The position numbers were made by a program, and so were the translations under genes. From Terriglobia bacterium (GTDB taxonomy: Bacteria > Acidobacteriota > Terriglobia > Bryobacterales > Bryobacteraceae), in NCBI GenBank assembly GCA_020073615.1, contig JAIQEX010000006.1:1-64000 (forward strand): a stretch of 64,000 bases of DNA, read 5' to 3'. Of the stretch, positions 1 to 64,000 are shown one piece after another. Numbering within the stretch: position 1 is the stretch's first letter; every line of letters begins with the position of its first letter. The notes below the pieces were generated by a model, which was given only the letters and a program-made list of their open reading frames with translations, was not told where the DNA came from and did no database searches.

Positions 1-153
1 CGTCTCAGAAAGAGCTCCGCGGAACAACTTGTTCGAACCGTGATCCATGAGGACGGCGGTCCGCTGATCCATAACGGCTGGGAAGACGAGCAACGCACCT
101 TCGACTCAACCTGCCGGAAGTTTCACCGTTTCCTCACTCAATCCCAACGCTGA
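1..153 (+). CDS. C-terminal end of an unrecognised open frame (partial)
   Basis: The frame is open from the window edge to a TGA at 151-153 and gives about 50 residues rich in charged amino acids (ending HRFLTQSQR). I do not recognise a domain. It lies next to insertion-sequence debris, so it may be the tail of a transposase or of a host gene cut by one. The evidence is only the open frame, and 50 codons can be open by chance at this GC content. Confidence 0.2.
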   Translation, partial: RLRKSSAEQLVRTVIHEDGGPLIHNGWEDEQRTFDSTCRKFHRFLTQSQR

Positions 154-197
154 GACCCGCAAGTTACCCACAGATTCCCCAGACGAACCGAAAATCT

Positions 198-290
198 TAC
201 GGGTTCCGCACCTTCCGCTGCCTCGAACTCGCGCTCTATCACTCACTTGGCAAACTGCCCGAGCCCGAATCAACCCACGAGTTTTTCTGA
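198..290 (+). pseudogene. transposase-like C-terminal tail (remnant)
   Basis: Reading from 198 gives about 30 residues containing LALYHSLGKLPEPESTHEFF and a TGA at 288-290. Short tails of this kind end some acidobacterial transposases; this rests on recall, not on a search. No upstream part of the same gene is joined to it. The remnant ends exactly where the minus-strand IS4-type transposase fragment begins, which suggests one element landed in another. Confidence 0.3.
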
Positions 291-1022
291 CGAACCCAAA
301 AAACAATTCCACTTTCCAGCGGTCCTTGTAGATGGCGGCAATGGTCGATGCCGCCAAGTGCAGCAGGTTGGTGAAGAACACCAGAATTTCCCGCTTGTCC
401 TCGTTCCAATACTCGATGCGCCGGAACAGCACAGGCTCCTCGCCCGCCTTCCTCAGTGCCGGCAGGCTGATGATCTGGTCGCGCCGCACCTTCCCCTTTT
501 CCGGCACCTCGCACTCTTCCTCCACCGCATAGACGGTGTTGGTCTTCATCCGCGTCACGAAAAAGACGCCCTCCCCGGTCATTTCCGCAAACCACTCAGT
601 CGAACCTACTTGCCGACAGATCGATAATGCTGCCGTCCAGGCTCACCAGCTTGTTCTTGAACCGGAACTTCTTGCGACCGCCTCGCGCGGCCACCTCCGT
701 CTGGCATTTTTCCAGCAGTTGATTGAAGACCGTCTGGTAGAGTTCCCACGGCCGGTTTTCATTGGCATACGCCAGCGTCGATTTCTTGGGAGTCTCGATG
801 ATGCCCAAATGCTTTAGCGGCGCTTCACACCCGGCCAAGCCCATGCAAACCTCCCGCAAGGACTTCAGCTGCGCCACCTGACAAAACAACATCGCCACGA
901 ACTGACCCAGCAGGTGAACCCCTTGGCGTTCCGTTCTGCGGAGTGTTGCTTCACCGCCCGCGCGAATTCCCCGCGGGAAAACAGTTGCAATAACTGCGAA
1001 AACACGCTACATACTTGAGTCA
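291..1022 (-). pseudogene. IS4-family transposase, decayed (frameshift plus internal deletion)
   Basis: The gene probably began with GTG at 1022; the first 40 residues (VFSQLLQLF...GFTCW) look like the DUF4372 N-terminal domain of IS4-type transposases. A frameshift near 905 moves the frame to QFVAMLFCQVAQLKSLREV, which runs on to SLDGSIIDLSASRFD near 600. There the centre of the gene is missing: the next recognisable text, WFAEMTGEGVFFVTRMK, belongs well downstream in family members. The remnant continues to IYKDRWKVELFF near 300, the region holding the last catalytic acidic residue, and then stops, so the C-terminus is lost. The element cannot make an active transposase. I found no intact terminal inverted repeats. 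Confidence 0.75.
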
Positions 1023-1221
1023 CGGCTGATCCTCTTTTCTCTGCGAGTGGTTCTTGCTCGAACCCACTTCAGCGTACAGGGGATCGGCCTGTTCGCGCAG
1101 TCGTCAGGCCGCCGTACTTATCGGGCTATTTTGGACAGCAATGAGCCTTTGGAGGTCCTCCGTGTGCATATGCCTCCACGTTTGGGCGTATGCAAAGAAA
1201 AGGCCGAGCTTCTTCACTGTC

Positions 1222-1611
1222 TTATCTTAAGGAGAGCGGACCACGTAACGTCTCTATAGAATAGAAGGCGCCTGTTATTTGCTTAATGCCAGCGAATTGA
1301 AGTTCCTTCGCAATGCCCGCCTTCGCTAAGACCTCCTCCATGAATGCCCGCTTGGCTACGAAATTCCAGATCATCGTGAGTCCGCCGGTGACAATCAGTG
1401 AGGAGCCAAGGGTCCTGAGAAGGATTTGCCACTGCTGGTGTCCTTTCCATGTATCCTCCATTCCTGAGAGCATCAATGCAATGCCGCCGACGACGGCTAT
1501 TATCACAGCCGTAAGGACCAGTCGGAGGTTCACTCGTTCTGTAAGCAGCTTAAAGCAGCTTGGATCTCTCCGTATCCATGGCACCGGCTTTCCGCCACGA
1601 GCGTTGTCCAA
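1222..1611 (-). CDS. membrane protein with two transmembrane segments, possibly truncated
   Basis: A 129-residue frame. Residues about 28-50 (LRLVLTAVIIAVVGGIALML) and about 68-88 (GSSLIVTGGLTMIWNFVAK) are hydrophobic enough to be two membrane spans. A charged cytoplasmic stretch with LAKAGIAKELQFAGIKQI follows. Such a two-helix N-terminus usually carries a larger soluble domain, and here the protein ends soon after, close to the insertion-sequence debris at its 3' side, so truncation is likely. I cannot assign a family. The start codon is uncertain. Confidence 0.45.
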   Translation of the reverse strand: MDNARGGKPVPWIRRDPSCFKLLTERVNLRLVLTAVIIAVVGGIALMLSGMEDTWKGHQQWQILLRTLGSSLIVTGGLTMIWNFVAKRAFMEEVLAKAGIAKELQFAGIKQITGAFYSIETLRGPLSLR

Positions 1612-1807
1612 GCCCTCTCAGGCTGAGCACCTCGATTCTACACAACTTGGCTGACGTCGCACAGTAACTCCATCGAGAACTCGGTAACTCCCCGCCGCTT
1701 GTGGCTACTCGCGATGGAACGGGCTGCCGCGACACTTTGCGCGCTGGACTCCGCAAGCAGAAGCACTATCGGTTCGGCCTGCCGAGCGCCTTGCTCGTTT
1801 AGTCGCC
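1612..1807. other. intergenic stretch without recognised gene
   Basis: I see no convincing coding frame, hairpin or promoter here between the M23 peptidase 3' end and the start of the small membrane protein. Confidence 0.4.
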
Positions 1808-3226
1808 CTATCTCTGCCGCTGGCGCCGTGCCGCCCTGCTTCTCCCGGTGGGCCGGTGCGGCGGGCCCGCGGCCGATTCCGTCCGCGATGTGCTTTGCCT
1901 TCCCGCGCTGCCGGGCTCCAGCTTGCTCAGGATGCGGTCCTTGATCCAGTGCTCGTCCCACCACTCGCGCGGGTTCACCTGCACGCCGTCCACCTGCATG
2001 CTGAAATGCACGTGCACGCCGCCCGCCAGCCCGGTCGAGCCGGCCACTCCCATGGGCCCGCCCTTCTTCACCATGTCGCCCACCTTTACGTCGATGCGGT
2101 TCAGGTGGCCGTAAATCGATTGCAGCCCGTAGCCGTGATCCAGCACCACGCAGTTCCCGTAAATGCCCAGGTCCGACGCCCACACCACGCGGCCGTCGTT
2201 GGCGGCGTTCACCGGCGCGTTCTGCACGTCCGAAAGATCGAAGCCCAGGTGCACCTGCTGGTCCACCGCCTTGCCTTTGTAGATGTAATTGCGCACGTCG
2301 GCGAACATCGACTCTTCCTTGCCGTAGTGAATGAACGGCCCGTTCCACAGGATCTTCTCTTCGGTCTTGAACCGCAGGTCGGCGAGCTGCTGGTTGTTCT
2401 TGCGCCGCATCTCGCCGTTGATCTTGAGAAAGCGCGCGAGCGTGTCCGGCCCCGGCGCCAGCGTGCCCGTGGGGTCGACCGAGTTCACCAGCTTGTCCAG
2501 CAGCGCATCGTCCACCGGAAAATCGCGCACGCGAAACTTCTTGGGGAACAGTTTGAACCAGAAGTGCGCGGTGGCTTCCGTGCCCGCCTGGTTGCGCGCG
2601 TAGACCAGCGGCGTGATATCCGCCGCCAGGTCCCAGGGATACGCGAACATGGAGAAGCGCTGGTCCGCCCGCCCCGGCAGCGGGAAACTGCGAAACGTGT
2701 ATTTGCCCACTTTGACGCCGGCTTCGCTCCACGAACCGCTGGGCGTGAAGGTCACCAGTTCCATGCCGCCCTGATTGATGTAGTGCTGCGCCTCGTCGGG
2801 AACCGCGCGCGGCAGCGTCAGAATCACGTTGACCTCGAACGCCGCGGTGTTGCTGGCAGCGCGCAGGTCGTTCGACACCGCCTCCACCACCAGCCGCGCC
2901 TTGCCTTCCTTGAGATTGGGCGCTTTGTTGCGTCCCACCTCGAAGGTGACGCGCCGCGCGGGCTGATGCCGGCTCCAGAACAGCCGGTGCGCCGGGGCAG
3001 TCTCCTGGTACACCGGGTACTGCGCTCCGTTCTGCTCCAGGTATGCGTTCACGCGGCGCACGCCGTGAGGATTTGCGATCTCCACCGTCACCGGCGTGGC
3101 GGCCCCGATAGTCTGCACCGCCGGCGCCATGCGCAAACCGGTGTGCTCGCCCAACGCGAAGATCACCGTGACGGCCACGATCAGGACGAAACCGATGCCC
3201 AGGAGGAACTTCACTTTTTCACCCAC
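1808..3226 (-). CDS. M23 family metallopeptidase (cell-wall endopeptidase), membrane-anchored
   Basis: The 472-residue product starts with a hydrophobic segment (residues 6-26), which should anchor it in the inner membrane with the rest in the periplasm. The C-terminal peptidase_M23 (LytM) domain shows the zinc ligands: HLGFD (H-x3-D), then YGH in SIYGHLNRI, and HVHF (H-x-H). M23 enzymes cut peptide bridges of peptidoglycan. The long middle part, with beta-rich periplasmic sequence, is of unknown role. The GTG start at 3226 overlaps the 3' end of the upstream S9 peptidase gene by 16 bases, so the two are probably translated from one message. After WWDEHWIKDRILSKLEP the last 35 or so residues are low-complexity and Arg/Ser-rich, unlike M23 ends; the natural stop may have been lost by a small frameshift. 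Confidence 0.85.
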   Translation of the reverse strand: MGEKVKFLLGIGFVLIVAVTVIFALGEHTGLRMAPAVQTIGAATPVTVEIANPHGVRRVNAYLEQNGAQYPVYQETAPAHRLFWSRHQPARRVTFEVGRNKAPNLKEGKARLVVEAVSNDLRAASNTAAFEVNVILTLPRAVPDEAQHYINQGGMELVTFTPSGSWSEAGVKVGKYTFRSFPLPGRADQRFSMFAYPWDLAADITPLVYARNQAGTEATAHFWFKLFPKKFRVRDFPVDDALLDKLVNSVDPTGTLAPGPDTLARFLKINGEMRRKNNQQLADLRFKTEEKILWNGPFIHYGKEESMFADVRNYIYKGKAVDQQVHLGFDLSDVQNAPVNAANDGRVVWASDLGIYGNCVVLDHGYGLQSIYGHLNRIDVKVGDMVKKGGPMGVAGSTGLAGGVHVHFSMQVDGVQVNPREWWDEHWIKDRILSKLEPGSAGRQSTSRTESAAGPPHRPTGRSRAARRQRQR

Positions 3227-5232
3227 GAATCGAGCCAGTCGAGCACCGTCTTGTACCAGAGCTGGCTGTTCTGCGGCTTCAGCACCCAGTGGCCTTCATC
3301 GGGAAAGAGCAGAAGTTTGGACGGGACCTTCTGCATCTGCAGCGCCGTGAAGAGCTGCATCCCCTGCTCGTAGGGCACGCGGAAATCCTGCTCGCCGTGG
3401 ACCACCAGGGTGGGCGTGTGAAAGTCTTTCACATAACGGCTGGGCGACATCTTCGCGTATTCCTCGGGCTTGTCCCAGGGAGTTCCTCCGTTTTCCCACA
3501 ACGGGAACCAGAGCTCCTCGGTGGCGCCGAATTCGTGGGCCAGGTCGTACACGCCATCGTGCGTCACCAGCGCCTTGAAGCGCTGCGTGTGGCCGAGAAT
3601 CCAATCGATCATGTAGCCGCCGTAAGAAGCGCCGGCCGCGCCCATCTTGGCCGCGTCGGCATACGGCAGGTCGGACGCCACGTGGTCCGTCACCGTCATG
3701 ATGTCGTCGAACGGTTTGCCGCCCCAGTCCTCGTTGATCTCGTCGATGAACTTCTGCCCGTAGCCGGTCGATCCGCGCGGATTGGGCATCACCACCAGGT
3801 AGCCCGCCGCGGCGAATACCTGCGCATTCCAGCGGTACGACCAGCTATGTCCCCAGAAACCCTGCGGGCCGCCGTGGATCAGCATCAGCACGGGGTACTT
3901 GCGCCCGGCCTCAAAGCCATAGGGCTTCACCACGAAACTCTGGACGCGCGAGCCGTCGGCGGCGTCCACCCAGAGCTCCTCGAGCGGCATGAGCTGGTGG
4001 GCGTTCAGCGTTTGGTCGTTGAGATGGGTGAGCGCCACCGGCGCGCCGCCCGTAGAAGCCGCGCGATAGATCTCGTTGGGCGAGACGCCGGTCTGCTGCG
4101 TGTAGACCATGGTCTTGCCGTTGCGCGTCAACTGCATGTCGTCCAGCTCGCTGTCGCCGGAGGCCGCCATGCGCACTGCGCCGCCGTTGACCGGAATCAG
4201 TTGGATGGCCTGCCGCCCGCGGTCTCCGGTGGTGAAGAACAGTTGCGCCGCATCCGGCGTCCACGCGAAGCTGTTGACCCACCGGTCCAGCGTCTCGGTC
4301 AGGTTGCTGACCTTTCCCGTGCTCCGTTCCAGCACCATCAGCCGAAACCGGTCGCTTTCGTAACCGGCGCGGAACTGGGCGCGCCACGCGAGGTACCTGC
4401 CGCCGGGCGAATAGCGCGGGCTCACATCGGCGCCCGGCGTGGCTGTAATCTTGCGCGCCTCGCCGCCCTTGATCGAAACCACGTAGAGGTCGGAATTCGT
4501 GCTGATGGCGGGCACCGGGTCGGCATTCATCGCGTAGCAGACCTCCGCGCCATCGGGCGAAATGTCGTAATCGTCCGGCCCGCCCAGCGAAAACGGTGGC
4601 ACGTCGCGCGGGCCCGGCGTCAGGTCCTTGGGCGCCCCACCCGCCACCGGAACCACCAGCAGGTGGCTGCGCCGCGCGGTCTGCCACCTGGTCCAGTGCC
4701 GGTAGAGCAGCTCGGTGTAAATGTGCGCCTTCACCTTGCTGCTCTTCTCCGCGTCCAGGTTCCGTTTGTTGCAGGCGTCGTCGGCGCCGCACTCAGGGTA
4801 CAGGTCGCTGGTGAACAGCAGGTTCTTGCCGTCGGGCGAGAAGAGCACGCCATCGGCCTCGGTGGCCAGGCTGGTCACCTGCTTCGCGTTCCCGCCATCG
4901 GCATCCATCAGCCAGATCTGCGACGACCCGCCGCGGTCGGAGATGTACGCGATCCGCCGCGAATCGGGCGACCAGCGCGCCCGCTGGTTGGCCTCCCCGT
5001 CATGCGTGAGCTGGCGCGGCGCGCCGCCCTCGAGCGCGACCGTCCAGATCTGCTGCGGCTTGCGGTTGGCGGCCACATCCACGGTCTGCACCGTGAACGT
5101 CACCCAGCGGCTATCGGGCGAGATCTGCGGATCGCCGATCCGTTTCAACTCCATCATCGCGTTGACATCGAACGGCCGCTTCTGGGCGAACACCATCGCC
5201 GCCGAAGCCAGGAAAAACAAGAGCCGGCGCAT
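3211..5232 (-). CDS. S9 family prolyl oligopeptidase-type serine peptidase, exported
   Basis: I place the start at the ATG at 5232, because MRRLLFFLASAAMVFAQKRP is a clear signal peptide, and not at the longer frame that opens at 5346. The mature protein has an N-terminal WD40-like/TolB-type propeller (repeats such as SPDSRWVTF, SPDSRRIAYISD, SPDGKNLLF) and a C-terminal alpha/beta-hydrolase domain. The catalytic serine sits in GASYGGYM, the aspartate in HGEQDFRVP and the histidine in DEGHWVL, so the triad is complete. It probably degrades short peptides in the periplasm. It overlaps the downstream M23 peptidase gene. Length, about 673 residues, is usual for acidobacterial S9C enzymes. Confidence 0.92.
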   Translation of the reverse strand: MRRLLFFLASAAMVFAQKRPFDVNAMMELKRIGDPQISPDSRWVTFTVQTVDVAANRKPQQIWTVALEGGAPRQLTHDGEANQRARWSPDSRRIAYISDRGGSSQIWLMDADGGNAKQVTSLATEADGVLFSPDGKNLLFTSDLYPECGADDACNKRNLDAEKSSKVKAHIYTELLYRHWTRWQTARRSHLLVVPVAGGAPKDLTPGPRDVPPFSLGGPDDYDISPDGAEVCYAMNADPVPAISTNSDLYVVSIKGGEARKITATPGADVSPRYSPGGRYLAWRAQFRAGYESDRFRLMVLERSTGKVSNLTETLDRWVNSFAWTPDAAQLFFTTGDRGRQAIQLIPVNGGAVRMAASGDSELDDMQLTRNGKTMVYTQQTGVSPNEIYRAASTGGAPVALTHLNDQTLNAHQLMPLEELWVDAADGSRVQSFVVKPYGFEAGRKYPVLMLIHGGPQGFWGHSWSYRWNAQVFAAAGYLVVMPNPRGSTGYGQKFIDEINEDWGGKPFDDIMTVTDHVASDLPYADAAKMGAAGASYGGYMIDWILGHTQRFKALVTHDGVYDLAHEFGATEELWFPLWENGGTPWDKPEEYAKMSPSRYVKDFHTPTLVVHGEQDFRVPYEQGMQLFTALQMQKVPSKLLLFPDEGHWVLKPQNSQLWYKTVLDWLDSWVKK

Positions 5233-5339
5233 ACATGACGATTGTAACCCGCCCGGTGCGCGGTGCCGCCGCTCGGAGTGTCTGAAAGTTGCGTTGACGG
5301 AAAAATCGGCTTTTGGGCCGTGGGGCTTACGATGGAAGT

Positions 5340-5708
5340 ATGCCATCCGACCGCAACAGCCTCCAAGCCCTCAAAGACATGGCGGAGGAAACGGAACTGC
5401 TGATCTCCACCACGATCACACTCCCCGAAAACCGCACGCCCGCCGCACTGGACTTGCTGAAATCCTCAATGCGCCTCATGGATGACATGCTGAAGCAGAG
5501 CCCCAAGCCCGCTGCCATCCTGGGGCATAAGGGCGGCAGCTCCACCGCTCGAAAGCTCGGCACGGAGCATTACCGCCGCATGGCCGCTGCACGCAAGACG
5601 CGGCTTGGCGGCAGGCCCCGCAAGCAAGCCGACCATCAACCTGATCGGTGGCACCAAGACCCGCACCGGGCTCAAAGTCAAGGCAGTGTTGGACACGAAC
5701 GAGTATGA
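5340..5708 (+). CDS. small conserved protein of unknown function, 3' end fused to transposase debris
   Basis: The ATG at 5340 opens a 122-codon frame. The first 85 residues or so look like a genuine small protein: MPSDRNSLQALKDMAEE, TLPENRTPAALDLL, then a basic C-terminal region AARKTRLGGRPRK. Proteins of this type occur in acidobacterial genomes, without known function. After GGRPRKQ the frame runs out of frame through the end of an ISAzo13-type transposase, so the last 37 residues or so are probably not native. The gene lies 107 bases downstream of, and divergent from, the S9 peptidase start at 5232. Confidence 0.55.
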   Translation: MPSDRNSLQALKDMAEETELLISTTITLPENRTPAALDLLKSSMRLMDDMLKQSPKPAAILGHKGGSSTARKLGTEHYRRMAAARKTRLGGRPRKQADHQPDRWHQDPHRAQSQGSVGHERV

Positions 5709-5814
5709 GACCGGAATCAAAGTGTCTGACGAGCAGCTTGACGAAATCCAGCTCAGGCGCCACAAAGTTCATCCGGCGTGGAACTACACGATCTCGCCTC
5801 GCCGGCACACATGA
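5608..5814 (+). pseudogene. ISAzo13-type transposase, C-terminal remnant
   Basis: This frame reads INLIGGTKTRTGLKVKAVLD, DTNEYETGIKVSDEQLDEI and HPAWNYTISPR. That order (NLI..T.T.TGL, LD.N.Y..GIK.SD, F/H..WNYTI) is the C-terminal signature of ISAzo13-family transposases. Only about the last 65 residues remain. The fragment overlaps the end of the small conserved protein in another frame, so the insertion or a later deletion joined the two. No terminal repeats or second copy were found in the window. Confidence 0.65.
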
Positions 5815-5890
5815 CCATCCTGCGATTGACCATATTATTTTCTTAACTCCTCCTAAGATCTAAGATGAAAGCGTCTCGAATTTCACCTAT

Positions 5891-5916
5891 GAGGTGCCAT
5901 TTGCGGTGGCACCCTC
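5891..5916. other. short inverted repeat (possible hairpin)
   Basis: GAGGTGCCA and TGGCACCCTC flank a 7-base loop (TTTGCGG), giving a stem of about 8 pairs. It sits between the ISAzo13 remnant and the next small gene. No T-run follows on either strand, so it is a weak terminator candidate at best; it might also be a relic of an element end. Confidence 0.3.
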
Positions 5917-5980
5917 CAGCTATCCCTAACCTTTTCAGAGCGATTGTAGCAGAACGTTTACGGCGATATCATGTGACCAG

Positions 5981-6154
5981 ATGAAGACCCCTCCGCCCAT
6001 TCATTTCCCCGAAGGCGGCACGCCATCCGAACGCCTGGACGTGGCACTCCGTAAGGTGCTAACGGTGCCGAAAGAAGCGATCCTGCGGGAAGAGGCCCAG
6101 GAGAAGCGCCAGCGTGCGAAACGGCGCGCGAAGTTCACGGAGAAACCGGTGTAA
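5981..6154 (+). CDS. small basic conserved hypothetical protein (57 aa)
   Basis: ATG at 5981 to TAA at 6152-6154. The product begins MKTPPPIHFPEGGTPSERLD, continues LRKVLTVPKEAILREEA and ends in a strongly basic tail (KRQRAKRRAKFTEKPV). Very short proteins with the same pattern (a central L.KVLTV.K..., then Arg/Lys-rich end) are common beside many genes in acidobacteria, and some resemble the antitoxin side of orphan toxin pairs, but no toxin is adjacent here. Function unknown. Confidence 0.5.
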   Translation: MKTPPPIHFPEGGTPSERLDVALRKVLTVPKEAILREEAQEKRQRAKRRAKFTEKPV

Positions 6155-6265
6155 TTGGGGCTTCTCCGCGTGATCTCCGCGTTCTCCGCGCGTCGAGTGA
6201 AACTGCCGGGAGTGCTGTCCGGTCCGAGGCACGACCTCGCTAGCGTTGCGGCCGATCCGCCGGGG

Positions 6266-7924
6266 TCACGCGTTGCCGCGATCTTCCGCGGCATCGTTCC
6301 AGCGCGTCTCGGCCGCGGGCGGGATGTAGCTCATGGCCCGCTCGGTGACGGCGCAAATGGTGAGGCTCGGGTTGACCCCCAGGTTGGCCGCCAGCACGCT
6401 GCCGTCGCACACGTACATGTTGCGGTAGCCGAACATGCGGTTGCGGTAATCGACCACGCCGAGCGCCGCCGAGCCGGCCATGGGGCATCCGCCCAGAATG
6501 TGTGCGGTCCCGGGAATATCGAACAGGATTTCCGAGACCATGCTCATGGGCGTGCCGCCCAGCAGCGCCGCCACCTTGCGCGCAAATTCATTGGCCTGCG
6601 GAATGTACGTGGGGATGCGCCGGCCCTCGCTCACCAGCGTCCTTTGGAACGGCCAGAACCACGGCCGCCCCAGGCGCATGGCGATGTGGCCGTCGAGGGT
6701 CTGCATACACAGCAGGATCATCGACTCCCGCGCCCAGCCGAAGGGATGCAGGCAGCGCGCGGTGCGGATGGGATGGCGCAGCATCCCGGCGGCCAGGTTG
6801 CGCAGCCAGAGCAGGACGCGCCCAAACCCCGGCCGGCCATCGGTCAGCAGGGTGGCCAGCAGGCCCATGGCGTCGGAACGCGCGGGGTAGCGCGTGGCCT
6901 CGATGTGGGTGTGCTCGTCGAGGTAGAAGCCGGAGCCGATGGCGATGCCCAGCGAGAGATCGTCGCGGCTGCCCGGCACGCGCACTCCGATCAGCGACTC
7001 GCAGTTGGTGCGCACGCGCTGGCCCAGCCGTGCGCTGATGGCGGGCAGCGATTCCTTCTCCTGGAGACGCAGCAGCAGGTCCAGAGTGCCCAGGGCGGAG
7101 GCAGCGAAGACCACGCCGCGGCAGGTGAAGCGGCGCGGTTCCCTGGCGAACCGGGCCGTGGATTTCACCGTCCGCACTTCGTACCCCTCGCTGCCGTCGG
7201 CCTTGCCGCCGAGCGGCGCCACATCCACCACCCGGGTTTCGGCGAAGACGCGGGCGCCGTGCTTTTCCGCGAAGTAGAGGTAGTTCTTGTCGAGAGTGTT
7301 CTTGGCGTTGTAGCGGCACCCCATCATGCAGCCGCCGCAGGCCACGCAGGTGGCGCGCTCGGGGCCCTCGCCGCCGAAGTACGGGTCCGGGCAGGCGCAA
7401 CCTCCGGCCTCGCCCTCGGGAGCTTCGAGCACGGCCACCCGGGTGCGGTAGTAGGTACCGCCCACGCCCGCGGCGCCGGCCGCCTGCTTGAGGATGTGGT
7501 CCGCCGGCCCCAGAATGCGGTTCTCGGTGACGCCCAGCATGCGCATGGCGGTGGCGTAGTGGGCCGGCATCTCCGTCTTCCACGGCGCCAGGCCGGCCCA
7601 CGATCCGTTCTCCCAGATCGTGTCCCGCGGCACCAGCAGGGTATTGGCGTAGGTGATGGAGCCGCCGCCCACGGCGCAGCCGTGCAGGATCAGCACGTGG
7701 CGGAACGGTTCGATGTTGAAGAAGCCGTGCAGCCCGATGGCGGGCCGCCAGATCCAGCGCGCGATCGACCAGCTCGTGGCCGGCAGGGTCTCCGGCGTCC
7801 AGCGGCGGCCCATCTCCATGACCGCCACGCGGTAGCCCTTCTCGGTCAGGCGATGCGCCGCCACGCTGCCGCCAAAGCCGGAGCCGATCACGATGAAATC
7901 GAAATCCAAGCTGGGTTCCGGCAT
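6266..7924 (-). CDS. GMC-type flavin oxidoreductase (cholesterol-oxidase-like)
   Basis: Residues 8-30 hold the FAD-binding Rossmann motif (IVIGSGFGGSVAAHRL), and HGCAVGGGSITYANTL follows as in GMC oxidoreductases and cholesterol oxidases. The C-terminal half carries the typical end: HILGGCPMAG, then a VCDGSVLAANLGVNPSLTI segment that closes the FAD site. An internal cysteine-rich stretch, CVACGGCMMGCRYNAKNTL near residue 200, is found in a bacterial subset of the family and resembles an iron-sulfur motif without proof that it binds one. No signal peptide is visible. The substrate is unknown; sterol-like alcohols are one guess. It follows the exported SRPBCC-like gene at 7941-8783 by 16 bases on the same strand, so the two are probably cotranscribed. 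Confidence 0.88.
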   Translation of the reverse strand: MPEPSLDFDFIVIGSGFGGSVAAHRLTEKGYRVAVMEMGRRWTPETLPATSWSIARWIWRPAIGLHGFFNIEPFRHVLILHGCAVGGGSITYANTLLVPRDTIWENGSWAGLAPWKTEMPAHYATAMRMLGVTENRILGPADHILKQAAGAAGVGGTYYRTRVAVLEAPEGEAGGCACPDPYFGGEGPERATCVACGGCMMGCRYNAKNTLDKNYLYFAEKHGARVFAETRVVDVAPLGGKADGSEGYEVRTVKSTARFAREPRRFTCRGVVFAASALGTLDLLLRLQEKESLPAISARLGQRVRTNCESLIGVRVPGSRDDLSLGIAIGSGFYLDEHTHIEATRYPARSDAMGLLATLLTDGRPGFGRVLLWLRNLAAGMLRHPIRTARCLHPFGWARESMILLCMQTLDGHIAMRLGRPWFWPFQRTLVSEGRRIPTYIPQANEFARKVAALLGGTPMSMVSEILFDIPGTAHILGGCPMAGSAALGVVDYRNRMFGYRNMYVCDGSVLAANLGVNPSLTICAVTERAMSYIPPAAETRWNDAAEDRGNA

Positions 7925-7940
7925 AACGGGTCCCGGCCGA

Positions 7941-8783
7941 TTAGCGTTTGGTTTGGGCCACGCACCCGCCCGTATGATACGGCTCGCCGCAATCCGGCAG
8001 CCCCGTGGGCAGCGCCGGGATTTCGAGGCCCGGCTTCAGCACGCTCTCGCGCATCGAGGTGAGCGAATGCTTCAGCGATTTCTCCGGATTGATGCCCATA
8101 AACATCGAGCCCAGCGCGCGCGACATGCCGCCGAATTCGTCGCTCAGGGTGATGGTCTCGCCTTCCACGTAGACCCCTTTATCGGTCTCCGCGAAACGCC
8201 AATAGGAATCCAGCCGCCGCAGGTAGCCGTGGTCCTTGCCCACTTCGGCGACCTTGGTGGATAACGACCGGCAGCTCCAGCGGTGCTGGTCCACGCGCTC
8301 CCATGTCACGTCGCTTTCCACGTCGATGACGGCGGGCTCCTTCAGGCGCATGGTGTAGCGGAAGCGGTTGTCCCCCGTGCGGCACAAGAGTTTGGAAGAA
8401 CCGATGGTCTCGCTGAAATACTGCGCGCGATGATCGTAGTCCTGCAGCATGCGCACCAGTTTGTCCAGGCTGGCGCCGGGGATAAAGACGGAGCCGATCC
8501 AGTCGTAGAGCTGCGCTCCGGCCAGCTTGTGCGGGTTGGCGCCGTTGGGCGCGATGGTCTGGACGCGCTTCTCGCGCACGATCTGGCCGTTGAGCGCGGC
8601 ATCGGAATCGGCCACCAGAAAGGCCTTGCGGGCGTTCATCCGCTCTTCGGCGGACTGCACGTAGCAATCGAAATCGTGCACGGTTTCGGGCTTCAGCGTC
8701 TGCGCGCGAAGTCCGGCGGGAAGGAGCAGGCAGGAGAGCACCGCGGCCGCGGCAATCGGAGAACTGCTTCTAGGTTGATTCAT
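7941..8783 (-). CDS. exported protein, possibly START/SRPBCC-like, unknown function
   Basis: The 280-residue protein has a signal peptide (residues about 9-27, ending AGLRAQ) and a mature part that could fold as a SRPBCC/START-type lipid-binding domain: a long alternating beta pattern in the middle (FRYTMRLKEPAVIDVESDVTW, HRWSCRSLSTKVAEVG) and an amphipathic helix near the end (SLKHSLTSMRESVLKP). I cannot name a family firmly. Its position just upstream of the GMC oxidoreductase gene suggests a shared substrate, perhaps a hydrophobic alcohol. Confidence 0.6.
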   Translation of the reverse strand: MNQPRSSSPIAAAAVLSCLLLPAGLRAQTLKPETVHDFDCYVQSAEERMNARKAFLVADSDAALNGQIVREKRVQTIAPNGANPHKLAGAQLYDWIGSVFIPGASLDKLVRMLQDYDHRAQYFSETIGSSKLLCRTGDNRFRYTMRLKEPAVIDVESDVTWERVDQHRWSCRSLSTKVAEVGKDHGYLRRLDSYWRFAETDKGVYVEGETITLSDEFGGMSRALGSMFMGINPEKSLKHSLTSMRESVLKPGLEIPALPTGLPDCGEPYHTGGCVAQTKR

Positions 8784-9089
8784 ACTTTGGCATCCGATTC
8801 ATTATCGCTCGTTGCGGGCCTGCCCCGCCAGAGCACTTGCACGAGCCCGCAAAACCTGGAGCCGGGACACGGGGGCCGCGCGGCGCACCGCGTTTGATCG
8901 GCGGGCGGCTCCGGCCACCCGCGTAAGACCCTCGGCCATTCCGGCCGCCCACGGAGCCTGTGGTGCTTTTCTACAACCGGACCGGATCGACGGCATCGCA
9001 ACTGTTGACTTTTTCCATACCATCGGTCTATTCTAAAGACTTAGAGTACTTAATATCCGTATTTCTCGAATCGCCAGGGAGAGATCGCC
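8784..9089. other. intergenic region between divergent transcription units
   Basis: This 306-base gap separates the GMC operon (minus strand) from the hyp operon (plus strand). The left part is GC-rich with no frame I trust. The right part is AT-richer and holds a probable promoter (listed separately) and the ribosome-binding site of hypC. Confidence 0.5.
9005..9034 (+). promoter_or_regulatory. candidate sigma-70 promoter for the hyp operon
   Basis: TTGACT at 9005-9010 and TATTCT at 9029-9034 are separated by 18 bases, in the only AT-rich stretch of the gap. The start of hypC lies about 55 bases downstream and has GGGAGAG as ribosome-binding site. Match to consensus is 5 of 6 and 4 of 6. Confidence 0.45.
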
Positions 9090-9356
9090 ATGTGCTTAGC
9101 CGTTCCGGGGAAGATTCTGGAAGTCGAACAACAAGTCGATAATCGCGTGGGAATCATCCAGTTCGGCGGCATCACCCGCCAGGCCTACCTGGATTTCGTG
9201 CCCGAGGCGAACGTGGGCGATTACGTGATCGTCCACGTCGGCTTTGCCATCAGCCGCGTGGACGCCGAGGAAGCCCGGCGCACCTACGACCTCCTGGAGC
9301 AAATGGGTCTGCTCGAAGGGGAGGGCCTCAAGGCGGGCGTCGAGGGGGACCAATGA
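9090..9356 (+). CDS. hypC: HypC, [NiFe]-hydrogenase maturation chaperone
   Basis: HypC binds iron carrying CN and CO together with HypD and hands it to the hydrogenase large-subunit precursor. The protein starts [11 protein letters not shown], with the essential Cys2 and the MCLA.PG motif of the HypC/HybG/HupF family, and is 88 residues long, as expected. A ribosome-binding site GGGAGAG precedes the ATG at 9090. Its 3' end overlaps hypD by 4 bases (ATGA), the first of several such overlaps in the operon. Confidence 0.97.
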
Positions 9357-10450
9357 AATACATCGACGAGTACCGCGACCCGCAGATCGCCCAGGCGCTG
9401 GTCCAGAAGATGGCGAAGCAGGTCACACGCCCGTGGGTGCTGATGGAGATCTGCGGCGGTCAGACCCACACGCTGATGCGGTATGGCATCGACGAGCTCA
9501 TCCCCAAGCAGGTGGAGCTGGTGCATGGGCCGGGCTGCCCGGTCTGCGTGACGGCGCTCGAAGTGGTGGACAAGGCCATCGAGATCGCGTCGCGGCCCGA
9601 CGTGATCTTCGTCAGTTATGGCGACATGCTGCGCGTCCCCGGCTCTTCTTCCGACCTGTTCCGCGTCAAGGGGCAGGGCGGCGACGTACGCATCGCCTAC
9701 ACGCCCATGGAGGCGGTGAAGATCGCGCGCGCCAACCCGGACCGCAAGGTGGTGTTCTTCGCCATCGGCTTCGAAACCACCGCGCCCGCCAACGCCATGA
9801 CCGTGTGGCAGGCGCGGCGCGAGGGGCTGCGGAACTTCTCCATGCTGGTTTCTCACGTGCTGGTGCCGCCCGCCATCCGCGTGCTGCTGGACTCGCCCGC
9901 CAATCGCGTGCAGGGCTTCATCGCGCCGGGACACGTGTGCACCGTCATGGGCTACCGCGATTACGAAGAGCTGGCGGCGCGGTATCATGTGCCCATCGTG
10001 GTGGGCGGATTCGAGCCGGTCGATCTTCTGGAGGCGATCTCCATGCTGGTGGCGCAACTGGAGGAGGGCCGCGCCGAGGTGGAGAACCAGTACGTGCGCG
10101 CGGTGAGCCGCGATGGCAATCTCCCGGCGCAACGCATAGTCGAGCAGGTATTTGAAACGGCCGGCCGCAAATGGCGCGGCATCGGAAATATCCCCATGAG
10201 CGGCTGGCGTCTGCGGCCCGAATTCGCCGCGTTCGACGCCGAGAAGGTGTTCGGGCTGTCGGAAATCGAAGTGCCCGAGCCGCCCGAGTGCATCAGCGCC
10301 CTGGTGCTGCAAGGCTTGAAGAAGCCGTTCGAATGCACCGCGTTCGGCGTCCGCTGCACGCCTGAGAACCCGCTGGGCGCGCCCATGGTTTCCGCCGAGG
10401 GCGCCTGCGCGGCGTATTACCGGTACCGCCGGCACACGGTGGCGTCATGA
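9353..10450 (+). CDS. hypD: HypD, [NiFe]-hydrogenase maturation iron-sulfur protein
   Basis: HypD assembles the Fe(CN)2CO unit with HypC and HypE. At 365 residues it is full length. Conserved cysteines are visible at EICGGQTHT (Cys34) and GPGCPVC (Cys62, Cys65), and the C-terminal [4Fe-4S] ligands at [19 protein letters not shown] and [10 protein letters not shown]. The start overlaps the hypC stop and the end overlaps the hypE start, so translation is coupled. Confidence 0.97.
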
Positions 10451-11487
10451 ACGCGCTCAGTTGTCCGGTCCCGCTGCGCCTGAAGGACCAGATCCTGCTG
10501 GGGCACGGCAGCGGCGGAACGCTCAGCGCCGAGCTGATGCGCGAAATCTTCCTGCCGTCGTTCTCCAACCCGGTTCTGGATTGCCTGGACGATCAGGCGG
10601 TGGTCACCATCAACGGCGCCCGCCTGGCCGTTACCACCGATTCGTTCGTAGTGAAGCCGCTCTTCTTCAAGGGCGGCGACATCGGTTCGCTGTCCGTCCA
10701 CGGCACGGTAAACGACCTCGCCATGGGCGGCGCCACGCCGCTGTACCTCACCGTGGCGTTCATCCTGGAAGAAGGACTGCCCACCGAAACGCTGCGCCGC
10801 GTGGTGGCCTCTCTGGCCCGCGCCGCCGAGGCGGCCGGCGTGCGCGTGATTACCGGCGATACCAAGGTGGTGGAGAAAGGCAGCGGCGATGGGCTGTTCA
10901 TCAATACCACCGGCATCGGCGTGGTTCCCGACGGGGTGCATCTCTCGGCCAACCAGGCCAGGCCGGGGGATCGCGTCATTCTGAGCGGGTCCATCGGCGA
11001 GCACGGCATCGCCATCCTGGCCGAGCGCGAGGGACTCGAATTCGAGAGTCCCGTGGAGAGCGATTCGGCCGCCTTGCATACCCTGGTGGCCGCCATGCTG
11101 GCGGCGGCGCGCGGCATCCGCTGCCTGCGCGATCCCACGCGCGGCGGCGTCTCCAGTACTCTGAACGAGATCGCCCAGCAGTCGCAGGTGAGCATCCGGC
11201 TCGACGAGCGCGCGATTACCGTCCGGCCGGAGGTCGAGGGCGCCTGCGAGTTGCTGGGGCTCGATCCGCTGTACGTGGCCAACGAGGGCAAGCTCGTCGC
11301 CATTGTCGCTCCCGAAGACGCCGCGCCGTTGCTCGAGGCCATGCGCCGCCATCCCCTGGGCGCGGGTGCGCAGATCATCGGCAGCGTCACCGAAGGCAAC
11401 CCCGGCATGGTCACCATGCGCACCGTGCTGGGCACGTCGCGAATGGTGGATATGCTGGCCGGAGATCAGTTGCCCAGGATCTGCTGA
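10447..11487 (+). CDS. hypE: HypE, carbamoyl dehydratase of [NiFe]-hydrogenase maturation
   Basis: HypE turns a carbamoyl group, placed on its C-terminal cysteine by HypF, into thiocyanate, the source of the CN ligands. The 346-residue protein has the PurM-like N-terminal motif [10 protein letters not shown] and ends in the diagnostic PRIC, with the acceptor cysteine as last residue. It overlaps hypD by 4 bases, and its stop is followed 5 bases later by the hypA start. No hypF lies in this window. Confidence 0.97.
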
Positions 11488-11492
11488 CCGCC

Positions 11493-11840
11493 ATGCACGA
11501 AATGGGAATCGCCAACTCGGTGCTCGATGCCGTTCGCCACGAATCCGAAATTCGCCAGGGGGCGCGGGTGCTGAAGGTCGGCGTGCGCGTGGGAGAACTG
11601 GCCGCGGTGGACCCCGAGTCTCTGCGGTTTTGCTTTGAAGCGCTGGTATCGGGCAGCGATCTGGAGCCGCTCGTCCTGGACCTGGAATACTGTCCCCGCC
11701 GCAACCGTTGCCGGCACTGCGGCGAAATCTTTCCCGCTACTGAATTCCCTTTCACCTGCCCGCAATGCAACTCGGAGGAAACGGTGCTTGCCGGAGGGGA
11801 CGAGCTCGAATTCGCTTATATGGAGATCGAAGAGACATGA
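11493..11840 (+). CDS. hypA: HypA, nickel metallochaperone for hydrogenase
   Basis: HypA delivers nickel to the hydrogenase large subunit together with HypB. The 115-residue protein begins MHEMGIA, with His2 as nickel ligand, and carries the zinc-finger pairs CRHC and CPQC near residues 74 and 89. The start at 11493 is chosen because His2 must directly follow the initiator. The stop overlaps the hypB start (ATGA). Confidence 0.96.
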   Translation: MHEMGIANSVLDAVRHESEIRQGARVLKVGVRVGELAAVDPESLRFCFEALVSGSDLEPLVLDLEYCPRRNRCRHCGEIFPATEFPFTCPQCNSEETVLAGGDELEFAYMEIEET

Positions 11841-12502
11841 ACCGCATTCCTATGGAGCGCAAAGTACTCAGTGAGAACGACCGCATCGCAGCCGAATTGC
11901 GCGCCATCTACGAGCGCAACGGCACGCTATGCGTCAACTTCATCAGCGCGCCGGGATCGGGGAAGACGGCGCTGCTCGAGCGCACCCTCGCCGGCTTCGA
12001 TGCCGGCCGGCGCGTGGCCGTCCTCACGGGCGATATCCAGACCGACAACGACGCCCGCCGCCTGGCCCGCTATGGTTTCCCCGTGCGCCAGATCTCAACC
12101 GGAGGCACCTGCCACCTGGATGCCCGCATGGTGCAGCGCGGCCTGGAGGGCTGGCCGCTCGAGTCGCTCGACATTCTGTTCGTGGAGAACGTCGGCAACC
12201 TGGTGTGCCCCACCAGCTACGATCTGGGCGAAAAGGCCCGCGTCGTGGTGTTGAGCGTCACCGAGGGCGAAGACAAGCCGCTGAAATACCCGGCCACCTT
12301 CTATCGCGCCGACCTCATGGTGCTGAATAAGATCGACCTGCTGCCGTACGTGCCGTTCGATGCCGGCCTCGCTCACGACAATGCCCGCCGCGTGAATCCG
12401 CAGATCGAAATCGTGAATGTCTCCTGCACCACCGGCGAGGGCTTCGATGCCTGGTACCGCTGGCTGGAAGCACAGCGCGTCCCCGTCGGCGCCGGCGGAT
12501 AA
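11837..12502 (+). CDS. hypB: HypB, GTPase for nickel insertion into hydrogenase
   Basis: HypB hydrolyses GTP during nickel insertion with HypA. I place the start at the ATG at 11837, overlapping the hypA stop by 4 bases, giving 221 residues. The P-loop is SAPGSGKTALLE, with FVENVGNLVCP and LNKIDLLPY as further G-motifs. The protein lacks the N-terminal His-rich nickel-storage stretch and the CxxCGC motif of some HypB proteins, which is normal for the short form. It is the last gene of hypCDEAB. Confidence 0.95.
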   Translation: MNRIPMERKVLSENDRIAAELRAIYERNGTLCVNFISAPGSGKTALLERTLAGFDAGRRVAVLTGDIQTDNDARRLARYGFPVRQISTGGTCHLDARMVQRGLEGWPLESLDILFVENVGNLVCPTSYDLGEKARVVVLSVTEGEDKPLKYPATFYRADLMVLNKIDLLPYVPFDAGLAHDNARRVNPQIEIVNVSCTTGEGFDAWYRWLEAQRVPVGAGG

Positions 12503-12546
12503 CTTCATCGCCCGGCGAGCGGGTACAATTGTTGAACAACCGGAAG

Positions 12547-15489
12547 ATGATTCGGCACCTGTGTCTCCTCGCCCTGCTGGCCGCGCCCGCCACGTTCGCG
12601 CAGACCGCGGCTCTGCGCGGCCAGGTGACAGATGAGAGCGGGGCGGTGATTCCCGGGGCCAGGGTCGCGCTGACCGGGGCCGCGGGGCCGGTCCGGAACA
12701 CCATCGCGGACGAAAGAGGCACGTACTCCTTCGCCGGCGTGCCGCCCGGGGAATATTCGGTCCGGACATCGGCGCCGCACTTGAGGCAGACCCAGCCTGC
12801 AAAGGTCACCCTCAAATCCGGGCTGCAGGTTCTGAACCTGGTTCTGAACGTCGCGCCGATGTCGGAGAAAGTGACGGTTCAGGAGAACGCCGCTCCCGCG
12901 TTGAGCACGGATGCCGCGGGCAACGCCAGCGCGGTGGTGCTGCGGGGCGCCGATCTCGACGCCCTCGCCGACGATCCCGACGATCTTGCGGCAGATCTGC
13001 AAGCGCTCGCCGGGCCCTCCGCCGGCCCCAGCGGCGGCTCCATCTTCATCGACGGATTCAGCGGCGGACAGTTGCCGCCCAAGGAATCGATCCGCGAGAT
13101 TCGCATCAATCAGAATCCCTTCTCGCCGGAGTACGACAAGCTGGGCTACGGCAAGATCGAGATCTTCACCAAGCCGGGCGCGGACAAGTATCGCGGCACC
13201 GCCCAGTGGAATTTCGCCAACGACTTCTGGAACACGCGCAATCCCTATGCGCCCGAGAAGGCGTATTTCCTCCTCAACGAGCTGGAAGGCAACGCCGGCG
13301 GGCCGCTCACCAGAAAGTCGTCCTTCACGGTGGACGCCCAGCGCAACATGGTGGACAACGGCTCCATTACCAACGCCGTCACGGTGAATCCCGAGACGCT
13401 GGCGGTCCAGCCGTTGGCAGCCGTGCTGGTCACGCCGGGACGATACACCAACGTCAGCCCGCGCATCGACTACCAGCTTCGCGAGAACAACACGCTCACG
13501 TTCCGCTACGGCATCACCCACTCCGACGTGCGCGACGGCGGGATTGGCGGCTTCGACCTGGCCTCGCGGGGCTATCACTCGCAATTCACCAACCAGACGG
13601 TGCAGGCGGCCGGCACGGTTTTGCTTGGCAAGGCGGTGAATGAAACGCGCTTCCAGTTTTATCGCAGCGCCACGCAGGCGATCGCCAACACCGCCGCGCC
13701 CGCCATCCAGGTGCTGCAATCGTTCAACGGCGGAGGCGCCACCCTGGGCCGCACCTTCGACACGCAAAACAACTACGAGCTGCAGAACTACACGTCGCTG
13801 GCGAAAGGCGCGCACGCGTGGCGTTTCGGCGTCCGCGTGCGCCGCCAGAGCGACGACAGCGTTTCGCCGCAGAATTTCAACGGCACCTTCACTTTCGCCG
13901 GCGGCGCGCTGGCCCCGGTGCTGGACGCGCAGAACCGGCCCGTGTCCGATGCCCAGGGCCAGAATGTGCTGGCGCCCATTACTTCCATCGAACGCTACCG
14001 GCGCACGCTGCTGTTCACGCAGTTTCACGACACACCGGCACAGATTCGCGCCCTGGGCGGAGGCGCCACGCAGTTCAGCGTCAACGGCGGAATTGCCGCA
14101 TTGGCGGCGAACCAGGTGGACGCCGGAATCTTCGCCGGCGACGAATGGCGCGTGCGGCCGAACTTCACTGTGAACCTGGGATTGCGCTACGAGACGCAGA
14201 GCAACATTCACGGCCGAGGCGACATCGCGCCGCGCGTGGCCTTCGCCTGGGCGCCCGCGGGCGGCGCCGGGAAGCGCGCCAGGACCGTGCTGCGCGCGGG
14301 ATTCGGAATCTTCTACGACCGCTTTCCGCTCGCGGGCAGGCTGGCCGCGGCGCGCTACAACGGCGTGGTGCAGCAGCAGTATGTAGTCGCCGATCCCGAT
14401 TTCTATCCGGATCTTCCTTCGCTGGCGGCCGTGGCCGGTTTTGAGCAGGGGCAAACGATCCAACAGGTCAGCTCGCGTCTGCGCGCGCCCTACCTTCTGC
14501 AATCGGCGGTCACCGTGGAGCGCCAATTGCCGCGCAACACCACCCTGGCCGTCACGTACACGAATTCGCACGCGCTGCACGTGCTGCGCTCCGCGGACAT
14601 CAATGCCCCGCTGCCCGGCACTTTTGTTCCCGGCGTGCCGAATAGCGGCGTCTTTCCGCTGGGACGCCCCGGAGCGGCCGACCTGATGGAATCGTCCGGG
14701 CTCTACAACCAGAACCAGTTGATCTCCAACATAAACGCGCGGCTGAATGCGGGCTTCTCGCTGTTCGGTTTCTATGTGTTCAATCGCGCGCATAGCAACA
14801 GCGATGGCCTCGGCACGTTTCCCGCGAATCCGTACAGCCTGGCGGGCGAGTACGGTCCCGCGGCCACCGATGTGCATCATCGGGCGACTATCGGCGGATC
14901 GATCAACCTCAAGTGGGCGGTGCGCATCAGTCCCTTCGTGGTGATGCAATCGGGCGCGCCGTTCGATATCACCGCCGGCCACGATCTTTACGGCACCACG
15001 CTGTTCAACGCGCGGCCCGGAATCGCCGCCGATGCGAACAGACCCGGCCTCATCCCGACGGCGTACGGCCTGCTCGATCCCAATCCGGCTCCCGGCGAGC
15101 GGCTCCTGTCGAGGAATTTCGGACGCGGGCCGGGCCAATACAATGTGAACCTGCGCATCGCGAAGGTCATCGGGTTCGGCAAGGAACGCGGCACTTCGGG
15201 CGGCGATGCGCGCCCCGGAGGCGGGGCCGGCAACCCCATGCAGGCCGCCACGGGCCGCGGCCTGGGCGGCCTCATCGGCGCCCCCACCACGGCGCACCGC
15301 GCGAACCTGAGCATCGGCCTGTCCATCCGCAACGTGCTGAATCATACAAATCCAGGCCCGATTATCGGAAATATCACGTCGCCGTACTTCGGATTGGCCA
15401 ACCAGATTGCCGGCGGGCAAAACGGCGAAGGATTCTACGAAACGGCCAACAACCGGCGGCTGGAATCGCAGATCAAATTCACTTTCTGA
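12547..15489 (+). CDS. Oar-like TonB-dependent outer-membrane receptor
   Basis: The 980-residue protein has a signal peptide (MIRHLCLLALLAAPATFAQ), an N-terminal carboxypeptidase-regulatory-like domain (GQVTDESGAVIPGARVALTG to about residue 95), a plug domain, and a long beta-barrel ending in RRLESQIKFTF with the terminal Phe usual for outer-membrane proteins. Receptors of this type are multiplied in acidobacteria and probably import large organic ligands. A TTG at 12529 would add six residues; I prefer ATG at 12547 because the signal peptide starts there, although GGAAG stands unusually close. It begins 45 bases after hypB on the same strand, but its function is unlikely to be linked to hydrogenase maturation. 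Confidence 0.9.
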   Translation: MIRHLCLLALLAAPATFAQTAALRGQVTDESGAVIPGARVALTGAAGPVRNTIADERGTYSFAGVPPGEYSVRTSAPHLRQTQPAKVTLKSGLQVLNLVLNVAPMSEKVTVQENAAPALSTDAAGNASAVVLRGADLDALADDPDDLAADLQALAGPSAGPSGGSIFIDGFSGGQLPPKESIREIRINQNPFSPEYDKLGYGKIEIFTKPGADKYRGTAQWNFANDFWNTRNPYAPEKAYFLLNELEGNAGGPLTRKSSFTVDAQRNMVDNGSITNAVTVNPETLAVQPLAAVLVTPGRYTNVSPRIDYQLRENNTLTFRYGITHSDVRDGGIGGFDLASRGYHSQFTNQTVQAAGTVLLGKAVNETRFQFYRSATQAIANTAAPAIQVLQSFNGGGATLGRTFDTQNNYELQNYTSLAKGAHAWRFGVRVRRQSDDSVSPQNFNGTFTFAGGALAPVLDAQNRPVSDAQGQNVLAPITSIERYRRTLLFTQFHDTPAQIRALGGGATQFSVNGGIAALAANQVDAGIFAGDEWRVRPNFTVNLGLRYETQSNIHGRGDIAPRVAFAWAPAGGAGKRARTVLRAGFGIFYDRFPLAGRLAAARYNGVVQQQYVVADPDFYPDLPSLAAVAGFEQGQTIQQVSSRLRAPYLLQSAVTVERQLPRNTTLAVTYTNSHALHVLRSADINAPLPGTFVPGVPNSGVFPLGRPGAADLMESSGLYNQNQLISNINARLNAGFSLFGFYVFNRAHSNSDGLGTFPANPYSLAGEYGPAATDVHHRATIGGSINLKWAVRISPFVVMQSGAPFDITAGHDLYGTTLFNARPGIAADANRPGLIPTAYGLLDPNPAPGERLLSRNFGRGPGQYNVNLRIAKVIGFGKERGTSGGDARPGGGAGNPMQAATGRGLGGLIGAPTTAHRANLSIGLSIRNVLNHTNPGPIIGNITSPYFGLANQIAGGQNGEGFYETANNRRLESQIKFTF

Positions 15490-15500
15490 CGAAAATCTCC

Positions 15501-15530
15501 GTGAGGAACCTCACCAAGCCGGTGGCTTTT
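15501..15530 (+). terminator. candidate terminator after the Oar-like receptor gene
   Basis: Two small hairpins lie just after the stop at 15489: GTGAGG-AA-CCTCAC, and AAGCC-GGT-GGCTT followed by TTTT at 15527-15530. The second fits a minimal intrinsic terminator; the T-run is short. Confidence 0.4.
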
Positions 15531-15680
15531 CAGGGTGCGATCCCTAACTTTTGTTCCACCAGCCGGCAAACTTTCGATAGCATTGAATGAGCGGGTGATA
15601 CGATTAAAGATCTGGAATGTAGGCCACGAAAGGGCAATCTCCGCGGAGTCGGCGCCTCACAGGCGGGCCGGGCTGAGCGA

Positions 15681-16235
15681 ATGCAGAAAATGAAGAGGTT
15701 TATGGATATGGCGAACAACGGATCTTGCCGCATGCGTCACGGGAGCGTGGCCGCGGTGGCAGCGGGTCTGTTTCTGCTTCCTGTTTCGTCCTGGGCCCAG
15801 GCTGTCAACGCCTGCGACCTGGACCAGAATGGAGCGGTCAACGTCGCCGACGTGCAGTCGGCGGTGAACATGGCGCTCGGGTTGGCGCCGTGCACGAGCA
15901 CCGTCGCCGGCGCCGGGGTGTGCAACGTGGTGGTCGTCCAGCGGGTGACGAACGCGTTCCTGACCGGATCCTGTCTCACCGGAAATGGGCACAGCGTTAC
16001 GTTGAATTGGACCGCCAGCGCATCGGCGAACGTGGCTGGCTACAACGTGTACCGCGGGCTCTCCTCGACCGGGCCGTTCACCAAGGTGAACACGTCGTTG
16101 ATCGTGGGCACCACTTACACGGACAATAGTGTTCAGGCGGGGCAAAGCTACTTCTATGCGTCGACGGCCGTGGACACTAGCGGCATCGAGAGCGTTTTTT
16201 CGACTCCCGCCACGGCGGTGATACCGACTCCGTAG
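15681..16235 (+). CDS. exported dockerin-like plus fibronectin type III protein
   Basis: The 184-residue protein has a signal peptide ending near SSWAQA. Residues about 45-70 read CDLDQNGAVNVADVQSAVNM, a type I dockerin/EF-hand calcium loop (D.D..G.VN..D). A second, weaker repeat (VCNVVVVQRVTNAFL) follows without the calcium ligands. The C-terminal part from about residue 100 is a fibronectin type III domain (SVTLNWTASASANVAGYNVY to the end). Small exported proteins of this build appear in several copies in solibacterial genomes as I recall them; no cohesin partner is visible here. A start at MKRFMDM (15690) is also possible. Role unknown, probably cell-surface binding. Confidence 0.7.
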   Translation: MQKMKRFMDMANNGSCRMRHGSVAAVAAGLFLLPVSSWAQAVNACDLDQNGAVNVADVQSAVNMALGLAPCTSTVAGAGVCNVVVVQRVTNAFLTGSCLTGNGHSVTLNWTASASANVAGYNVYRGLSSTGPFTKVNTSLIVGTTYTDNSVQAGQSYFYASTAVDTSGIESVFSTPATAVIPTP

Positions 16236-16250
16236 GCGCAGCGCGCGGGC

Positions 16251-17201
16251 TCAGCGTGCGTGGCGCGCCAGGGGGTCGACCTTGCGCGGGCCGTTGCCTT
16301 TGGAATAGTAGTAATAGTTCGGACTCGTGCTGGTCGCCAGGAACCACTCCGGCACACAATTCAGCACCACCCCGAGGAGTTTCTCCTTGGCTACGATCTC
16401 CAGCGACCGGCGCAACAACTGCCGGGGCGTGTGATCCGGGCGCACGACCAGGACTACCCCGTCGCAAGGCGCTTGAATGAGATCGTAGTCCGCCACCGCC
16501 GCCACCGGCGGCGAATCCACGACCACATAGTGGAACAGGCTGCGCATTTGGGCGCACAGAGCCGGCCATGGCGAGCTGTCGAGCAGCTCGACTGGATTGG
16601 CGGGGGGCGTTCCAGCACACATCAGGTAAAGGTTGGGAAGCTCGCGGGCATTCACCAGGGCCTCCTCGGGGCTGCAGGTGCCGCTCAGCACATCGGTAAG
16701 GCCGGGCGCTTCGGGAAGCCCCAGTTGGACGTGGATCGCCGATTTCCGAAAATCCGCGTCCACCAGAAGGACGCGGGCTTCGCTCTTCAAGGACAGGGTC
16801 GCCGCGATGTTGATGGCGCTGATGCTCTTCCCGTCCCCCGGCGCGGCGCTCGAAATGACGATCAGGCGGGGCCGTTTGGGGTGTTGCACGATCCTGGTAC
16901 GCAGCACGCGGTATTGCTCGCTGGCCTGCCACTGCCCATCGTCAAACGGCAACAGCGGCGATGGCGCAGGGACATGGAGACCGAGCGTACGTACCTGCGC
17001 GAGGAAGGATTCCGCGTGGGCGGATTCCGCGGCCGGCCTGGACCTATTGGACGGCGGATCGCTCACTTCCAGGGAGGTGGCGATGACTTCGGCTGCCGCG
17101 CTGTCGTGCGTCGCTGGCTGCGGTTGCCCATCCAGCAAAGGCCGGATCATCTGCGCGATCTCCGGCTCGCTTTTGTTCAGAATCTCGAATAGCTTACTCA
17201 C
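16251..17201 (-). CDS. CpsD/CapB-type tyrosine kinase (BY-kinase) for exopolysaccharide
   Basis: This cytoplasmic BY-kinase would autophosphorylate and pair with the Wzc/GumC-type protein encoded two genes upstream to control chain length or export. The Walker A motif is SSAAPGDGKSISAIN, the A' motif LLVDADFRKS and the Walker B motif YVVVDSPP. The C-terminus has a cluster of four tyrosines in PNYYYYSKGNGP, the likely phosphorylation site. The start is GTG at 17201, which overlaps the upstream gene's stop (GTGA); a longer frame upstream runs inside that gene and is rejected. Length 316 residues with an acidic, variable N-terminal tail, as in XrtA-associated kinases. Confidence 0.88.
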   Translation of the reverse strand: MSKLFEILNKSEPEIAQMIRPLLDGQPQPATHDSAAAEVIATSLEVSDPPSNRSRPAAESAHAESFLAQVRTLGLHVPAPSPLLPFDDGQWQASEQYRVLRTRIVQHPKRPRLIVISSAAPGDGKSISAINIAATLSLKSEARVLLVDADFRKSAIHVQLGLPEAPGLTDVLSGTCSPEEALVNARELPNLYLMCAGTPPANPVELLDSSPWPALCAQMRSLFHYVVVDSPPVAAVADYDLIQAPCDGVVLVVRPDHTPRQLLRRSLEIVAKEKLLGVVLNCVPEWFLATSTSPNYYYYSKGNGPRKVDPLARHAR

Positions 17202-18172
17202 GCCGTTTCCGTCCTTTGCAGAATTCCCAGTTTGCGTGCCAGCCGGGACACCAGCGAGCGATGCGCCGCCGCCGCGCGATACCGCTCCAGGGTTTTCATG
17301 GAATAGCCCTCCGCGGCGGCCACAGGAGGCGGCGCGTCGGCGGCGGGCGCGCGCTGCGCGGGCGTCCGGACCAGGCGCAGGTCGCGGCAAGCGTTCAGCA
17401 CGTGGCGCGCCTCAACCACGGCCGATCCTGCCCCACAGGCATGGATCAATGCGTTGTCGCACATGACATTGATGACCCGCGGGACGCCTTGCGACGCCTG
17501 GCAGATGGCGGCGAAGGCGTCGGCGGAAAATGGCGGTTCCGCGCCGCCCGCCTTGGTCCACCGGTGGCGGATATACTCCGGTACTTCCTGGGGCGAAAGA
17601 GGCCCAATCGACACCCGCAGCGCGATTCGCTGCTTGAACTGTTTGAGTTGGTCGCAGTCCAGCAGATCGTCCAGTTCGCTCTGCCCCAGCAGGGCGATCT
17701 GCAAGAGTTTCTCGTCCGCGGACTCGAAGTTTCCGAGCAGGCGGATCTCCTCCAACACCTCCATGCTCAGCTTATGGGCCTCGTCAATGATCAGAGCCGA
17801 TATTTTGCCTTCCCGCTGGCCGTTCCAGAGGAAGCTCTGCAGCAGGGCAATGCGTTGCGCTTTGCTGGCCGGGACATCGGCGATCCCAAAATCCATCAGG
17901 GTAGCTTCCAGAAACTCGGCTGCGGTCAGGGTCGGATTCACGATGACGCTGGAGCGCACGCGGCTCAGCGGCAAGTGCTGCAAAACCCGCGTCAGCAGGG
18001 TGGTCTTCCCGGTACCGGCATTCCCCGTCAGAACCACGAAGCCCTTGCGGGCCAGGATGGCGTAGGTAAACCCGGCCAACGCCTCGCGGTGCTGCGGCGT
18101 CAGGTACAGAAACTCCGGATCGGGCGTCAAACGGAACGGATCTCTGCGCAGTCCGAAGAACTGGTTATACAT
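17198..18172 (-). CDS. ExeA/GspA-like AAA ATPase of the exopolysaccharide module
   Basis: The 324-residue protein begins MYNQFFGLRRDPFRLTPDPE, the conserved opening of ExeA-type ATPases, with Walker A GNAGTGKTTLL near residue 50 and Walker B ALIIDEAHKL near residue 120. In exosortase (XrtA) loci a homologue always sits between the chain-length protein and the tyrosine kinase, which is the order here. Its exact task there is unknown. After the AAA domain (residue about 265) comes a proline/alanine-rich linker and a basic helical end. It overlaps the kinase gene by 4 bases. Confidence 0.88.
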   Translation of the reverse strand: MYNQFFGLRRDPFRLTPDPEFLYLTPQHREALAGFTYAILARKGFVVLTGNAGTGKTTLLTRVLQHLPLSRVRSSVIVNPTLTAAEFLEATLMDFGIADVPASKAQRIALLQSFLWNGQREGKISALIIDEAHKLSMEVLEEIRLLGNFESADEKLLQIALLGQSELDDLLDCDQLKQFKQRIALRVSIGPLSPQEVPEYIRHRWTKAGGAEPPFSADAFAAICQASQGVPRVINVMCDNALIHACGAGSAVVEARHVLNACRDLRLVRTPAQRAPAADAPPPVAAAEGYSMKTLERYRAAAAHRSLVSRLARKLGILQRTETA

Positions 18173-18181
18173 AATCGCAAC

Positions 18182-19894
18182 TCACAGCCGATCGAACCAG
18201 GAGCGCAGGCCCCCGGCCAGGACGGCGGGCAGGCACAGCAGCAGCGAGGAAGCGGTGGCCAGCCCCTGGTTGCGGCGGCTCGACTTACCTCCGGACTGAG
18301 GCGCTGGTGCGGAAGATGGGATGGCGACCTCGAAGTAAGGAAGCCGCGCGAGAACGGGAATGCCGTCCGGCAGTTCCCATTCGCCCAGGAATACGTTGTG
18401 CCGCAACTCGATGCCGAACCCCAGCAGGAGACCGAGCGCCAGGCCGGCGACCGACCCGAGCGCGTATAACATGGGCCGCTTGGGCTTGACAGGCTTTTCC
18501 GGGGTCCTCGCCCGGTCCAGAACCGTGAAGCGCTCGGACTGCTGCCTCTTCTCCATATCCAAAGACATCGCCGCGGCCATTTGCTTGTCCATGAGGGACT
18601 TGTAGTTCTCCTTGGACATTTCGTAGTCGCGCATGATGCGCGCCATCTCCTGTTCGCGCACCGGGAGGCGCTCGATGCGGCTTTGATACTGATCGATTTC
18701 GCGGAGAATGCGCTGTTGTTCGGTGGTGCGGTTGGCGATCTCGGCTTCGGCAACCTTGATTTGGGCCTTCATACTGGCGATCTGTTCGCGCGTCCGAGCC
18801 AGTTCCACCGGTTCGGGCGCCGCCGTGGACGGCGGATCGCCGGCACTTGCCGGCGGCCTGGCGCTGAGCGCAAGCTCCCGCGCTTGTTGCCGCTCCTCGG
18901 CGCGTTTGGCCGCTTCGATGGCGGCGCGCAGGTTGATGACCTCCGGATAATCGTCCTTGTACTGGGCGAGGAGCACTTCCAACCGGCCCTGGAGGGCCTC
19001 CACTGTTTCCTGGGGCGCGGTGGTTGCCGCCTGGGCGCCCGCCGCGCCGGGCGCGTCAGTGGCACGCCTGCCCGGCTGCAGGGCGCGCACCTGCGCCGCC
19101 CCGCTGGACTCCATGGCATTGAGGGCGCTTTCCTGGATAATCTTGGTCTGCTGGGCGCGGCTGATGGCGTCCAGATTCGCCTGCAGCCGGGTGTGCAGCC
19201 CGGCGAGCGCGCTGGCCAGAGAAGCCTCCTGCTGCGGCAGTTCCCCGTTGTGCTTGAGCTTGTAGGCGCTGACCGCGGCTTCGAGCTCATCCAGACGATT
19301 CTTGGCCTCGCGCAGTTGGGTGTCGAGAAACTCCGAAGTTCCTTCGGCTTGCGCCTCACGCGTTTTTGAGTTTTGCTCGACGTAGAGATCCGTCAGGCGG
19401 TTCGCCACCCGCGCCACCAGCGCGGGATCCGGCCCCTGATAGCCGATGCGGAACGCCCCCGGCCGTTTGTTATTGGCGCTGCTGCCAAGAACGAGGTCGA
19501 TGCTGATATCGCGGCGCATCAAATCGAGAATTTCCTCCTCGAACCGCGTCTTTCGTTCTTTCTGGTACAGGCCGTATTCGTTGATGATCTTCTTCAGCTC
19601 TCCGCTGCTGAGAATCTGTTGGCGGATGGCCGAGATGCGGGCCTCGAGATCGCTGTCCACCGTCGCGGAAACGAACTTCTCCGGGATCTTCTGGGAATCC
19701 ACCAGGATCAGGGACTCCGCCAGGTAGACCGCGGGCAATCGCCGCACCACGCCGACGGTGACGAGACTGAGCAGAATCCAGGCTGCGACAATGCAGAATT
19801 TCCTTTTCCACACCGTCCGCGCGATGGAGCGCAAGGAGAATCCGGGGTGGCCGGACGCCGGTTCTTCCTCCTCCGGCTGTGTATGGTTGGACAT
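18182..19894 (-). CDS. Wzc/GumC-type polysaccharide chain-length determinant
   Basis: The protein has a first membrane span near residues 34-54 (FCIVAAWILLSLVTVGVV), a Wzz domain, a long periplasmic coiled coil (about residues 180-440), the GNVR-type end with PEKPVKPKRP, and a second span (LYALGSVAGLALGLLLGFG). It lacks the kinase domain, which is encoded separately by the CpsD-like gene. I choose ATG at 19894 (MSNHTQPEEEEP) because GGAGAAG precedes it; a frame from 19951 lacks such a site. One more hydrophobic segment (ASSLLLCLPAVLAGGL) ends the protein. It stands 9 bases before the ATPase gene. Confidence 0.88.
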   Translation of the reverse strand: MSNHTQPEEEEPASGHPGFSLRSIARTVWKRKFCIVAAWILLSLVTVGVVRRLPAVYLAESLILVDSQKIPEKFVSATVDSDLEARISAIRQQILSSGELKKIINEYGLYQKERKTRFEEEILDLMRRDISIDLVLGSSANNKRPGAFRIGYQGPDPALVARVANRLTDLYVEQNSKTREAQAEGTSEFLDTQLREAKNRLDELEAAVSAYKLKHNGELPQQEASLASALAGLHTRLQANLDAISRAQQTKIIQESALNAMESSGAAQVRALQPGRRATDAPGAAGAQAATTAPQETVEALQGRLEVLLAQYKDDYPEVINLRAAIEAAKRAEERQQARELALSARPPASAGDPPSTAAPEPVELARTREQIASMKAQIKVAEAEIANRTTEQQRILREIDQYQSRIERLPVREQEMARIMRDYEMSKENYKSLMDKQMAAAMSLDMEKRQQSERFTVLDRARTPEKPVKPKRPMLYALGSVAGLALGLLLGFGIELRHNVFLGEWELPDGIPVLARLPYFEVAIPSSAPAPQSGGKSSRRNQGLATASSLLLCLPAVLAGGLRSWFDRL

Positions 19895-20081
19895 GTCTTC
19901 TCCAGCGGTCCTACCGCAAGATGGGGACCAAAAGGCGACGCTCCTTTCCATTCAATGGGTTACGCGTGGCGGTGCGGGGCATTCGCGGGGCTCGCCCGGC
20001 GCAGCCGCCGAGGTATCCAAAGGTTTTGGAAATCCGCTGCAAGATATCCGAAAAGTGGGTACGTTTCCGCGGCCACGCGCG
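19895..20081. other. gap between sugar dehydrogenase and chain-length gene
   Basis: This 187-base gap lies inside the minus-strand exopolysaccharide cluster. I looked for a sigma-54 GG-N10-GC element and for a good sigma-70 promoter on the minus strand and found neither. Read-through from the dehydrogenase gene is therefore possible. Confidence 0.4.
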
Positions 20082-21407
20082 CTAGAGCCGCACGATTTTA
20101 TCGGAGACGATGTGTTTCAAGGCGTTGCGCGTGTCGACGATCAGCGGCGAGCAGTCCACCAGGGCCCGGTAATCGAAAGCGGCATGGTCGGTCACAATGA
20201 CGGCGCAATCCGCCGCCGCCGCGGCTTCCTCGGGGCATGCCGCCAATTGGATTCCATCCAGGCGCACGGTGGGAACGTAGGGGTCGCTGTAGCTCACCAG
20301 CGCTCCGCGCTGCCGCAGGAGGAGGATCACGTCCAGAGCGGGCGATTCGCGCAGGTCGTCGATATCGCGCTTGTAGGCCACGCCCATGACGTGAATGCGC
20401 GATCCCTTCACCGGTTTGCCGGCATCGTTCAGTGCGTTCTGCACCTTGTCCACCACGAAGTGGGGCATCTGCCCGTTGATGTAGCCCGCCAGCTCGATGA
20501 AGCGCGCTTCAATACCCGCCTGCCGGGTCTTCCACGAAAGGTAGAACGGATCGATTGGAATGCAGTGGCCGCCCAGGCCCGGGCCGGGGTAGAACGGCAT
20601 AAATCCGAAGGGCTTGGTGGCGGCGGCGTCGATGACTTCCCACACGTTGATGCCCATGCGCCCGCACATGAGCGCCATTTCGTTCGCCAGGCCGATGTTG
20701 ATCATGCGGAACGTGTTCTCCAGCAATTTGACCATCTCGGCCACCTGCGTGGAGCTCACCGGCACCACGCTCTGGAGCGCCTGCGCGTAGAACAGCCGCC
20801 CCATTTCCGTGCAGGCGGGCGTGCAACCGCCGACGACCTTGGGGATGTTGACCGTCTGGAACTTGGGATTGCCGGGGTCCACGCGCTCGGGCGAGAAGCA
20901 CAGGAAAAAGTCCTGGCCCACCTGGAGGCCCGACTTCAACAGCATGGGCAGAACCAGTTCGTCGGTAGTGCCGGGATACGTGGTCGATTCCAGGATGATC
21001 AGCATTCCGGCGTGGAAGTGGCGCGCCATGTCCTGGCACGACGAGACGATAAAGCTCATGTCCGGGTCTTTGGTCTTGCGGAGGGGCGTGGGAACGCAGA
21101 TGTTGATGGTGTCGAGTTCCTGGACGGCGGAAAAATCCGCGGTGGCGCGCAGCTTGCCGGCATCAACCAGCGCCGCAAGGGTGGCGCTCGGAACATCGCC
21201 CACATAGGAATCGCCGGCGTTCACGCGGCTGACTTTCTGCCGGCTGACATCGATGCCGGTGACGGAAAAGCCCGCATTGGCGAATTCCACCGCCAGCGGC
21301 AACCCTACGTACCCCAGTCCCACGATGCCGACCCGCGCCCGGCGGGTGCGGATCTTATCCTCCAGGGCCTGCGCAATCGTTTCCGTAGCGGTCTCGAGTT
21401 CCAACAT
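20082..21407 (-). CDS. nucleotide-sugar (UDP-N-acetylhexosamine) dehydrogenase
   Basis: The enzyme oxidises the C6 of a UDP-sugar to the uronic acid with NAD. The Rossmann motif is GIVGLGYVGLPLAVEFA, the central domain has FSPERVDPGN, and the catalytic cysteine lies in GPGLGGHCIPIDPFY. Sequence style matches the WecC/WbpA group (UDP-ManNAc or UDP-GlcNAc dehydrogenase), more than UDP-glucose dehydrogenases; the substrate cannot be fixed by eye. ATG at 21407 (MLELETATETI) is preferred over the one at 21431, since GAGAGGAGT stands upstream of it. It should supply an acidic sugar for the polysaccharide made by this cluster. Confidence 0.9.
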   Translation of the reverse strand: MLELETATETIAQALEDKIRTRRARVGIVGLGYVGLPLAVEFANAGFSVTGIDVSRQKVSRVNAGDSYVGDVPSATLAALVDAGKLRATADFSAVQELDTINICVPTPLRKTKDPDMSFIVSSCQDMARHFHAGMLIILESTTYPGTTDELVLPMLLKSGLQVGQDFFLCFSPERVDPGNPKFQTVNIPKVVGGCTPACTEMGRLFYAQALQSVVPVSSTQVAEMVKLLENTFRMINIGLANEMALMCGRMGINVWEVIDAAATKPFGFMPFYPGPGLGGHCIPIDPFYLSWKTRQAGIEARFIELAGYINGQMPHFVVDKVQNALNDAGKPVKGSRIHVMGVAYKRDIDDLRESPALDVILLLRQRGALVSYSDPYVPTVRLDGIQLAACPEEAAAAADCAVIVTDHAAFDYRALVDCSPLIVDTRNALKHIVSDKIVRL

Positions 21408-21457
21408 GACGGCACTCCTCTCCAAAGGCACTCAGCTCGCGATGGCCGATTTGAGTT

Positions 21458-21907
21458 TCACACCAACTTTGTCCCGTTCCAGGGGCTCGGCGGTGGATCT
21501 TCCCTGGTAGTTTTCGGGATCAGGCAATAGTCTTCAATCTGGCAGGCCAGCCCATGTCCTTCGCCGGGGTCCCTCGTTTCGACGCGCACCACGCGGGCCT
21601 GGCAGCGGAGAAACAACACATCGTCGGCGCTGCGCGACACGTGGGTGGGGATAACCAGGTCACACTCGATGTGCTCGCCAGCGGTCAGCCGTTCCGGCAG
21701 AACGCAATAGAAGCCATGGCTGCTCAGATCCCTGGTCTTGCTGCGGAGCGGATGCGTGCCGCCGTTTCGGGTCACGTATACCGACCACTGGAGGCGAAGC
21801 CGCAAACTCTTGCGCCTTTCGCCTTGTGGGTGGACGTCCTCGCCGCCGCACGCGATTCCGACCAAAAGATCGGGAGGTAAACCCTGAGCCAGAGTTAACA
21901 TGTTCAC
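21458..21907 (-). CDS. PilZ domain protein, probable c-di-GMP receptor
   Basis: The 149-residue protein shows the two c-di-GMP-binding parts of PilZ: ERRKSLRLRL near residue 30 (RxxxR) and RDLSSHGFYC (D/NxSxxG). It would couple cyclic-di-GMP level to the exopolysaccharide genes that follow, 50 bases downstream. The start is uncertain: ATG codons at 21907 and 21901 have no clear ribosome-binding site, and a sigma-54-like promoter begins only about 20 bases upstream. Confidence 0.8.
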   Translation of the reverse strand: MNMLTLAQGLPPDLLVGIACGGEDVHPQGERRKSLRLRLQWSVYVTRNGGTHPLRSKTRDLSSHGFYCVLPERLTAGEHIECDLVIPTHVSRSADDVLFLRCQARVVRVETRDPGEGHGLACQIEDYCLIPKTTREDPPPSPWNGTKLV

Positions 21908-21927
21908 AGCACAACGTCCGGGGGCGG

Positions 21928-21943
21928 TGCACTTTTGCTGCCA
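21928..21943 (-). promoter_or_regulatory. candidate sigma-54 promoter for the PilZ/exopolysaccharide genes
   Basis: Read on the minus strand the site is TGGCAGCAAAAGTGCA. It matches the -24/-12 consensus TGGCACG-N4-TTGCA in the invariant GG and GC, spaced 10 bases apart, and in TGGCA and TGCA around them. The predicted transcript would start near 21918, 11 to 17 bases before the possible PilZ starts. A sigma-54-dependent response regulator is encoded divergently 1.7 kb away, which supports it. Confidence 0.55.
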
Positions 21944-22123
21944 GAGAGTAAGGGCCGGCGAGGTTCAAAAACCGGGATTTTCAGAGCTGCCGCGATCCTT
22001 TTGTGCTGGATTCATCGAGTTCGGATGCCAACCTTTGGGATTCTGGACGCCTCAAGCACCGGGTTCCAGGACTTATTCCGGCTTTCAGTACCAAAAATTG
22101 GAGCAACAGGTACCGTACCCTCA

Positions 22124-22151
22124 TTGACATATTTTAGGAGTCTGTTATCCT
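22124..22151 (+). promoter_or_regulatory. candidate sigma-70 promoter for the kinase/regulator pair
   Basis: TTGACA at 22124-22129 is a perfect -35 box; TATCCT follows at 22146-22151 after 16 bases. The region 21950-22200 is much less GC-rich than its surroundings. The transcript would have a leader of about 200 bases before the kinase start at 22362, a stretch in which I see no other gene. Confidence 0.5.
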
Positions 22152-22361
22152 TTTTATGACTACTAAAGTTAAGTGGCGGTCGGATTGGACGGCTCCGAGC
22201 CCCTTCATTTGAAGAAGGTTACGATGTTGGCCGCGGAACCGTCCAGGGCGTAGGGTTGGTGTGCCGTTTTCGGAGGAGTGCGAAAAAATGGGTTTACCGC
22301 ACAAACGCAGCCTGTCCCTCGGGAGGTTCCCGAAACACCGGCATGCGGTTCGGAGAGGGAC

Positions 22362-23621
22362 ATGGGCATCAAAGTCGGACTGATTTCCCGTGACCGGTCG
22401 ATTGCGCAGGCGTGCCAGGAGGCTCTCGGGGAGCTGTTCGGACCGGCATTCACTCTGACCATCGGGAGCGGCCGCGAGACGGTGTCGCAGGTCGACCTTT
22501 GTATTTGGGATTACATCCCCGGCGAGACGGAAATCGCCCTGCAACCCGCCGACATGCAGCGGTTGCAGAGTCACTTTTTTGTGGTGCAGCGAACCGACGT
22601 GGCGGCCTTGCAGGAGCTGGCCGGATCGCCCAACCTCAACCTGCTGCTGAAGCCCCTTGCGCCGGCGGCGTTGCGCGCGTTTCTGGGCGAGGCCAGCCGG
22701 CGCTGGAGAGAACGGGACAAGGACTTCGCTGCGAGCAGGCTGCGGGCGGAGCGCGACGAGATGCTGCAGTGCCTGATGCAGGCGAACCTCAGGCTCCAGG
22801 AATACGACCAGGACCGGACCATCTTCCTGGCGCGCTTTCTCCACGATCTGGGCGCGCCCCTGACGGCCATTTCCGGCTATTGCGGTTTGCTGTTGGACGA
22901 CGATTTCGGGCATCTTACGGTGGAACAGCAGGAAGCCCTGGAACGGATGCAATACAGCGTGCGGCGTCTCTCGCGCATGACCAACGCCATGGTCCAGTTG
23001 AGCGTCTCGCAGAGCTCGGAGCTGCAGTTGTGCCTGCAGCGGGGGGATGTCCGCGCGTGCGTAGAGCGGGCCCTGGAGGAGGTTGCCCCCTTCCTCGAGG
23101 AGAAGCGGATATCGGTCACCGTAGACGTCGAGCCGTCGGAGCTGTTGTCCTTCGATAAAGCGCAGGTGGAGCAGATGCTCTTTAACCTGCTGGATAACGC
23201 GTGCAAGTTCACTCCGCGGGGCGGCACCATCGATATCCAAGGGCATCCGTTCTTCTGGGACCGGAGAATCGGGCAGGCGGCGCGGCTCGATTCCGCGCGG
23301 GACCGGCGCATGGGGCAGACCAGCGCGCCGAACTTCTTCCGGGTGGATATTCACGATTCGGGCCCAGGGGTGCCGACGGCTCATCTGGACAAGATTTTCG
23401 AAGAGTCTACCTCCTACTCCGGAGGACAGGACCGGTCGGGCGGCGGCCTGGGGCTGGCCATCTGCAAGATGATCGTGCGCCAGCATCAGGGACGGATATG
23501 GGCCGGGACGGGTCCGGCCGGCGCCGTGTTTTCCTTTGTGCTTCCCTACCAGCGGACCGGGGCGAACGCCGGCAACAACGGCTGCGGTCCGGAAAGAACG
23601 CTGAGCGCATTAGAGGCCTAA
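22362..23621 (+). CDS. sensor histidine kinase, probable PrsK-like exopolysaccharide regulator
   Basis: The 419-residue product starts at ATG 22362 (MGIKVGLISRDRS), preceded by GGAGAGGG; a longer frame from 22278 lacks a good site. The N-terminal 115 residues look like a degenerate receiver domain with no clear phosphoacceptor. A short coiled segment leads to the HisKA domain with the phosphorylated histidine in FLHDLGAPLTAISGY. The HATPase domain shows FNLLDNACKFTPRGG (N box), DIHDSGPGVP (G1) and GGGLGLAICKMI (G2). No membrane span, so it senses a cytoplasmic signal. The stop is one base from the regulator's start. Confidence 0.88.
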   Translation: MGIKVGLISRDRSIAQACQEALGELFGPAFTLTIGSGRETVSQVDLCIWDYIPGETEIALQPADMQRLQSHFFVVQRTDVAALQELAGSPNLNLLLKPLAPAALRAFLGEASRRWRERDKDFAASRLRAERDEMLQCLMQANLRLQEYDQDRTIFLARFLHDLGAPLTAISGYCGLLLDDDFGHLTVEQQEALERMQYSVRRLSRMTNAMVQLSVSQSSELQLCLQRGDVRACVERALEEVAPFLEEKRISVTVDVEPSELLSFDKAQVEQMLFNLLDNACKFTPRGGTIDIQGHPFFWDRRIGQAARLDSARDRRMGQTSAPNFFRVDIHDSGPGVPTAHLDKIFEESTSYSGGQDRSGGGLGLAICKMIVRQHQGRIWAGTGPAGAVFSFVLPYQRTGANAGNNGCGPERTLSALEA

Positions 23622-23622
23622 G

Positions 23623-25149
23623 ATGCCAGCCGCAAAAAATGGTCATACGATTCTGTTGGGCGAAGACGACCCGGAAGTGCGGCGTTACCTCGAGATGGCC
23701 CTGAAGTGCCAGGGATACGCGGTGGCGCTTGCCAAGGACGGCGAGGAGGTTTTGGAGCACCTGCGCACCAGCGAAGAGCCGGTTTCGGCAATCCTACTGG
23801 ACATTATCATGCCCAGAAAAGACGGCTTTGAGGCGCTGAAGGAGATCCGGCGCTGGAACAGCGAGGTGCCGGTCATCATGATATCGGCGGCCTTTGCCCC
23901 CTTCAACGTCGTGGAAGCGGTACGATACGGCGCCAATGATTTCCTGCCCAAGCCAGTCAACCCCGAAGATTTGCGCAACGCATTGAAATCGGTGCTGGAA
24001 GGTAAGGCGCCGTCCGTTCCTGGCCAGTCCCGGCAGACGGGCGCGCCGGCAACCGGTGACGAGATCTTCTTCGGCGCGGCCCCCCCCATGCGGCAACTGC
24101 AGAACCTCATCGGCCAGATTGCCTGGTCCGAGGCCCCGGTTCTGATTCTGGGTGAGACCGGAGTCGGCAAAGAAGTGATCGCCCGCGAGCTGCATGCCCA
24201 GTCCCCACGGGCAAAGCGGCCATTCCTCAAGCTGAACTGCGCCGCGCTGCCTTCGGAGCTGGTGGAAAGCGAGTTGTTCGGCTATGAACGCGGCGCCTTC
24301 ACGGGAGCGTTCCAAAAGAAGCTCGGCATGTTCGACATGGCCGATGGCGGAACGATTCTTCTCGATGAAATCGGCGATATGGATTTCAAGCTTCAGGCGA
24401 AGCTTCTCCAGGTCCTGCAAGACCACGAGTTTCAGCGCCTGGGAGGAAAAGAGACGGTCCGCGTGGACGTCCGCGTCATTGCCGCTACGCACCGCGACCT
24501 GGCACGTGCCATCGAGGAAAACTCATTCCGCGAGGACCTCTACTACCGCTTGAATCTGATCAGTGTTTATGTCCCCCCGCTGCGCGAGCGGAAGGAGGAT
24601 ATTCTGCCGCTGGCGGAGTTCCTGGTGAAGAAGCACAGTGCGCCGGGCGCATCTCCCGCCCGAATCCCACCGCGGCTCCAGGAAGTATTTCTGACCCACC
24701 AATGGCCGGGCAACATCCGGGAGCTGGAAAACGTAGTCCGCAAGTTTCTCATCTTCCGCGATACGGAGCTGATAGAAGGCGATCTTCGCAGCAGGGTGAA
24801 ATTCCGAACCGTTACTCCCCCGGCGCCGGCCATGCCCGCCGCGGACAACGAGCGATCCTGGCCTGCAGCGGATATGGATCCGGCAAGGGTGGAGCGGCCG
24901 GACCCGGCCGTGCCGATTCTGGAACAAGTTAGTGAGGCCAGGAAGCAGGCGGAACGAACCGCCATTCTCAATGCTCTGAATGCCAAGAATTGGAATCGCA
25001 AGCAGGCGGCGCGGATGCTGACGATCGATTACAAGGCCCTGCTTTACAAAATGAAAAAGCTCTCGATCCGCAAGGAAAGGGCGGCTGCCTCGTCGCGCAG
25101 GATGGCCGGGGCGTCCGTTTCCGTAGCCGCCGTTTCGGCCGCGAACTGA
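23623..25149 (+). CDS. sigma-54-dependent response regulator (NtrC family), PrsR-like
   Basis: The receiver domain (residues 8-125) has the acidic pocket EDD and the phosphoacceptor Asp60 in LLDIIMPRKDGF. The AAA domain carries Walker A GETGVGKE (177-184), the sigma-54 contact loop GAFTGA (224-229) and the R-finger region FREDLYYRLN. The C-terminal helix-turn-helix is NWNRKQAARMLTIDYKALLY, then a basic tail. Regulators of this kind control exopolysaccharide genes in PEP-CTERM/exosortase bacteria. Its best target in view is the sigma-54-like site at 21928-21943. Stop at 25147-25149. Confidence 0.93.
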   Translation: MPAAKNGHTILLGEDDPEVRRYLEMALKCQGYAVALAKDGEEVLEHLRTSEEPVSAILLDIIMPRKDGFEALKEIRRWNSEVPVIMISAAFAPFNVVEAVRYGANDFLPKPVNPEDLRNALKSVLEGKAPSVPGQSRQTGAPATGDEIFFGAAPPMRQLQNLIGQIAWSEAPVLILGETGVGKEVIARELHAQSPRAKRPFLKLNCAALPSELVESELFGYERGAFTGAFQKKLGMFDMADGGTILLDEIGDMDFKLQAKLLQVLQDHEFQRLGGKETVRVDVRVIAATHRDLARAIEENSFREDLYYRLNLISVYVPPLRERKEDILPLAEFLVKKHSAPGASPARIPPRLQEVFLTHQWPGNIRELENVVRKFLIFRDTELIEGDLRSRVKFRTVTPPAPAMPAADNERSWPAADMDPARVERPDPAVPILEQVSEARKQAERTAILNALNAKNWNRKQAARMLTIDYKALLYKMKKLSIRKERAAASSRRMAGASVSVAAVSAAN

Positions 25150-25150
25150 A

Positions 25151-25194
25151 GGCTTCCCGCCGACACCCCGATTTAATTCGGCGGGTGAAAGCCT
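25151..25194. terminator. long hairpin between the regulator and a convergent remnant
   Basis: GGCTTCCCGCCGA (25151-25163) and TTCGGCGGGTGAAAGCC (25177-25193) can pair over about 13 positions with one small bulge. It directly follows the regulator's stop. A T-run is missing, so it may end transcription inefficiently or only protect the 3' end. Confidence 0.4.
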
Positions 25195-25451
25195 CAGGGA
25201 GCGATGCGCCACCACCCGCGCCATTGCGGGGCGGCGGCGTTGGCGTGCCAGGCAGCCGTCCAGAGGGCCCCGCCGGTCCCGGCAACAAACACGTCCAGCT
25301 TGTTGGTGTCGCGCGAGACGGCCGCTACGCCGCTCCCCGGTGCGGCCACGCCATCGAGAATCTTCCACCAGCCGCGCCACTGGCCGTTGGCGGCATTGCC
25401 ATCCCAGGCCGCCGTGTAGATGGCGGGATCCGAGCGAATTGTACATCCCAC
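25194..25451 (-). pseudogene. fragment of a beta-propeller lectin (PLL/DUF346-like)
   Basis: The 85-residue frame carries two copies of a repeat: YTAAWDGNAANGQWRGWWKI and WTAAWHANAAAPQWRGWWRI, with VSRDTNKLDVFVAGTGGALW between them. This is the repeat of DUF346/PLL-type propeller lectins, which need six or seven copies, so only about one and a half blades remain. The frame opens only 42 bases upstream of the GTG at 25451, and no signal peptide is present. It is probably the 3' end of a lost gene; the convergent regulator lies at its end. Confidence 0.5.
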
Positions 25452-25537
25452 CGCGTGCGTGGGAAGCGCCGGGCCGCCGCCGGGCCGCGGTCGATTCGCC
25501 GGTTATGGCAGACTGGCTGATGATGTGAGGGGACCGT

Positions 25538-26443
25538 ATGGATGTGCACCTGGTGGACGGAACCTACGAGTTGTTCCGGCACTTCTTCGCCGTGCCCCCG
25601 GCCTCGGATGCAAATGGCCTGGAGGTCGGCGCCGTGCGCGGCGTTCTGGGGTCGGTCCTGGGGTTGATCGAAGGAGGGGCGACGCACATCGGGGTTGCGA
25701 CCGATCACGTGGTGGAGTCGTTTCGCAACGATCTGTATGCCGGCTACAAGACGGCCGAAGGTGTGCCGGCGCCGTTGCTCGCGCAATTCCCGGTGCTGGA
25801 AGAGGCGCTCCAAGCCATGGGAGTGGTGGTGTGGCCGATGGTCCGCTTCGAGGCCGACGATGCCCTGGCATCCGCCGCGGCGAAAGCGGCCCGGGACGAG
25901 CGCGTGGGGCAGGTGTTTATCTGCACGCCGGACAAGGATCTGGCGCAGAGCGTGGCGGGCAATCGGGTGGTGCAACTCGACCGCATGCGCGGGATCGTGC
26001 GCGATGAAGCGGGCGTCGTATTGAAATGGGGGGTGCGGCCGGAATCGATTCCCGATTACCTGGCCGTGGTGGGCGACAGCGCGGATGGTTTTCCGGGCCT
26101 GCCGGGATGGGGGCCGAAAGCCGCTGCGCTGACCTTTTCGCGGTTTGCCCATCTGGAAGATGTTCCGCAGGACTGGCGGCTATGGCACGCTTCGCTGCGC
26201 GGCGCGCAACGCCTGTCCGCGGTGTTGCGCGAGCGGTGGAACGATGCCCTGTTGTTTCGGACCCTGGCGACGCTGCGGGTGGATGTGCCGGTCTTCGAGA
26301 CCGTGGACGAGCTCGCGTGGAAGGGTCCGGCGCCGGAGTTCGAGCGAACCTGCGAGCGGATGCAATCCCGTAGCTTACATGCTCGTGCGATGGCAGCCGT
26401 GCGGGCCCGTCTTGCACCGGGAGGCGGAGGGCGCGTAAGCTAA
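25538..26443 (+). CDS. stand-alone 5'-3' exonuclease (FEN/Pol I N-terminal-like)
   Basis: The 301-residue protein resembles the 5'-nuclease domain of DNA polymerase I without the polymerase. Metal-binding acidic residues are visible in LVDGTYELFR, MVRFEADDALA, FICTPDKDLAQ and VVGDSADGFPGLPGWGPK; the last also forms the helix-hairpin-helix. It would remove flaps or RNA primers in the cytoplasm. The gene is alone on its side, with the M1 peptidase gene starting 25 bases later on the same strand. Confidence 0.88.
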   Translation: MDVHLVDGTYELFRHFFAVPPASDANGLEVGAVRGVLGSVLGLIEGGATHIGVATDHVVESFRNDLYAGYKTAEGVPAPLLAQFPVLEEALQAMGVVVWPMVRFEADDALASAAAKAARDERVGQVFICTPDKDLAQSVAGNRVVQLDRMRGIVRDEAGVVLKWGVRPESIPDYLAVVGDSADGFPGLPGWGPKAAALTFSRFAHLEDVPQDWRLWHASLRGAQRLSAVLRERWNDALLFRTLATLRVDVPVFETVDELAWKGPAPEFERTCERMQSRSLHARAMAAVRARLAPGGGGRVS

Positions 26444-26468
26444 CATCACGGCCAGGAGAGACGAATAC

Positions 26469-29120
26469 ATGCAACTCAGACGCGTAGTCGCGTTGACCGT
26501 GGCGGCTGCCGCCCTCTCTTTTGCGGCCGGCCAGCCTCCCAAGCTGCGGCTGGCGGAACTACAGCACGTCGCCCCTACCGGCTATCGGGTCAATCTGACG
26601 CTCGATCCCGAAAAGAGCGACTTTACCGGCTCCATCGATATTCGCGTGGAAGTGAAGGAGCCGCTGAAGACAGTCTGGCTGAATGCCAGCAAGATCGTGG
26701 TGCGCGAGGCGTCGGCCACCGCCGGCGGGAAGACCCTGAAGGCCAAGTCTCTGCCGGGAGGAGACGATTTCATCGGGCTACAGTTCGCATTCGCGGTGCC
26801 CGCCGGACCCGCGGAGATCCATATCGGCTACACCGGCACGGTTCGACAGGGCGACAGCTCGGGAATTTTCCAGGCGGAGGATGGCGGCAACCACTACCTG
26901 CTCACGCAGTTTGAATCGACCGATGCGCGGGACGCATTTCCCTGCTTCGACGAGCCGTCCTACAAAGTACCCTGGCAACTCACGCTAGTTGTTCCCTCGC
27001 AGAATCAGGCCGTCAGCAACACGCCGTCCCAATCGCAAATCAGTGTGGGAGCCGTAACGACTTACATTTTCAAGGAAACCAAGCCGCTGCCCAGTTACCT
27101 GGTGGCGTTCGCCGTCGGCCCGTTCGAGTTCGTGGATGCGGGCACCGCGGGGAAGAACCATTTCCCGGTGCGCATCGTCACTCCCAAGGGCAGGGCCAGT
27201 GAGGCGCGGTTTGCAGCCGAGGTGACGGCCACTATTCTGACGCGCCTGGAAGATTACTTCGGGATTCCGTTCCCGTACGAAAAATCGGACCAGGTGGCGG
27301 TTCCCGTGACACTGTTCGGCGCCATGGAGAACGCGGGCATGGTGACTTACGTGCAGTCGAGCCTGCTCGCCAAACCGGAAACCGACACCATCAGCCGCCA
27401 GCGCGGATATGTCGCGGTGGCGGCGCACGAGCTCTCCCACCAGTGGTTCGGCGATCTGGTTACCACGGAATGGTGGAACGACCTGTGGCTGAATGAAGCC
27501 TTCGCCACCTGGATGGAGCAGAAGCTGGTCGCCGAATGGAAGCCCGAGTGGAAAACGCGCATCGACGCGGTGGATTCCAAGCTATTCGCGCAGGATCAGG
27601 ACAGCCTGGTCACGGCGCGGAAGATCCGGCAGGCCATCGAAACGAAGGGCGATATCGCCAACGCGTTCGACGGCATCACGTACAACAAGGGCGCCGCGGT
27701 CATCGGCATGTTTGAAAGCTGGATGGGCCCGGAAGCGTTCCGCAAGGGAGTGCAGAGCTACTTGCAGCGGTATGCCTACCGCACTGCGACCGCCGGCGAT
27801 TTCCTCGATTCGCTGAGCTCGGCCGCACAGAAAGATGTCACCAAATCCTTTTCGACTTTTCTGAACCAGGCCGGCGTTCCGGTGGTCTCGGTGGCGCTGG
27901 ACTGCCGGCAGACCGCGCCCGTACTGCATCTGGAACAGGCGCGGTTCTTCCCGCTGGGCTCGAAGGGCGCCGCCCCGCAGGTCTGGGAGATCCCGATCTG
28001 CGTGCGTTACGGTACCGGCAGCGGGAGTCAAGGTGCGTGCACGCTGATGACCCAGCCCAAACTGGACTGGGCGCTCCAGGAAGCGAAAAGCTGCCCGGCG
28101 TGGGTCTATGCCGACGACCGGGCCCAGGGCTACTACCGCATGGATTATCGCGGCGGGCTCCTTACCGCGCTGACCAACGGTGACGGAGCGGCCGGCCTGG
28201 GCGCCCCGGAGCGCGTGGAGCTGCTCGGCAATGCGCAAGCGATGACCAATGCCGGCAAGCTCCCCGCGGCGGACGCCCTGAAGCTGGCGGAGACCTTTCA
28301 CGCCGATCCCGAGCGCGATGTTGTGGAGCGGGCGCTCAATGTGGCGCTTTCTCCCTACCCGGACCTGGTTCCGAACGGCCTGATAGCGAACTACCGCCGC
28401 TTCCTGCTGAAGAACTTTCAGGCGCGCGCCCAGGAACTTGGCTGGAGCCACCGCGCGGGCGAGCCCGACGATGTGCGGCTGCTCCGGCCGACCCTGGTGA
28501 GCGCCGTTGCAACTACCGGAGGCGACCAGGATCTGGCCAAGCAGGCGCGGGATCTCACGGACAAATGGTTTCAAAACCGCGGCGCCGTGGACCCGGAGGT
28601 TGCGGGCGCCGTGTTCCGCACAGCCGCTTACTATGGCGATGCGGCGCTCTTCCACCGCTTCCTGGCGGAGTTCAAGAGCACCCAGGACCGGCAGGAGAAG
28701 TCCAGACTGCTCGGCGCTATGACTGCGTTCCGCGATCGCTCCGCCATTGAGGCCGGCCTGCAGGCGTTGCTTTCGAAGGATGTGGCCCTCTCCGAGGCGT
28801 TTCCCCTGCTGTTCGCGGGAGCGTCGGAACCCGCGACGCGCACCATGCCGTTCGAATTTGTCAAAGCGCACTTCGACCAGATCATGAGTGGGCATCCCAG
28901 CATCTTCGGCAACGATCTCGGCTCCTTCCTGCCGGGTGTCGGCGGGGCCTTCTGCGACGCCAAATCGCGGGGCGAATTGCAGGCCTTCTTCGCGCCGCGG
29001 GTCGATAAGTACACGGGCGCCCCGCGCGCTCTGGCGCAGGCGATCGAGGGCATCGATCTGTGCATTGCGATCAAGGCCGCCCAGGAACCGAGCGTGGCCG
29101 CGTTCCTGGAGAAGTATTGA
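26469..29120 (+). CDS. M1 family aminopeptidase, exported
   Basis: The 883-residue enzyme removes N-terminal residues from peptides with a zinc ion. A signal peptide ([18 protein letters not shown]) directs it out of the cytoplasm. The exopeptidase motif GAMEN is at residues 284-288, the zinc ligands are His320 and His324 in HELSH and Glu343 in NEAF, with the expected 18-residue spacing. The C-terminal third is an alpha-helical ERAP1-like domain. The ribosome-binding site AGGAGAGA precedes the ATG at 26469. Its last codons run almost into mtnA. Confidence 0.95.
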
Positions 29121-29128
29121 CGCCCGGC

Positions 29129-30154
<1,026 letters not shown>

Positions 30155-30904
30155 ATGTTCACGCTCGCAAGTCTGCTGGCCTTGTGCTTCGCTGCTCTCT
30201 GGTGGTTCGTCCACAACGATGCCGCCGAGTATCGGGCCTTCAAGCTGCTGAGGGAAACCGCCGCCCGCCAGAGACGCTATCGCGCGTGGGTGCTGAAGAG
30301 CTTTCTGCTCTTTTCGGGCGCCACCATCGTCAGCCTGGGGATCCTGGACCGGCTGCGCGCGCTGACCGTCTTCCCGGACGAGTTCCGCGCTCTGTCCGGA
30401 GCCGTGCAGTCGTGCCTGCCGCAGAAGCAACTCCCGCACGCCGGATTCCTCGCGGGGTTCGCCGCTGCGGCGGTGGCAGGCATCGCCGCGGGGGCATTGG
30501 TCATGAAAGCGCTCCACCGCAAGGCAGCGCCGGTGCCGTCCCTCGGCGATATCGAACCTCTCATGCCCCGAAACGGGCCGGAAACCGCCTGGGCCGCCTT
30601 GCTGTCCCTCAATGCCGGCCTGAGCGAAGAGCTCTTCTTCCGATTGCTTTTGCCGCTGCTACTCGCCGGGCTGTCGGGGAATGCGGCGCTCTCGTTTGCC
30701 ATCGCCGCGCTCGTCTTCGGCGCGGTGCACCTCTACCAGGGACCAGTGGGCATGGTCGCGACGGCGATTCTGGGGCTGGCGTTTACCGTCCTCTATCTCT
30801 GGACCGGGAACCTTTGGATCGCGGCCGGCGCACACGCCCTTCTGGACCTGCTGGGATTGGTGGTTCGCCCGGCCATTGCGCGCGTGATCGGTATTTTACA
30901 ATGA
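30155..30904 (+). CDS. CPBP family intramembrane metalloprotease (CAAX protease-like)
   Basis: The 249-residue protein has about six hydrophobic segments. The Abi/CPBP motifs are NAGLSEELFFRLLLP (EE...R), LVFGAVHLYQG (second metal histidine) and AGAHALLDL (third). It begins immediately after the mtnA stop, so the genes are probably cotranscribed, though no joint role is known. Substrate unknown. Confidence 0.85.
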   Translation: MFTLASLLALCFAALWWFVHNDAAEYRAFKLLRETAARQRRYRAWVLKSFLLFSGATIVSLGILDRLRALTVFPDEFRALSGAVQSCLPQKQLPHAGFLAGFAAAAVAGIAAGALVMKALHRKAAPVPSLGDIEPLMPRNGPETAWAALLSLNAGLSEELFFRLLLPLLLAGLSGNAALSFAIAALVFGAVHLYQGPVGMVATAILGLAFTVLYLWTGNLWIAAGAHALLDLLGLVVRPAIARVIGILQ

Positions 30905-30914
30905 AGGGAATTCC

Positions 30915-31433
30915 ATGCGCACGATTCTCACGATTCTGCTCTGCTCGGCTGCCCTTTTTGCCGCCGATCCCATACGCCGCGCGCCCGGCTTTTCTCTCAT
31001 GGATTCCAACGGGCAACTGCACGATCTCGCCGATTACCGCGGCAAGGTCGTCGTCCTCGAGTTCATGCAGACCACCTGTCCGCACTGCGCCGCCTTCGCT
31101 CCCATCCTGCAGCAGGTCCAGCAAAAATACGGCGACAAAATCGCGATCATCGCGGTTACCGATCCTCCCGACAACCTGAGCACCCTGTCCGCCTACGTCG
31201 CCGGGCACAAGGTGACCTATCCGGTGGTTCTCGACTGCGGCCAGGCGGCGTACTCGTACGTCCGAAGCCGTACGCTCAACTTCCCGCACGTTTATCTCAT
31301 CGACGGCGCCGGCATGATCCGCAACGATTACGAGTACGGCCCGCTCACGCGCGACATCTTCGAAGGCAAGGCGCTGTTCCTCGAAATCGACCGGTTGCTG
31401 GGGGGCGCGGCGACTCCCGCGAAGCGGAGGTAA
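30915..31433 (+). CDS. exported TlpA/AhpC-like thioredoxin-fold protein
   Basis: The 172-residue protein has a signal peptide (MRTILTILLCSAALFAAD) and a thioredoxin-fold domain with the redox pair Cys55-Pro-His-Cys58 in MQTTCPHCAAF. It would reduce or oxidise thiols in the periplasm. The cis-proline region is LNFPHVYLIDGAG. AAGGGAAT precedes the ATG at 30915, and the gap to the CPBP gene is 10 bases. Confidence 0.88.
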   Translation: MRTILTILLCSAALFAADPIRRAPGFSLMDSNGQLHDLADYRGKVVVLEFMQTTCPHCAAFAPILQQVQQKYGDKIAIIAVTDPPDNLSTLSAYVAGHKVTYPVVLDCGQAAYSYVRSRTLNFPHVYLIDGAGMIRNDYEYGPLTRDIFEGKALFLEIDRLLGGAATPAKRR

Positions 31434-31448
31434 GCGCGCCTTCTATCT

Positions 31449-31635
31449 CACCGCCGAGACGCCGAGGCGCCGAGAAATCCAAGAGGAGATCCTCGCAGCT
31501 CGACTGTCTCTGCGTCCTCGCATTCTCGTGATTTGGCCTTTCAGCGGTCCGCATAGGCTAAGACCTGAGAGCGCAGAGGAAGCTGAGACCGCCGAGCCAT
31601 TCCACCCGGTTCTCGGCGCCTCGGCGTCACAGCGG
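31449..31635. repeat. 187-bp element with near-identical terminal inverted repeats
   Basis: The left arm at 31449-31476 and the right arm at 31610-31635 share 20 bases in inverted orientation (GACGCCGAGGCGCCGAGAA and its complement), with a few mismatches further out. The arms are built from short CCGAG units. The interior has no coding frame. Short palindromic elements of this kind are scattered in acidobacterial genomes; the exact family is unknown to me. Confidence 0.5.
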
Positions 31636-31678
31636 TTCATACATGTGGCAGGTCTGAATGGACCTCTCCAGCCTAAGG

Positions 31679-32090
31679 TTAGAACGTCACCTTGGCCGAG
31701 AACTGTATCGAACGCGCCGGTAACTGGTTGGTGATGCCCGCCAGCGGCGCCCCGAACCCGGGACCCGCTGTGGCGCCGTTGCCGAAGCGCCGCTGTAGCG
31801 CACAAAACTCGCGTGGTTGAACACGTTGAACGATTCCGCCCGCCGCACCAGGTGCACCCGTTCACTGCCCAGCGCGAACGGCCGCTCTAAGAACGGCGAG
31901 ATCTCGTAGATCGCATTGCCGCGCCCGGCGTTGCGCCCCACCACCACGCCGTTGATCGCCGGACGGTCCGTAGTGGCGCCGTTGTTTCCGCCGTTGGTCG
32001 TCCCGGTGGTGAAGTTATTGGGCAGCCCCGAGGCCGGCATGGCCACCGCGCCCATGGTGATCGCGAGCCGGCCGCTGGAGTTCAGTTCTC
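31679..32090 (-). pseudogene. C-terminal remnant of an Oar-like TonB-dependent receptor
   Basis: The minus strand reads the typical end of an Oar-type barrel: GRGNAIYEISPFLERPF, then RAESFNVFNHASFVRYSG, and in another frame AGITNQLPARSIQFSAKVTF with a TAA at 31679-31681. A frameshift near 31770 separates the parts. Nothing of the N-terminal 800 residues is present. It is a dead fragment; the intact receptor in the window is at 12547-15489. Confidence 0.7.
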
Positions 32091-32144
32091 AGAAGTGACT
32101 TCTCACTCGTGCTACGATAGATCGCATCTCTTCTCAAGAGAGAT

Positions 32145-32585
32145 TTGGGGCTCTCTTGTTCCGTACAAAATACTGTGGGCCGCAGAACCATCAAACGCGG
32201 GCCGGCAAGATCGGTGGTGGACGGCAAGGGCTTCCGCCTCGCCGACGAGATTCGCTACATCCAGGACAAGGCCGCCGACCATGACGCGCGCACGGTCACC
32301 ATTGGCCAACTGATCCTATTCTCCACTGACACCGGTGATGCCTGGCTGCTCGAAATCACGGATCAACTTGCCGTCCGACTGGCCAGGGACGGTGACCTCG
32401 AATCGATCCATTTGGAGGAGACCGATACCAGTTTCGCCATCGAATGGAAGGGACACTATAGAATCGAGGGGCCCGCCTTTGTCTACGCCGACCGCGATAC
32501 TGGCCGCGTTACGACCATTCTCGGCTACCCTACGCGGAAAATCGCGCAAGCCGCTGATCCGAAAATTTCAAATATGTTTGGCTAG
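32145..32585 (+). CDS. conserved hypothetical protein, about 120-146 aa
   Basis: The frame opens with TTG at 32145, but the ordered part starts near VVDGKGFRLADEIRYIQDKA. It continues TVTIGQLILFSTDTGDAWLL and IHLEETDTSFAIEWKGHYRI and ends in KIAQAADPKISNMFG. The dense acidic and beta pattern and the absence of shifts suggest a living gene of unknown function. No membrane span or signal peptide. A GTG near 32218 may be the true start. Confidence 0.5.
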   Translation: MGLSCSVQNTVGRRTIKRGPARSVVDGKGFRLADEIRYIQDKAADHDARTVTIGQLILFSTDTGDAWLLEITDQLAVRLARDGDLESIHLEETDTSFAIEWKGHYRIEGPAFVYADRDTGRVTTILGYPTRKIAQAADPKISNMFG

Positions 32586-33294
32586 ATATCAGGGCATGAA
32601 ACAAGCACCCTGGGCGGGTCTGGCAGCGCGGGCAGCGCTGGCGCCGCGTCCTCCAGCAGCAGTGGAAGAGGTGAGCAGTGGCCGCTGGAGATAAGCCAGA
32701 CATATTGATTCCAACCGGCGTCTCGGCATAGATTCAACCTGTCGCGCGAAAGGAGCGACACCGAGTGCTACGCTGGGCCAGCGAGGAACTGCCGAACTCA
32801 AACCGGCGGAGATCGGCGAGCATTACGGGCGCTACCGCCTGCACGTGCCGTGTTCTGGCAGAACCGCTACAATGTCGTCCGACGGTGAAGGGGGCAGAAT
32901 ATGGAGATTCGTGTTTTACTGGGATTGACCTGAAAGCCGATACGGTGATCGTGAACTATGACGGCACTCGGGTCTGGCTGCACTGTGAAGACCGAAGTGG
33001 TCGCCGAAAACGATTCAAAAACACGTCGATAACATGTGGACGCAGTCTCCGGAAGGGCTCGTGAAGACCGAACTACGACCAGAAATGAGACCAAAGCGTC
33101 GCGGGGTTGGCTGACCTGCTTGTACGAGCCGCTGGCATCCCGAATGGCCGGCTACATCGTGAGTTTCGCTGTCGTCGCTGGGTTCTCAAATGCGCTGTGG
33201 CTCCTGATGTTTGGTGTGAACGACCAGCGCTGGAGGGAGCAGGCAAAGGCAGCAGGGCGTGAGGCACACCCAAATCCAACAAGGAGAATTCCCA
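32586..33294. other. 709-base stretch without a convincing gene; gene debris
   Basis: I see scattered protein-like pieces in different frames: AEIGEHYGRYRLHVP around 32800-32850, which is reminiscent of ParB-like N-terminal segments, and MAGYIVSFAVVAGFSNALWL around 33143-33205, a possible membrane helix. None is supported by a start, a ribosome-binding site or a frame of useful length. The stretch looks like decayed sequence. Confidence 0.35.
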
Positions 33295-33705
33295 ATGAAA
33301 CACAACACCATGTTAACCATCGCGTCTCTGCTCTCGATCCTCTTGCTGACGCTTCACATTACGGACGACATCGTCCGTGGGATATCGAAGGCCGAGAGCT
33401 CAAACATTGCGCTGCTCATCCTGGCGGTCTTCCTGTATGGGACGCTCGTGCTCCCCGAACGGCGATCGGGGCACGTCATCATGCTGCTCGTCGGATTGTT
33501 CGCGGCAGGCATGCCCGTCATCCACATGAGGGGGGCACATTACGGCGAGATCGCCAAATCCCCCGGCGGCTTTTTCTTCGTCTGGACACTCTGGGCGCTC
33601 GGCGGGCTCGGGGGCTTCACCGTCATCCTCTCGGCGCGCGGACTGTGGAGCCTGCGACGGGGCGTCCAACAACCCGAACTTGGAAAGGCCCGTTCTACGG
33701 CGTAG
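33295..33705 (+). CDS. small integral membrane protein of unknown function
   Basis: ATG at 33295 has a strong ribosome-binding site (AAGGAGAA) and opens 136 residues. Four hydrophobic segments are visible, near residues 5-22, 38-52, 60-77 and 90-112, the last containing FFFVWTLWALGGLGGFTVIL. The C-terminus is short and polar. I know no function. It is the one apparently intact gene in a decayed stretch. Confidence 0.65.
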   Translation: MKHNTMLTIASLLSILLLTLHITDDIVRGISKAESSNIALLILAVFLYGTLVLPERRSGHVIMLLVGLFAAGMPVIHMRGAHYGEIAKSPGGFFFVWTLWALGGLGGFTVILSARGLWSLRRGVQQPELGKARSTA

Positions 33706-33787
33706 TGATCGGTGCACCTGCATCGAGATCCTCTATAGCCTGTTGATTAACGGAGATGCGCAACCGGGGAAATGCAAGGAGATTGCC

Positions 33788-34245
33788 ATGAGAAGAGTTC
33801 TGCGCTTGATCCTTCGGGGCTTGATCGGCGTTGTTGCGTTGGTCGCCGTTGTTGGGTGCGCTCTTCGCCTACTTCGCCTTCTCGACTTCTCCTGAGGTGC
33901 CACGATTGTCCCGCATCCTGACCCGGGGGACCATGACGCTGGGCGAACTGAAGCGGACGTATCGGACCTACGTGCCGCGGGGACTCGCAAAAGGAGCGCC
34001 GCTGGTGATAGTGATGCACGGCGCGGGCGAAAACGGCGCGCTAATTCGGAATCGAGACAGCTTACGGATTTGAGCGCCTTGCGGAGGAACACGGCTTTGC
34101 GGTCGTCTATCGGTCGCGGCGGTGTCGGCAAATGTGCCGTCGCCGGAGAATTTCAAGTGCAAGCCCACGGGGCAAGGCACCTCTTCCGTCATGATCATGA
34201 ACGGTACGGACGACCCCCTGGTCCCGTTCGACGGTGGTTCGGTTA
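33788..34245 (+). pseudogene. LpqC-type esterase / PHB depolymerase-like gene, broken
   Basis: After AAGGAG, ATG at 33788 opens a signal-anchor sequence (RLILRGLIGVVALVAVVG). A frameshift near 33855 leads into LGALFAYFAFST, then TRGTMTLGELKRTYRTYVP and APLVIVMHGAGENGALI, the start of an alpha/beta-hydrolase of the LpqC/feruloyl esterase type. A second shift near 34045 leads to YGFERLAEEHGFAVVY, and after a deletion the text jumps to NFKCKPTGQGTSSVMIMNGT. The serine elbow and the rest are missing. The remnant runs into the 3' end of the convergent PEP-CTERM gene. Confidence 0.65.
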
Positions 34246-34259
34246 GATTTTTCGTCCGC

Positions 34260-34865
34260 TCACGCGTGGCGGAAGCGCAGCAGGCCCAGGCCGATCAGCG
34301 GAAGGCCCAGCAGCACGAGCGTGCCGGGCTCGGGCGTCCCGGTGACTTCCAGGGCGGTCTGCACATTCTGGAATCCCGTGTCCGAGCGCCAGGTCTCACC
34401 GCCATCCAGGCTGTACCTGTAGTTCCCGAGCTGCAAGGCGTCGTTCCAGGCCCAGTATATGCGGGTGTTCGGGTCGCTCGCGTTATCGGTAAAGGTGACC
34501 CAGTACAACGTGGATGTCAGAAGCAGCGGGTGCAGCACGGAATCCAGCGTGACGATGCTGCCGTTCATCTGAAATGCCGGCGCGGTGAAGCTCTCGATCA
34601 CGTTTCCCGGGCTTCCTGCGTTGTCGTCGCGGAGATCGATCACGGCAGTGCCTGCCGGCTCCATGGCGATTTTGACGCTGATCTGCGCGAGCAGCGCATC
34701 GGTCGAAGGCGTGAACCCCTGGGCGTGAACCCAGGACCCCGGCATACCGAGGAAGGGGCCGTTGTTGGCGGGGAAGTTGCTGAACAGGACGGTGTTGGCG
34801 CCGAGTGGCGCCCCCAGCGCCAACCACGTCAGCAGAAGCAGAGAGGTGGTGCGTAAGGACATCAT
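34260..34865 (-). CDS. PEP-CTERM sorted exported protein
   Basis: The 201-residue protein has a signal peptide (MMSLRTTSLLLLTWLALGAPLGA) and a C-terminal PEP-CTERM tail: PEP in VTGTPEPGTLV, a hydrophobic span LVLLGLPLIGLGLL, and the basic end RFRHA. Such tails are cut by an exosortase and tie secretion to exopolysaccharide production. The middle part is a beta-rich domain of unknown role, with choice-of-anchor-like sequence (DLRDDNAGSPGNVIESF). The start at 34865 follows AAAGGCAAC. No exosortase gene is in this window. Confidence 0.85.
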   Translation of the reverse strand: MMSLRTTSLLLLTWLALGAPLGANTVLFSNFPANNGPFLGMPGSWVHAQGFTPSTDALLAQISVKIAMEPAGTAVIDLRDDNAGSPGNVIESFTAPAFQMNGSIVTLDSVLHPLLLTSTLYWVTFTDNASDPNTRIYWAWNDALQLGNYRYSLDGGETWRSDTGFQNVQTALEVTGTPEPGTLVLLGLPLIGLGLLRFRHA

Positions 34866-35105
34866 GTGTTGCCTTTCGTTAGAGATATTAAGGCCCGTTA
34901 ATCTACCTGTCAATGCTCTTCAGGCAGAATCCCGAGGTTTCTTCCGCGATTGGGATATAGCCGTCATAGGAGTTCAGGACCGCTAGAAAACCGGGTAATC
35001 ACCGGAGGACGCGCCGTAAGTGTTCGCAGTGATCGGCCGTGGGGAGCCGCAATCGTGGGGCGGGCCTGTGCGGTACCCTGGAGATGGTTCGATTGCCAGG
35101 GGTTT

Positions 35106-36128
35106 ATGAAACTTCGTGAGCTTGCCGAAACGCTGGGGTGCCGCCTGGCGGGCGATGGGGACCTGGAAATCAGCGGCGTGGCCGGGATGGAACACGCCGG
35201 TCCGGGAGATCTCACGTTTCTCGCCAATCCCAAATACGGGCCCAAGGTGAAATACTCCAGGGCGAGCGCCATCCTGGTTTCCGAGGCGATCTCCGGGCTC
35301 GATCTCGCTTGCGTGGTCTCGGATAACCCGTACCTGGATTTCGCGCGCGCCCTGGCGCTGTTTTATCAGCCGCCACGGCCACCCGCGGGAATCCACTCCC
35401 TGGCGTATGTGGCGTCCAGCGCGGTGGTGGGCGAGAACTGCTCCATCGGGCCGTTTGCCGTGGTCGGGGAGCGGGCGCGCCTGGGGCGCAACGCGGTGCT
35501 GCATCCCCACGCGGTCATCTATGAAGGCGCGGAGATCGGCGACGACTTTGTGGCCCACTCGCACGCCGCGGTGCGCGAGTTCTGCCGGATCGGGAACCGC
35601 GTGATCCTGCAAAATGGCGTGGTAGTGGGGGGCGACGGCTTCGGCTTCGCACGCCGCGCGGACGGCACCCATGCCAAGATCGTGCAATCCGGCGTGACGG
35701 TGATCGAAGACGATGTGGAGATCCAGACTTTGACGTCGGTGGACCGGGCCACGGTGGGAGAAACGCGCGTCAGACGGGGCGCCAAGATCGACAGCCTGGT
35801 GCAGGTTGGGCACGCGTGCGTGGTGGGGGAGGATAATATCGTCTGCGCGCAGACGGGGCTGGCGGGGAGCACCGTATTGGAGCGCAACGTGCTGCTGGCG
35901 GGACAGGTGGGGTCCGCAGGACACCTGACGGTGCACGACGGGGCGATTGTCTATGCGCAGAGCGGGATTGGCGGCGATGTCGCGGCGGGAACGCGCATTT
36001 CCGGGTCGCCCGCCTTCGCGGCCAACGAGTGGCTGCGCGCCGTAACGGCCTTTCCCAAGCTGCCTGAATTGCTGAAGACCGTAAGGGAATTGAAGAAAAA
36101 AGTCGATGAGTTAGAGAAGCATGGATAA
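35106..36128 (+). CDS. lpxD: LpxD, UDP-3-O-acylglucosamine N-acyltransferase
   Basis: LpxD adds the second acyl chain in lipid A synthesis, in the cytoplasm. The N-terminal LpxD domain (MKLRELAETLGCRLAGDGDL, then PGDLTFLANPKY) is followed from about residue 100 by a left-handed beta-helix of hexapeptide repeats. The catalytic histidine is probably the one in VQVGHACVVGEDN. ATG at 35106 gives 340 residues, the usual length; a longer upstream frame has no homology. The C-terminal helix ends KKKVDELEKHG and overlaps the next gene by 8 bases. Presence of lpxD shows a lipopolysaccharide-type outer membrane. Confidence 0.95.
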   Translation: MKLRELAETLGCRLAGDGDLEISGVAGMEHAGPGDLTFLANPKYGPKVKYSRASAILVSEAISGLDLACVVSDNPYLDFARALALFYQPPRPPAGIHSLAYVASSAVVGENCSIGPFAVVGERARLGRNAVLHPHAVIYEGAEIGDDFVAHSHAAVREFCRIGNRVILQNGVVVGGDGFGFARRADGTHAKIVQSGVTVIEDDVEIQTLTSVDRATVGETRVRRGAKIDSLVQVGHACVVGEDNIVCAQTGLAGSTVLERNVLLAGQVGSAGHLTVHDGAIVYAQSGIGGDVAAGTRISGSPAFAANEWLRAVTAFPKLPELLKTVRELKKKVDELEKHG

Positions 36129-36924
36129 CGAGACGCCAGTTAGCGGCGGCCGGCGCCCGGTCGCGTATTTGAACGAACAGTTTCTGAACAGTCCGGATGC
36201 ACGGGCGATGCGCATCCTGGCGGAATTCCTGGAGCCGCTGGCGCACTTCCGCCGCGAGAAGATACGGGACACGGTGGTGTTCTTCGGTTCGGCGCGGATC
36301 ACCGAAACCGGGCCGATGTCGCAGTACTACCAGGACGCCCGCACGCTGGCCAAGATGCTGACCGAATGGTCGGACCAGTTCACCAACCATACCCATCGTT
36401 TCGTGGTCTGCTCGGGGGGCGGGCCGGGAATCATGGAGGCGGCCAATCGGGGGGCGCACGACGCCAACGGCAAGACCGTGGGGTTGAACATCGGGCTGCC
36501 GTTCGAACAGTTGCCCAACCCTTACATCACGCCGGAGCTGAGCTTCGAGTTCCACTACTTCTTCATGCGCAAGTTCTGGTTCGCCTACCTGTCCAAGGCG
36601 CTGGTGGTGTTTCCCGGCGGTTTCGGCACCATGGATGAGCTGATGGAACTGTTGACCCTCACGCAGACCCAGAAGCTGGCCAAGAAAATCACCGTCGTGC
36701 TCTACGGAAAGAAGTACTGGCAGGAGATCATCAACTTCGAGGCGCTGCTGAAGTACGGGATGATTTCGCCCGAGGACCTGAACCTGTTCCACTACGCGGA
36801 CGATCCGGCCGCGGCATTCGAGCTTCTGCAAGCGGGGCTGCTTCCCTATGCCTCGCAACTGGATACTCTGGAGACGCCGGCCATCGCGAAATCGCGCAAT
36901 CCGCAGAATCCCGCCGGCACGTAA
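36121..36924 (+). CDS. LOG-family protein (TIGR00730-like nucleotide hydrolase)
   Basis: The 267-residue protein has the Lonely-Guy signatures VVCSGGGPGIMEAANRGA and VVFPGGFGTMDELMELLTL (PGGxGTxxE). Members cleave ribose-5-phosphate from nucleoside monophosphates; some make cytokinins. This version has an N-terminal extension of about 60 residues (LNSPDARAMRILAEFLEPL) typical of the bacterial long type. It starts inside the lpxD stop region and is followed 11 bases later by the acetyltransferase gene. Confidence 0.88.
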   Translation: MDNETPVSGGRRPVAYLNEQFLNSPDARAMRILAEFLEPLAHFRREKIRDTVVFFGSARITETGPMSQYYQDARTLAKMLTEWSDQFTNHTHRFVVCSGGGPGIMEAANRGAHDANGKTVGLNIGLPFEQLPNPYITPELSFEFHYFFMRKFWFAYLSKALVVFPGGFGTMDELMELLTLTQTQKLAKKITVVLYGKKYWQEIINFEALLKYGMISPEDLNLFHYADDPAAAFELLQAGLLPYASQLDTLETPAIAKSRNPQNPAGT

Positions 36925-36935
36925 GAGGCCGAGCT

Positions 36936-37475
36936 ATGTTCCAGCGGACGGTGGCGCCGGGGATCGAAATCCGGCAATTTGCGCCGGCGGACGCGGAGGG
37001 TATCTTCGCCGTGGCCGACCGCAACCGCGCGTATCTGCGCGAGTGGCTGCCGTGGGTGGACCAGACGCGCTCGGCGGCCGAGGTGCGAGAGTTCATCGAG
37101 CGCTCGCGGGCGCAACTCGAGGCCAACCAGGGACCGAATGCGGGCATCTGGATCGAGGGCGCGCTGTGCGGGTCGCTGGGATGCCACCCCATAGACTGGT
37201 CCAACCGCAATTGCAGTATCGGCTACTGGATCGAGGCCTGCCACCAAGGCAAGGGCGTGATCACGCGGTGTTGCGCGGTGCTGTTGGACTATCTTTTCGA
37301 CGACATGGGCCTGCACCGCGTGGAGATCCGCTGCGCCACCGGAAATACGCGTAGCTGCGCCATTCCCGAGCGGCTGGGCTTCACGCGGGAAGGTGTGGCG
37401 CGCGAGGCCGAATGGGTAAACGACCGCTGGCTGGACCTGGTGGTCTGGGGGATGCTGGAGCGGACGTGGCGGGCC

Positions 37476-37505
<30 letters not shown>
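36936..37505 (+). CDS. GNAT acetyltransferase, RimJ/RimL-like
   Basis: The 189-residue protein fits ribosomal-protein or small-molecule N-acetyltransferases of the RimL type: an N-terminal [39 protein letters not shown] as acetyl-CoA-binding loop, and [20 protein letters not shown]. The substrate is unknown. Its 3' end overlaps the convergent hybrid kinase gene by 30 bases. It closes the lpxD-LOG-GNAT run. Confidence 0.85.
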
Positions 37506-39584
<2,079 letters not shown>

Positions 39585-39703
39585 CTTTTTGCTAATAGAC
39601 CTATCGGCCGAACGGCGGAAAGGTTTAATGCGCCGTGCTCGACCGGCCGGGCGAGGCCGGGATATACTAGCGAGGCTATGTCGCGGACCAGTCAATTCTC
39701 CCC

Positions 39704-39814
39704 CTCACCGCGGAGGCGCGAAGGGCGCGGAGACGGCGCGGAGAGAGCCATGCAGAACCGGTTTTCTGAGAGAACTCCGCGCGGCCTCCGCGTTCTCCGC
39801 GGCTCCGCGGTGAG
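39704..39814. repeat. imperfect inverted repeat built of CGCGGAG units
   Basis: CTCACCGCGGAG at 39704-39715 is matched by CTCCGCGGTGAG at 39803-39814. The arms extend inwards imperfectly to about 40 bases each, around a spacer of about 30 bases. The element lies between the hybrid kinase start and the TPR gene, upstream of the latter. A similar single arm (CTCCGCGTTCTCCGCG) lies at 6173-6188. Confidence 0.5.
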
Positions 39815-39890
39815 TTCGGAATTTGACTCAGTGGAATGGGCGTCCGGGATGGCAATCGCTCTAACGTCCGCGGTAGAGGGAGGGTCGAAG

Positions 39891-41489
39891 ATGAAGCTGA
39901 AGCTGCTTGTCGTGGTGCTGCCGCTGGCCTTCGCGGCGGCGCAACCACACGCCGTCCCAGTGTCCGAAAAGCCGGTAGCGCTTTACAAGGGGCTGGGCGC
40001 GTGGAAGCATCCCATCGCCACGGCCAACCCCGAGGCGCAGCGTTTCTTCGATCAGGGCCTCGCCCTGCTCTACGGGTTCAATCGCTACGAAGCGCTGCGC
40101 AGTTTCCGCAAAGCGGCGGAGCTGGACCCGCAGGCGGCCATGGCGTATTGGGGAATGGCCATGGCGCAGGGGCCCTATATCAACATGGACGGCGACCCGA
40201 GCTACGATCTCAAGGGTGCCTGCGCGGCCGTGGAGGCGGGGCGGAAACTCGCCACCGCGCCGGAGCGCGAGCGGGCCTATCTGCACGCGGTCGCGGCGTG
40301 GTGCCCGGAGTACCGGCCGGCGGCTTATGTGGAGGCCGCGCGGGACCTGGCGGCGCGGTATCCGGACGATCTGGACGCGGTGACAATTTACGCGGAGAGC
40401 CTGCTGATTCCCGTGCGCTGGCACTGGTACGCGCCCGACGGCACGCCGTCGGCGGGGGTGGCGGAGGCGGAGCGGGCGCTCGAGGAGGTGCTGCGGCGCT
40501 GGCCGGAACATCCCGGCGCCAACCACTATTACATTCACGCCGTGGAATCGTCGCGCACTCCGGAACGCGCCATCGCCAGCGCGCAGCGGCTCATGGGGGT
40601 AGTTCCCTGGGCCGGACACATGGTGCACATGCCGGGGCACATCTGGCTGCTGTTCGGCGACTGGGAAACGGCGGCAAATGTGAACGAGCGTGCCGCGGAG
40701 GTGGATCGGGAGTACTTCTCCGCCAGCGGCGTCGCGGGCACCTACATGCCCTACTACCTGCACAACCTGCACTTCATCGTCTACGCGCGGGAGATGCAGG
40801 GGCGCAAAGCCGATGCCCTGCACGCAGCGGAGCGCATGGCCGCGGAGCTGAGGCCCATGGCCGAGGCCATGCCGGAGATGGCCGACGTATTCCTGGCCAT
40901 CCCGATGTTGGCGTATGTGCGGTTCGGCGAATGGGACTACCTGCTGAAGATGGCGCAGCCGGGCGCGGGAATGAAGATCTCAACCGTGATGTGGCGTTAT
41001 GCGCGGGCGCTGGCCCTGGCCGCGCGCGGCGACCGCGCGGGCGCGGAGCGCGAGCGGGATGCATTTCAGAAGCTTGGTGGCGAGATACCGGCCGGCCAGC
41101 CGTGGGGCCAGAATAAGACCAGTGACGTGCTGGCGATGGTTGCCGAGATCCTGGCCGCCCGGGTAGCGGCGTCGCCGCAGGAGGCGGTGGGGCATTGGCG
41201 GCGCGCGGTGGAGATGCAGGACGCCCTGGCCTACGACGAGCCTCCGGACTGGTATTACCCGCTGCGCGAGTCCTGGGGAGCGGCGCTGGTGCGCGCGGGC
41301 CAGGCGGCGGAGGCGGAGACGGTCTTTCGCGAGGGCGTGAAGCGGTCGCCCCGCAACGGCCGCATGCTGTTCGGGCTGATGGAGAGCCTGCGCGCGCAGG
41401 GGAAGACGGAACAGGCCGCCCTGGTGCAGCGCGAATTCGATGCCAACTGGAGCAAGGCGGACGTGCGCTTGCGGCTGGAGGAGATGTAG
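39891..41489 (+). CDS. exported TPR-repeat protein of unknown function
   Basis: ATG at 39891 follows GAGGGAGGG and begins a signal peptide (MKLKLLVVVLPLAFAAAQPH). The 532 residues then form helical tetratricopeptide-like pairs: RFFDQGLALLYGFNRYEALR, FRKAAELDPQAAMAYWGMAM, and near the end VRAGQAAEAETVFREGVKRS and NGRMLFGLMESLRAQGKTEQ. It resembles the large family of periplasmic TPR proteins found in acidobacteria. The much longer open frame that extends to 38397 is antisense to the hybrid kinase and is not coding. Function unknown; protein-protein binding is likely. Confidence 0.82.
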   Translation: MKLKLLVVVLPLAFAAAQPHAVPVSEKPVALYKGLGAWKHPIATANPEAQRFFDQGLALLYGFNRYEALRSFRKAAELDPQAAMAYWGMAMAQGPYINMDGDPSYDLKGACAAVEAGRKLATAPERERAYLHAVAAWCPEYRPAAYVEAARDLAARYPDDLDAVTIYAESLLIPVRWHWYAPDGTPSAGVAEAERALEEVLRRWPEHPGANHYYIHAVESSRTPERAIASAQRLMGVVPWAGHMVHMPGHIWLLFGDWETAANVNERAAEVDREYFSASGVAGTYMPYYLHNLHFIVYAREMQGRKADALHAAERMAAELRPMAEAMPEMADVFLAIPMLAYVRFGEWDYLLKMAQPGAGMKISTVMWRYARALALAARGDRAGAERERDAFQKLGGEIPAGQPWGQNKTSDVLAMVAEILAARVAASPQEAVGHWRRAVEMQDALAYDEPPDWYYPLRESWGAALVRAGQAAEAETVFREGVKRSPRNGRMLFGLMESLRAQGKTEQAALVQREFDANWSKADVRLRLEEM

Positions 41490-41502
41490 CGGCCCGCCCC
41501 GC

Positions 41503-44200
41503 CTATTGGCAGCGCAGGGCGGCCATGGGGTCGACGCGCGACGCCCGGCGCGCGGGCAGGTATCCGGCCAGGGCGGCGACGGCAAACAGGGCGGCGGTGG
41601 CGAACGCCAGGACCGCCGGATCGGCGCCGCGGACACCGAACAGGATGCCGTGCGCGTAGCGCGCTGCCGCTGCCGCCAGCGGGATGCCCACCGCGGCGCC
41701 GGCCGCCACCAGGCCCAGCGTCTCGCGCGCCACCAGCCACACGATGTGGCCGCGGCCGGCGCGCAGAGCCATGCGAATGCCGATTTCCGCCGCGCGGCGG
41801 GAGACGGCGTAGGCCATGAGACCGTAGAGACCGAGCGGGGCCAGCAGCAGCGCGAGCGCCCCGAAGCAGCCGGACAGCGTCGCCAACAGCCGCTCGCGGA
41901 GCAACGAATCCTCGGTTTGCGCGCGCAGGGTCTTGGCGCGGAAGACCGGCAGATTGCGGTCCACGGAGGCGATGGCGCGGCGTACCTCATCGAGCAGGGC
42001 GGCGCCGGCGCGGTACCGCAACTCGAAAGAAACGTCGCCCACCCCCAGCCACTGCGCCGGGTCCACGCCCGGCCAGGCTTGAAACAACGGCCGGTACAGA
42101 ACAGGGCGCGGCTGCGTGCGGGCGCCGCCGTAGAGGGAGTCCTTCACTACCCCGACGATTTCGGCGTCCTCCAGGCGATGGCCGAATCGGGTTTAGGCCG
42201 GGCAGCGCCTGGCGCGCCAGCGATTCGTTGACGATGACCTCCGGCGCGGCGCCCCGGTCCTGGCGCAGGTCGAAATCGCGGCCCAGCAGGATGGGCGTTC
42301 CCACCGTTCGAATCTAGCCGGGACTCATGGCATTCCACGCCACCGGAATGGTCTCGCGCGGAGGCAGCGGGCGCCCGTCGACGCTGTGAATCGTGTCGGT
42401 CAGGTTGTACTGGTCGTCCACCGGCCGCACGATGGAGACGCTGGCGGATTGCACCCCGGGGACGGCGCCCGTCTGGCGGAGAAGCTCGCGATAGCGCGGT
42501 GGACCTCTCCGCGCGATAGCCCGCCAGGCGGGCGTCGATGGAAAACATCAGAATGTTGTCGCGCTGGTATCCCACTTCGACGCCGCGCAGGCTTTCGAGA
42601 GTGCGCGCGAAGAGCGCGGCGCCGGTGAGGAGCACCAGGGAGAGGGCCACCTGCGCCGCCACCAGGACGCGATCCAACGCGCGCGAACGCCCGCCGGCCG
42701 GCCGCGCACCGTCGGCGAGAGCGCGGCCGGGATCGAGGCGGGTGCCGCGGATCGCCGGCGCGAGCCCGAAGAGTACGCCGGTGAGGAGCGACACCGCCGC
42801 CGCGAAGCCGAACACGCGCCAGTCGCGGCGCACGTCGAGGGGCACGGGGGCGTCGCCGGTGGAGATCATGCGCACCAGCGCAGTGCCGTCCCACCAGGCG
42901 AAAGCCAGCGCCAGCGCGCCGCCCGCGCCGGCGGCCAGCAGGCTCTCGGTGAGCAGTTGCCGCACCACGCGCGCGCGTCCCGCACCCAAGGCCATGCGCA
43001 CGGCGATCTCCCGGCGGCGATGGGAGGTGCGCGCCAGCATCAGGTTGGCCACGTTGGCGCAGGCAATCAGCACCACCATGCCCGCCACACCCATTAACAG
43101 CTCCAAGGGCAGAGCGTAGCGCTGGCGCAGGCCGCCGGCTACGCCAGTTCCCGCGGGCGCAGCAGCAGGCGGCTTTCGCGCGCCAGGCGCTCGAAAGACG
43201 TGCTGCCACGATACTCCGGGGCGGCAACCTGCTCGGCCAGGAGGCGCCGGTGGATCATTTCCAACTCCCCTTCGGCCTGCGCCCGCGAGACGCCCGGGCG
43301 AAGGCGGCCGGCGACGATCAGCCAAGTGGCGAAGGCGGATTGCCAGCGGGCCGGATCGGGCTTGAGGCGGTCGAGCGCGTGGAGGGGAATCCAGAAATCG
43401 GGCGCCCTGCCGGCGGCGATGCCGGAAAAGCCGGACGGCGCAATGCCGGCCACCACGAAGGGCACCTGGTTTATGGCGATGGCTTGGCCCACGAGGGACG
43501 GATCGGCGCCAAAGCGGCGCCGCCAGAAGCCGTCGCTCAGCACCGCCACGGCGGCCCCTTCGCGATCATCACCTGCGGTGAGCAGGCGTCCCTGCCCGGG
43601 AGCGACGCGCAGCACGGAAAAGAAATTATCCGTGCAGGCGTCGCTCGGCGCGAGGCCTGCGTTGCCGTGAAAGGCGACGCTCACCCGGCCGAGAGTCACC
43701 GCGCCGAAGATTCCGGAAAGGGTCGTGGCCTGAGTGCGGAAGCGCTCGAGCTGCGGGTAGCTGAACCAAGCGTTCCAGTTGTTCGGGCCGTTCGGGGGCA
43801 AAGTGTAGGTGAACTGCACGAGCTGGCGCGGCTCGGGCACGGGCAGCGGGCGCAAGACCACGGCGTTGAGCAGGCTGAAGATGGCGGTATTGGCGCCGAT
43901 GCCCAGGCCGAGCGACAAAACGGCGGCGGCCGTGAAAGCGGGCGTTTTGCGCAAAGTGCGCAGGGCGTAGCGCAGATCCTGCCGCAACCGGCCGAGCGAG
44001 GTCCATCCCCACATTTCGCGGGTGGCCTCCTTGGCCAGGGTGACGTTGCCGAAGGCGCGCCGGGCGGCGTAGGGCGCGTCCGCGGGGGCGATGCCGGAGG
44101 CCTGCTGTTCTTCGGCTTCGAGATCGAGGTGCGCCTGGATCTCGCGCGCGAGGCTGCGCTCGCGCTCCTCTTTCGCCCGGCTGCTCCAGGGCATCTTCAT
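41503..44200 (-). pseudogene. duplicated MacB/FtsX-type permease (ADOP), several frameshifts and a stop
   Basis: The gene begins at 44200 ([15 protein letters not shown]) with the N-terminal permease-prefix domain ([26 protein letters not shown]), a first span ([20 protein letters not shown]) and a MacB periplasmic domain. The frame breaks near 43140 and goes on as LLMGVAGMVVLIACANVANL; it breaks again near 42500 and 42190, and a TAG interrupts AMSPG-*-IRTVGTPILLGRDFD near 42313. The last part, to 41503, holds the second FtsX domain (GALALLLAPLGLYGLMAYAV) and ends PARRASRVDPMAALRCQ. All parts are in order, so this was one gene of about 880 codons. No ATPase gene is adjacent, as usual for these orphan permeases. 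Confidence 0.82.
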
Positions 44201-44311
44201 TGGTAGATATTCTACCCTGCATGACACCGAGTGGGTAGCCTGAGTGACCGGCGCCAGGCGGGTTGGCAACCCGCCGCAGGTTGACAAGCTGCCCCACGGT
44301 AACCTGGGAGA

Positions 44312-44580
44312 ATGCCGGTCTGGCAGGACATCCGAATCTCATTCCGCTTCTTCTCCGCGCTCCCGTTCCCGCTGCCATCGCCTGGCTTTCGATCGCGATC
44401 GGCGTCGGCGCGACGGCGGTGGTATTCGCCGCCATCAACTCCGTGCTCCTCGATCCGCTGCCCTACGCGCACCCCGCGGAGCTGGTGCAGTTGCGCAGCG
44501 AATTTCTCCGCGCGTGCGGGAACAGTCCCACGGCGACTGGGTGGTTTGGAACGACGCCCGCGAAGTGGCCGGTGGGGGGG
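44312..44580 (+). pseudogene. 5' remnant of a second MacB/FtsX-type permease
   Basis: ATG at 44312 reads [14 protein letters not shown]; a shift near 44350 leads to AAIAWLSIAIGVGATAVVFA and LLDPLPYAHPAELVQLRSEF, and a second shift near 44520 to SHGDWVVWNDAREVA. This is the first 90 residues of an ADOP-type permease. The rest of the gene is missing; the next sequence belongs to a phosphatase. It is divergent from the larger permease pseudogene, 112 bases away. Confidence 0.65.
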
Positions 44581-44636
44581 ACGGCGCTGCCATGGGGCGG
44601 CGCGCAGGTCCACCGGCGGGTGAGCCGGCGGATCGA

Positions 44637-45481
44637 TCATGCGTTCTTTCGCGCCGCGTATGACGCGCGCGTGATTCTCGAGGATCTCGCCGAGCAGATG
44701 CGCACGCTCACCAACCGCGCGGAGCTGGCGCGGGTGGTGGAGGACCATCTCGCCAAAGCGCTGCAACCGAGTTCCCTGGTGGTGTACCTGCGGGAACCGG
44801 GGGAGCTGCCGGCCGCGGCCTCCGCCGGCTCCCCGCCGGAGCTGGCCGCGATTCCCGCCAACCCGCCAGTTCTGACCGCGCTGGCGCGCTGCGGACGGCC
44901 CTGGGAGTTCCCCGTCGAGGGCGAAGAACGCGACGCACTGGCGCCGCTCCATCCCGACATGCTGGTTCCCTTGCCGGGGCGCGACGGGCGGCTCGTCGGC
45001 CCGCTGGTGTTGGGCGCGCGGCTTTCCGAGGAGTCCTACTCCGATGGTGCATCGAGGCGCGCTGGGTGGGCGTCGACTACCACGACTTTCTGGAGCTCAA
45101 CGGGAACCGCGCCGGGCTGGTTCTGGCCGACGTTTCCGAAAAAGGCGGTAACCCCCGGTGTTGTTGCGGCAGGATGGAACGGCGGAACGGCGGGCGGCCG
45201 CGGCGACCGTGGTGGGCCTGTTCGAGAACTGGGAATGCGCGGTGGCCGGGATCGAGCTCTGTCCCGGAGACCTGCTGGCGATTTTCAGCGATGGCGTCAC
45301 CGAAGCGACGCCCGACGACGAGGCGGAGTATGGCGAGGCCCGCCTGATCGAGGAGCTGCGCGCGAATCGCGGCCGGCCCGCCGAGGAGATCGTCACCGCC
45401 GTCCTGAGCGCCGTGCAGCGCTTCAGTGCCGGCGTGCAGTCGGACGACTTGACCTTGATGATTGCCCGCGCGCGGGCATGA
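44637..45481 (+). pseudogene. GAF-SpoIIE (PP2C-type) serine phosphatase, broken
   Basis: The first part is a GAF-like sensory domain: FRAAYDARVILEDLAEQMRT, ELARVVEDHLAKALQPSSLV, VPLPGRDGRLVGPLVLGARL. Near 45045 the frame and about 60 residues are lost. Fragments of the RsbU/SpoIIE phosphatase follow in another frame (CIEARWVGVDYHDFLELNGN, GLVLADVS), then a further deletion. The last part from 45158, AVAGIELCPGDLLAIFSDGV to LIEELRANRGRPAEEIV and QSDDLTLMIARARA, is the C-terminal half of the phosphatase. Metal-binding aspartates DG and DD remain but the centre is gone. Its 5' end joins the permease remnant. Confidence 0.7.
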
Positions 45482-45487
45482 CCGCCG

Positions 45488-45970
45488 TCACACCGGGCCG
45501 GGCGCTGCCGCCGCTTCCGGGGGACCGAGGCCCAGCGGCCCGAGAGTCCGGATCGCTTCCACCGTTTCCGTGAGCACCCGGACGTATTTTTCGCCCTCGC
45601 TGGCCGCGACAAAATCGAGCCGGCATCTCTGCTGGTCGATCCCGAACTGCTCGAGCATCTGCAACAGCAGGCGGTGGCGCTGGATGGCGCGGTAATTCCC
45701 TTCTTTGTAGTGACAGTCTCCCGCGTGGCATGCCAGGATCAGCACTCCATCGGCGCCCAGGCGGAAGGCCTGGAGCACGAACTCCGGCTCCACGCGGCCG
45801 CTGCACATGATGCGGATGACACGTACGTTATCGGGACAGGGTATCTGCGCGGCCCCCGCCTTATCGGCGCCGGCGTAGGAGCACCAATTGCAGAGAAAGG
45901 CGACGATCTTGGGCTCAAACGGCCCCGGGCTCGCGGCCTCGGTGGCTGCCAGGGTCATTGGTTCCGTCAT
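45488..45970 (-). CDS. mvhD: MvhD-like [2Fe-2S] subunit linking hydrogenase to HdrA
   Basis: The 160-residue protein matches the delta subunit of methyl-viologen-reducing hydrogenase: IVAFLCNWCSYAGADKAG, VRVIRIMCSGRVEPEFVLQA and CHAGDCHYKEGNYRA. These cysteines bind a [2Fe-2S] cluster that passes electrons from the hydrogenase to HdrA. Its ATG at 45970 overlaps the hdrA stop (ATGA), so translation is coupled. The C-terminus has an Ala/Pro-rich tail after about residue 145. Last gene of the operon; the convergent phosphatase pseudogene ends 6 bases beyond its stop. Confidence 0.92.
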   Translation of the reverse strand: MTEPMTLAATEAASPGPFEPKIVAFLCNWCSYAGADKAGAAQIPCPDNVRVIRIMCSGRVEPEFVLQAFRLGADGVLILACHAGDCHYKEGNYRAIQRHRLLLQMLEQFGIDQQRCRLDFVAASEGEKYVRVLTETVEAIRTLGPLGLGPPEAAAAPGPV

Positions 45971-47928
45971 TGCAGGATTGCCTCCATTTCCGCAAAGATC
46001 TGCGGGCTCGCAAAATGATGGGCCTGGATGGCCGCGGCGGGACAAGCCGCGCCACAGGTTCCACAGCCGTGGCACAGCAGTGCGTTCACTGAAGCCACCT
46101 GCTTGTCGGGCGGAAAACTGATGGCTTTGTAGGGACACACGCTGCCGCAGACCCGGCATCCCGAGCAGGCCAGCTCGTTGACCGCGGCGGTGATGGGATC
46201 GATGGTCAGTTTCCGTCCCTCGGCCAGGCCCGACAGAACGTAGCCCGCTGCCGCTATGCCTTGGCCGATGGCGCCGCGGATGTCCATGGGGGACTGGCAG
46301 GCGCCCGCCAGGTAAATGCCCCTAACTTTGCTCTGCGCCGCGTCCAGCTTGCCGTGCAGTTCCTGGAAGAAGCCGAACTGGTCGGGCGGCGTGTCCAGGA
46401 CTGCGCTCAGGCGGCCGGCGGATTCCGGACCGACCATCGCCGGGCAGAGGATGACCATGTCGGCCTCGATTTGCCCGGACGTCCCGGCGGTGTCCCGATA
46501 GCGAATGGTGTGATGGCCATCCTCGGCGGCCACTTGCAAATCCGCAATGTCGCCGTACCGCCAGAAGCTGGTCTGGGGGTCATGGCCGGCGTGCCGGCAC
46601 AGGGCGAACTCCTCCTTGCCAGGCGTAACCAGTTCCTTATAAAGGTGGTGGATCCTGCTTTCGGGAAGCTGCTTGCGAACCAGGTGGTTGAACTTGAAAG
46701 CGTAGTTGCAGCACACGCCCGAGCAGTACGGCTGGTGGTGTTCGTCCAAGCTGCCCACGCAGTGCACGATGGCGACGCTCTTGGGCGGCGTACCATCGGG
46801 GAGGCGAAGCTCGCCTCCAGTCGGACCGTTGCGGGCGAGCAGCCTTTCAAATTCCAGGCTGGTGTAGACTCCCGAAACACTGCCGTATCCCAGCGCCGGA
46901 AGCCGGGTGCAGTCGTACAGATCCGAGCCCACCGCCACCACGATGGCGCCCGCGCTGCGCTCCAGGAGCTTCGCGGAATCGTCATACCGCACGGCGCCCT
47001 CGACGGGACAGGCGGCGCGGCACAATTGGCAGTCCTCGCCGTGCGCTCGCAGGCAGGCATCAAACGCCAGGAAAGGCACGTTGGGCAATGACCCCGCAAA
47101 GGGCAACGAGATGGCTTTACGCTCATCCAGACCGTAATTGAACTCGTTCTTGGTCGCTGCCGGGCAGGCCGCGATGCATTCGCCGCAGCCCACGCACTTG
47201 ACGGTATCGACGTAGCGCGGCGCCTGTTTGATGGTGACGGCGAAATTGCCGTAGTAGCCCTTAACCTCGACCACCTCGGACAGGGTGAGAATTTCAATAT
47301 TGTGCGCGTGTTCGCCATGGAGCACCTCGCCCATCACCGGCTCCAGCAGGCAGGGACCGCACTCCATATTGGGAAACAGCTCTTCATAGCGCACCGGCAT
47401 GCCGCCGAGGACGGGCGTCTTCTCGACCAGCACGACCTTCCGGCCTGCTTCCGCCAGGCACAAGGCAGCCTTCAGGCCGGCCGGCCCGGCGCCGACGACC
47501 ACCACGTCGCGGCACACGTCCAGTTCTTTCCGTTCCAGGGGCTGGTGCAGTCCCACGCGCGCTACCGCGCCGCGGACCAACGCACTCGCCTTCGCCGTGG
47601 CCCGTTCCGGGTCCGGCGTGATCCAGGCCACGTGTTCCCGGATATTCGCGATCTGCAGGAAGTAGGGGTTCAGGCCAACCCTCTCCATGACCTGCATGAA
47701 GACGCCTTCGATTTCGCGCGGCGAACAGGCGGCGATCACCACCCGCTCCGGGCGATGCTCCGTCAGGTCCTGTTCCAGAAACTGCTTGCCCTCTTCGGAG
47801 CACAGAAACTCCGCCGTATGGACGTAGGCGACTTCGGGATTCTTCCCCAGATCGGCCGCCACCTTTTCGAAGTTCACCTTCTCGGTAATGGTGCCTCCGC
47901 AGGCACAAAGATAAACACCGGTTTTCAT
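45967..47928 (-). CDS. hdrA: HdrA-like flavoprotein of heterodisulfide reductase type
   Basis: HdrA holds the FAD at which electrons are bifurcated. The 653-residue protein has the N-terminal CACGG motif (GVYLCACGGTITEKVNFEKV), the FAD motif VVGAGPAGLKAALCLAEAGR near residue 145, a ferredoxin motif CVGCGECIAACP near residue 238, a further cysteine group HGEDCQLCRAACPVEG, and two C-terminal [4Fe-4S] motifs, CSGCRVCGSVCP and CHGCGTCGAACP. Length and order are as in methanogen and bacterial HdrA. HdrB and HdrC, which would reduce a disulfide, are not in the operon or elsewhere in the window. It overlaps the protease gene upstream by 4 bases and mvhD downstream by 4. Confidence 0.95.
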   Translation of the reverse strand: MKTGVYLCACGGTITEKVNFEKVAADLGKNPEVAYVHTAEFLCSEEGKQFLEQDLTEHRPERVVIAACSPREIEGVFMQVMERVGLNPYFLQIANIREHVAWITPDPERATAKASALVRGAVARVGLHQPLERKELDVCRDVVVVGAGPAGLKAALCLAEAGRKVVLVEKTPVLGGMPVRYEELFPNMECGPCLLEPVMGEVLHGEHAHNIEILTLSEVVEVKGYYGNFAVTIKQAPRYVDTVKCVGCGECIAACPAATKNEFNYGLDERKAISLPFAGSLPNVPFLAFDACLRAHGEDCQLCRAACPVEGAVRYDDSAKLLERSAGAIVVAVGSDLYDCTRLPALGYGSVSGVYTSLEFERLLARNGPTGGELRLPDGTPPKSVAIVHCVGSLDEHHQPYCSGVCCNYAFKFNHLVRKQLPESRIHHLYKELVTPGKEEFALCRHAGHDPQTSFWRYGDIADLQVAAEDGHHTIRYRDTAGTSGQIEADMVILCPAMVGPESAGRLSAVLDTPPDQFGFFQELHGKLDAAQSKVRGIYLAGACQSPMDIRGAIGQGIAAAGYVLSGLAEGRKLTIDPITAAVNELACSGCRVCGSVCPYKAISFPPDKQVASVNALLCHGCGTCGAACPAAAIQAHHFASPQIFAEMEAILQ

Positions 47929-48389
47929 TCTGTCGACTCCAGGTGGCGGACAACGTCCTCCACGACCAGCGGCACCGCGTGCCGCACGTGCGGCGTGAGA
48001 TTTTCACTGAAGGTGGACACGTCGTCCGCCTCCACGGCCCAGATGCGGACGTCGCGCGGCAGGCGCAACCCCGCCAATGCGCCCAGTTCCAGGGCTACGG
48101 ACAAGCTCGCGTCATGGCTCGAGCAGGTATTCCTGCTGTGGAGCAAGGCCCCCGGGCCGAGAGCGTAAACCGTGCCTGGGCTGCCGCCGCCGCCCGTCAT
48201 GGCGTCGACGATGATGGCGCGCTCGTGCCCGGCCATGGCCTCCATGAGGTTCATGCCCCCACAAAAGATCTGCGTGACTCCCACATCCGAACGGCCGCGC
48301 AATCGCTCTTCCAGGCAATGGGCGATTTCGAGGCCCACACGGTCATCCGCCAAAACCGGGTTCCCCAATCCAATGACGATCGTGTCCAT
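47925..48389 (-). CDS. hydrogenase maturation endopeptidase (HyaD/HycI/FrcD type)
   Basis: The 154-residue protease cuts the C-terminal tail from the nickel-loaded large subunit. It begins MDTIVIGLGNPVLADDRVGL with the family's GxGNPxxxDDxxG motif and the nickel-sensing aspartate, and has DAMTGGGGSPGTVY and a histidine in SHDASLSVALELG. The ATG at 48389 directly follows the large-subunit stop (48390-48392). Its place between the large subunit and hdrA means each hydrogenase is made with its own protease. Confidence 0.93.
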   Translation of the reverse strand: MDTIVIGLGNPVLADDRVGLEIAHCLEERLRGRSDVGVTQIFCGGMNLMEAMAGHERAIIVDAMTGGGGSPGTVYALGPGALLHSRNTCSSHDASLSVALELGALAGLRLPRDVRIWAVEADDVSTFSENLTPHVRHAVPLVVEDVVRHLESTE

Positions 48390-49877
48390 TCAGCCCTCCC
48401 GCCGAAAAGACCGGATCTGCTCGCCGCTGTGGTTGTTGATGTTGACGACCAGGGGCATTTCTCCGGGAAGGGCGTGCGTGGCGCAGGACAGACAGGGGTC
48501 GTACAGCCGGAATGCCATTTCGATCCGGTTCAGCAGGCCCTCCTCCACTACGCGGCCGGCGCGGATGAGCTTCTCGGCCGCTTTGCGGATGGACATGGCA
48601 ATCGCGGCGTGGTTGTTGGTGGTGCCGACGATGAGGTTTACCTTGGTCAGGATGCCGTCCGGACCGGCCGAGTAGTCGTGCGTCAAGGTGCCCCGCGGCG
48701 CCTCTACGCTGCCCACGCCGCGGCCGACGCAAGTCACGGGGAGGTTGCGGACGTGGGGCGAGGTGATTTCCGGATCGGTGGCCAGCTCGAGCATGTGCTC
48801 GGCGGCGTATAGCAGTTCGATCAGCCTGGCCCAGTGCGTGGCCAGCCGGTGGTGAACCGGCCGGTAGCGGCCGCCGGCCTTGGCGGAGCCGAAGGCCTCT
48901 TGGAATTTCTCGAACTGTTCTTGTGCCCGCGGTGTCGCCAGGCCATCGCAGACGTTGAGCCGGGAAAGGGGCGTAGCGCTATAGACACCGCTGTCCTTGC
49001 CTCCGCGAAAGCCCTTCCAGCCAACCTGCTTCAGGTAGGGGAACTTCAAATAGGTCCATGGTTCCACCCGCTCCGCAATGTGGGCGGTGTAGTCGGATGG
49101 ATCGTACTTGACCAACTCGCCGCCGTCCGGGTCCACCACGCGGATTTCGCCGTCGAACAGGTTCAGCCGGTTGTGCCCGTCCACGGTTCCCATCGAGTAA
49201 GTGGCGTCGTGATACACGTCGGAGCGCACCATCTCCACATACTCGGGGTTCTGGAGCACGATGGCCTCAAACACACCCAGGCTGAACAACGCAAACTCGA
49301 TGTTCTGGCGCGCGATCTCTTCTATCTCCCGGCGTTCTTCTTCCGAGACGGACTTACTCCAACCTCCCGGGAGCCCGGCCACCGGATGGATTTGCCGGCC
49401 GCCCAACATCTGGATCACGCGGTGATTGCGGGCGCGGCATTCGATGACCCGCTTGCCCACGTCGAGGCCCACCTTGCGAATCACGCCGAGGATGTTCCGC
49501 TCGGCGGGCGGCGCGTCGGGGCCCACGATGAAATCCGGTCCGCCCAGCGCATAGAAATGCGTGGTATGGTCCGTGACGAAGAAGGCCATGTACAGCAGTT
49601 CGCGAATCTTCTTTGCCGCGGCGGGGGGTTCGACCGCAAACAGCCGGTCGAGCGCCTTCACCGCAGCCATGTGGTGCGCTTCGGGGCACACGCCGCAGAT
49701 GCGGTTGGTAATCACCGGCATCTCTTCGGCCCGGCGGCCCACGCAGAACTGCTCGAATCCTCTGAGCTCGGGAACCTGAAAATAGGCGTTGGCGACGTTG
49801 CCCTCTTCATCGAGAAAGATCTCGATCTTGCCGTGGCCTTCCAGGCGGGTAATGGGATTGATGGTGACCCGTTTCAT
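48390..49877 (-). CDS. mvhA: [NiFe]-hydrogenase large subunit, Mvh (group 3) type
   Basis: The catalytic subunit carries the NiFe(CN)2CO site. The N-terminal L1 motif is TNRICGVCPEAHH and the C-terminal L2 motif DPCLSCATH, so all four nickel ligand cysteines are present. Twenty-seven residues follow the final His (ALPGEMPLVVNI to REG), the tail expected to be cut by the protease encoded next. At 495 residues it fits the F420-non-reducing Mvh/Vhu group, not the membrane-bound group 1. Its ATG overlaps the small-subunit stop (ATGA at 49874-49877). Confidence 0.95.
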   Translation of the reverse strand: MKRVTINPITRLEGHGKIEIFLDEEGNVANAYFQVPELRGFEQFCVGRRAEEMPVITNRICGVCPEAHHMAAVKALDRLFAVEPPAAAKKIRELLYMAFFVTDHTTHFYALGGPDFIVGPDAPPAERNILGVIRKVGLDVGKRVIECRARNHRVIQMLGGRQIHPVAGLPGGWSKSVSEEERREIEEIARQNIEFALFSLGVFEAIVLQNPEYVEMVRSDVYHDATYSMGTVDGHNRLNLFDGEIRVVDPDGGELVKYDPSDYTAHIAERVEPWTYLKFPYLKQVGWKGFRGGKDSGVYSATPLSRLNVCDGLATPRAQEQFEKFQEAFGSAKAGGRYRPVHHRLATHWARLIELLYAAEHMLELATDPEITSPHVRNLPVTCVGRGVGSVEAPRGTLTHDYSAGPDGILTKVNLIVGTTNNHAAIAMSIRKAAEKLIRAGRVVEEGLLNRIEMAFRLYDPCLSCATHALPGEMPLVVNINNHSGEQIRSFRREG

Positions 49878-50863
49878 TGCGATCTCCTACGCAGAATGGA
49901 GCCGGCCAGGCTGTACCGGTACAGGGTTCCGGCCAGATCCGGAATCCCCGCCAGGATGGCGTCGGCTTGCCGGGCTACCTGCTCTTCGGTCAGCCCTTTG
50001 TAGCCGCCCAGGTCCAGATCCGAGCCCAGCGCCGCCAGCATTTTCGCGCCCTGGTCGGCGACGCCTTCGGGCGGACCGTAGCAGCCGGTACACGGCATGT
50101 TCACCGCGGGACAAAGCGCTCCACAGCCGTCCCGGGTCGCGATACCCAGGCAGATCAGGCCCTGTTCCAGGAGACACTGCCGCGGGTCGGGAACGATCTC
50201 ATAGGTCCGGTGGAATGCCGCGATCTTCTTGTCGCTTTTGACCTTTGCGCACTCCTGGCAAACCGTGGAACATCCTCCCCCGAGCACGCTGCCGCGCGGA
50301 GGCAAGGGAGTCCCTTGAATCACCGCCTCCACGACGCTCCAGATCTGCTTGGATTCCGGCGGGCAGCCGGGGATGTAGTAGTCCACCTCCACCACTTGGG
50401 GGAGCGTTTTGACGGTCTCGAAGAAAGCGGGAAGCTCCAGTTCGCCCTCGGGCACGAGCGTCGCCGTCTGCGGCAGAATGCCGCCTGGGTTGTCGAGCGA
50501 CGGACCCTCCAGGTAATTGGTGCGCATGTGTCCGGCCCTGGTCGACAGGTTGCTGAGCGCGGGAATCGCGCCTCCGGCGGAACACGAGCCATAGGCGATC
50601 AACAGTTGCGATTTCCTTCTCAACAGAAGCGCCATCTCTTCGTTTTCGCTGGTCCGTATGGCTCCGTTGAACAACGTGATGGCGATGGCGCCATCGTCCA
50701 GAGCTTCGATATCGCGGTACTTCGTATCGAGCAGACAAGGGCAGAAGAAGAAGTCGAAGTTTCGATCGACCTCGAGGATTTTCTCGTGCAGGTTGACCAC
50801 TGCAATCTCGCATCCCCCACACGAGGACGCCCAATACACACTCAGTTTCGGCTTATCCGGCAC
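49874..50863 (-). CDS. mvhG: [NiFe]-hydrogenase small subunit, Mvh (group 3) type
   Basis: The small subunit holds three iron-sulfur clusters. Ligand motifs are WASSCGGCEIAV near the N-terminus, AYGSCSAGGAIPAL, IPGCPPES, and in the last third GLICLGIATRDGCGALCP and MPCTGCYGPPEG. There is no Tat signal, so the enzyme is cytoplasmic. The GTG start at 50863 follows AAAGGAAGC. The gene stands 109 bases after the TusA-like gene on the same strand and overlaps the large-subunit gene by 4 bases. Confidence 0.95.
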   Translation of the reverse strand: MPDKPKLSVYWASSCGGCEIAVVNLHEKILEVDRNFDFFFCPCLLDTKYRDIEALDDGAIAITLFNGAIRTSENEEMALLLRRKSQLLIAYGSCSAGGAIPALSNLSTRAGHMRTNYLEGPSLDNPGGILPQTATLVPEGELELPAFFETVKTLPQVVEVDYYIPGCPPESKQIWSVVEAVIQGTPLPPRGSVLGGGCSTVCQECAKVKSDKKIAAFHRTYEIVPDPRQCLLEQGLICLGIATRDGCGALCPAVNMPCTGCYGPPEGVADQGAKMLAALGSDLDLGGYKGLTEEQVARQADAILAGIPDLAGTLYRYSLAGSILRRRSQ

Positions 50864-50972
50864 GGCGCTTCCTTTACTGTCTGGCTACAGTCCAACCGGC
50901 TGAACGGCGGCAGCCTTGGAGTCCGCCGGCGTTGGCCGCCAGCAGACTCTGAAATTGGCGGTCGGCCGGTGG

Positions 50973-51194
50973 CTAGATCCGCACCTGGCAGCGCTTGGCC
51001 GCGCCCTCACTCTTAATCCAGAGCAGCGTCTTCTTGGTCCGTTGACACCAGCCGCGCACGTCGGTTTCGAAGCTGGGGCAATCCGCCACCGCCTCCAGGA
51101 TTTCGCCGGGTTTCATCGAGAGAGCCTCGACGGTCATTTTGAGCGCAGGTTGCGGGCAAGGAAGTCCCTTCGCGTCTATCGTCTTTGTCGCCAT
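50973..51194 (-). CDS. TusA/SirA-like sulfur-carrier protein
   Basis: The 73-residue protein has the CPxP motif in DAKGLPCPQPALKMT (Cys13), followed by the amphipathic helix and the beta strands of the TusA fold. TusA proteins carry persulfide sulfur between enzymes. ATG at 51194 has GGAAGAG upstream. It heads the hydrogenase/HdrA operon, where a sulfur carrier is unusual except in Hdr-like sulfur-oxidation clusters. A second cysteine, in RGWCQRT, is not part of the motif. Confidence 0.88.
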   Translation of the reverse strand: MATKTIDAKGLPCPQPALKMTVEALSMKPGEILEAVADCPSFETDVRGWCQRTKKTLLWIKSEGAAKRCQVRI

Positions 51195-51349
51195 TTACTC
51201 TTCCACCTTTTCGACTGGAAACAGTCTTCGCTGTGGCAGTCACTTTCTATATCGGCGAATCTGCCTCGGAAGCTTAAGGCTGACGAAAGAAAATTTCGGC
51301 GAAGGCGTCACCTGGCCCTCAAGGGCGGTGTGGGCCGCGCGCGGGCATG

Positions 51350-51382
51350 AAAAAAGCCGGGCGGTTGAGGGCCGCCCGGCTT
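51350..51382 (-). terminator. intrinsic terminator of the OmpA/Ig-repeat gene
   Basis: On the minus strand AGCCGGGCGG and CCGCCCGGCT form a 10-pair GC-rich stem with a 7-base loop (CCCTCAA), followed by six T. It lies 41 bases after the stop of the outer-membrane protein gene and also separates it from the hydrogenase operon downstream. Confidence 0.9.
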
Positions 51383-51422
51383 CGAGTAAGATCGCAGGCG
51401 GTGCCGCCTGCCGGTTCTCAAG

Positions 51423-54158
51423 TTATCTGACGAACACCGAGATGGAGACGCTTACGGTCTGTCCTCCCGATCCGTAGGCCGTCAAGGTATAGACGGTGTC
51501 GCTTGGCGGAGTCACGGAGATGCTGCCGTTGGCCGGCAGGGTCTGCGGTCCCACCGTGGAGCCGACCAGCACCACCGTGGTGGCGTTCTCGGTCTTCCAC
51601 GACAGCGTGGTCGACGTGCCCAGCACGGTGATAAATGCCGGGTTGGCGGTGAACGAATCGATCTTCACCGTGCCTACGCTCACCGTCACGCTGGCCGTTA
51701 CCTGGCCGTTGGCGTTGGTCGCGGTCAGCGTGTAGGTGGTGGTGACCGTTGGCGACACCGTGGTGCAGTCGCTCCCGGTGAGATTGTTGCCCACGCCCGT
51801 GATTGAGACGGATGTGGCACCGGTCACCTGCCAGCAGAGCTGGCTGGACTGGCCGGCGTTGATGCTCGGCGGGTTGGCCGTGAAGGTGACGATCTGGGGC
51901 GCCGTGGGCGGCCCGACCGTAACCGTTACCGGCGCGGTCACCGACTTCCCGTCGGGACTCGAGGCCGTCAGGGTGTACGTCGTGGTCTGCGTCGGCGAAA
52001 CGGGAATGCTGCCGTTCACCGGCTGCGTGCCGACGCCGTTGTTGATGGACACCGTGGTGGCGCCCGTCGTGGCCCAGCTCAGAGTCGAGCTCTGGCCCGC
52101 GGAAATCGACAGCGGGCTGGCTTCGAAGCGGACAATGGCCGGATTGCCGTTACCCACCGTGACCGTAACCGTCTGCGTCACCGTGCCGGTAGCGCCGGTC
52201 GCGGAGAGCGTGAACACCGTAGTCGACGTGGGCGACACCGCGACTGAGCCGGTCTTGGGATCTATCGTGCCCACGTTGGGCGAAATGCTGGCCGAGGTCG
52301 CGTTCTTGATCACCCAGGACAGCGTCGAAGACTGCCCTGCCTGGATGGCAGCCGGACTGGCCGTGAATTGCACGACGGTCGCCTGCGCCAAGGCCGTGGT
52401 GGACACCGTGGTGCTCGCCGTGCCCTGCAATCCGTCGGTGTTCTTTACCGTCAGCCGGAAGGTGTAAGTCTGTCCCGCGGCCGCGGTGAATGTGGTCTTG
52501 GCCGCGGTGGGGCTGGACAGGGTTACCGTGGGTCCGGTGGTCTGCACCCAGCTAAACGTCAGCACTTCGCCCAGCGGATCGAACGATCCCGAACCGTCGA
52601 GCGTAATCACCCCGGCGGGCACGCCCAGTTGGTTCGGCCCGGCATCGGCAATCGGCGGGCTGGCGCCCACGCGCCGCGTTCCCAGTTCGTACCGTATGCG
52701 CGGCACATCCATGGGCACCGGCGTCTTGACCGCCAGGTAATCCTTGGGGTGGATGTAATTGCCGAACTCGAGGCCCACCACGAGGCGGCCGCTATCCTTG
52801 GTGTTCACGAAGGTCTCGTTCCAGCCAAAGGCCCCCGTAAAGGAGATGTGCTCGGTCAAGGGCTGTGTGAGTTTCAGATTGAAGCCGGGGCGGTCGCTGC
52901 CCCCGTGGCGCACCAGGTAGCCGGCGTTGCCTTCAATATAGGCGTTACCCCAGGTTCCCACCAGGGCGTCTACGCCCGCCTGGTCCGTGATCCGCGCGAA
53001 GGTCTGCAGGAAGGCGCCCGGTGCGAGGGTCACGCTGTTCAACACCGCGAAGTTCTTGAAGCCCTTGGTGCCGAATGCGCCGATGCGCCCGCGGCTGAAA
53101 ATGTAATCCACCAGGAAGGCCGCCTGGCCCAGCGCGCCGCCGCTCTGGAATTGCTTGAAGTCCAGCCATTTGAAGCTGGCGAATCCGCCCACCTGCACGT
53201 TGTTGAAGCGGTTCACCAGGCCGATATCGAACTGGCCCTCCTGCCGCCCCGGGTAGTACATGTATTCGCCCTGGGCCTGCACGGCGTGCGTGCCGTCGCC
53301 TCCGAACGGCGAGAAGAACCGGCCGTGGGCGGTGGCCGTGAAGCCGCCCTGCCCGCCGGGACCCGACCGTCCCGGACCGAAGGTAGGACCGATATCGATG
53401 CCCACATTAGAGAACTTCTTGTTGCGCCGCTGCGCCTCATCCACCGCGCCCTGCGCTTCGGTGTGCGCGATGTTCTGCGTCTCGGAGGAACTGAGCGGCT
53501 TGGGCAGGGCGGCCACCTGGTCGCGCAACGCATTGTGCTGGTTGCGCAGGTCCGCCATTTCGCCCCGCAGCTTGTCGTTCTCCCCTTGCAGATTTTTGAG
53601 CGCCGCCAGAATGTCGTCCAGCTTTTCCAGACGCTTGAGGATCTGCGTGCAGCACTCTTCCTGCTTCTTGGCCAGGTCCTGGAGCGCCGCGAGGTAGGGC
53701 AAGACTTCGGCGATGGTGCCTTCCTTGATCACCTTGCCGCCCTGATCGGTCACCGTCAGCACGACGCGCCGGTTCATGAAGCGGCCTTCCTTGGTCTTGT
53801 TGTCCACTTCCGGGTTCCGCTTGCCGTCGCCGAAGGCAGTGACCTGATCCGCCGATGCGCCGTACTTCACCAGGAAGGCCTTTACCGACTCGGCGCGCGC
53901 CCGCGCCAGTTTGTCGTTATAGGCTCCCGAACCAACGTAGTCGGTATGCCCGGTTACCCGCACGCGGTACTCTTTGTGCTGGCCCAAGACCTCGGCTAGG
54001 CGCAGCAGGCTGGGATAACCGTCGGACAAGATCGAGGAGTTGAACTCGAAGTTGATCTCTTCCCAATCGTCCTTGGTTTGACCGCCTGTGGTCAAACCTT
54101 GGCCCCAGAGGCCCGAGGCCAAGAGCCCAAGCGCACCCACCACTGCAAGTTTGTTCAT
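51423..54158 (-). CDS. outer-membrane protein: OmpA domain, barrel, PKD and Ig-like repeats
   Basis: The 911-residue protein starts at ATG 54158 after GGAGAAAGAG, with a signal peptide (MNKLAVVGALGLLASGLWGQ). Residues 35-136 form an OmpA-like peptidoglycan-binding domain (FNSSILSDGY, VRVTGHTDYVGSGAYNDKLA, GRFMNRRV). A coiled coil follows (about 165-225), then a beta-rich part that looks like an outer-membrane barrel (about 250-510), a PKD-like domain (PIADAGPNQLGVPAGVITLD) and four Ig-like repeats, each opening with F.A.P..I..GQSS.LSW. In most proteins OmpA domains stand at the C-terminus, so this order is unusual. It probably links outer membrane and cell wall and exposes the repeats. Confidence 0.85.
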   Translation of the reverse strand: MNKLAVVGALGLLASGLWGQGLTTGGQTKDDWEEINFEFNSSILSDGYPSLLRLAEVLGQHKEYRVRVTGHTDYVGSGAYNDKLARARAESVKAFLVKYGASADQVTAFGDGKRNPEVDNKTKEGRFMNRRVVLTVTDQGGKVIKEGTIAEVLPYLAALQDLAKKQEECCTQILKRLEKLDDILAALKNLQGENDKLRGEMADLRNQHNALRDQVAALPKPLSSSETQNIAHTEAQGAVDEAQRRNKKFSNVGIDIGPTFGPGRSGPGGQGGFTATAHGRFFSPFGGDGTHAVQAQGEYMYYPGRQEGQFDIGLVNRFNNVQVGGFASFKWLDFKQFQSGGALGQAAFLVDYIFSRGRIGAFGTKGFKNFAVLNSVTLAPGAFLQTFARITDQAGVDALVGTWGNAYIEGNAGYLVRHGGSDRPGFNLKLTQPLTEHISFTGAFGWNETFVNTKDSGRLVVGLEFGNYIHPKDYLAVKTPVPMDVPRIRYELGTRRVGASPPIADAGPNQLGVPAGVITLDGSGSFDPLGEVLTFSWVQTTGPTVTLSSPTAAKTTFTAAAGQTYTFRLTVKNTDGLQGTASTTVSTTALAQATVVQFTASPAAIQAGQSSTLSWVIKNATSASISPNVGTIDPKTGSVAVSPTSTTVFTLSATGATGTVTQTVTVTVGNGNPAIVRFEASPLSISAGQSSTLSWATTGATTVSINNGVGTQPVNGSIPVSPTQTTTYTLTASSPDGKSVTAPVTVTVGPPTAPQIVTFTANPPSINAGQSSQLCWQVTGATSVSITGVGNNLTGSDCTTVSPTVTTTYTLTATNANGQVTASVTVSVGTVKIDSFTANPAFITVLGTSTTLSWKTENATTVVLVGSTVGPQTLPANGSISVTPPSDTVYTLTAYGSGGQTVSVSISVFVR

Positions 54159-54385
54159 AGTTTTCTCTTTCTCCACAAGGTGGACACCATGTACATGAAA
54201 AGCGGCCACCGTCCTCCGCGGTGATCCAGGGTCGACTGCCTGCCGGGACTGCCCCCAGTTGCCCGGCGGACACGCGCAGTCAAGTCTAGAATACAACGGA
54301 AGGTCTAAGAATTTGATGGGGTTATTTTCAACAAATGGGTGTTTCCTCGCACATTTTCGGCCCCGAAATGCGACAATAATCCCGT

Positions 54386-54744
54386 GAGGCTGCCGGACGG
54401 GTGGTCGCTCCCGGCAACGGGAGAGGAAAGTCCGGTCTCCACAGGGCAGCGTGCCGGCTAACGGCCGGGGGGGCCGCAAGGCTCTACGGAAAGTGCCACA
54501 GAAAATATACCGCCTTGCCGCGAGGTGAGGTAAGGGTGAAATGGTGCGGTAAGAGCGCACCGCGGCAGGAGTAATTCTGCCGGCAGGGAAAACCCCACGC
54601 GGAGCAAGACCAAATAGGGGAGGAGGGGCGGCCCGCCCCGCTCGACTTCCGGGTAGGTTGCTAGAGCCGGCCAGCAATGGCCGGCCCAGAGGAATGACCG
54701 CCGCCCGCAAGGGTACAGAAACCGGCTTACAGTCCGGCAGCCTC
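54386..54744 (+). ncRNA. rnpB: RNase P RNA, bacterial type A
   Basis: This RNA is the catalytic part of RNase P. The ends pair as helix P1: GAGGCTGCCGGAC at 54386-54398 with GTCCGGCAGCCTC at 54732-54744. Conserved regions are present: GAGGAAAGTCCGG near 54421, AGGGTGAAA near 54533, GAGGAATGACC near 54690, and ACAGAAACCGGCTTAC near 54716. Length of about 359 bases is typical. A CAATAAT box about 10 bases before the 5' end may be the -10 element. The gene is divergent from the OmpA/Ig gene. Confidence 0.95.
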
Positions 54745-54775
54745 GCAGTTATACCGGTCGCCATGGGAGTCTGGC

Positions 54776-55692
54776 ATGCGATTCCTGCTGTGCTTAATCT
54801 CGGCTTCGGTGCTCGTCGCCCAAGTCCTGAGCCGCCCTCCCGCCGTCCTTCTGAGGAAGGTGGAACCGGAATATTCGGTGGCGGCCCGCGCTGCCGGTTA
54901 CCAGGGCACGGTCAGCCTGTATCTGGAGGTGGACGCCGAAGGCAGACCCACCAACGTTCAAGTCATGCAGGGGCTGGGAGTTCAAGCCGAACCACACGCG
55001 CGGCAACGGCGTGCAGGATGCACGCGAGGCCCAGGTTCGCTTCCGCCTGGATCCCCGCCCGCTCCATGGCATGTGTCGAGCGAGGTCTATTGGGGTAGGC
55101 AGGACTGGGATCACCCGTTCGAGATGGCCAAGCCTGCGCTCACGCACTACGTCGCGCCCGACCGGTCGGCGTGCCCAACCGCCGGCAACGTGGTGGTGGG
55201 GCTGACGGTGGGAATGGACGGGACCCCGCATGACGTGCAAGCGGCGCGAGGTGAAGTCGGCTCGATGGCCGATGCGGCGGTGAAGGCCGTGCAGTCCTGG
55301 CGGTTCCGGCCGGCGTTCGGATCGGGCCAGGCGGTCGAGGCCCGAGCCGAAGTGGAGTTTCAGTGCCGGCCGGCGGGCGGTCCGGCGGAGAGCGACAGTG
55401 CGCCGGTCTATCGCGTGGGCGGTGGCGTAAGCGCACCAGTGGCGGAGTTTATTCGGCAGCCGGAATACTCCGAAGAGGCCCGCAAGGCGAAATTCCAGGG
55501 GAGTGTGATGCTATTTTTGCAGGTCTCTCCCGCGGGCGGGCGACTGAGATTCACCTGATCCACATGTTGGGAACGGGATTGGACGAAAAGGCCATGGAGG
55601 CCCTCAAGCGCTGGCGGTTCAAGCCAGGAATGAAAGACGGCAAGCCGGTCACCGTGATGGCCACGGTCGAAATCAACTTCCGTCTGCTGTAA
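54776..55692 (+). pseudogene. protein with three TonB C-terminal-type domains, frameshifted
   Basis: ATG at 54776 begins a signal peptide (MRFLLCLISASVLVAQ) and a first TonB_C domain (VEPEYSVAARAAGYQGTVSL). A shift and small deletion near 54985 lead to WEFKPNHTRGNGVQDAREA in another frame. A second domain is in the first frame again (VVVGLTVGMDGTPHDVQAA to AVQSWRFRPAFG). A third starts RQPEYSEEARKAKFQGSVML, and another shift near 55530 leads to IHLIHMLGTGLDEKAMEALK and the end VTVMATVEINFRLL. Since all pieces are in order, one or two sequencing errors could also explain it. Normally such proteins give signals or energy to TonB receptors, or only share the fold. Confidence 0.65.
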
Positions 55693-55724
55693 GGCGCGCG
55701 GCCGGCGGTGATAAGCTCTGCTGT

Positions 55725-56606
55725 ATGATTCGTCCCCTCGCATTGTTGCTGCTGCCGCTCTCCCTCTGGGCGCAGCAGGCTGCCCCCGAGCCGCAGTATT
55801 CGCCGCCGCCGGTGGAAGGCGACTGGGTGGCCCACGATTTCCAGTTCCAGTCCGGCGAAAAGCTCGCCGAGCTGCGCCTCCACTACATCACGCTCGGCTC
55901 TCCGGCGCACGACGCCGCGGGCCGCGTGCGCAACGCGGTGCTCATCATGCACGGCACCGGCGGCAGCGGGCGCGCCTTCCTCAGCGCGACCTTCGGCGGC
56001 CTGCTCTTCGGCAAGGGACAGACGCTCGATATCGCGCGCTATTACGTCATCCTGCCCGACGCCATCGGCCACGGCAAATCGAGCAAGCCGAGCGACGGCC
56101 TGCACATGAAGTTTCCGCACTACGATTACGCCGACATGGTCCGCGCGCAATACCTGCTGGTGCGCGACGGCCTGCACGTGGATCATCTGCGCCTGGTGAT
56201 GGGGACTTCCATGGGCGCCATGCACACCTGGGTGTGGGGCGAAACGTACCCCGATTTCATGGACGCGCTGATGCCGCTGGCCAGCGCGCCGGTGGCCATC
56301 GCCGGACGGAACCGCATGTTCCGCGCCATGATCGTCCAGGCCATCCGCGGCGATCCGGAGTGGAAGGAAGGCGAGTACACTTCCCCGCCCCGGAACGGGC
56401 TCATCGCCGCTCAGTACGCCCTGTGGATGATGGGCACGAGCCCGCTGCAATTGCACAAGACCAACCCCACGCGCGACCAGGCCGATGCCGCGGTGGCCGC
56501 GCTGCGGGAGCGCGCCCTGCGCACCGACGCCAACGACATGCTGTACTACTTCGAGGCCTCGCGCAATTACAACCCGCAGCCGCGGCTGGGCGAGATGGTC
56601 AGGTAA
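55725..56606 (+). pseudogene. exported alpha/beta hydrolase (homoserine acetyltransferase-like), 3' truncated
   Basis: The protein has a signal peptide (MIRPLALLLLPLSLWAQQ), the oxyanion segment VLIMHGTGGSGRAFL and the nucleophile elbow LVMGTSMGAMHTWVW (GxSxG). It resembles secreted relatives of MetX. It stops after YFEASRNYNPQPRLGEMVR at residue 293, before the strands that carry the catalytic aspartate and histidine, so it should be inactive. The cut coincides with the cut of the convergent oxidoreductase gene. Confidence 0.75.
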
Positions 56607-58084
56607 TAGGTTGTCGGTAGCCCCTTCTTTTCCGAACCGTATTTGGGATAGGCCTGCACGTCCATGCCGAACACTTCGCCGGCGATGGTGGCGATCACCT
56701 TGTTGGTGGTGACCGAGCCGTAGCCGCCGACGGAATGGCCGCGCATGGAAAACGATCCGGGCGAGCGGACGTCGGGGTCCTCGTACACCGGCAGCGCCAT
56801 GGGGTGCTTGATGCCCAGCGTGAAATAGACGCGCGGGCCGGGGTGGAGCATGTTCTCGACGGTGGCGATGAAATCGCCGGCGCGCACGTCGCGGCTGCCA
56901 AGTCCGGCCGAGCCGCCGTAAAAGCGCGGCATGCGCAGCACCGGGGGATAGCCGGGCGTGCCCGCCATGGCGTCGGCGAAGGCGGCCTTGATCTCGCACA
57001 ACTGGGGATTGGACTGCATCAGCGGAATGTCGAGCCGCTCCAGCACCGCGATGGCTTTGACATGGCGCAGGGCGGCGACGATTTCCGCCGCCGGGAAGGG
57101 ACGGAACGCCGTCAAGTGCAGCAGGCCGACCTTCCAGCCGCGGTGCTCGCGCATCCAGTCGACGGCAGCCTCGGCGGTCTCCATCATGCACCCCGAGCCG
57201 ACGATGGCGTAGTCGGCATCCTCCATGCGGTAGGGCATCACCACCCCGTAACGGCGGCCGGTGAGATCGTAGAATTCGTCCATGGCCTTCTGAAGCGCCG
57301 GCAGCACCTTGCTGTAATAGCGGCGCTGCGCGATCTTGCCCTTCATGTAGCTGTCCTGGTTCTGCACCACGCCGGACATCAGCGGCACCTGCGGGTCCAT
57401 GAGGTTGCGCAGGCGGCGCGAGGGCGGGCCGACGAACAGTTCCATGAGGTCGGGCTCGGCCAGCCGGACATTCTCGATGGTGTGCGTGGTGAGGAAGCCG
57501 TCCTGCACGTTGAGGAAGGGCGTTTCCGTATCTTCGGCGACGCGCCGGGAAATCAGCGCCATGTCGCCCGCTTCCTGCGCGTTGCGGGCATACAGAATCC
57601 CCCAGCCGCAGTCGGCCACCCCGGCAATGTCGTCATGGCCGCAATGCACGTTGAGCGAGTGCGAGGTGAGGGCGCGCGCGCCGATGTGAAAGACGATGGG
57701 CAGCCGCTTTCCGGAGATGGTGTACAGCACCTCCTTCATGAGGATGAGGCCCTGGCCGGAGGTGAAGTTGGTCACCCGCCCGCCCGCCACCGCGAACCCC
57801 TCGCACGTGCTGGTGGCGCTGTGCTCGCTCTCGGGCTCGATGAAGGCCAGCTCTTCGCCCCACATGTTACGGGTGCCGTTGGCGACCTCGGCCTGGTAGC
57901 CGCCGCCCATGGTGGTGGACGAGGTGATGGGGTACGCGCAAGCGCCTTGCGTGATATGGGTTTCCACCCAGACCACCATGCCCGCGCCATCGGACGTAGT
58001 AGGAATGCCGGGGTATGGCGCACGAATTTCCGCCTCCCCGGGAACGAATTCCGCCTGGGGCGGAACCCCGGTAATGGTTGCCAT
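56567..58084 (-). pseudogene. pyruvate/2-oxoacid:ferredoxin oxidoreductase, alpha region, 3' truncated
   Basis: The gene starts at ATG 58084 (MATITGVPPQAEFVPGEAEI). Domain I of pyruvate:ferredoxin oxidoreductase is clear (QGACAYPITSSTTMGGGYQ, FNVQDG-like LNVQDGFLTTHTIENVRL), then domain II (YAIVGSGCMMETAEAAVDWM, AIAVLERLDIPLMQSNPQLC), and the opening of the gamma domain (FSMRGHSVGGYGSVTTNKVI, AYPKYGSEKKGLPTTYYLTI). There the homology ends near 56606, followed by SPSRGCGL and a stop. The rest of the gamma region, the ferredoxin domain and the TPP-binding part are missing. Intact enzymes couple 2-oxoacid cleavage to ferredoxin. Confidence 0.8.
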
Positions 58085-58212
58085 GGCAGCCCCTCTCTTG
58101 AATACAAAAAACCCGGTATAGATGAAGACAACCGGCTGCCGGAATTTGTCCGATAGCGTATCAGATTCGCCGGACCGAAGCCACCCTGGATACGTTTCGC
58201 ACTTCTCCCGCC

Positions 58213-58629
58213 TTAACTCGCAAATGGATTGACCACGCGCACGCCACCCAGCACTGCGCCGGACTGAAGGTCCTCGCTGTAGAGCGCCTGCACACCCGCT
58301 GCCCGCGCTGCGTGGACGATCAATGCGTCCCAAAATGAAATCTGCGTCAGCCGGTGCAGCTCGATCGCCGCGATTACGTCGCTCGCCTCAAAACGAACTA
58401 CTCGGGCGCGGGCCAGAATCTCCACCTTCCGCTGCGCCACCTCGGGAGCCACGCCGAGCTTGCGAGTCGCGGCCACGTAGTATTCCTGCAAGACCTGCAG
58501 CGACACAACCGCCGTCCCACGGCGAAGATGCTCAGCCACGAGCGCGATCACCCGGCCTTGTTTCTCCGGCGACGAAGCATCGTCGGCGTACACCAACACA
58601 TTCGTGTCGAAGAAGGCGAGCCCGTTCAT
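58213..58629 (-). CDS. vapC: VapC-type PIN-domain toxin
   Basis: The 138-residue PIN protein shows the acidic metal-binding residues in FFDTNVLVYADDAS (Asp8), LQVLQEYY (Glu near 49), ISFWDALIVHAA (Asp near 100) and LYSEDLQSG. VapC proteins are RNases that cut tRNA or rRNA when free of the antitoxin. The gene overlaps the antitoxin gene by 4 bases (ATGA). Confidence 0.9.
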   Translation of the reverse strand: MNGLAFFDTNVLVYADDASSPEKQGRVIALVAEHLRRGTAVVSLQVLQEYYVAATRKLGVAPEVAQRKVEILARARVVRFEASDVIAAIELHRLTQISFWDALIVHAARAAGVQALYSEDLQSGAVLGGVRVVNPFAS

Positions 58630-58853
58630 CGCCGCTTGTGTAGTTCCTCACGGTTGAACTTCCAGCCCCCCGAGTCGCCCTGAGCGGCACGAGAGAGTTG
58701 TTCGAACTCTCTGGTATCGGAGTCCGCATCGCTTTTCCCCGCAAACTGCTCCAGGTACTGCCGCACCAGCTGGTTCACACTCGTGCCCATTGCCTCCGCG
58801 CGGCGCCTCGCTTCCAGGATGAGCTCATCATCGATGGCAAGAGTCACGTTCAT
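58626..58853 (-). CDS. vapB: VapB-type antitoxin with ribbon-helix-helix domain
   Basis: From ATG 58853 (MNVTLAIDDELILEARRRAE) the 75-residue protein has an N-terminal ribbon-helix-helix DNA-binding fold (strand, then two helices to NQLVRQYLEQFAG) and an acidic, disordered C-terminal end that would wrap the toxin. A GTG at 58874 in the same frame lies inside the palindrome and is less likely as start. The promoter described upstream places transcription start at the A of this ATG, so the message is probably leaderless. Confidence 0.85.
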   Translation of the reverse strand: MNVTLAIDDELILEARRRAEAMGTSVNQLVRQYLEQFAGKSDADSDTREFEQLSRAAQGDSGGWKFNREELHKRR

Positions 58854-58855
58854 GC

Positions 58856-58888
58856 ACACATAATACGTGTTCACGTATTATGTGTCAA
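58856..58888 (-). promoter_or_regulatory. vapBC promoter overlapped by a perfect 14+14 palindrome (operator)
   Basis: ACACATAATACGTG (58856-58869), TT, and CACGTATTATGTGT (58872-58885) form a perfect inverted repeat. On the minus strand TTGACA (58888-58883) and TATTAT (58865-58860) are spaced by 17 bases, a near-ideal sigma-70 promoter that lies inside the palindrome. The operator therefore covers both promoter elements, which fits repression by the VapBC complex. Confidence 0.85.
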
Positions 58889-59103
58889 GCCGCGAAAGGC
58901 CACCAGCAAAGCATAGAGCCCCCGGCCGTGGGCGTAGATGCTGCCGCAGGCCCGCCGGTAGCGGCGGACAACACTTCCAGCTCGCACGCGCGCATCGCCT
59001 TACGCAACAAGGAGGAGTGCCATCCATCGGGAGCAGGGGGCTCCGTGGCCAGGGATCGGGGGCCAGGGGCCGGCCCGCCTCGTAGTGACAAACCTGAAAT
59101 ATC

Positions 59104-59193
59104 TGGCGGAGAGGGGGAGATTCGAACTCCCGGTACCCTCACAGGTACTCCCGCTTTCGAGGCGGGCGCGATCGACCACTCTGCCACCTCTCC
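59104..59193 (-). tRNA. tRNA-Ser (anticodon CGA)
   Basis: On the minus strand the acceptor stem GGAGAGG pairs with CCTCTCC, followed by G and an encoded CCA. The anticodon stem CCCGC/GCGGG carries the loop CTCGAAA with anticodon CGA. The long variable arm (GTACC...GGTACC) is as expected for serine, and the T-arm is GGGAG-TTCGAAT-CTCCC. It reads UCG codons. Confidence 0.96.
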
Positions 59194-59264
59194 GCGACGA
59201 TGAGACCAGTTTATCATGTCCGTCATTTCATACGGACAACCGGTCGCCGCCGCCAAGGGCAGAC

Positions 59265-59792
59265 CTACCGAGGGCCACCCGGAACCATGTAGTTATGGGC
59301 GGCCACGCCTCCCACCGCCGCGGCACTGCAGAAATTGACAATCGACAACGTGCGGTAAAGACCGGGATGCGCGTGATGCCGCATCGCCAGGTACTCCACC
59401 CCCATCACTGCGCCGAGGATGCCCATCTTCAACACAGCGGAGTGCCAGCCGAAGGCGCCGGACGATTGCACCAGCGTGGAATTCAGCTCCCGTTTCTTCC
59501 AGGAGGAGGCGGTATCGGCCGCGTTGGCGGCGGCCAGTGTGGCCAGGCTGATCTTCCATAGCCGGGCTCCTGGTGCGGTGATTTCGGCCGCTCGAGTTGG
59601 TATGCCCTGCGCAACCGGTTCCATCAGACCTATGTCTATCCTGCTCATCGCGGTCGACCCCGCCACGGCAGCACCCCCGTCTGCCCGCGCGGCGATAAGG
59701 GGCCGCTCCTGGGCGCGCCCCGGCGCTGCGCAACAGACCACAACCAGCGCTATGACGCTGACTTCGAATAAGCGATTTCGGCATCGGCCCAT
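59265..59792 (-). CDS. exported hypothetical protein (175 aa)
   Basis: The protein has an N-terminal signal peptide (FEVSVIALVVVCCAAPGRAQ). The remainder includes a helical stretch LWKISLATLAAANAADTASS and, near the end, two hydrophobic segments (GILGAVMGVEYLAM and IVNFCSAAAVGGVAAHNYM) that may be membrane helices. I do not recognise a family. It follows the TPR gene by 40 bases on the same strand and may be cotranscribed. Confidence 0.55.
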   Translation of the reverse strand: MGRCRNRLFEVSVIALVVVCCAAPGRAQERPLIAARADGGAAVAGSTAMSRIDIGLMEPVAQGIPTRAAEITAPGARLWKISLATLAAANAADTASSWKKRELNSTLVQSSGAFGWHSAVLKMGILGAVMGVEYLAMRHHAHPGLYRTLSIVNFCSAAAVGGVAAHNYMVPGGPR

Positions 59793-59832
59793 ACTCCCCG
59801 TATCGGCCGGTTTCCCATTTTGCCCGGCTTTT

Positions 59833-61131
59833 TCAGTGCCCTGTCAGCCGCTCGATCCGCACGTCCCGCAACACGATATATCCTTCGATGCGGGTCGTCC
59901 CGGGGGTCCGCTGGCATGCCAGCCGAAGCCGTATCAGCCGGCAGCCCGGAGGACTCACAAAAGCAAGCCGGCCCGGCGCGATATCTTGCGAAGACAGGGC
60001 CGCACTCTCGGCGATCGCGCCGCCACCGGAGCAGCCGGTTACCTGCCAGCGCGGACCCTCGCCCGCAGGAATCCCGGAGGTCCGGTACGCGAACCGCAGC
60101 TCGTACGCACCGTTTTCCAGCACGGGCACGAATTGCGCCAGCGGCTCGCAGCTCTCCGGCTGCCCTCCGGAGAAGGTCAACCGCAGCCCCGCGACGGCTT
60201 CTTCGCGCGCGGCACTTACTCCCTCGATCGAGGCCAGCCGCCAGTCGAAGCCCCGCGACGTGGGCGAAATCGCGAAGGCGCCATTGGTCAAAACCGGCCC
60301 GCCATCCGGCGACAGGGCGGCAAACGGTTCCCGGTGCGCGGCAATGAGGCCGTTCCAGATGAGCAGCGCGCCCTCCACCTGCCGGTCTTCCACGAGCCGG
60401 TCGCACGCCGCCTCCAGAAGAGGAACATCGGACGGACGGCCCCCCTTCATTACGGACTGTGCGCTCGCCGCGACCCGTCCGGTCTCGCTCCGGCCCAGGA
60501 GGTAGGCGAGGTAACCCGCCCGCTGATCCGGGCTGCGCAGCTCCAGCCGTTCCGCCAGGTCCCCGTTCTCCGCGGCCCTGGCGCACAAATCGAACAGCGG
60601 CGCCGGATCGCCGTACACCATGGCCGCCGCGGACTTCGCCCAATGCCAGAATCGCGCGCCGTCGTTGCGGCGGTAATAGTAATTCGCCAGCGTCCATCGC
60701 GGCAGATACTGCTGGTTCTCCTCGGCCGCGCGCAGCAGGCAGCGTTCCGCCGCCGCGTAGTCGCCGCCGGCCTCCGACCGCAGCCCGAGCTCGATCCAGG
60801 AATCCGCATCCGCCGGATTGAGGGCCACCGCCCGGCGCAAGGCGGCGTTCGACCTCGCCGGATCCTGCTCCGCCAGCAGCACCGCAAGCCGGAAATAATA
60901 CTGCGACTGACCCAGCATCAGCGCAACGGCCCGCTCGGCCGCCGCGCTGGTCTCCCGCCGAGCCCAGTAATCCGCCATCCCGGCGCGCGCCGACCACACC
61001 CCCGCGGCCCCGCACCCCGCCAATGCTACGGTTGCCGCCACCCACCGCTGTACCCGCTGTTTCACCGCTTCGCCCGCACGAAATTCATCAACTAATAGAG
61101 TAAGCTTAATAGGTCCCCATGCAAACGACAA
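59833..61131 (-). CDS. membrane-anchored TPR protein of a polysaccharide locus
   Basis: The 432-residue protein has a membrane span at residues about 30-50 (VAATVALAGCGAAGVWSA), tetratricopeptide pairs (LAVLLAEQDPARSNAALRRA, WIELGLRSEAGGDYAAAERC) to about residue 250, and a C-terminal beta-sandwich resembling a carbohydrate-binding module (NGAYELRFAYRTSG, GYIVLRDVRIERL). The order of TPR and jelly-roll is known from exopolysaccharide-associated proteins in acidobacteria. It is divergent from the FecR-like and ligase genes. Confidence 0.7.
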   Translation of the reverse strand: MSFAWGPIKLTLLVDEFRAGEAVKQRVQRWVAATVALAGCGAAGVWSARAGMADYWARRETSAAAERAVALMLGQSQYYFRLAVLLAEQDPARSNAALRRAVALNPADADSWIELGLRSEAGGDYAAAERCLLRAAEENQQYLPRWTLANYYYRRNDGARFWHWAKSAAAMVYGDPAPLFDLCARAAENGDLAERLELRSPDQRAGYLAYLLGRSETGRVAASAQSVMKGGRPSDVPLLEAACDRLVEDRQVEGALLIWNGLIAAHREPFAALSPDGGPVLTNGAFAISPTSRGFDWRLASIEGVSAAREEAVAGLRLTFSGGQPESCEPLAQFVPVLENGAYELRFAYRTSGIPAGEGPRWQVTGCSGGGAIAESAALSSQDIAPGRLAFVSPPGCRLIRLRLACQRTPGTTRIEGYIVLRDVRIERLTGH

Positions 61132-61251
61132 AGTGCGGGCGGGCCATGTAAGACACGAGTAACACGGATGTATCTGCGCGGAATTGTCCTTGTGACCGCG
61201 GGCGCATTGTTATACTCTAAGCGAGATAACATTCTGCATGGAGTAAAACGC

Positions 61252-62082
61252 ATGAAGGAATTGTTCGCTCTGCTGGCGGGCGGTTGCCTGTTTCTTACCG
61301 GTGCGGCTTCCCCCCCGATTGGGTTCGTAAGGTCGAATGGCGCCTTCCGCGTGGATGGCTCCACCATTCGCGGAAACGGCACCCTCGCCGAAGGCGCCGT
61401 GGTGGAGACCACCGAGGCCCGTTCCGTCCTCGAAATCGGGGGCGTCCGCATCGCCCTCCTCCCGGCTTCGCGCGCCAGGGTCTACCGCGGCCATAGCGTG
61501 TTGGAGAAGGGCTCGGGCGTCGCCAGCGGCGCCGCTGCCTACGTGATCGAAGCCGGCATCGTGCGCATCGCCGCCGCCGGCAATGACTCCGTGGTCGAAG
61601 TCGAGATTCGCGCCACCGGCGTGGCCGTTGCCGCCCGCAGCGGCGCCGCCAGCGTGCGCAACGCCGCCGGCCTTCTGCTGGCCAGCCTGCGCCCCGGCGA
61701 GGCGCTCGTCTTCAAGCCCCAGGCGGGAGCCGCCCAAGCCGTGCAGTTATCCGGCAAGCTCGAACAGAAGAGTAACTTCCTGACCGATTCCACTACCAAC
61801 ATCACCGTCGAGTTGCAAGGGACCAACCTGGCGAAATACGCCGGCCAGACCGTCGCCATCAGCGGCTCCACCATCCCCGGCGCTACCGCGGCGCCGGGTG
61901 CCTCCCAGGTCGTGGAGGTCGAAAGTATCCAGGTGCTGTCCCCAGGCGCGGCCCCCAGGAGCGGCCTCTCGAATCGAACGCTCGGAGTCGTCGTGGGCGG
62001 CGTGGCCGTGGGCGGAACCGTGGCGGGTCTTGGCGTCGCCGGAGCGTTTAACGGCGCCCCGCCGCCCGCGAGCGCCAGGTAG
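61252..62082 (+). CDS. exported FecR-like domain protein
   Basis: ATG at 61252 follows GGAG and starts a signal peptide (MKELFALLAGGCLFLTGAAS). The next 120 residues have the FecR-type beta pattern: FRVDGSTIRGNGTLAEGAVV, VLEIGGVRIALLPASRARVY. The C-terminal part includes a hydrophobic, glycine-rich segment (TLGVVVGGVAVGGTVAGLGV), a probable membrane anchor. TATACT at 61211-61216 is a good -10 element for it. Function unknown; it precedes the ligase gene by 32 bases. Confidence 0.65.
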   Translation: MKELFALLAGGCLFLTGAASPPIGFVRSNGAFRVDGSTIRGNGTLAEGAVVETTEARSVLEIGGVRIALLPASRARVYRGHSVLEKGSGVASGAAAYVIEAGIVRIAAAGNDSVVEVEIRATGVAVAARSGAASVRNAAGLLLASLRPGEALVFKPQAGAAQAVQLSGKLEQKSNFLTDSTTNITVELQGTNLAKYAGQTVAISGSTIPGATAAPGASQVVEVESIQVLSPGAAPRSGLSNRTLGVVVGGVAVGGTVAGLGVAGAFNGAPPPASAR

Positions 62083-62114
62083 TGCCGCCGCCCAGGCGGT
62101 AACTCCGGTCTGTC

Positions 62115-63326
62115 ATGCACCTGGCGCTGGCGGCCCTCTTCTTCTTCGCCATCCTCACGCTGTGGGTCCCGGCGTACTGGCCAGTCACGGTTTTTCAGGT
62201 GGGCGTGTTCACGCTTGCCGCCGTGGCCATCGTCCGCGCCGTGCCCTTGCCCATACGATTGCCCTATCCCTGCTTCCCCTTGGCGTTCGCCGTCGCCTGG
62301 GGCCTGCTCCAATGGACCACCGGCCGCACCGCCTACCCCTTTGACACCCAGACCGACATCGTTCAATGGTCCACTTACCTGGCGGTCTTCTTCACTGGCT
62401 TCACTTTCTTTCAACATCGCGAAGCGCGCCGCTGGTTCCGCTCCGCTATGCTCTGGTTCAGCTTCCTGGTGGCCGTCCTGGCTACTCTTCAGACCTTCAC
62501 TTCCGGCGGCAAGGTCTTCTGGCTCTTTCCCAGCGGCTACACCGATTTCGTCATGGGCCCCATCGTCTACCGCAACCACTACGCCGCGTTCATCGAAGCC
62601 GTCCTGCCGATCGCCGTCTACAAAGCGCTCGCGCGCCGGGGCCGGCCGCTCCTCTACTCCGCCATCGCCGCCGCCCTCTACGCCTCGGTGATTGCTTCCG
62701 CCTCCCGCGCCGGCTCGGTCCTCGCTACCGCCGAGATTCTCGTGGCTGCCGGCCTCCTGTGGGCCCGCGGCCGCGCCACCGGCCGCGCCGTCGGCCTGTC
62801 GCTTCTCCGCATGTCCGTCCCCCTCGCCGCCTTCACCGCCGTGGTCGGCTGGCAGCGCGTCTGGGAGCGCTTCTGGGTCCCCGATCCCCTGGCGCTACGC
62901 CGCGAGTTCGCCATCTCCTCCCTGCACATGATCTCCGCCCACCCCTGGTTCGGCTCCGGCCTCGGCACCTGGGCCACCGTCTATCCGCGCTACGCCATCG
63001 TCGATCTCGGGACCTTCGCCAACCGCGCCCACAGCGACTGGCTGCAGTGGACCGCCGAAGGCGGCATCCCCCTCGCGCTTGCCCTCCTCACGCTCTTCCT
63101 CTGGTGCCTCCGTCCGGCCTTCCGCTCCGTGTGGGGCGTGGGCGTCATTGCCGTGTTCCTCCACGCCGGGGTGGATTACCCGTTCTCCCGCCCGGCCCTG
63201 GGCTCCTGGGTCTTCGCGGTCATCGCCCTGTTGGCGGCCTCCGCGCGGGAAAGGCAGTCGGCGCCTTCGGCACTGCCCGCCTCGGGATTTTCCCCGATTA
63301 CCCGATTCATACGCCGCAATTTATAA
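62115..63326 (+). CDS. O-antigen ligase / Wzy-type polysaccharide polymerase
   Basis: The 403-residue protein has about ten hydrophobic spans and the Wzy_C periplasmic loop region: VMGPIVYRNHYAAFIEAVLP, SASRAGSVLATAEI, and MISAHPWFGSGLGTWATVYP with the arginine and histidine residues typical of the ligase family (H in NRAHSDWLQWTAEGGI). It would join or polymerise polysaccharide units at the outer side of the inner membrane. It lies between the FecR-like and NusG-like genes, all on the plus strand. Confidence 0.85.
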   Translation: MHLALAALFFFAILTLWVPAYWPVTVFQVGVFTLAAVAIVRAVPLPIRLPYPCFPLAFAVAWGLLQWTTGRTAYPFDTQTDIVQWSTYLAVFFTGFTFFQHREARRWFRSAMLWFSFLVAVLATLQTFTSGGKVFWLFPSGYTDFVMGPIVYRNHYAAFIEAVLPIAVYKALARRGRPLLYSAIAAALYASVIASASRAGSVLATAEILVAAGLLWARGRATGRAVGLSLLRMSVPLAAFTAVVGWQRVWERFWVPDPLALRREFAISSLHMISAHPWFGSGLGTWATVYPRYAIVDLGTFANRAHSDWLQWTAEGGIPLALALLTLFLWCLRPAFRSVWGVGVIAVFLHAGVDYPFSRPALGSWVFAVIALLAASARERQSAPSALPASGFSPITRFIRRNL

Positions 63327-63327
63327 T
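63322..63327 (+). promoter_or_regulatory. candidate -10 element for the NusG-like gene
   Basis: TATAAT, a perfect -10 hexamer, overlaps the stop codon of the ligase gene and lies in the only AT-rich patch of this region. The -35 side is weak (TTACCC at 18 bases). The predicted leader is about 50 bases. Confidence 0.4.
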
Positions 63328-63385
63328 AATTCAAGCATAGCCCGGTCTGGAATTATCTCTGGTACATCCTCATATTTGAGGCGGT

Positions 63386-63967
63386 ATGCCACACGGAATT
63401 CGTTGGTTTGCGCTGACCGTGAAGCCGCAACACGAAAAGGCGGTGGTCGCCCAGCTACGGGGTCGGGACATCGAGGGCTGGGTGCCCCTCTATCGCGAGC
63501 GCCGTCGCTGGTCCGATCGCCAGCGCACCGTCGAATTGCCCCTCTTCCCCCGCTATGTCCTGGCCCGCTTCCGGCTCGCCGACCGGCCATCGGTGCTCGC
63601 CATCCCCAGTGTCACCTCGATCGTCAGCTTCGGCGGCAAGCCGTGCGCCGTCGAGGCCCGCGAAATTGAGGCCGTCCGCCACATGGTCGCCTCCGGTCTG
63701 CCCGTCAGGCCGTGGCCCTTGCTCGAGATCGGGCAGCCCGTCCGCATCTCCGGAGGCGTCATGGATGGCTTGCAGGGAATCCTGGTGCGCGAGAAGACCG
63801 CCTATCGCGTGGTCGTCAACGTCCAGCTCCTGAACAGCGCGGCGTCGGTGGAAATCGAGCGCAGCCACGTCATGGCCGTCAAAGGCGCCCGCCAGGCGCC
63901 CCGCTGCGAGTTGCAGCTCCGCGAATTGGCGGCTTCTCCGGCAGGCGGCCTGGGCCTGCCAAAGTGA
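63386..63967 (+). CDS. NusG-like specialised antiterminator (UpxY/RfaH type)
   Basis: The 193-residue protein has a NusG N-terminal domain (RWFALTVKPQHEKAVVAQLR, GWVPLYRERRRWSDR, PLFPRYVLARF) and a KOW domain (IGQPVRISGGVMDGLQGILV). RfaH/UpxY proteins ride on RNA polymerase and let it read through long polysaccharide operons. Its place after an O-antigen ligase gene suggests that a polysaccharide operon follows beyond the window edge. Confidence 0.88.
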   Translation: MPHGIRWFALTVKPQHEKAVVAQLRGRDIEGWVPLYRERRRWSDRQRTVELPLFPRYVLARFRLADRPSVLAIPSVTSIVSFGGKPCAVEAREIEAVRHMVASGLPVRPWPLLEIGQPVRISGGVMDGLQGILVREKTAYRVVVNVQLLNSAASVEIERSHVMAVKGARQAPRCELQLRELAASPAGGLGLPK

Positions 63968-64000
63968 GCCGGAATCCGGCCGGCGTTCACCCGTTTTCTA

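Follow-up and report, generated by a model that had tools for sequence, protein, structure and literature searches.

A TusA-linked Mvh-HdrA hydrogenase operon without HdrBC belongs to a multi-phylum lineage and may act as a hydrogen or redox input for signaling

Results

A six-gene operon for an Mvh-type hydrogenase, HdrA, and a TusA-like protein

The window, the whole 64,000 bp stretch of DNA analyzed here, carries at 45488-51194 an operon of six intact minus-strand genes, which were assigned from their reading frames and domain matches in the order tusA, mvhG, mvhA, a protease gene, hdrA, and mvhD (Table 1). The spacing between tusA and mvhG is 109 bases. Further on, 4-base overlaps join mvhG to mvhA, the protease gene to hdrA, and hdrA to mvhD, and mvhA and the protease gene abut. 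The coordinates confirm the first-pass annotation, which had described six minus-strand genes that touch or overlap by at most 4 bases from mvhG on, behind a gap of this length after tusA. For MvhD, the longest frame begins further upstream, and the Pfam scan (PF02662) began at 45991; the start adopted here is the ATG at 45970, whose position overlaps the stop codon of hdrA. The Pfam domains found in the operon were TusA, Oxidored_q6, NiFeSe_Hases, HycI, and FlpD. The nickel motifs of MvhA, earlier called complete, are both present as RICGVCPEAHH and DPCLSCATH, which we take to be L1 and L2 of the [NiFe]-hydrogenase large subunit, respectively. At its C terminus, MvhA continues into an extension that the protease would cleave off.

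Table 1. Genes of the operon, with the matches that support each assignment
Feature	Coordinates	Strand	Evidence
TusA-like protein, 73 aa	50973..51194	-	PF01206 55.6 bits; T-type subfamily alignment
MvhG, hydrogenase small subunit, 329 aa, GTG start	49874..50863	-	NCBIfam VhuG 201 bits (below cut-off 450); 5odc_E 217 bits, residues 6-319
MvhA, [NiFe]-hydrogenase large subunit, 495 aa	48390..49877	-	VhuA 379 bits (below cut-off 800); 5odc_F 382 bits; trees
Hydrogenase maturation endopeptidase (HycI/HupD family), 154 aa	47925..48389	-	PF01750; TIGR00072 99.8 bits (above cut-off 47)
HdrA, FAD and iron-sulfur flavoprotein, 653 aa, T-type lineage	45967..47928	-	8rvv_A/5odc_A E ~1e-135; cysteines; HdrA tree
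MvhD/FlpD [2Fe-2S] subunit, 160 aa	45488..45970	-	PF02662 161.6 bits; 9sw2_D, 5odc_D

The subunits match solved Mvh-HdrA complexes

Among the NCBIfam models, VhuA matched MvhA with 379 bits, followed by NiFeSe (161), ShyA (160), FrhA (150), and HydA (115), all below their cut-offs. The PDB chains matched were MvhA (382 bits), HydL (370), other Mvh/Vhu chains (349 and 338), and HoxH (330), and outside Mvh, HydL, Vhu, and Hox no match among those listed exceeded 123 bits. MvhA aligned with 5odc_F over residues 2-473, and in a midpoint-rooted tree its bacterial lineage stood apart from methanogen Mvh and from the HoxH references. The picture was clearer for MvhG, with 217, 195, and 174 bits for MvhG/VhuG chains versus 80 bits for HydS and 63 bits for Hox. 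Residues 6-319 of 329 in MvhG and 20-148 of 160 in MvhD aligned with their solved counterparts. HdrA aligned over its full length with HdrA chains of known structure (E ~1e-135) and keeps the 26 cysteines common to the 8rvv chain and all 40 T-type rows (the lineage is defined below). A loss of cluster cysteines from T-type HdrA was thus ruled out. Residues specific to T-type HdrA cluster at 178-196, and Cys495 is also T-specific (97%, vs Ser 61%). These matches to solved chains support the earlier claim of an Mvh-type hydrogenase linked with HdrA and MvhD.

Hydrogenases of group 3c are regarded as bifurcating enzymes that conserve energy. The first-pass annotation proposed such a metabolic role. 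In this model, H2 electrons would be split at the HdrA flavin, one branch going to ferredoxin and the other to a persulfide or disulfide on TusA, which would stand in for CoM-S-S-CoB. The likeness of the subunits to the solved MvhADG-HdrA complexes is consistent with this proposal, as is the retention of the 26 cysteines of the solved bifurcating HdrA. The same retention of the HdrA cysteines expected of a bifurcating enzyme speaks against the signaling role considered below.

The gene set recurs across several phyla

We use "T-type" for MvhG-MvhA-protease-HdrA-MvhD plus TusA, without HdrBC. In the phylum search, matches occurred in 102 genomes, and the surroundings of 54 loci were examined, the best first plus a few weaker ones; in the class search, the surroundings of the matches in all 25 other genomes were examined, of which three were short pieces. 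T-type sets, which the first-pass annotation had suggested seeking in other Acidobacteriota, were found there and also in Nitrospirota, relatives of Geobacter and Desulfuromonas, and others, these being at least the groups represented among the best 80 of 548 confirmed matches. The module is also present in Geobacter sp. OR-1, Geobacter sp. AOG1, and Geomesophilobacter sediminis, whose records carry no MAG label. T-type MvhA formed a clade of 45 rows (SH-aLRT 99) and T-type HdrA a clade of 40 rows (SH-aLRT 100), and in a careful MvhA tree all 11 sampled T rows fell into one clade (support 100/99). The T-type gene set recurs across several phyla, far beyond chance.

The statement that no described system has exactly this gene set calls for caution. 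Besides the multi-phylum lineage, the Mvh cluster of Geobacter sulfurreducens, already listed with a methyl-accepting chemotaxis protein (MCP), is probably of the same type, as judged from the Geobacter loci recovered in this analysis, which are T-type.

HdrBC is absent from T-type loci

No HdrBC was found in the operon, and HdrB had no match in the available stretches of 47 T-clade loci, in agreement with the gene set listed earlier for this locus. Because HdrBC is absent likewise from these T-clade stretches, its loss by misassembly at the window locus was ruled out.

The complex might borrow HdrBC encoded elsewhere; it would then be a usual MvhADG-HdrABC enzyme whose genes are split, and TusA would be incidental. 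Contig C224 of the window genome does encode HdrBC, and an HdrB-like protein was detected (E<=1e-20) in 30 of the 46 T-type genomes. However, the HdrC and HdrB genes of C224 lie in a separate operon with two HdrA, MvhDGA, and a protease of their own, and HdrB was absent at the same threshold from 16 of the 46 genomes, including the 99% complete G040 (the completeness of most others was not given). Borrowing would also leave the TusA link unexplained, and we consider it very unlikely.

A dedicated TusA subfamily accompanies the module

In a genome search that left out locus L176, the T-type TusA subfamily was detected at E<=1e-12 in 43 of the 45 T-type genomes searched (42 at 1e-18), versus none of the 35 genomes of a mostly HdrBC-linked sister type with the same query, for which the 43 of 45 served as the positive control. 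At E<=1e-12, it occurred in 5 of 396 phylum genomes. The sole match in G765 (49 bits) resembled other TusA proteins, and more than one match was obtained in 9 of the 43 genomes, some at ~49 bits and likewise resembling other TusA proteins. Since TusA accompanies the module at either end, even on the opposite strand, it was ruled out as a chance neighbor. The suspected TusA link is thus genuine and conserved, and the absence of TusA from all relatives, named earlier as a refuting outcome, was not observed.

The window protein scored above the cut-off for PF01206 and below that of the NCBIfam TusA equivalog. Its cysteines are Cys13 in CPQP, Cys39 at the position of E. coli Asp45, and Cys50. Cys13 and the replacement of Asp45 by Cys39 were each found in 42 of 42 module-linked copies, in which E. 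coli Arg27 is kept once, Phe58 never, and Asp51 always. In E. coli TusA, Asp45 hydrogen-bonds the NH of the active Cys19, and Arg27 and Phe58 contact IscS (PMC2854127). From the alignment, the two invariant cysteines should lie close together. A Dsr-type sulfur metabolism was rejected as the context of TusA, as the genome yielded no DsrA above the cut-off and one weak match of 33.5 bits.

A sulfur carrier may be the terminal electron acceptor. Both the tie of TusA to the T-type lineage and its two invariant cysteines, expected near each other, favor the bifurcating proposal. But the locus has no HdrBC for disulfide chemistry, a 73-residue carrier would require fast reloading and the IscS-contact residues are replaced, and the strong chemosensory neighborhood described below is unexpected for a plain energy enzyme. 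We regard a metabolic bifurcating role as rather unlikely. Of the first interpretation overall, the union of Mvh, HdrA, and MvhD, the TusA link, and the lack of HdrBC at the locus are supported, whereas the one-off nature of the gene set is not.

Chemosensory genes lie near many T-type loci, and GGDEF frames near some

Neighboring genes were counted with reference proteins drawn from T loci, a choice biased toward finding like proteins, at a 50-bit floor; the window was left out, as were three non-T loci whose MvhA span was not usable. Chemosensory genes lay within 9 kb at 29 of 46 T loci, versus 1 of 119 other hydrogenase loci, which are not matched to the T loci by lineage. Within 1.5 kb, the counts were 21 of 46 and 0 of 119. 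Any signaling gene was present within 9 kb at 36 of 46 and 42 of 119, respectively. The first chemosensory count, made without the floor, gave 29 of 47 T loci (the window included, with no match) and 4 of 122 others. In same-genome controls, chemosensory genes were found at 0 of 28 HdrB loci (a match was present in 30 genomes, of which all but G000 and G765 contributed; several loci end early at contig ends) and on 2 of 12 arbitrary stretches, which were chosen by hand, four of them from one genome. The Fisher tests of the linkage ignore shared ancestry. The chemosensory references also recovered the window genome's own che clusters. Weak matches at T loci were the MCPs of L205 (56 bits) and L193 (94 bits) and the CheW of L248 (104 bits).

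The linkage of T-type loci to chemosensory genes is a new observation, and among titles and the beginnings of abstracts, we found no paper treating a link of TusA, an Mvh-HdrA hydrogenase, and chemotaxis. Arrangements vary by lineage. With Pfam run on selected neighbor genes, an MCP frame overlaps tusA by 4 nt in L177, a che run directly follows TusA in L179, L181, and L204, and an MCP lies between MvhD and TusA in L185 and L241. CheB-CheR-CheA precede mvhG in L210, L229, L237, and L238; in these four loci, a same-strand GGDEF frame also follows tusA, and L226 has one in that position as well. In L182, L217, L223, L232, and L239, GGDEF lies before mvhG (Pfam-confirmed for L182 and L223). Among the 27 linked MCP frames, 23 were examined, and 15 of these have no more than 60 residues between the membrane spans, whereas eight have a large periplasmic domain. 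Small-loop MCPs are thought to sense via partner proteins (PMC2577667). The second MCP of L185 and the MCP of L193 have extra cytoplasmic regions.

At 17 of the 46 relatives' T loci, no chemosensory gene was found in the available flanks, several of which end early at contig ends. In the window, no chemosensory gene was found within the 64 kb, and three histidine-kinase/regulator genes each lie more than 5 kb from the operon. The window genome has two che clusters unlinked to the operon. An ortholog of the L177 chemoreceptor was sought there and rejected, with distant MCPs (C146, C210) and a short MCP-like frame (C170) as the only candidates.

Gene proximity indicates linkage and gives no direction, so the hydrogenase could be an output or be co-regulated for H2-taxis. 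One such arrangement would be an H2-producing valve linked to ferredoxin, with chemosensory and cyclic-di-GMP signaling controlling its expression or activity and TusA supplying sulfur for assembly of the complex. The che genes and GGDEF frames of the Desulfuromonadales relatives share the strand of the module, in keeping with such a valve, and literature cited in PMC7894505 credits Geobacter Mvh with producing H2 rather than taking it up. However, a receptor rather than an output regulator is the nearest signaling neighbor in several lineages (L174, L177, L185, L196, and L199), and the sister type manages without such a TusA. A valve of this kind appears quite unlikely.

Discussion

A hydrogen or redox input module

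The chemosensory and diguanylate-cyclase neighborhood in relatives argues for sensing over plain energy metabolism, and together with the retention of TusA it suggests that the complex may be a hydrogen sensor, not only an energy enzyme. Our best reading, held tentatively and at somewhat less than even confidence, is that the operon encodes a hydrogen or redox input module for signaling. A cytoplasmic Mvh-type [NiFe]-hydrogenase (MvhA, MvhG) would be wired via MvhD to the HdrA flavoprotein, and a dedicated TusA-like dithiol protein would take the place of HdrBC. The intact motifs suggest that H2 would be oxidized at the NiFe site, and by analogy with solved homologs the electrons would pass from MvhG through MvhD to the FAD of HdrA. 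HdrA might then determine whether Cys13/Cys39 of TusA are in the thiol, disulfide, or persulfide state. A linked regulator, or a chemoreceptor whose periplasmic domain is small or missing, could read this state or the complex itself, and the output would be a chemosensory or cyclic-di-GMP response. As no signaling partner adjoins the operon in the window, this species would need to encode its partner at another place in the genome. Several observations weigh against the signaling reading: the lack of a nearby chemosensory gene in the window and at 17 of the 46 relatives' loci, the frequency of signaling genes in general near other hydrogenases, the eight MCPs with large periplasmic domains and the two with extra cytoplasmic regions, the retained HdrA cysteines, and the presence of a maturation protease with a C-terminal extension on MvhA.

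The fully specified form is more doubtful: a new kind of H2 sensor in several phyla, in which a group-3c-like [NiFe]-hydrogenase has HdrA toggle the Cys13/Cys39 dithiol of TusA, which receptors without a periplasmic sensor domain read, so that H2 feeds into chemotaxis-type and cyclic-di-GMP signaling. We know of no earlier HdrA-driven signaling module, and T-type would be the first.

An HdrBC-free lineage with TusA and chemosensory surroundings suggests that part of the bifurcating H2 metabolism recorded in surveys may be H2 sensing. If T-type stands for H2 sensing, counts of hydrogenase genes from soils and sediments would have to be read differently. The lineage also raises the questions of which electron acceptor HdrA uses when HdrBC is missing and of bacterial H2 sensing for taxis or biofilm decisions.

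Comparison with known systems

Like methanogen MvhADG-HdrABC (PDB 5odc, 8rvu, 9sw2; group 3c), T-type has full-length MvhA, MvhG, MvhD, and HdrA with the shared cysteines retained. Unlike it, the T-type locus lacks HdrB and HdrC, has a dedicated TusA and the gene order G-A-protease-HdrA-D, and represents a separate lineage scoring below the NCBIfam equivalog cut-offs. TusA also occurs with an HdrA-like protein in the sHdr/TusA sulfur-oxidation systems, a pairing shared by T-type; however, the T-type locus has a hydrogenase instead of HdrB/HdrC-like partner genes.

The Mvh cluster of G. sulfurreducens (GSU2416-2423) counts a methyl-accepting chemotaxis transducer, MvhV, as a member (PMC7894505; PMC8691401), much as MCPs lie near many T-type modules. 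The section of the description consulted gives MvhV no role, and the part of PMC7894505 consulted does not name TusA.

Among the sensory hydrogenases, HydDB lists [NiFe] 2b as histidine kinase-linked, 2c as putatively diguanylate cyclase-linked, and [FeFe] C2 as putatively chemotactic (PMC5037454). These also have genes for MCP, Che, or GGDEF proteins or histidine kinases next to them, but T-type is a group-3-like enzyme with HdrA, MvhD, and TusA. To our knowledge, the known sensory [NiFe] enzymes have neither a maturation protease nor a C-terminal extension, whereas T-type has both.

The operon and related hydrogenases of the window genome

The six-gene operon stands as the first-pass annotation described it, with tusA followed after a 109-base gap by mvhG, mvhA, the protease gene, hdrA and mvhD. 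From mvhG to mvhD the genes abut or share 4-base overlaps, and the mvhD start is best placed at 45970. A family match was obtained for each of the six products, and alignments to solved relatives cover most or all of each of MvhA, MvhG, MvhD and HdrA. Tail-to-tail with mvhD lies a SpoIIE-type phosphatase fragment, which looks like a broken gene whose upstream part was seen by eye in other frames.

The window genome (a 6.96 Mb assembly of 252 contigs) carries two more hydrogenase operons of similar kind, on contigs C224 and C225. Because the C224 operon encodes HdrB and HdrC, the genome does possess HdrBC, though away from the window locus. The C225 MvhA showed only 45-46% identity, and the HdrA fusion encoded beside it contains Pyr_redox_2 and Fer4_20 domains. 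EtfB, EtfA and HdrD-like genes are joined to HdrA-MvhD-MvhG-MvhA in the C224 operon and six other Acidobacteriota-group operons (L132, L139, L142, L144, L152 and L156), a possible ETF-to-hydrogenase route.

A hydrogenase lineage with TusA and without HdrBC

Large-subunit matches at E≤1e-40 were found in 102 of 396 phylum genomes. Among the 54 phylum loci fetched, the window gene order recurred only in genome G040, with TusA at the opposite end, and the remaining loci were HdrBC-linked, other HdrA-linked or HdrA-free. When 399 class genomes were searched, 26 matched at 1e-120, and the order was absent from the stretches examined in the other 25. A scan of named genomes gave 548 confirmed loci, of which the best 80 were kept; their gene tables split into two types. 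The T-type has the window arrangement, MvhG-MvhA-protease-HdrA-MvhD plus TusA, and no HdrBC. The sister type (35 of these best 80, mostly Chloroflexota) has the order HdrC-HdrB-HdrA-MvhD-MvhG-MvhA-protease without the T-type TusA; HdrB was seen in 25 of the 35, the other stretches being short on the 5' side. The T-type clade counts 47 loci, comprising 45 of the best 80 named loci, G040 and the window. TusA was visible in 39 of them within the stretches examined, and five of the other eight (L173, L178, L183, L194 and L246) stop at a contig edge before the module ends.

T-type MvhA formed a 45-row clade (SH-aLRT 99), from which two loci with a split mvhA are missing, and T-type HdrA a 40-row clade (SH-aLRT 100). 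A careful 42-row MvhA tree that included five PDB references placed the 11 sampled T-type rows in one clade (100/99). The nearest named MvhA to that of the window is a Solibacter record with 79% identity, from a genome that also has an HdrB 88% identical to that of the window genome. These matches suggest that the window genome is acidobacterial.

No HdrB match was found in the stretches examined of the 47 T-type loci. With the C224 HdrB as query at E≤1e-20, 16 of 46 T-type genomes gave no match either, so that sharing of a distant HdrBC is no general answer; the 16 include G040, which is 99% complete, completeness being given for few others. None of the 26 cysteines common to T-type HdrA and the solved chain was lost, which argues that this flavoprotein should still be redox-competent. 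Residues separating T-type from other HdrA rows cluster at 178-196 of the window HdrA (45967-47928), around the Cys190/Cys193 segment, and its Cys495 is T-specific (97%).

A dedicated TusA subfamily

The TusA-subfamily profile matched 5 of 396 phylum genomes, namely the window genome, G040 and three in which a TusA of this subfamily adjoins MvhD and HdrA without the T-type hydrogenase (L170, L171 and L172). In L170 this TusA also has STAS and HATPase proteins as neighbours. At E≤1e-12 the profile matched 43 of 45 T-type genomes, including a weak match of 49 bits in G765, with a single match in 34; it matched none of the 35 sister-type genomes.

Cys39 stands in all 42 module-linked copies where E. 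coli TusA has Asp45, and E. coli YedF likewise has Cys at this position. In the IscS-TusA structure, according to passages of PMC2854127, Asp45 forms a hydrogen bond to the NH of the active Cys19, and mutation of Arg27 or Phe58 abolishes IscS binding. Arg27 is replaced in 41 and Phe58 in 42 of the 42 copies. The inferred product is a dedicated TusA whose two adjacent thiols could form a disulfide, or could hold a persulfide and resolve it. Judged by eye, the other TusA encoded in the window genome, on C23, has Asp at the Cys39 position, and the next two frames look DsrE-type.

Chemosensory genes beside T-type loci

Pfam scans of chosen T-locus neighbours identified MCP, CheW, CheB, CheR, a CheA-type hybrid kinase, REC-GGDEF and a PocR kinase. 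A systematic count, using chemosensory references drawn from T-type loci, covered 46 T-type loci and 119 other hydrogenase loci. Chemosensory genes lay within 1.5 kb of 21 and 0 of these, respectively; at 9 kb the numbers were 29 and 1. Signalling genes of any kind lay within 9 kb of 36 of 46 and 42 of 119, respectively, indicating that the excess resides in the chemosensory genes. In same-genome controls, chemosensory genes were found near none of 28 HdrB loci and at 2 of 12 arbitrary stretches; the Fisher values of this comparison ignore shared ancestry. By record labels, the 29 linked loci belong to Acidobacteriota, Nitrospirota, Thermodesulfobacteriota (Geobacter and Desulfuromonas relatives), Acidulodesulfobacteriota, Margulisiibacteriota, Riflebacteria and others.

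A simple hydropathy scan of 23 of the 27 linked MCP frames found 60 residues or fewer between the membrane spans in 15. Such receptors more likely sense via associations with other proteins, according to passages of a Geobacter chemotaxis survey (PMC2577667), in whose text the word "hydrogenase" was not found. A small gene of ~135-150 residues recurs in the linked che clusters; its L179 copy had no Pfam match.

No chemosensory gene was found across the 64 kb of the window, and the che clusters of its genome, on C146 and C210, are unlinked to the module. The sensing interpretation therefore rests on relatives. A short MCP-like frame on C170 matches part of the signalling domain only.

Features in the window, its genome and related loci
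Locus	Feature	Position	Strand	Arrangement
Window	SpoIIE-type phosphatase fragment	45158-45481	+	C-terminal part only, profile positions 87-191 of 192
L039 (G000:C224)	Hydrogenase operon			HdrA, HdrC, HdrB, second HdrA, MvhD, MvhG, MvhA, protease; preceded by HdrD-like, EtfB, EtfA genes
L040 (G000:C225)	Hydrogenase operon	9253-17417		1593-residue HdrA fusion, MvhD, MvhG, MvhA, protease; without HdrBC
L134 (G000:C23)	Other TusA	9510-10794
L260 (G000:C170)	MCP-like frame	8372-8905
L170	TusA, MvhD, HdrA	5690-10610
L171	TusA, MvhD, HdrA	9567-14078
L172	TusA, MvhD, HdrA	2272-8806
L177	MCP gene			Overlaps tusA by 4 nt
L174	MCP gene			Ends 33 nt before tusA
L179, L181	che run			After tusA: CheW, small gene, MCP, CheB, CheR, CheA
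L185, L241	MCP			Between mvhD and tusA
L210, L229, L237, L238	CheB, CheR, CheA; GGDEF frame			Che genes before mvhG; same-strand GGDEF frame after tusA
L182, L217, L223, L232, L239	GGDEF frame			Before mvhG
L179	Small gene	14383-14829
L181	Small gene	6599-7057
L204	Small gene	14085-14492
L210	Small gene	124-537
L248	Small gene	19018-19437

Discussion

The analysis shows the parts, the lineage, the pattern of TusA and HdrBC and the neighbourhood. We tentatively propose, at somewhat less than even odds, that the window operon is an H2/redox input module. The hydrogenase would oxidize H2, electrons would pass through the complex, HdrA would act on TusA, and receptors would read out the resulting state. 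The main rival, which we consider less likely still, is the bifurcating hydrogenase of the first-pass annotation, in which a sulfur carrier or thiol acceptor replaces CoM-S-S-CoB, here as a TusA-bound acceptor. Both could hold if one thiol state were product and signal at once.

The T-type is not classed as MvhADG-HdrABC because HdrBC, which was tested for, is missing at the locus. The published listing of the G. sulfurreducens Mvh cluster (GSU2416-2423) includes an MCP named MvhV (PMC7894505, PMC8691401), to which section 8 of the former and passages of the latter assign no role. No paper treating a TusA-chemosensory link was found by title or abstract start, in a search mostly outside subscription literature. 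Sensory hydrogenases listed in HydDB (PMC5037454) include [NiFe] 2b and 2c and [FeFe] C2. In the proposed reading the T-type module would work alike, but it is made of Mvh and HdrA parts.
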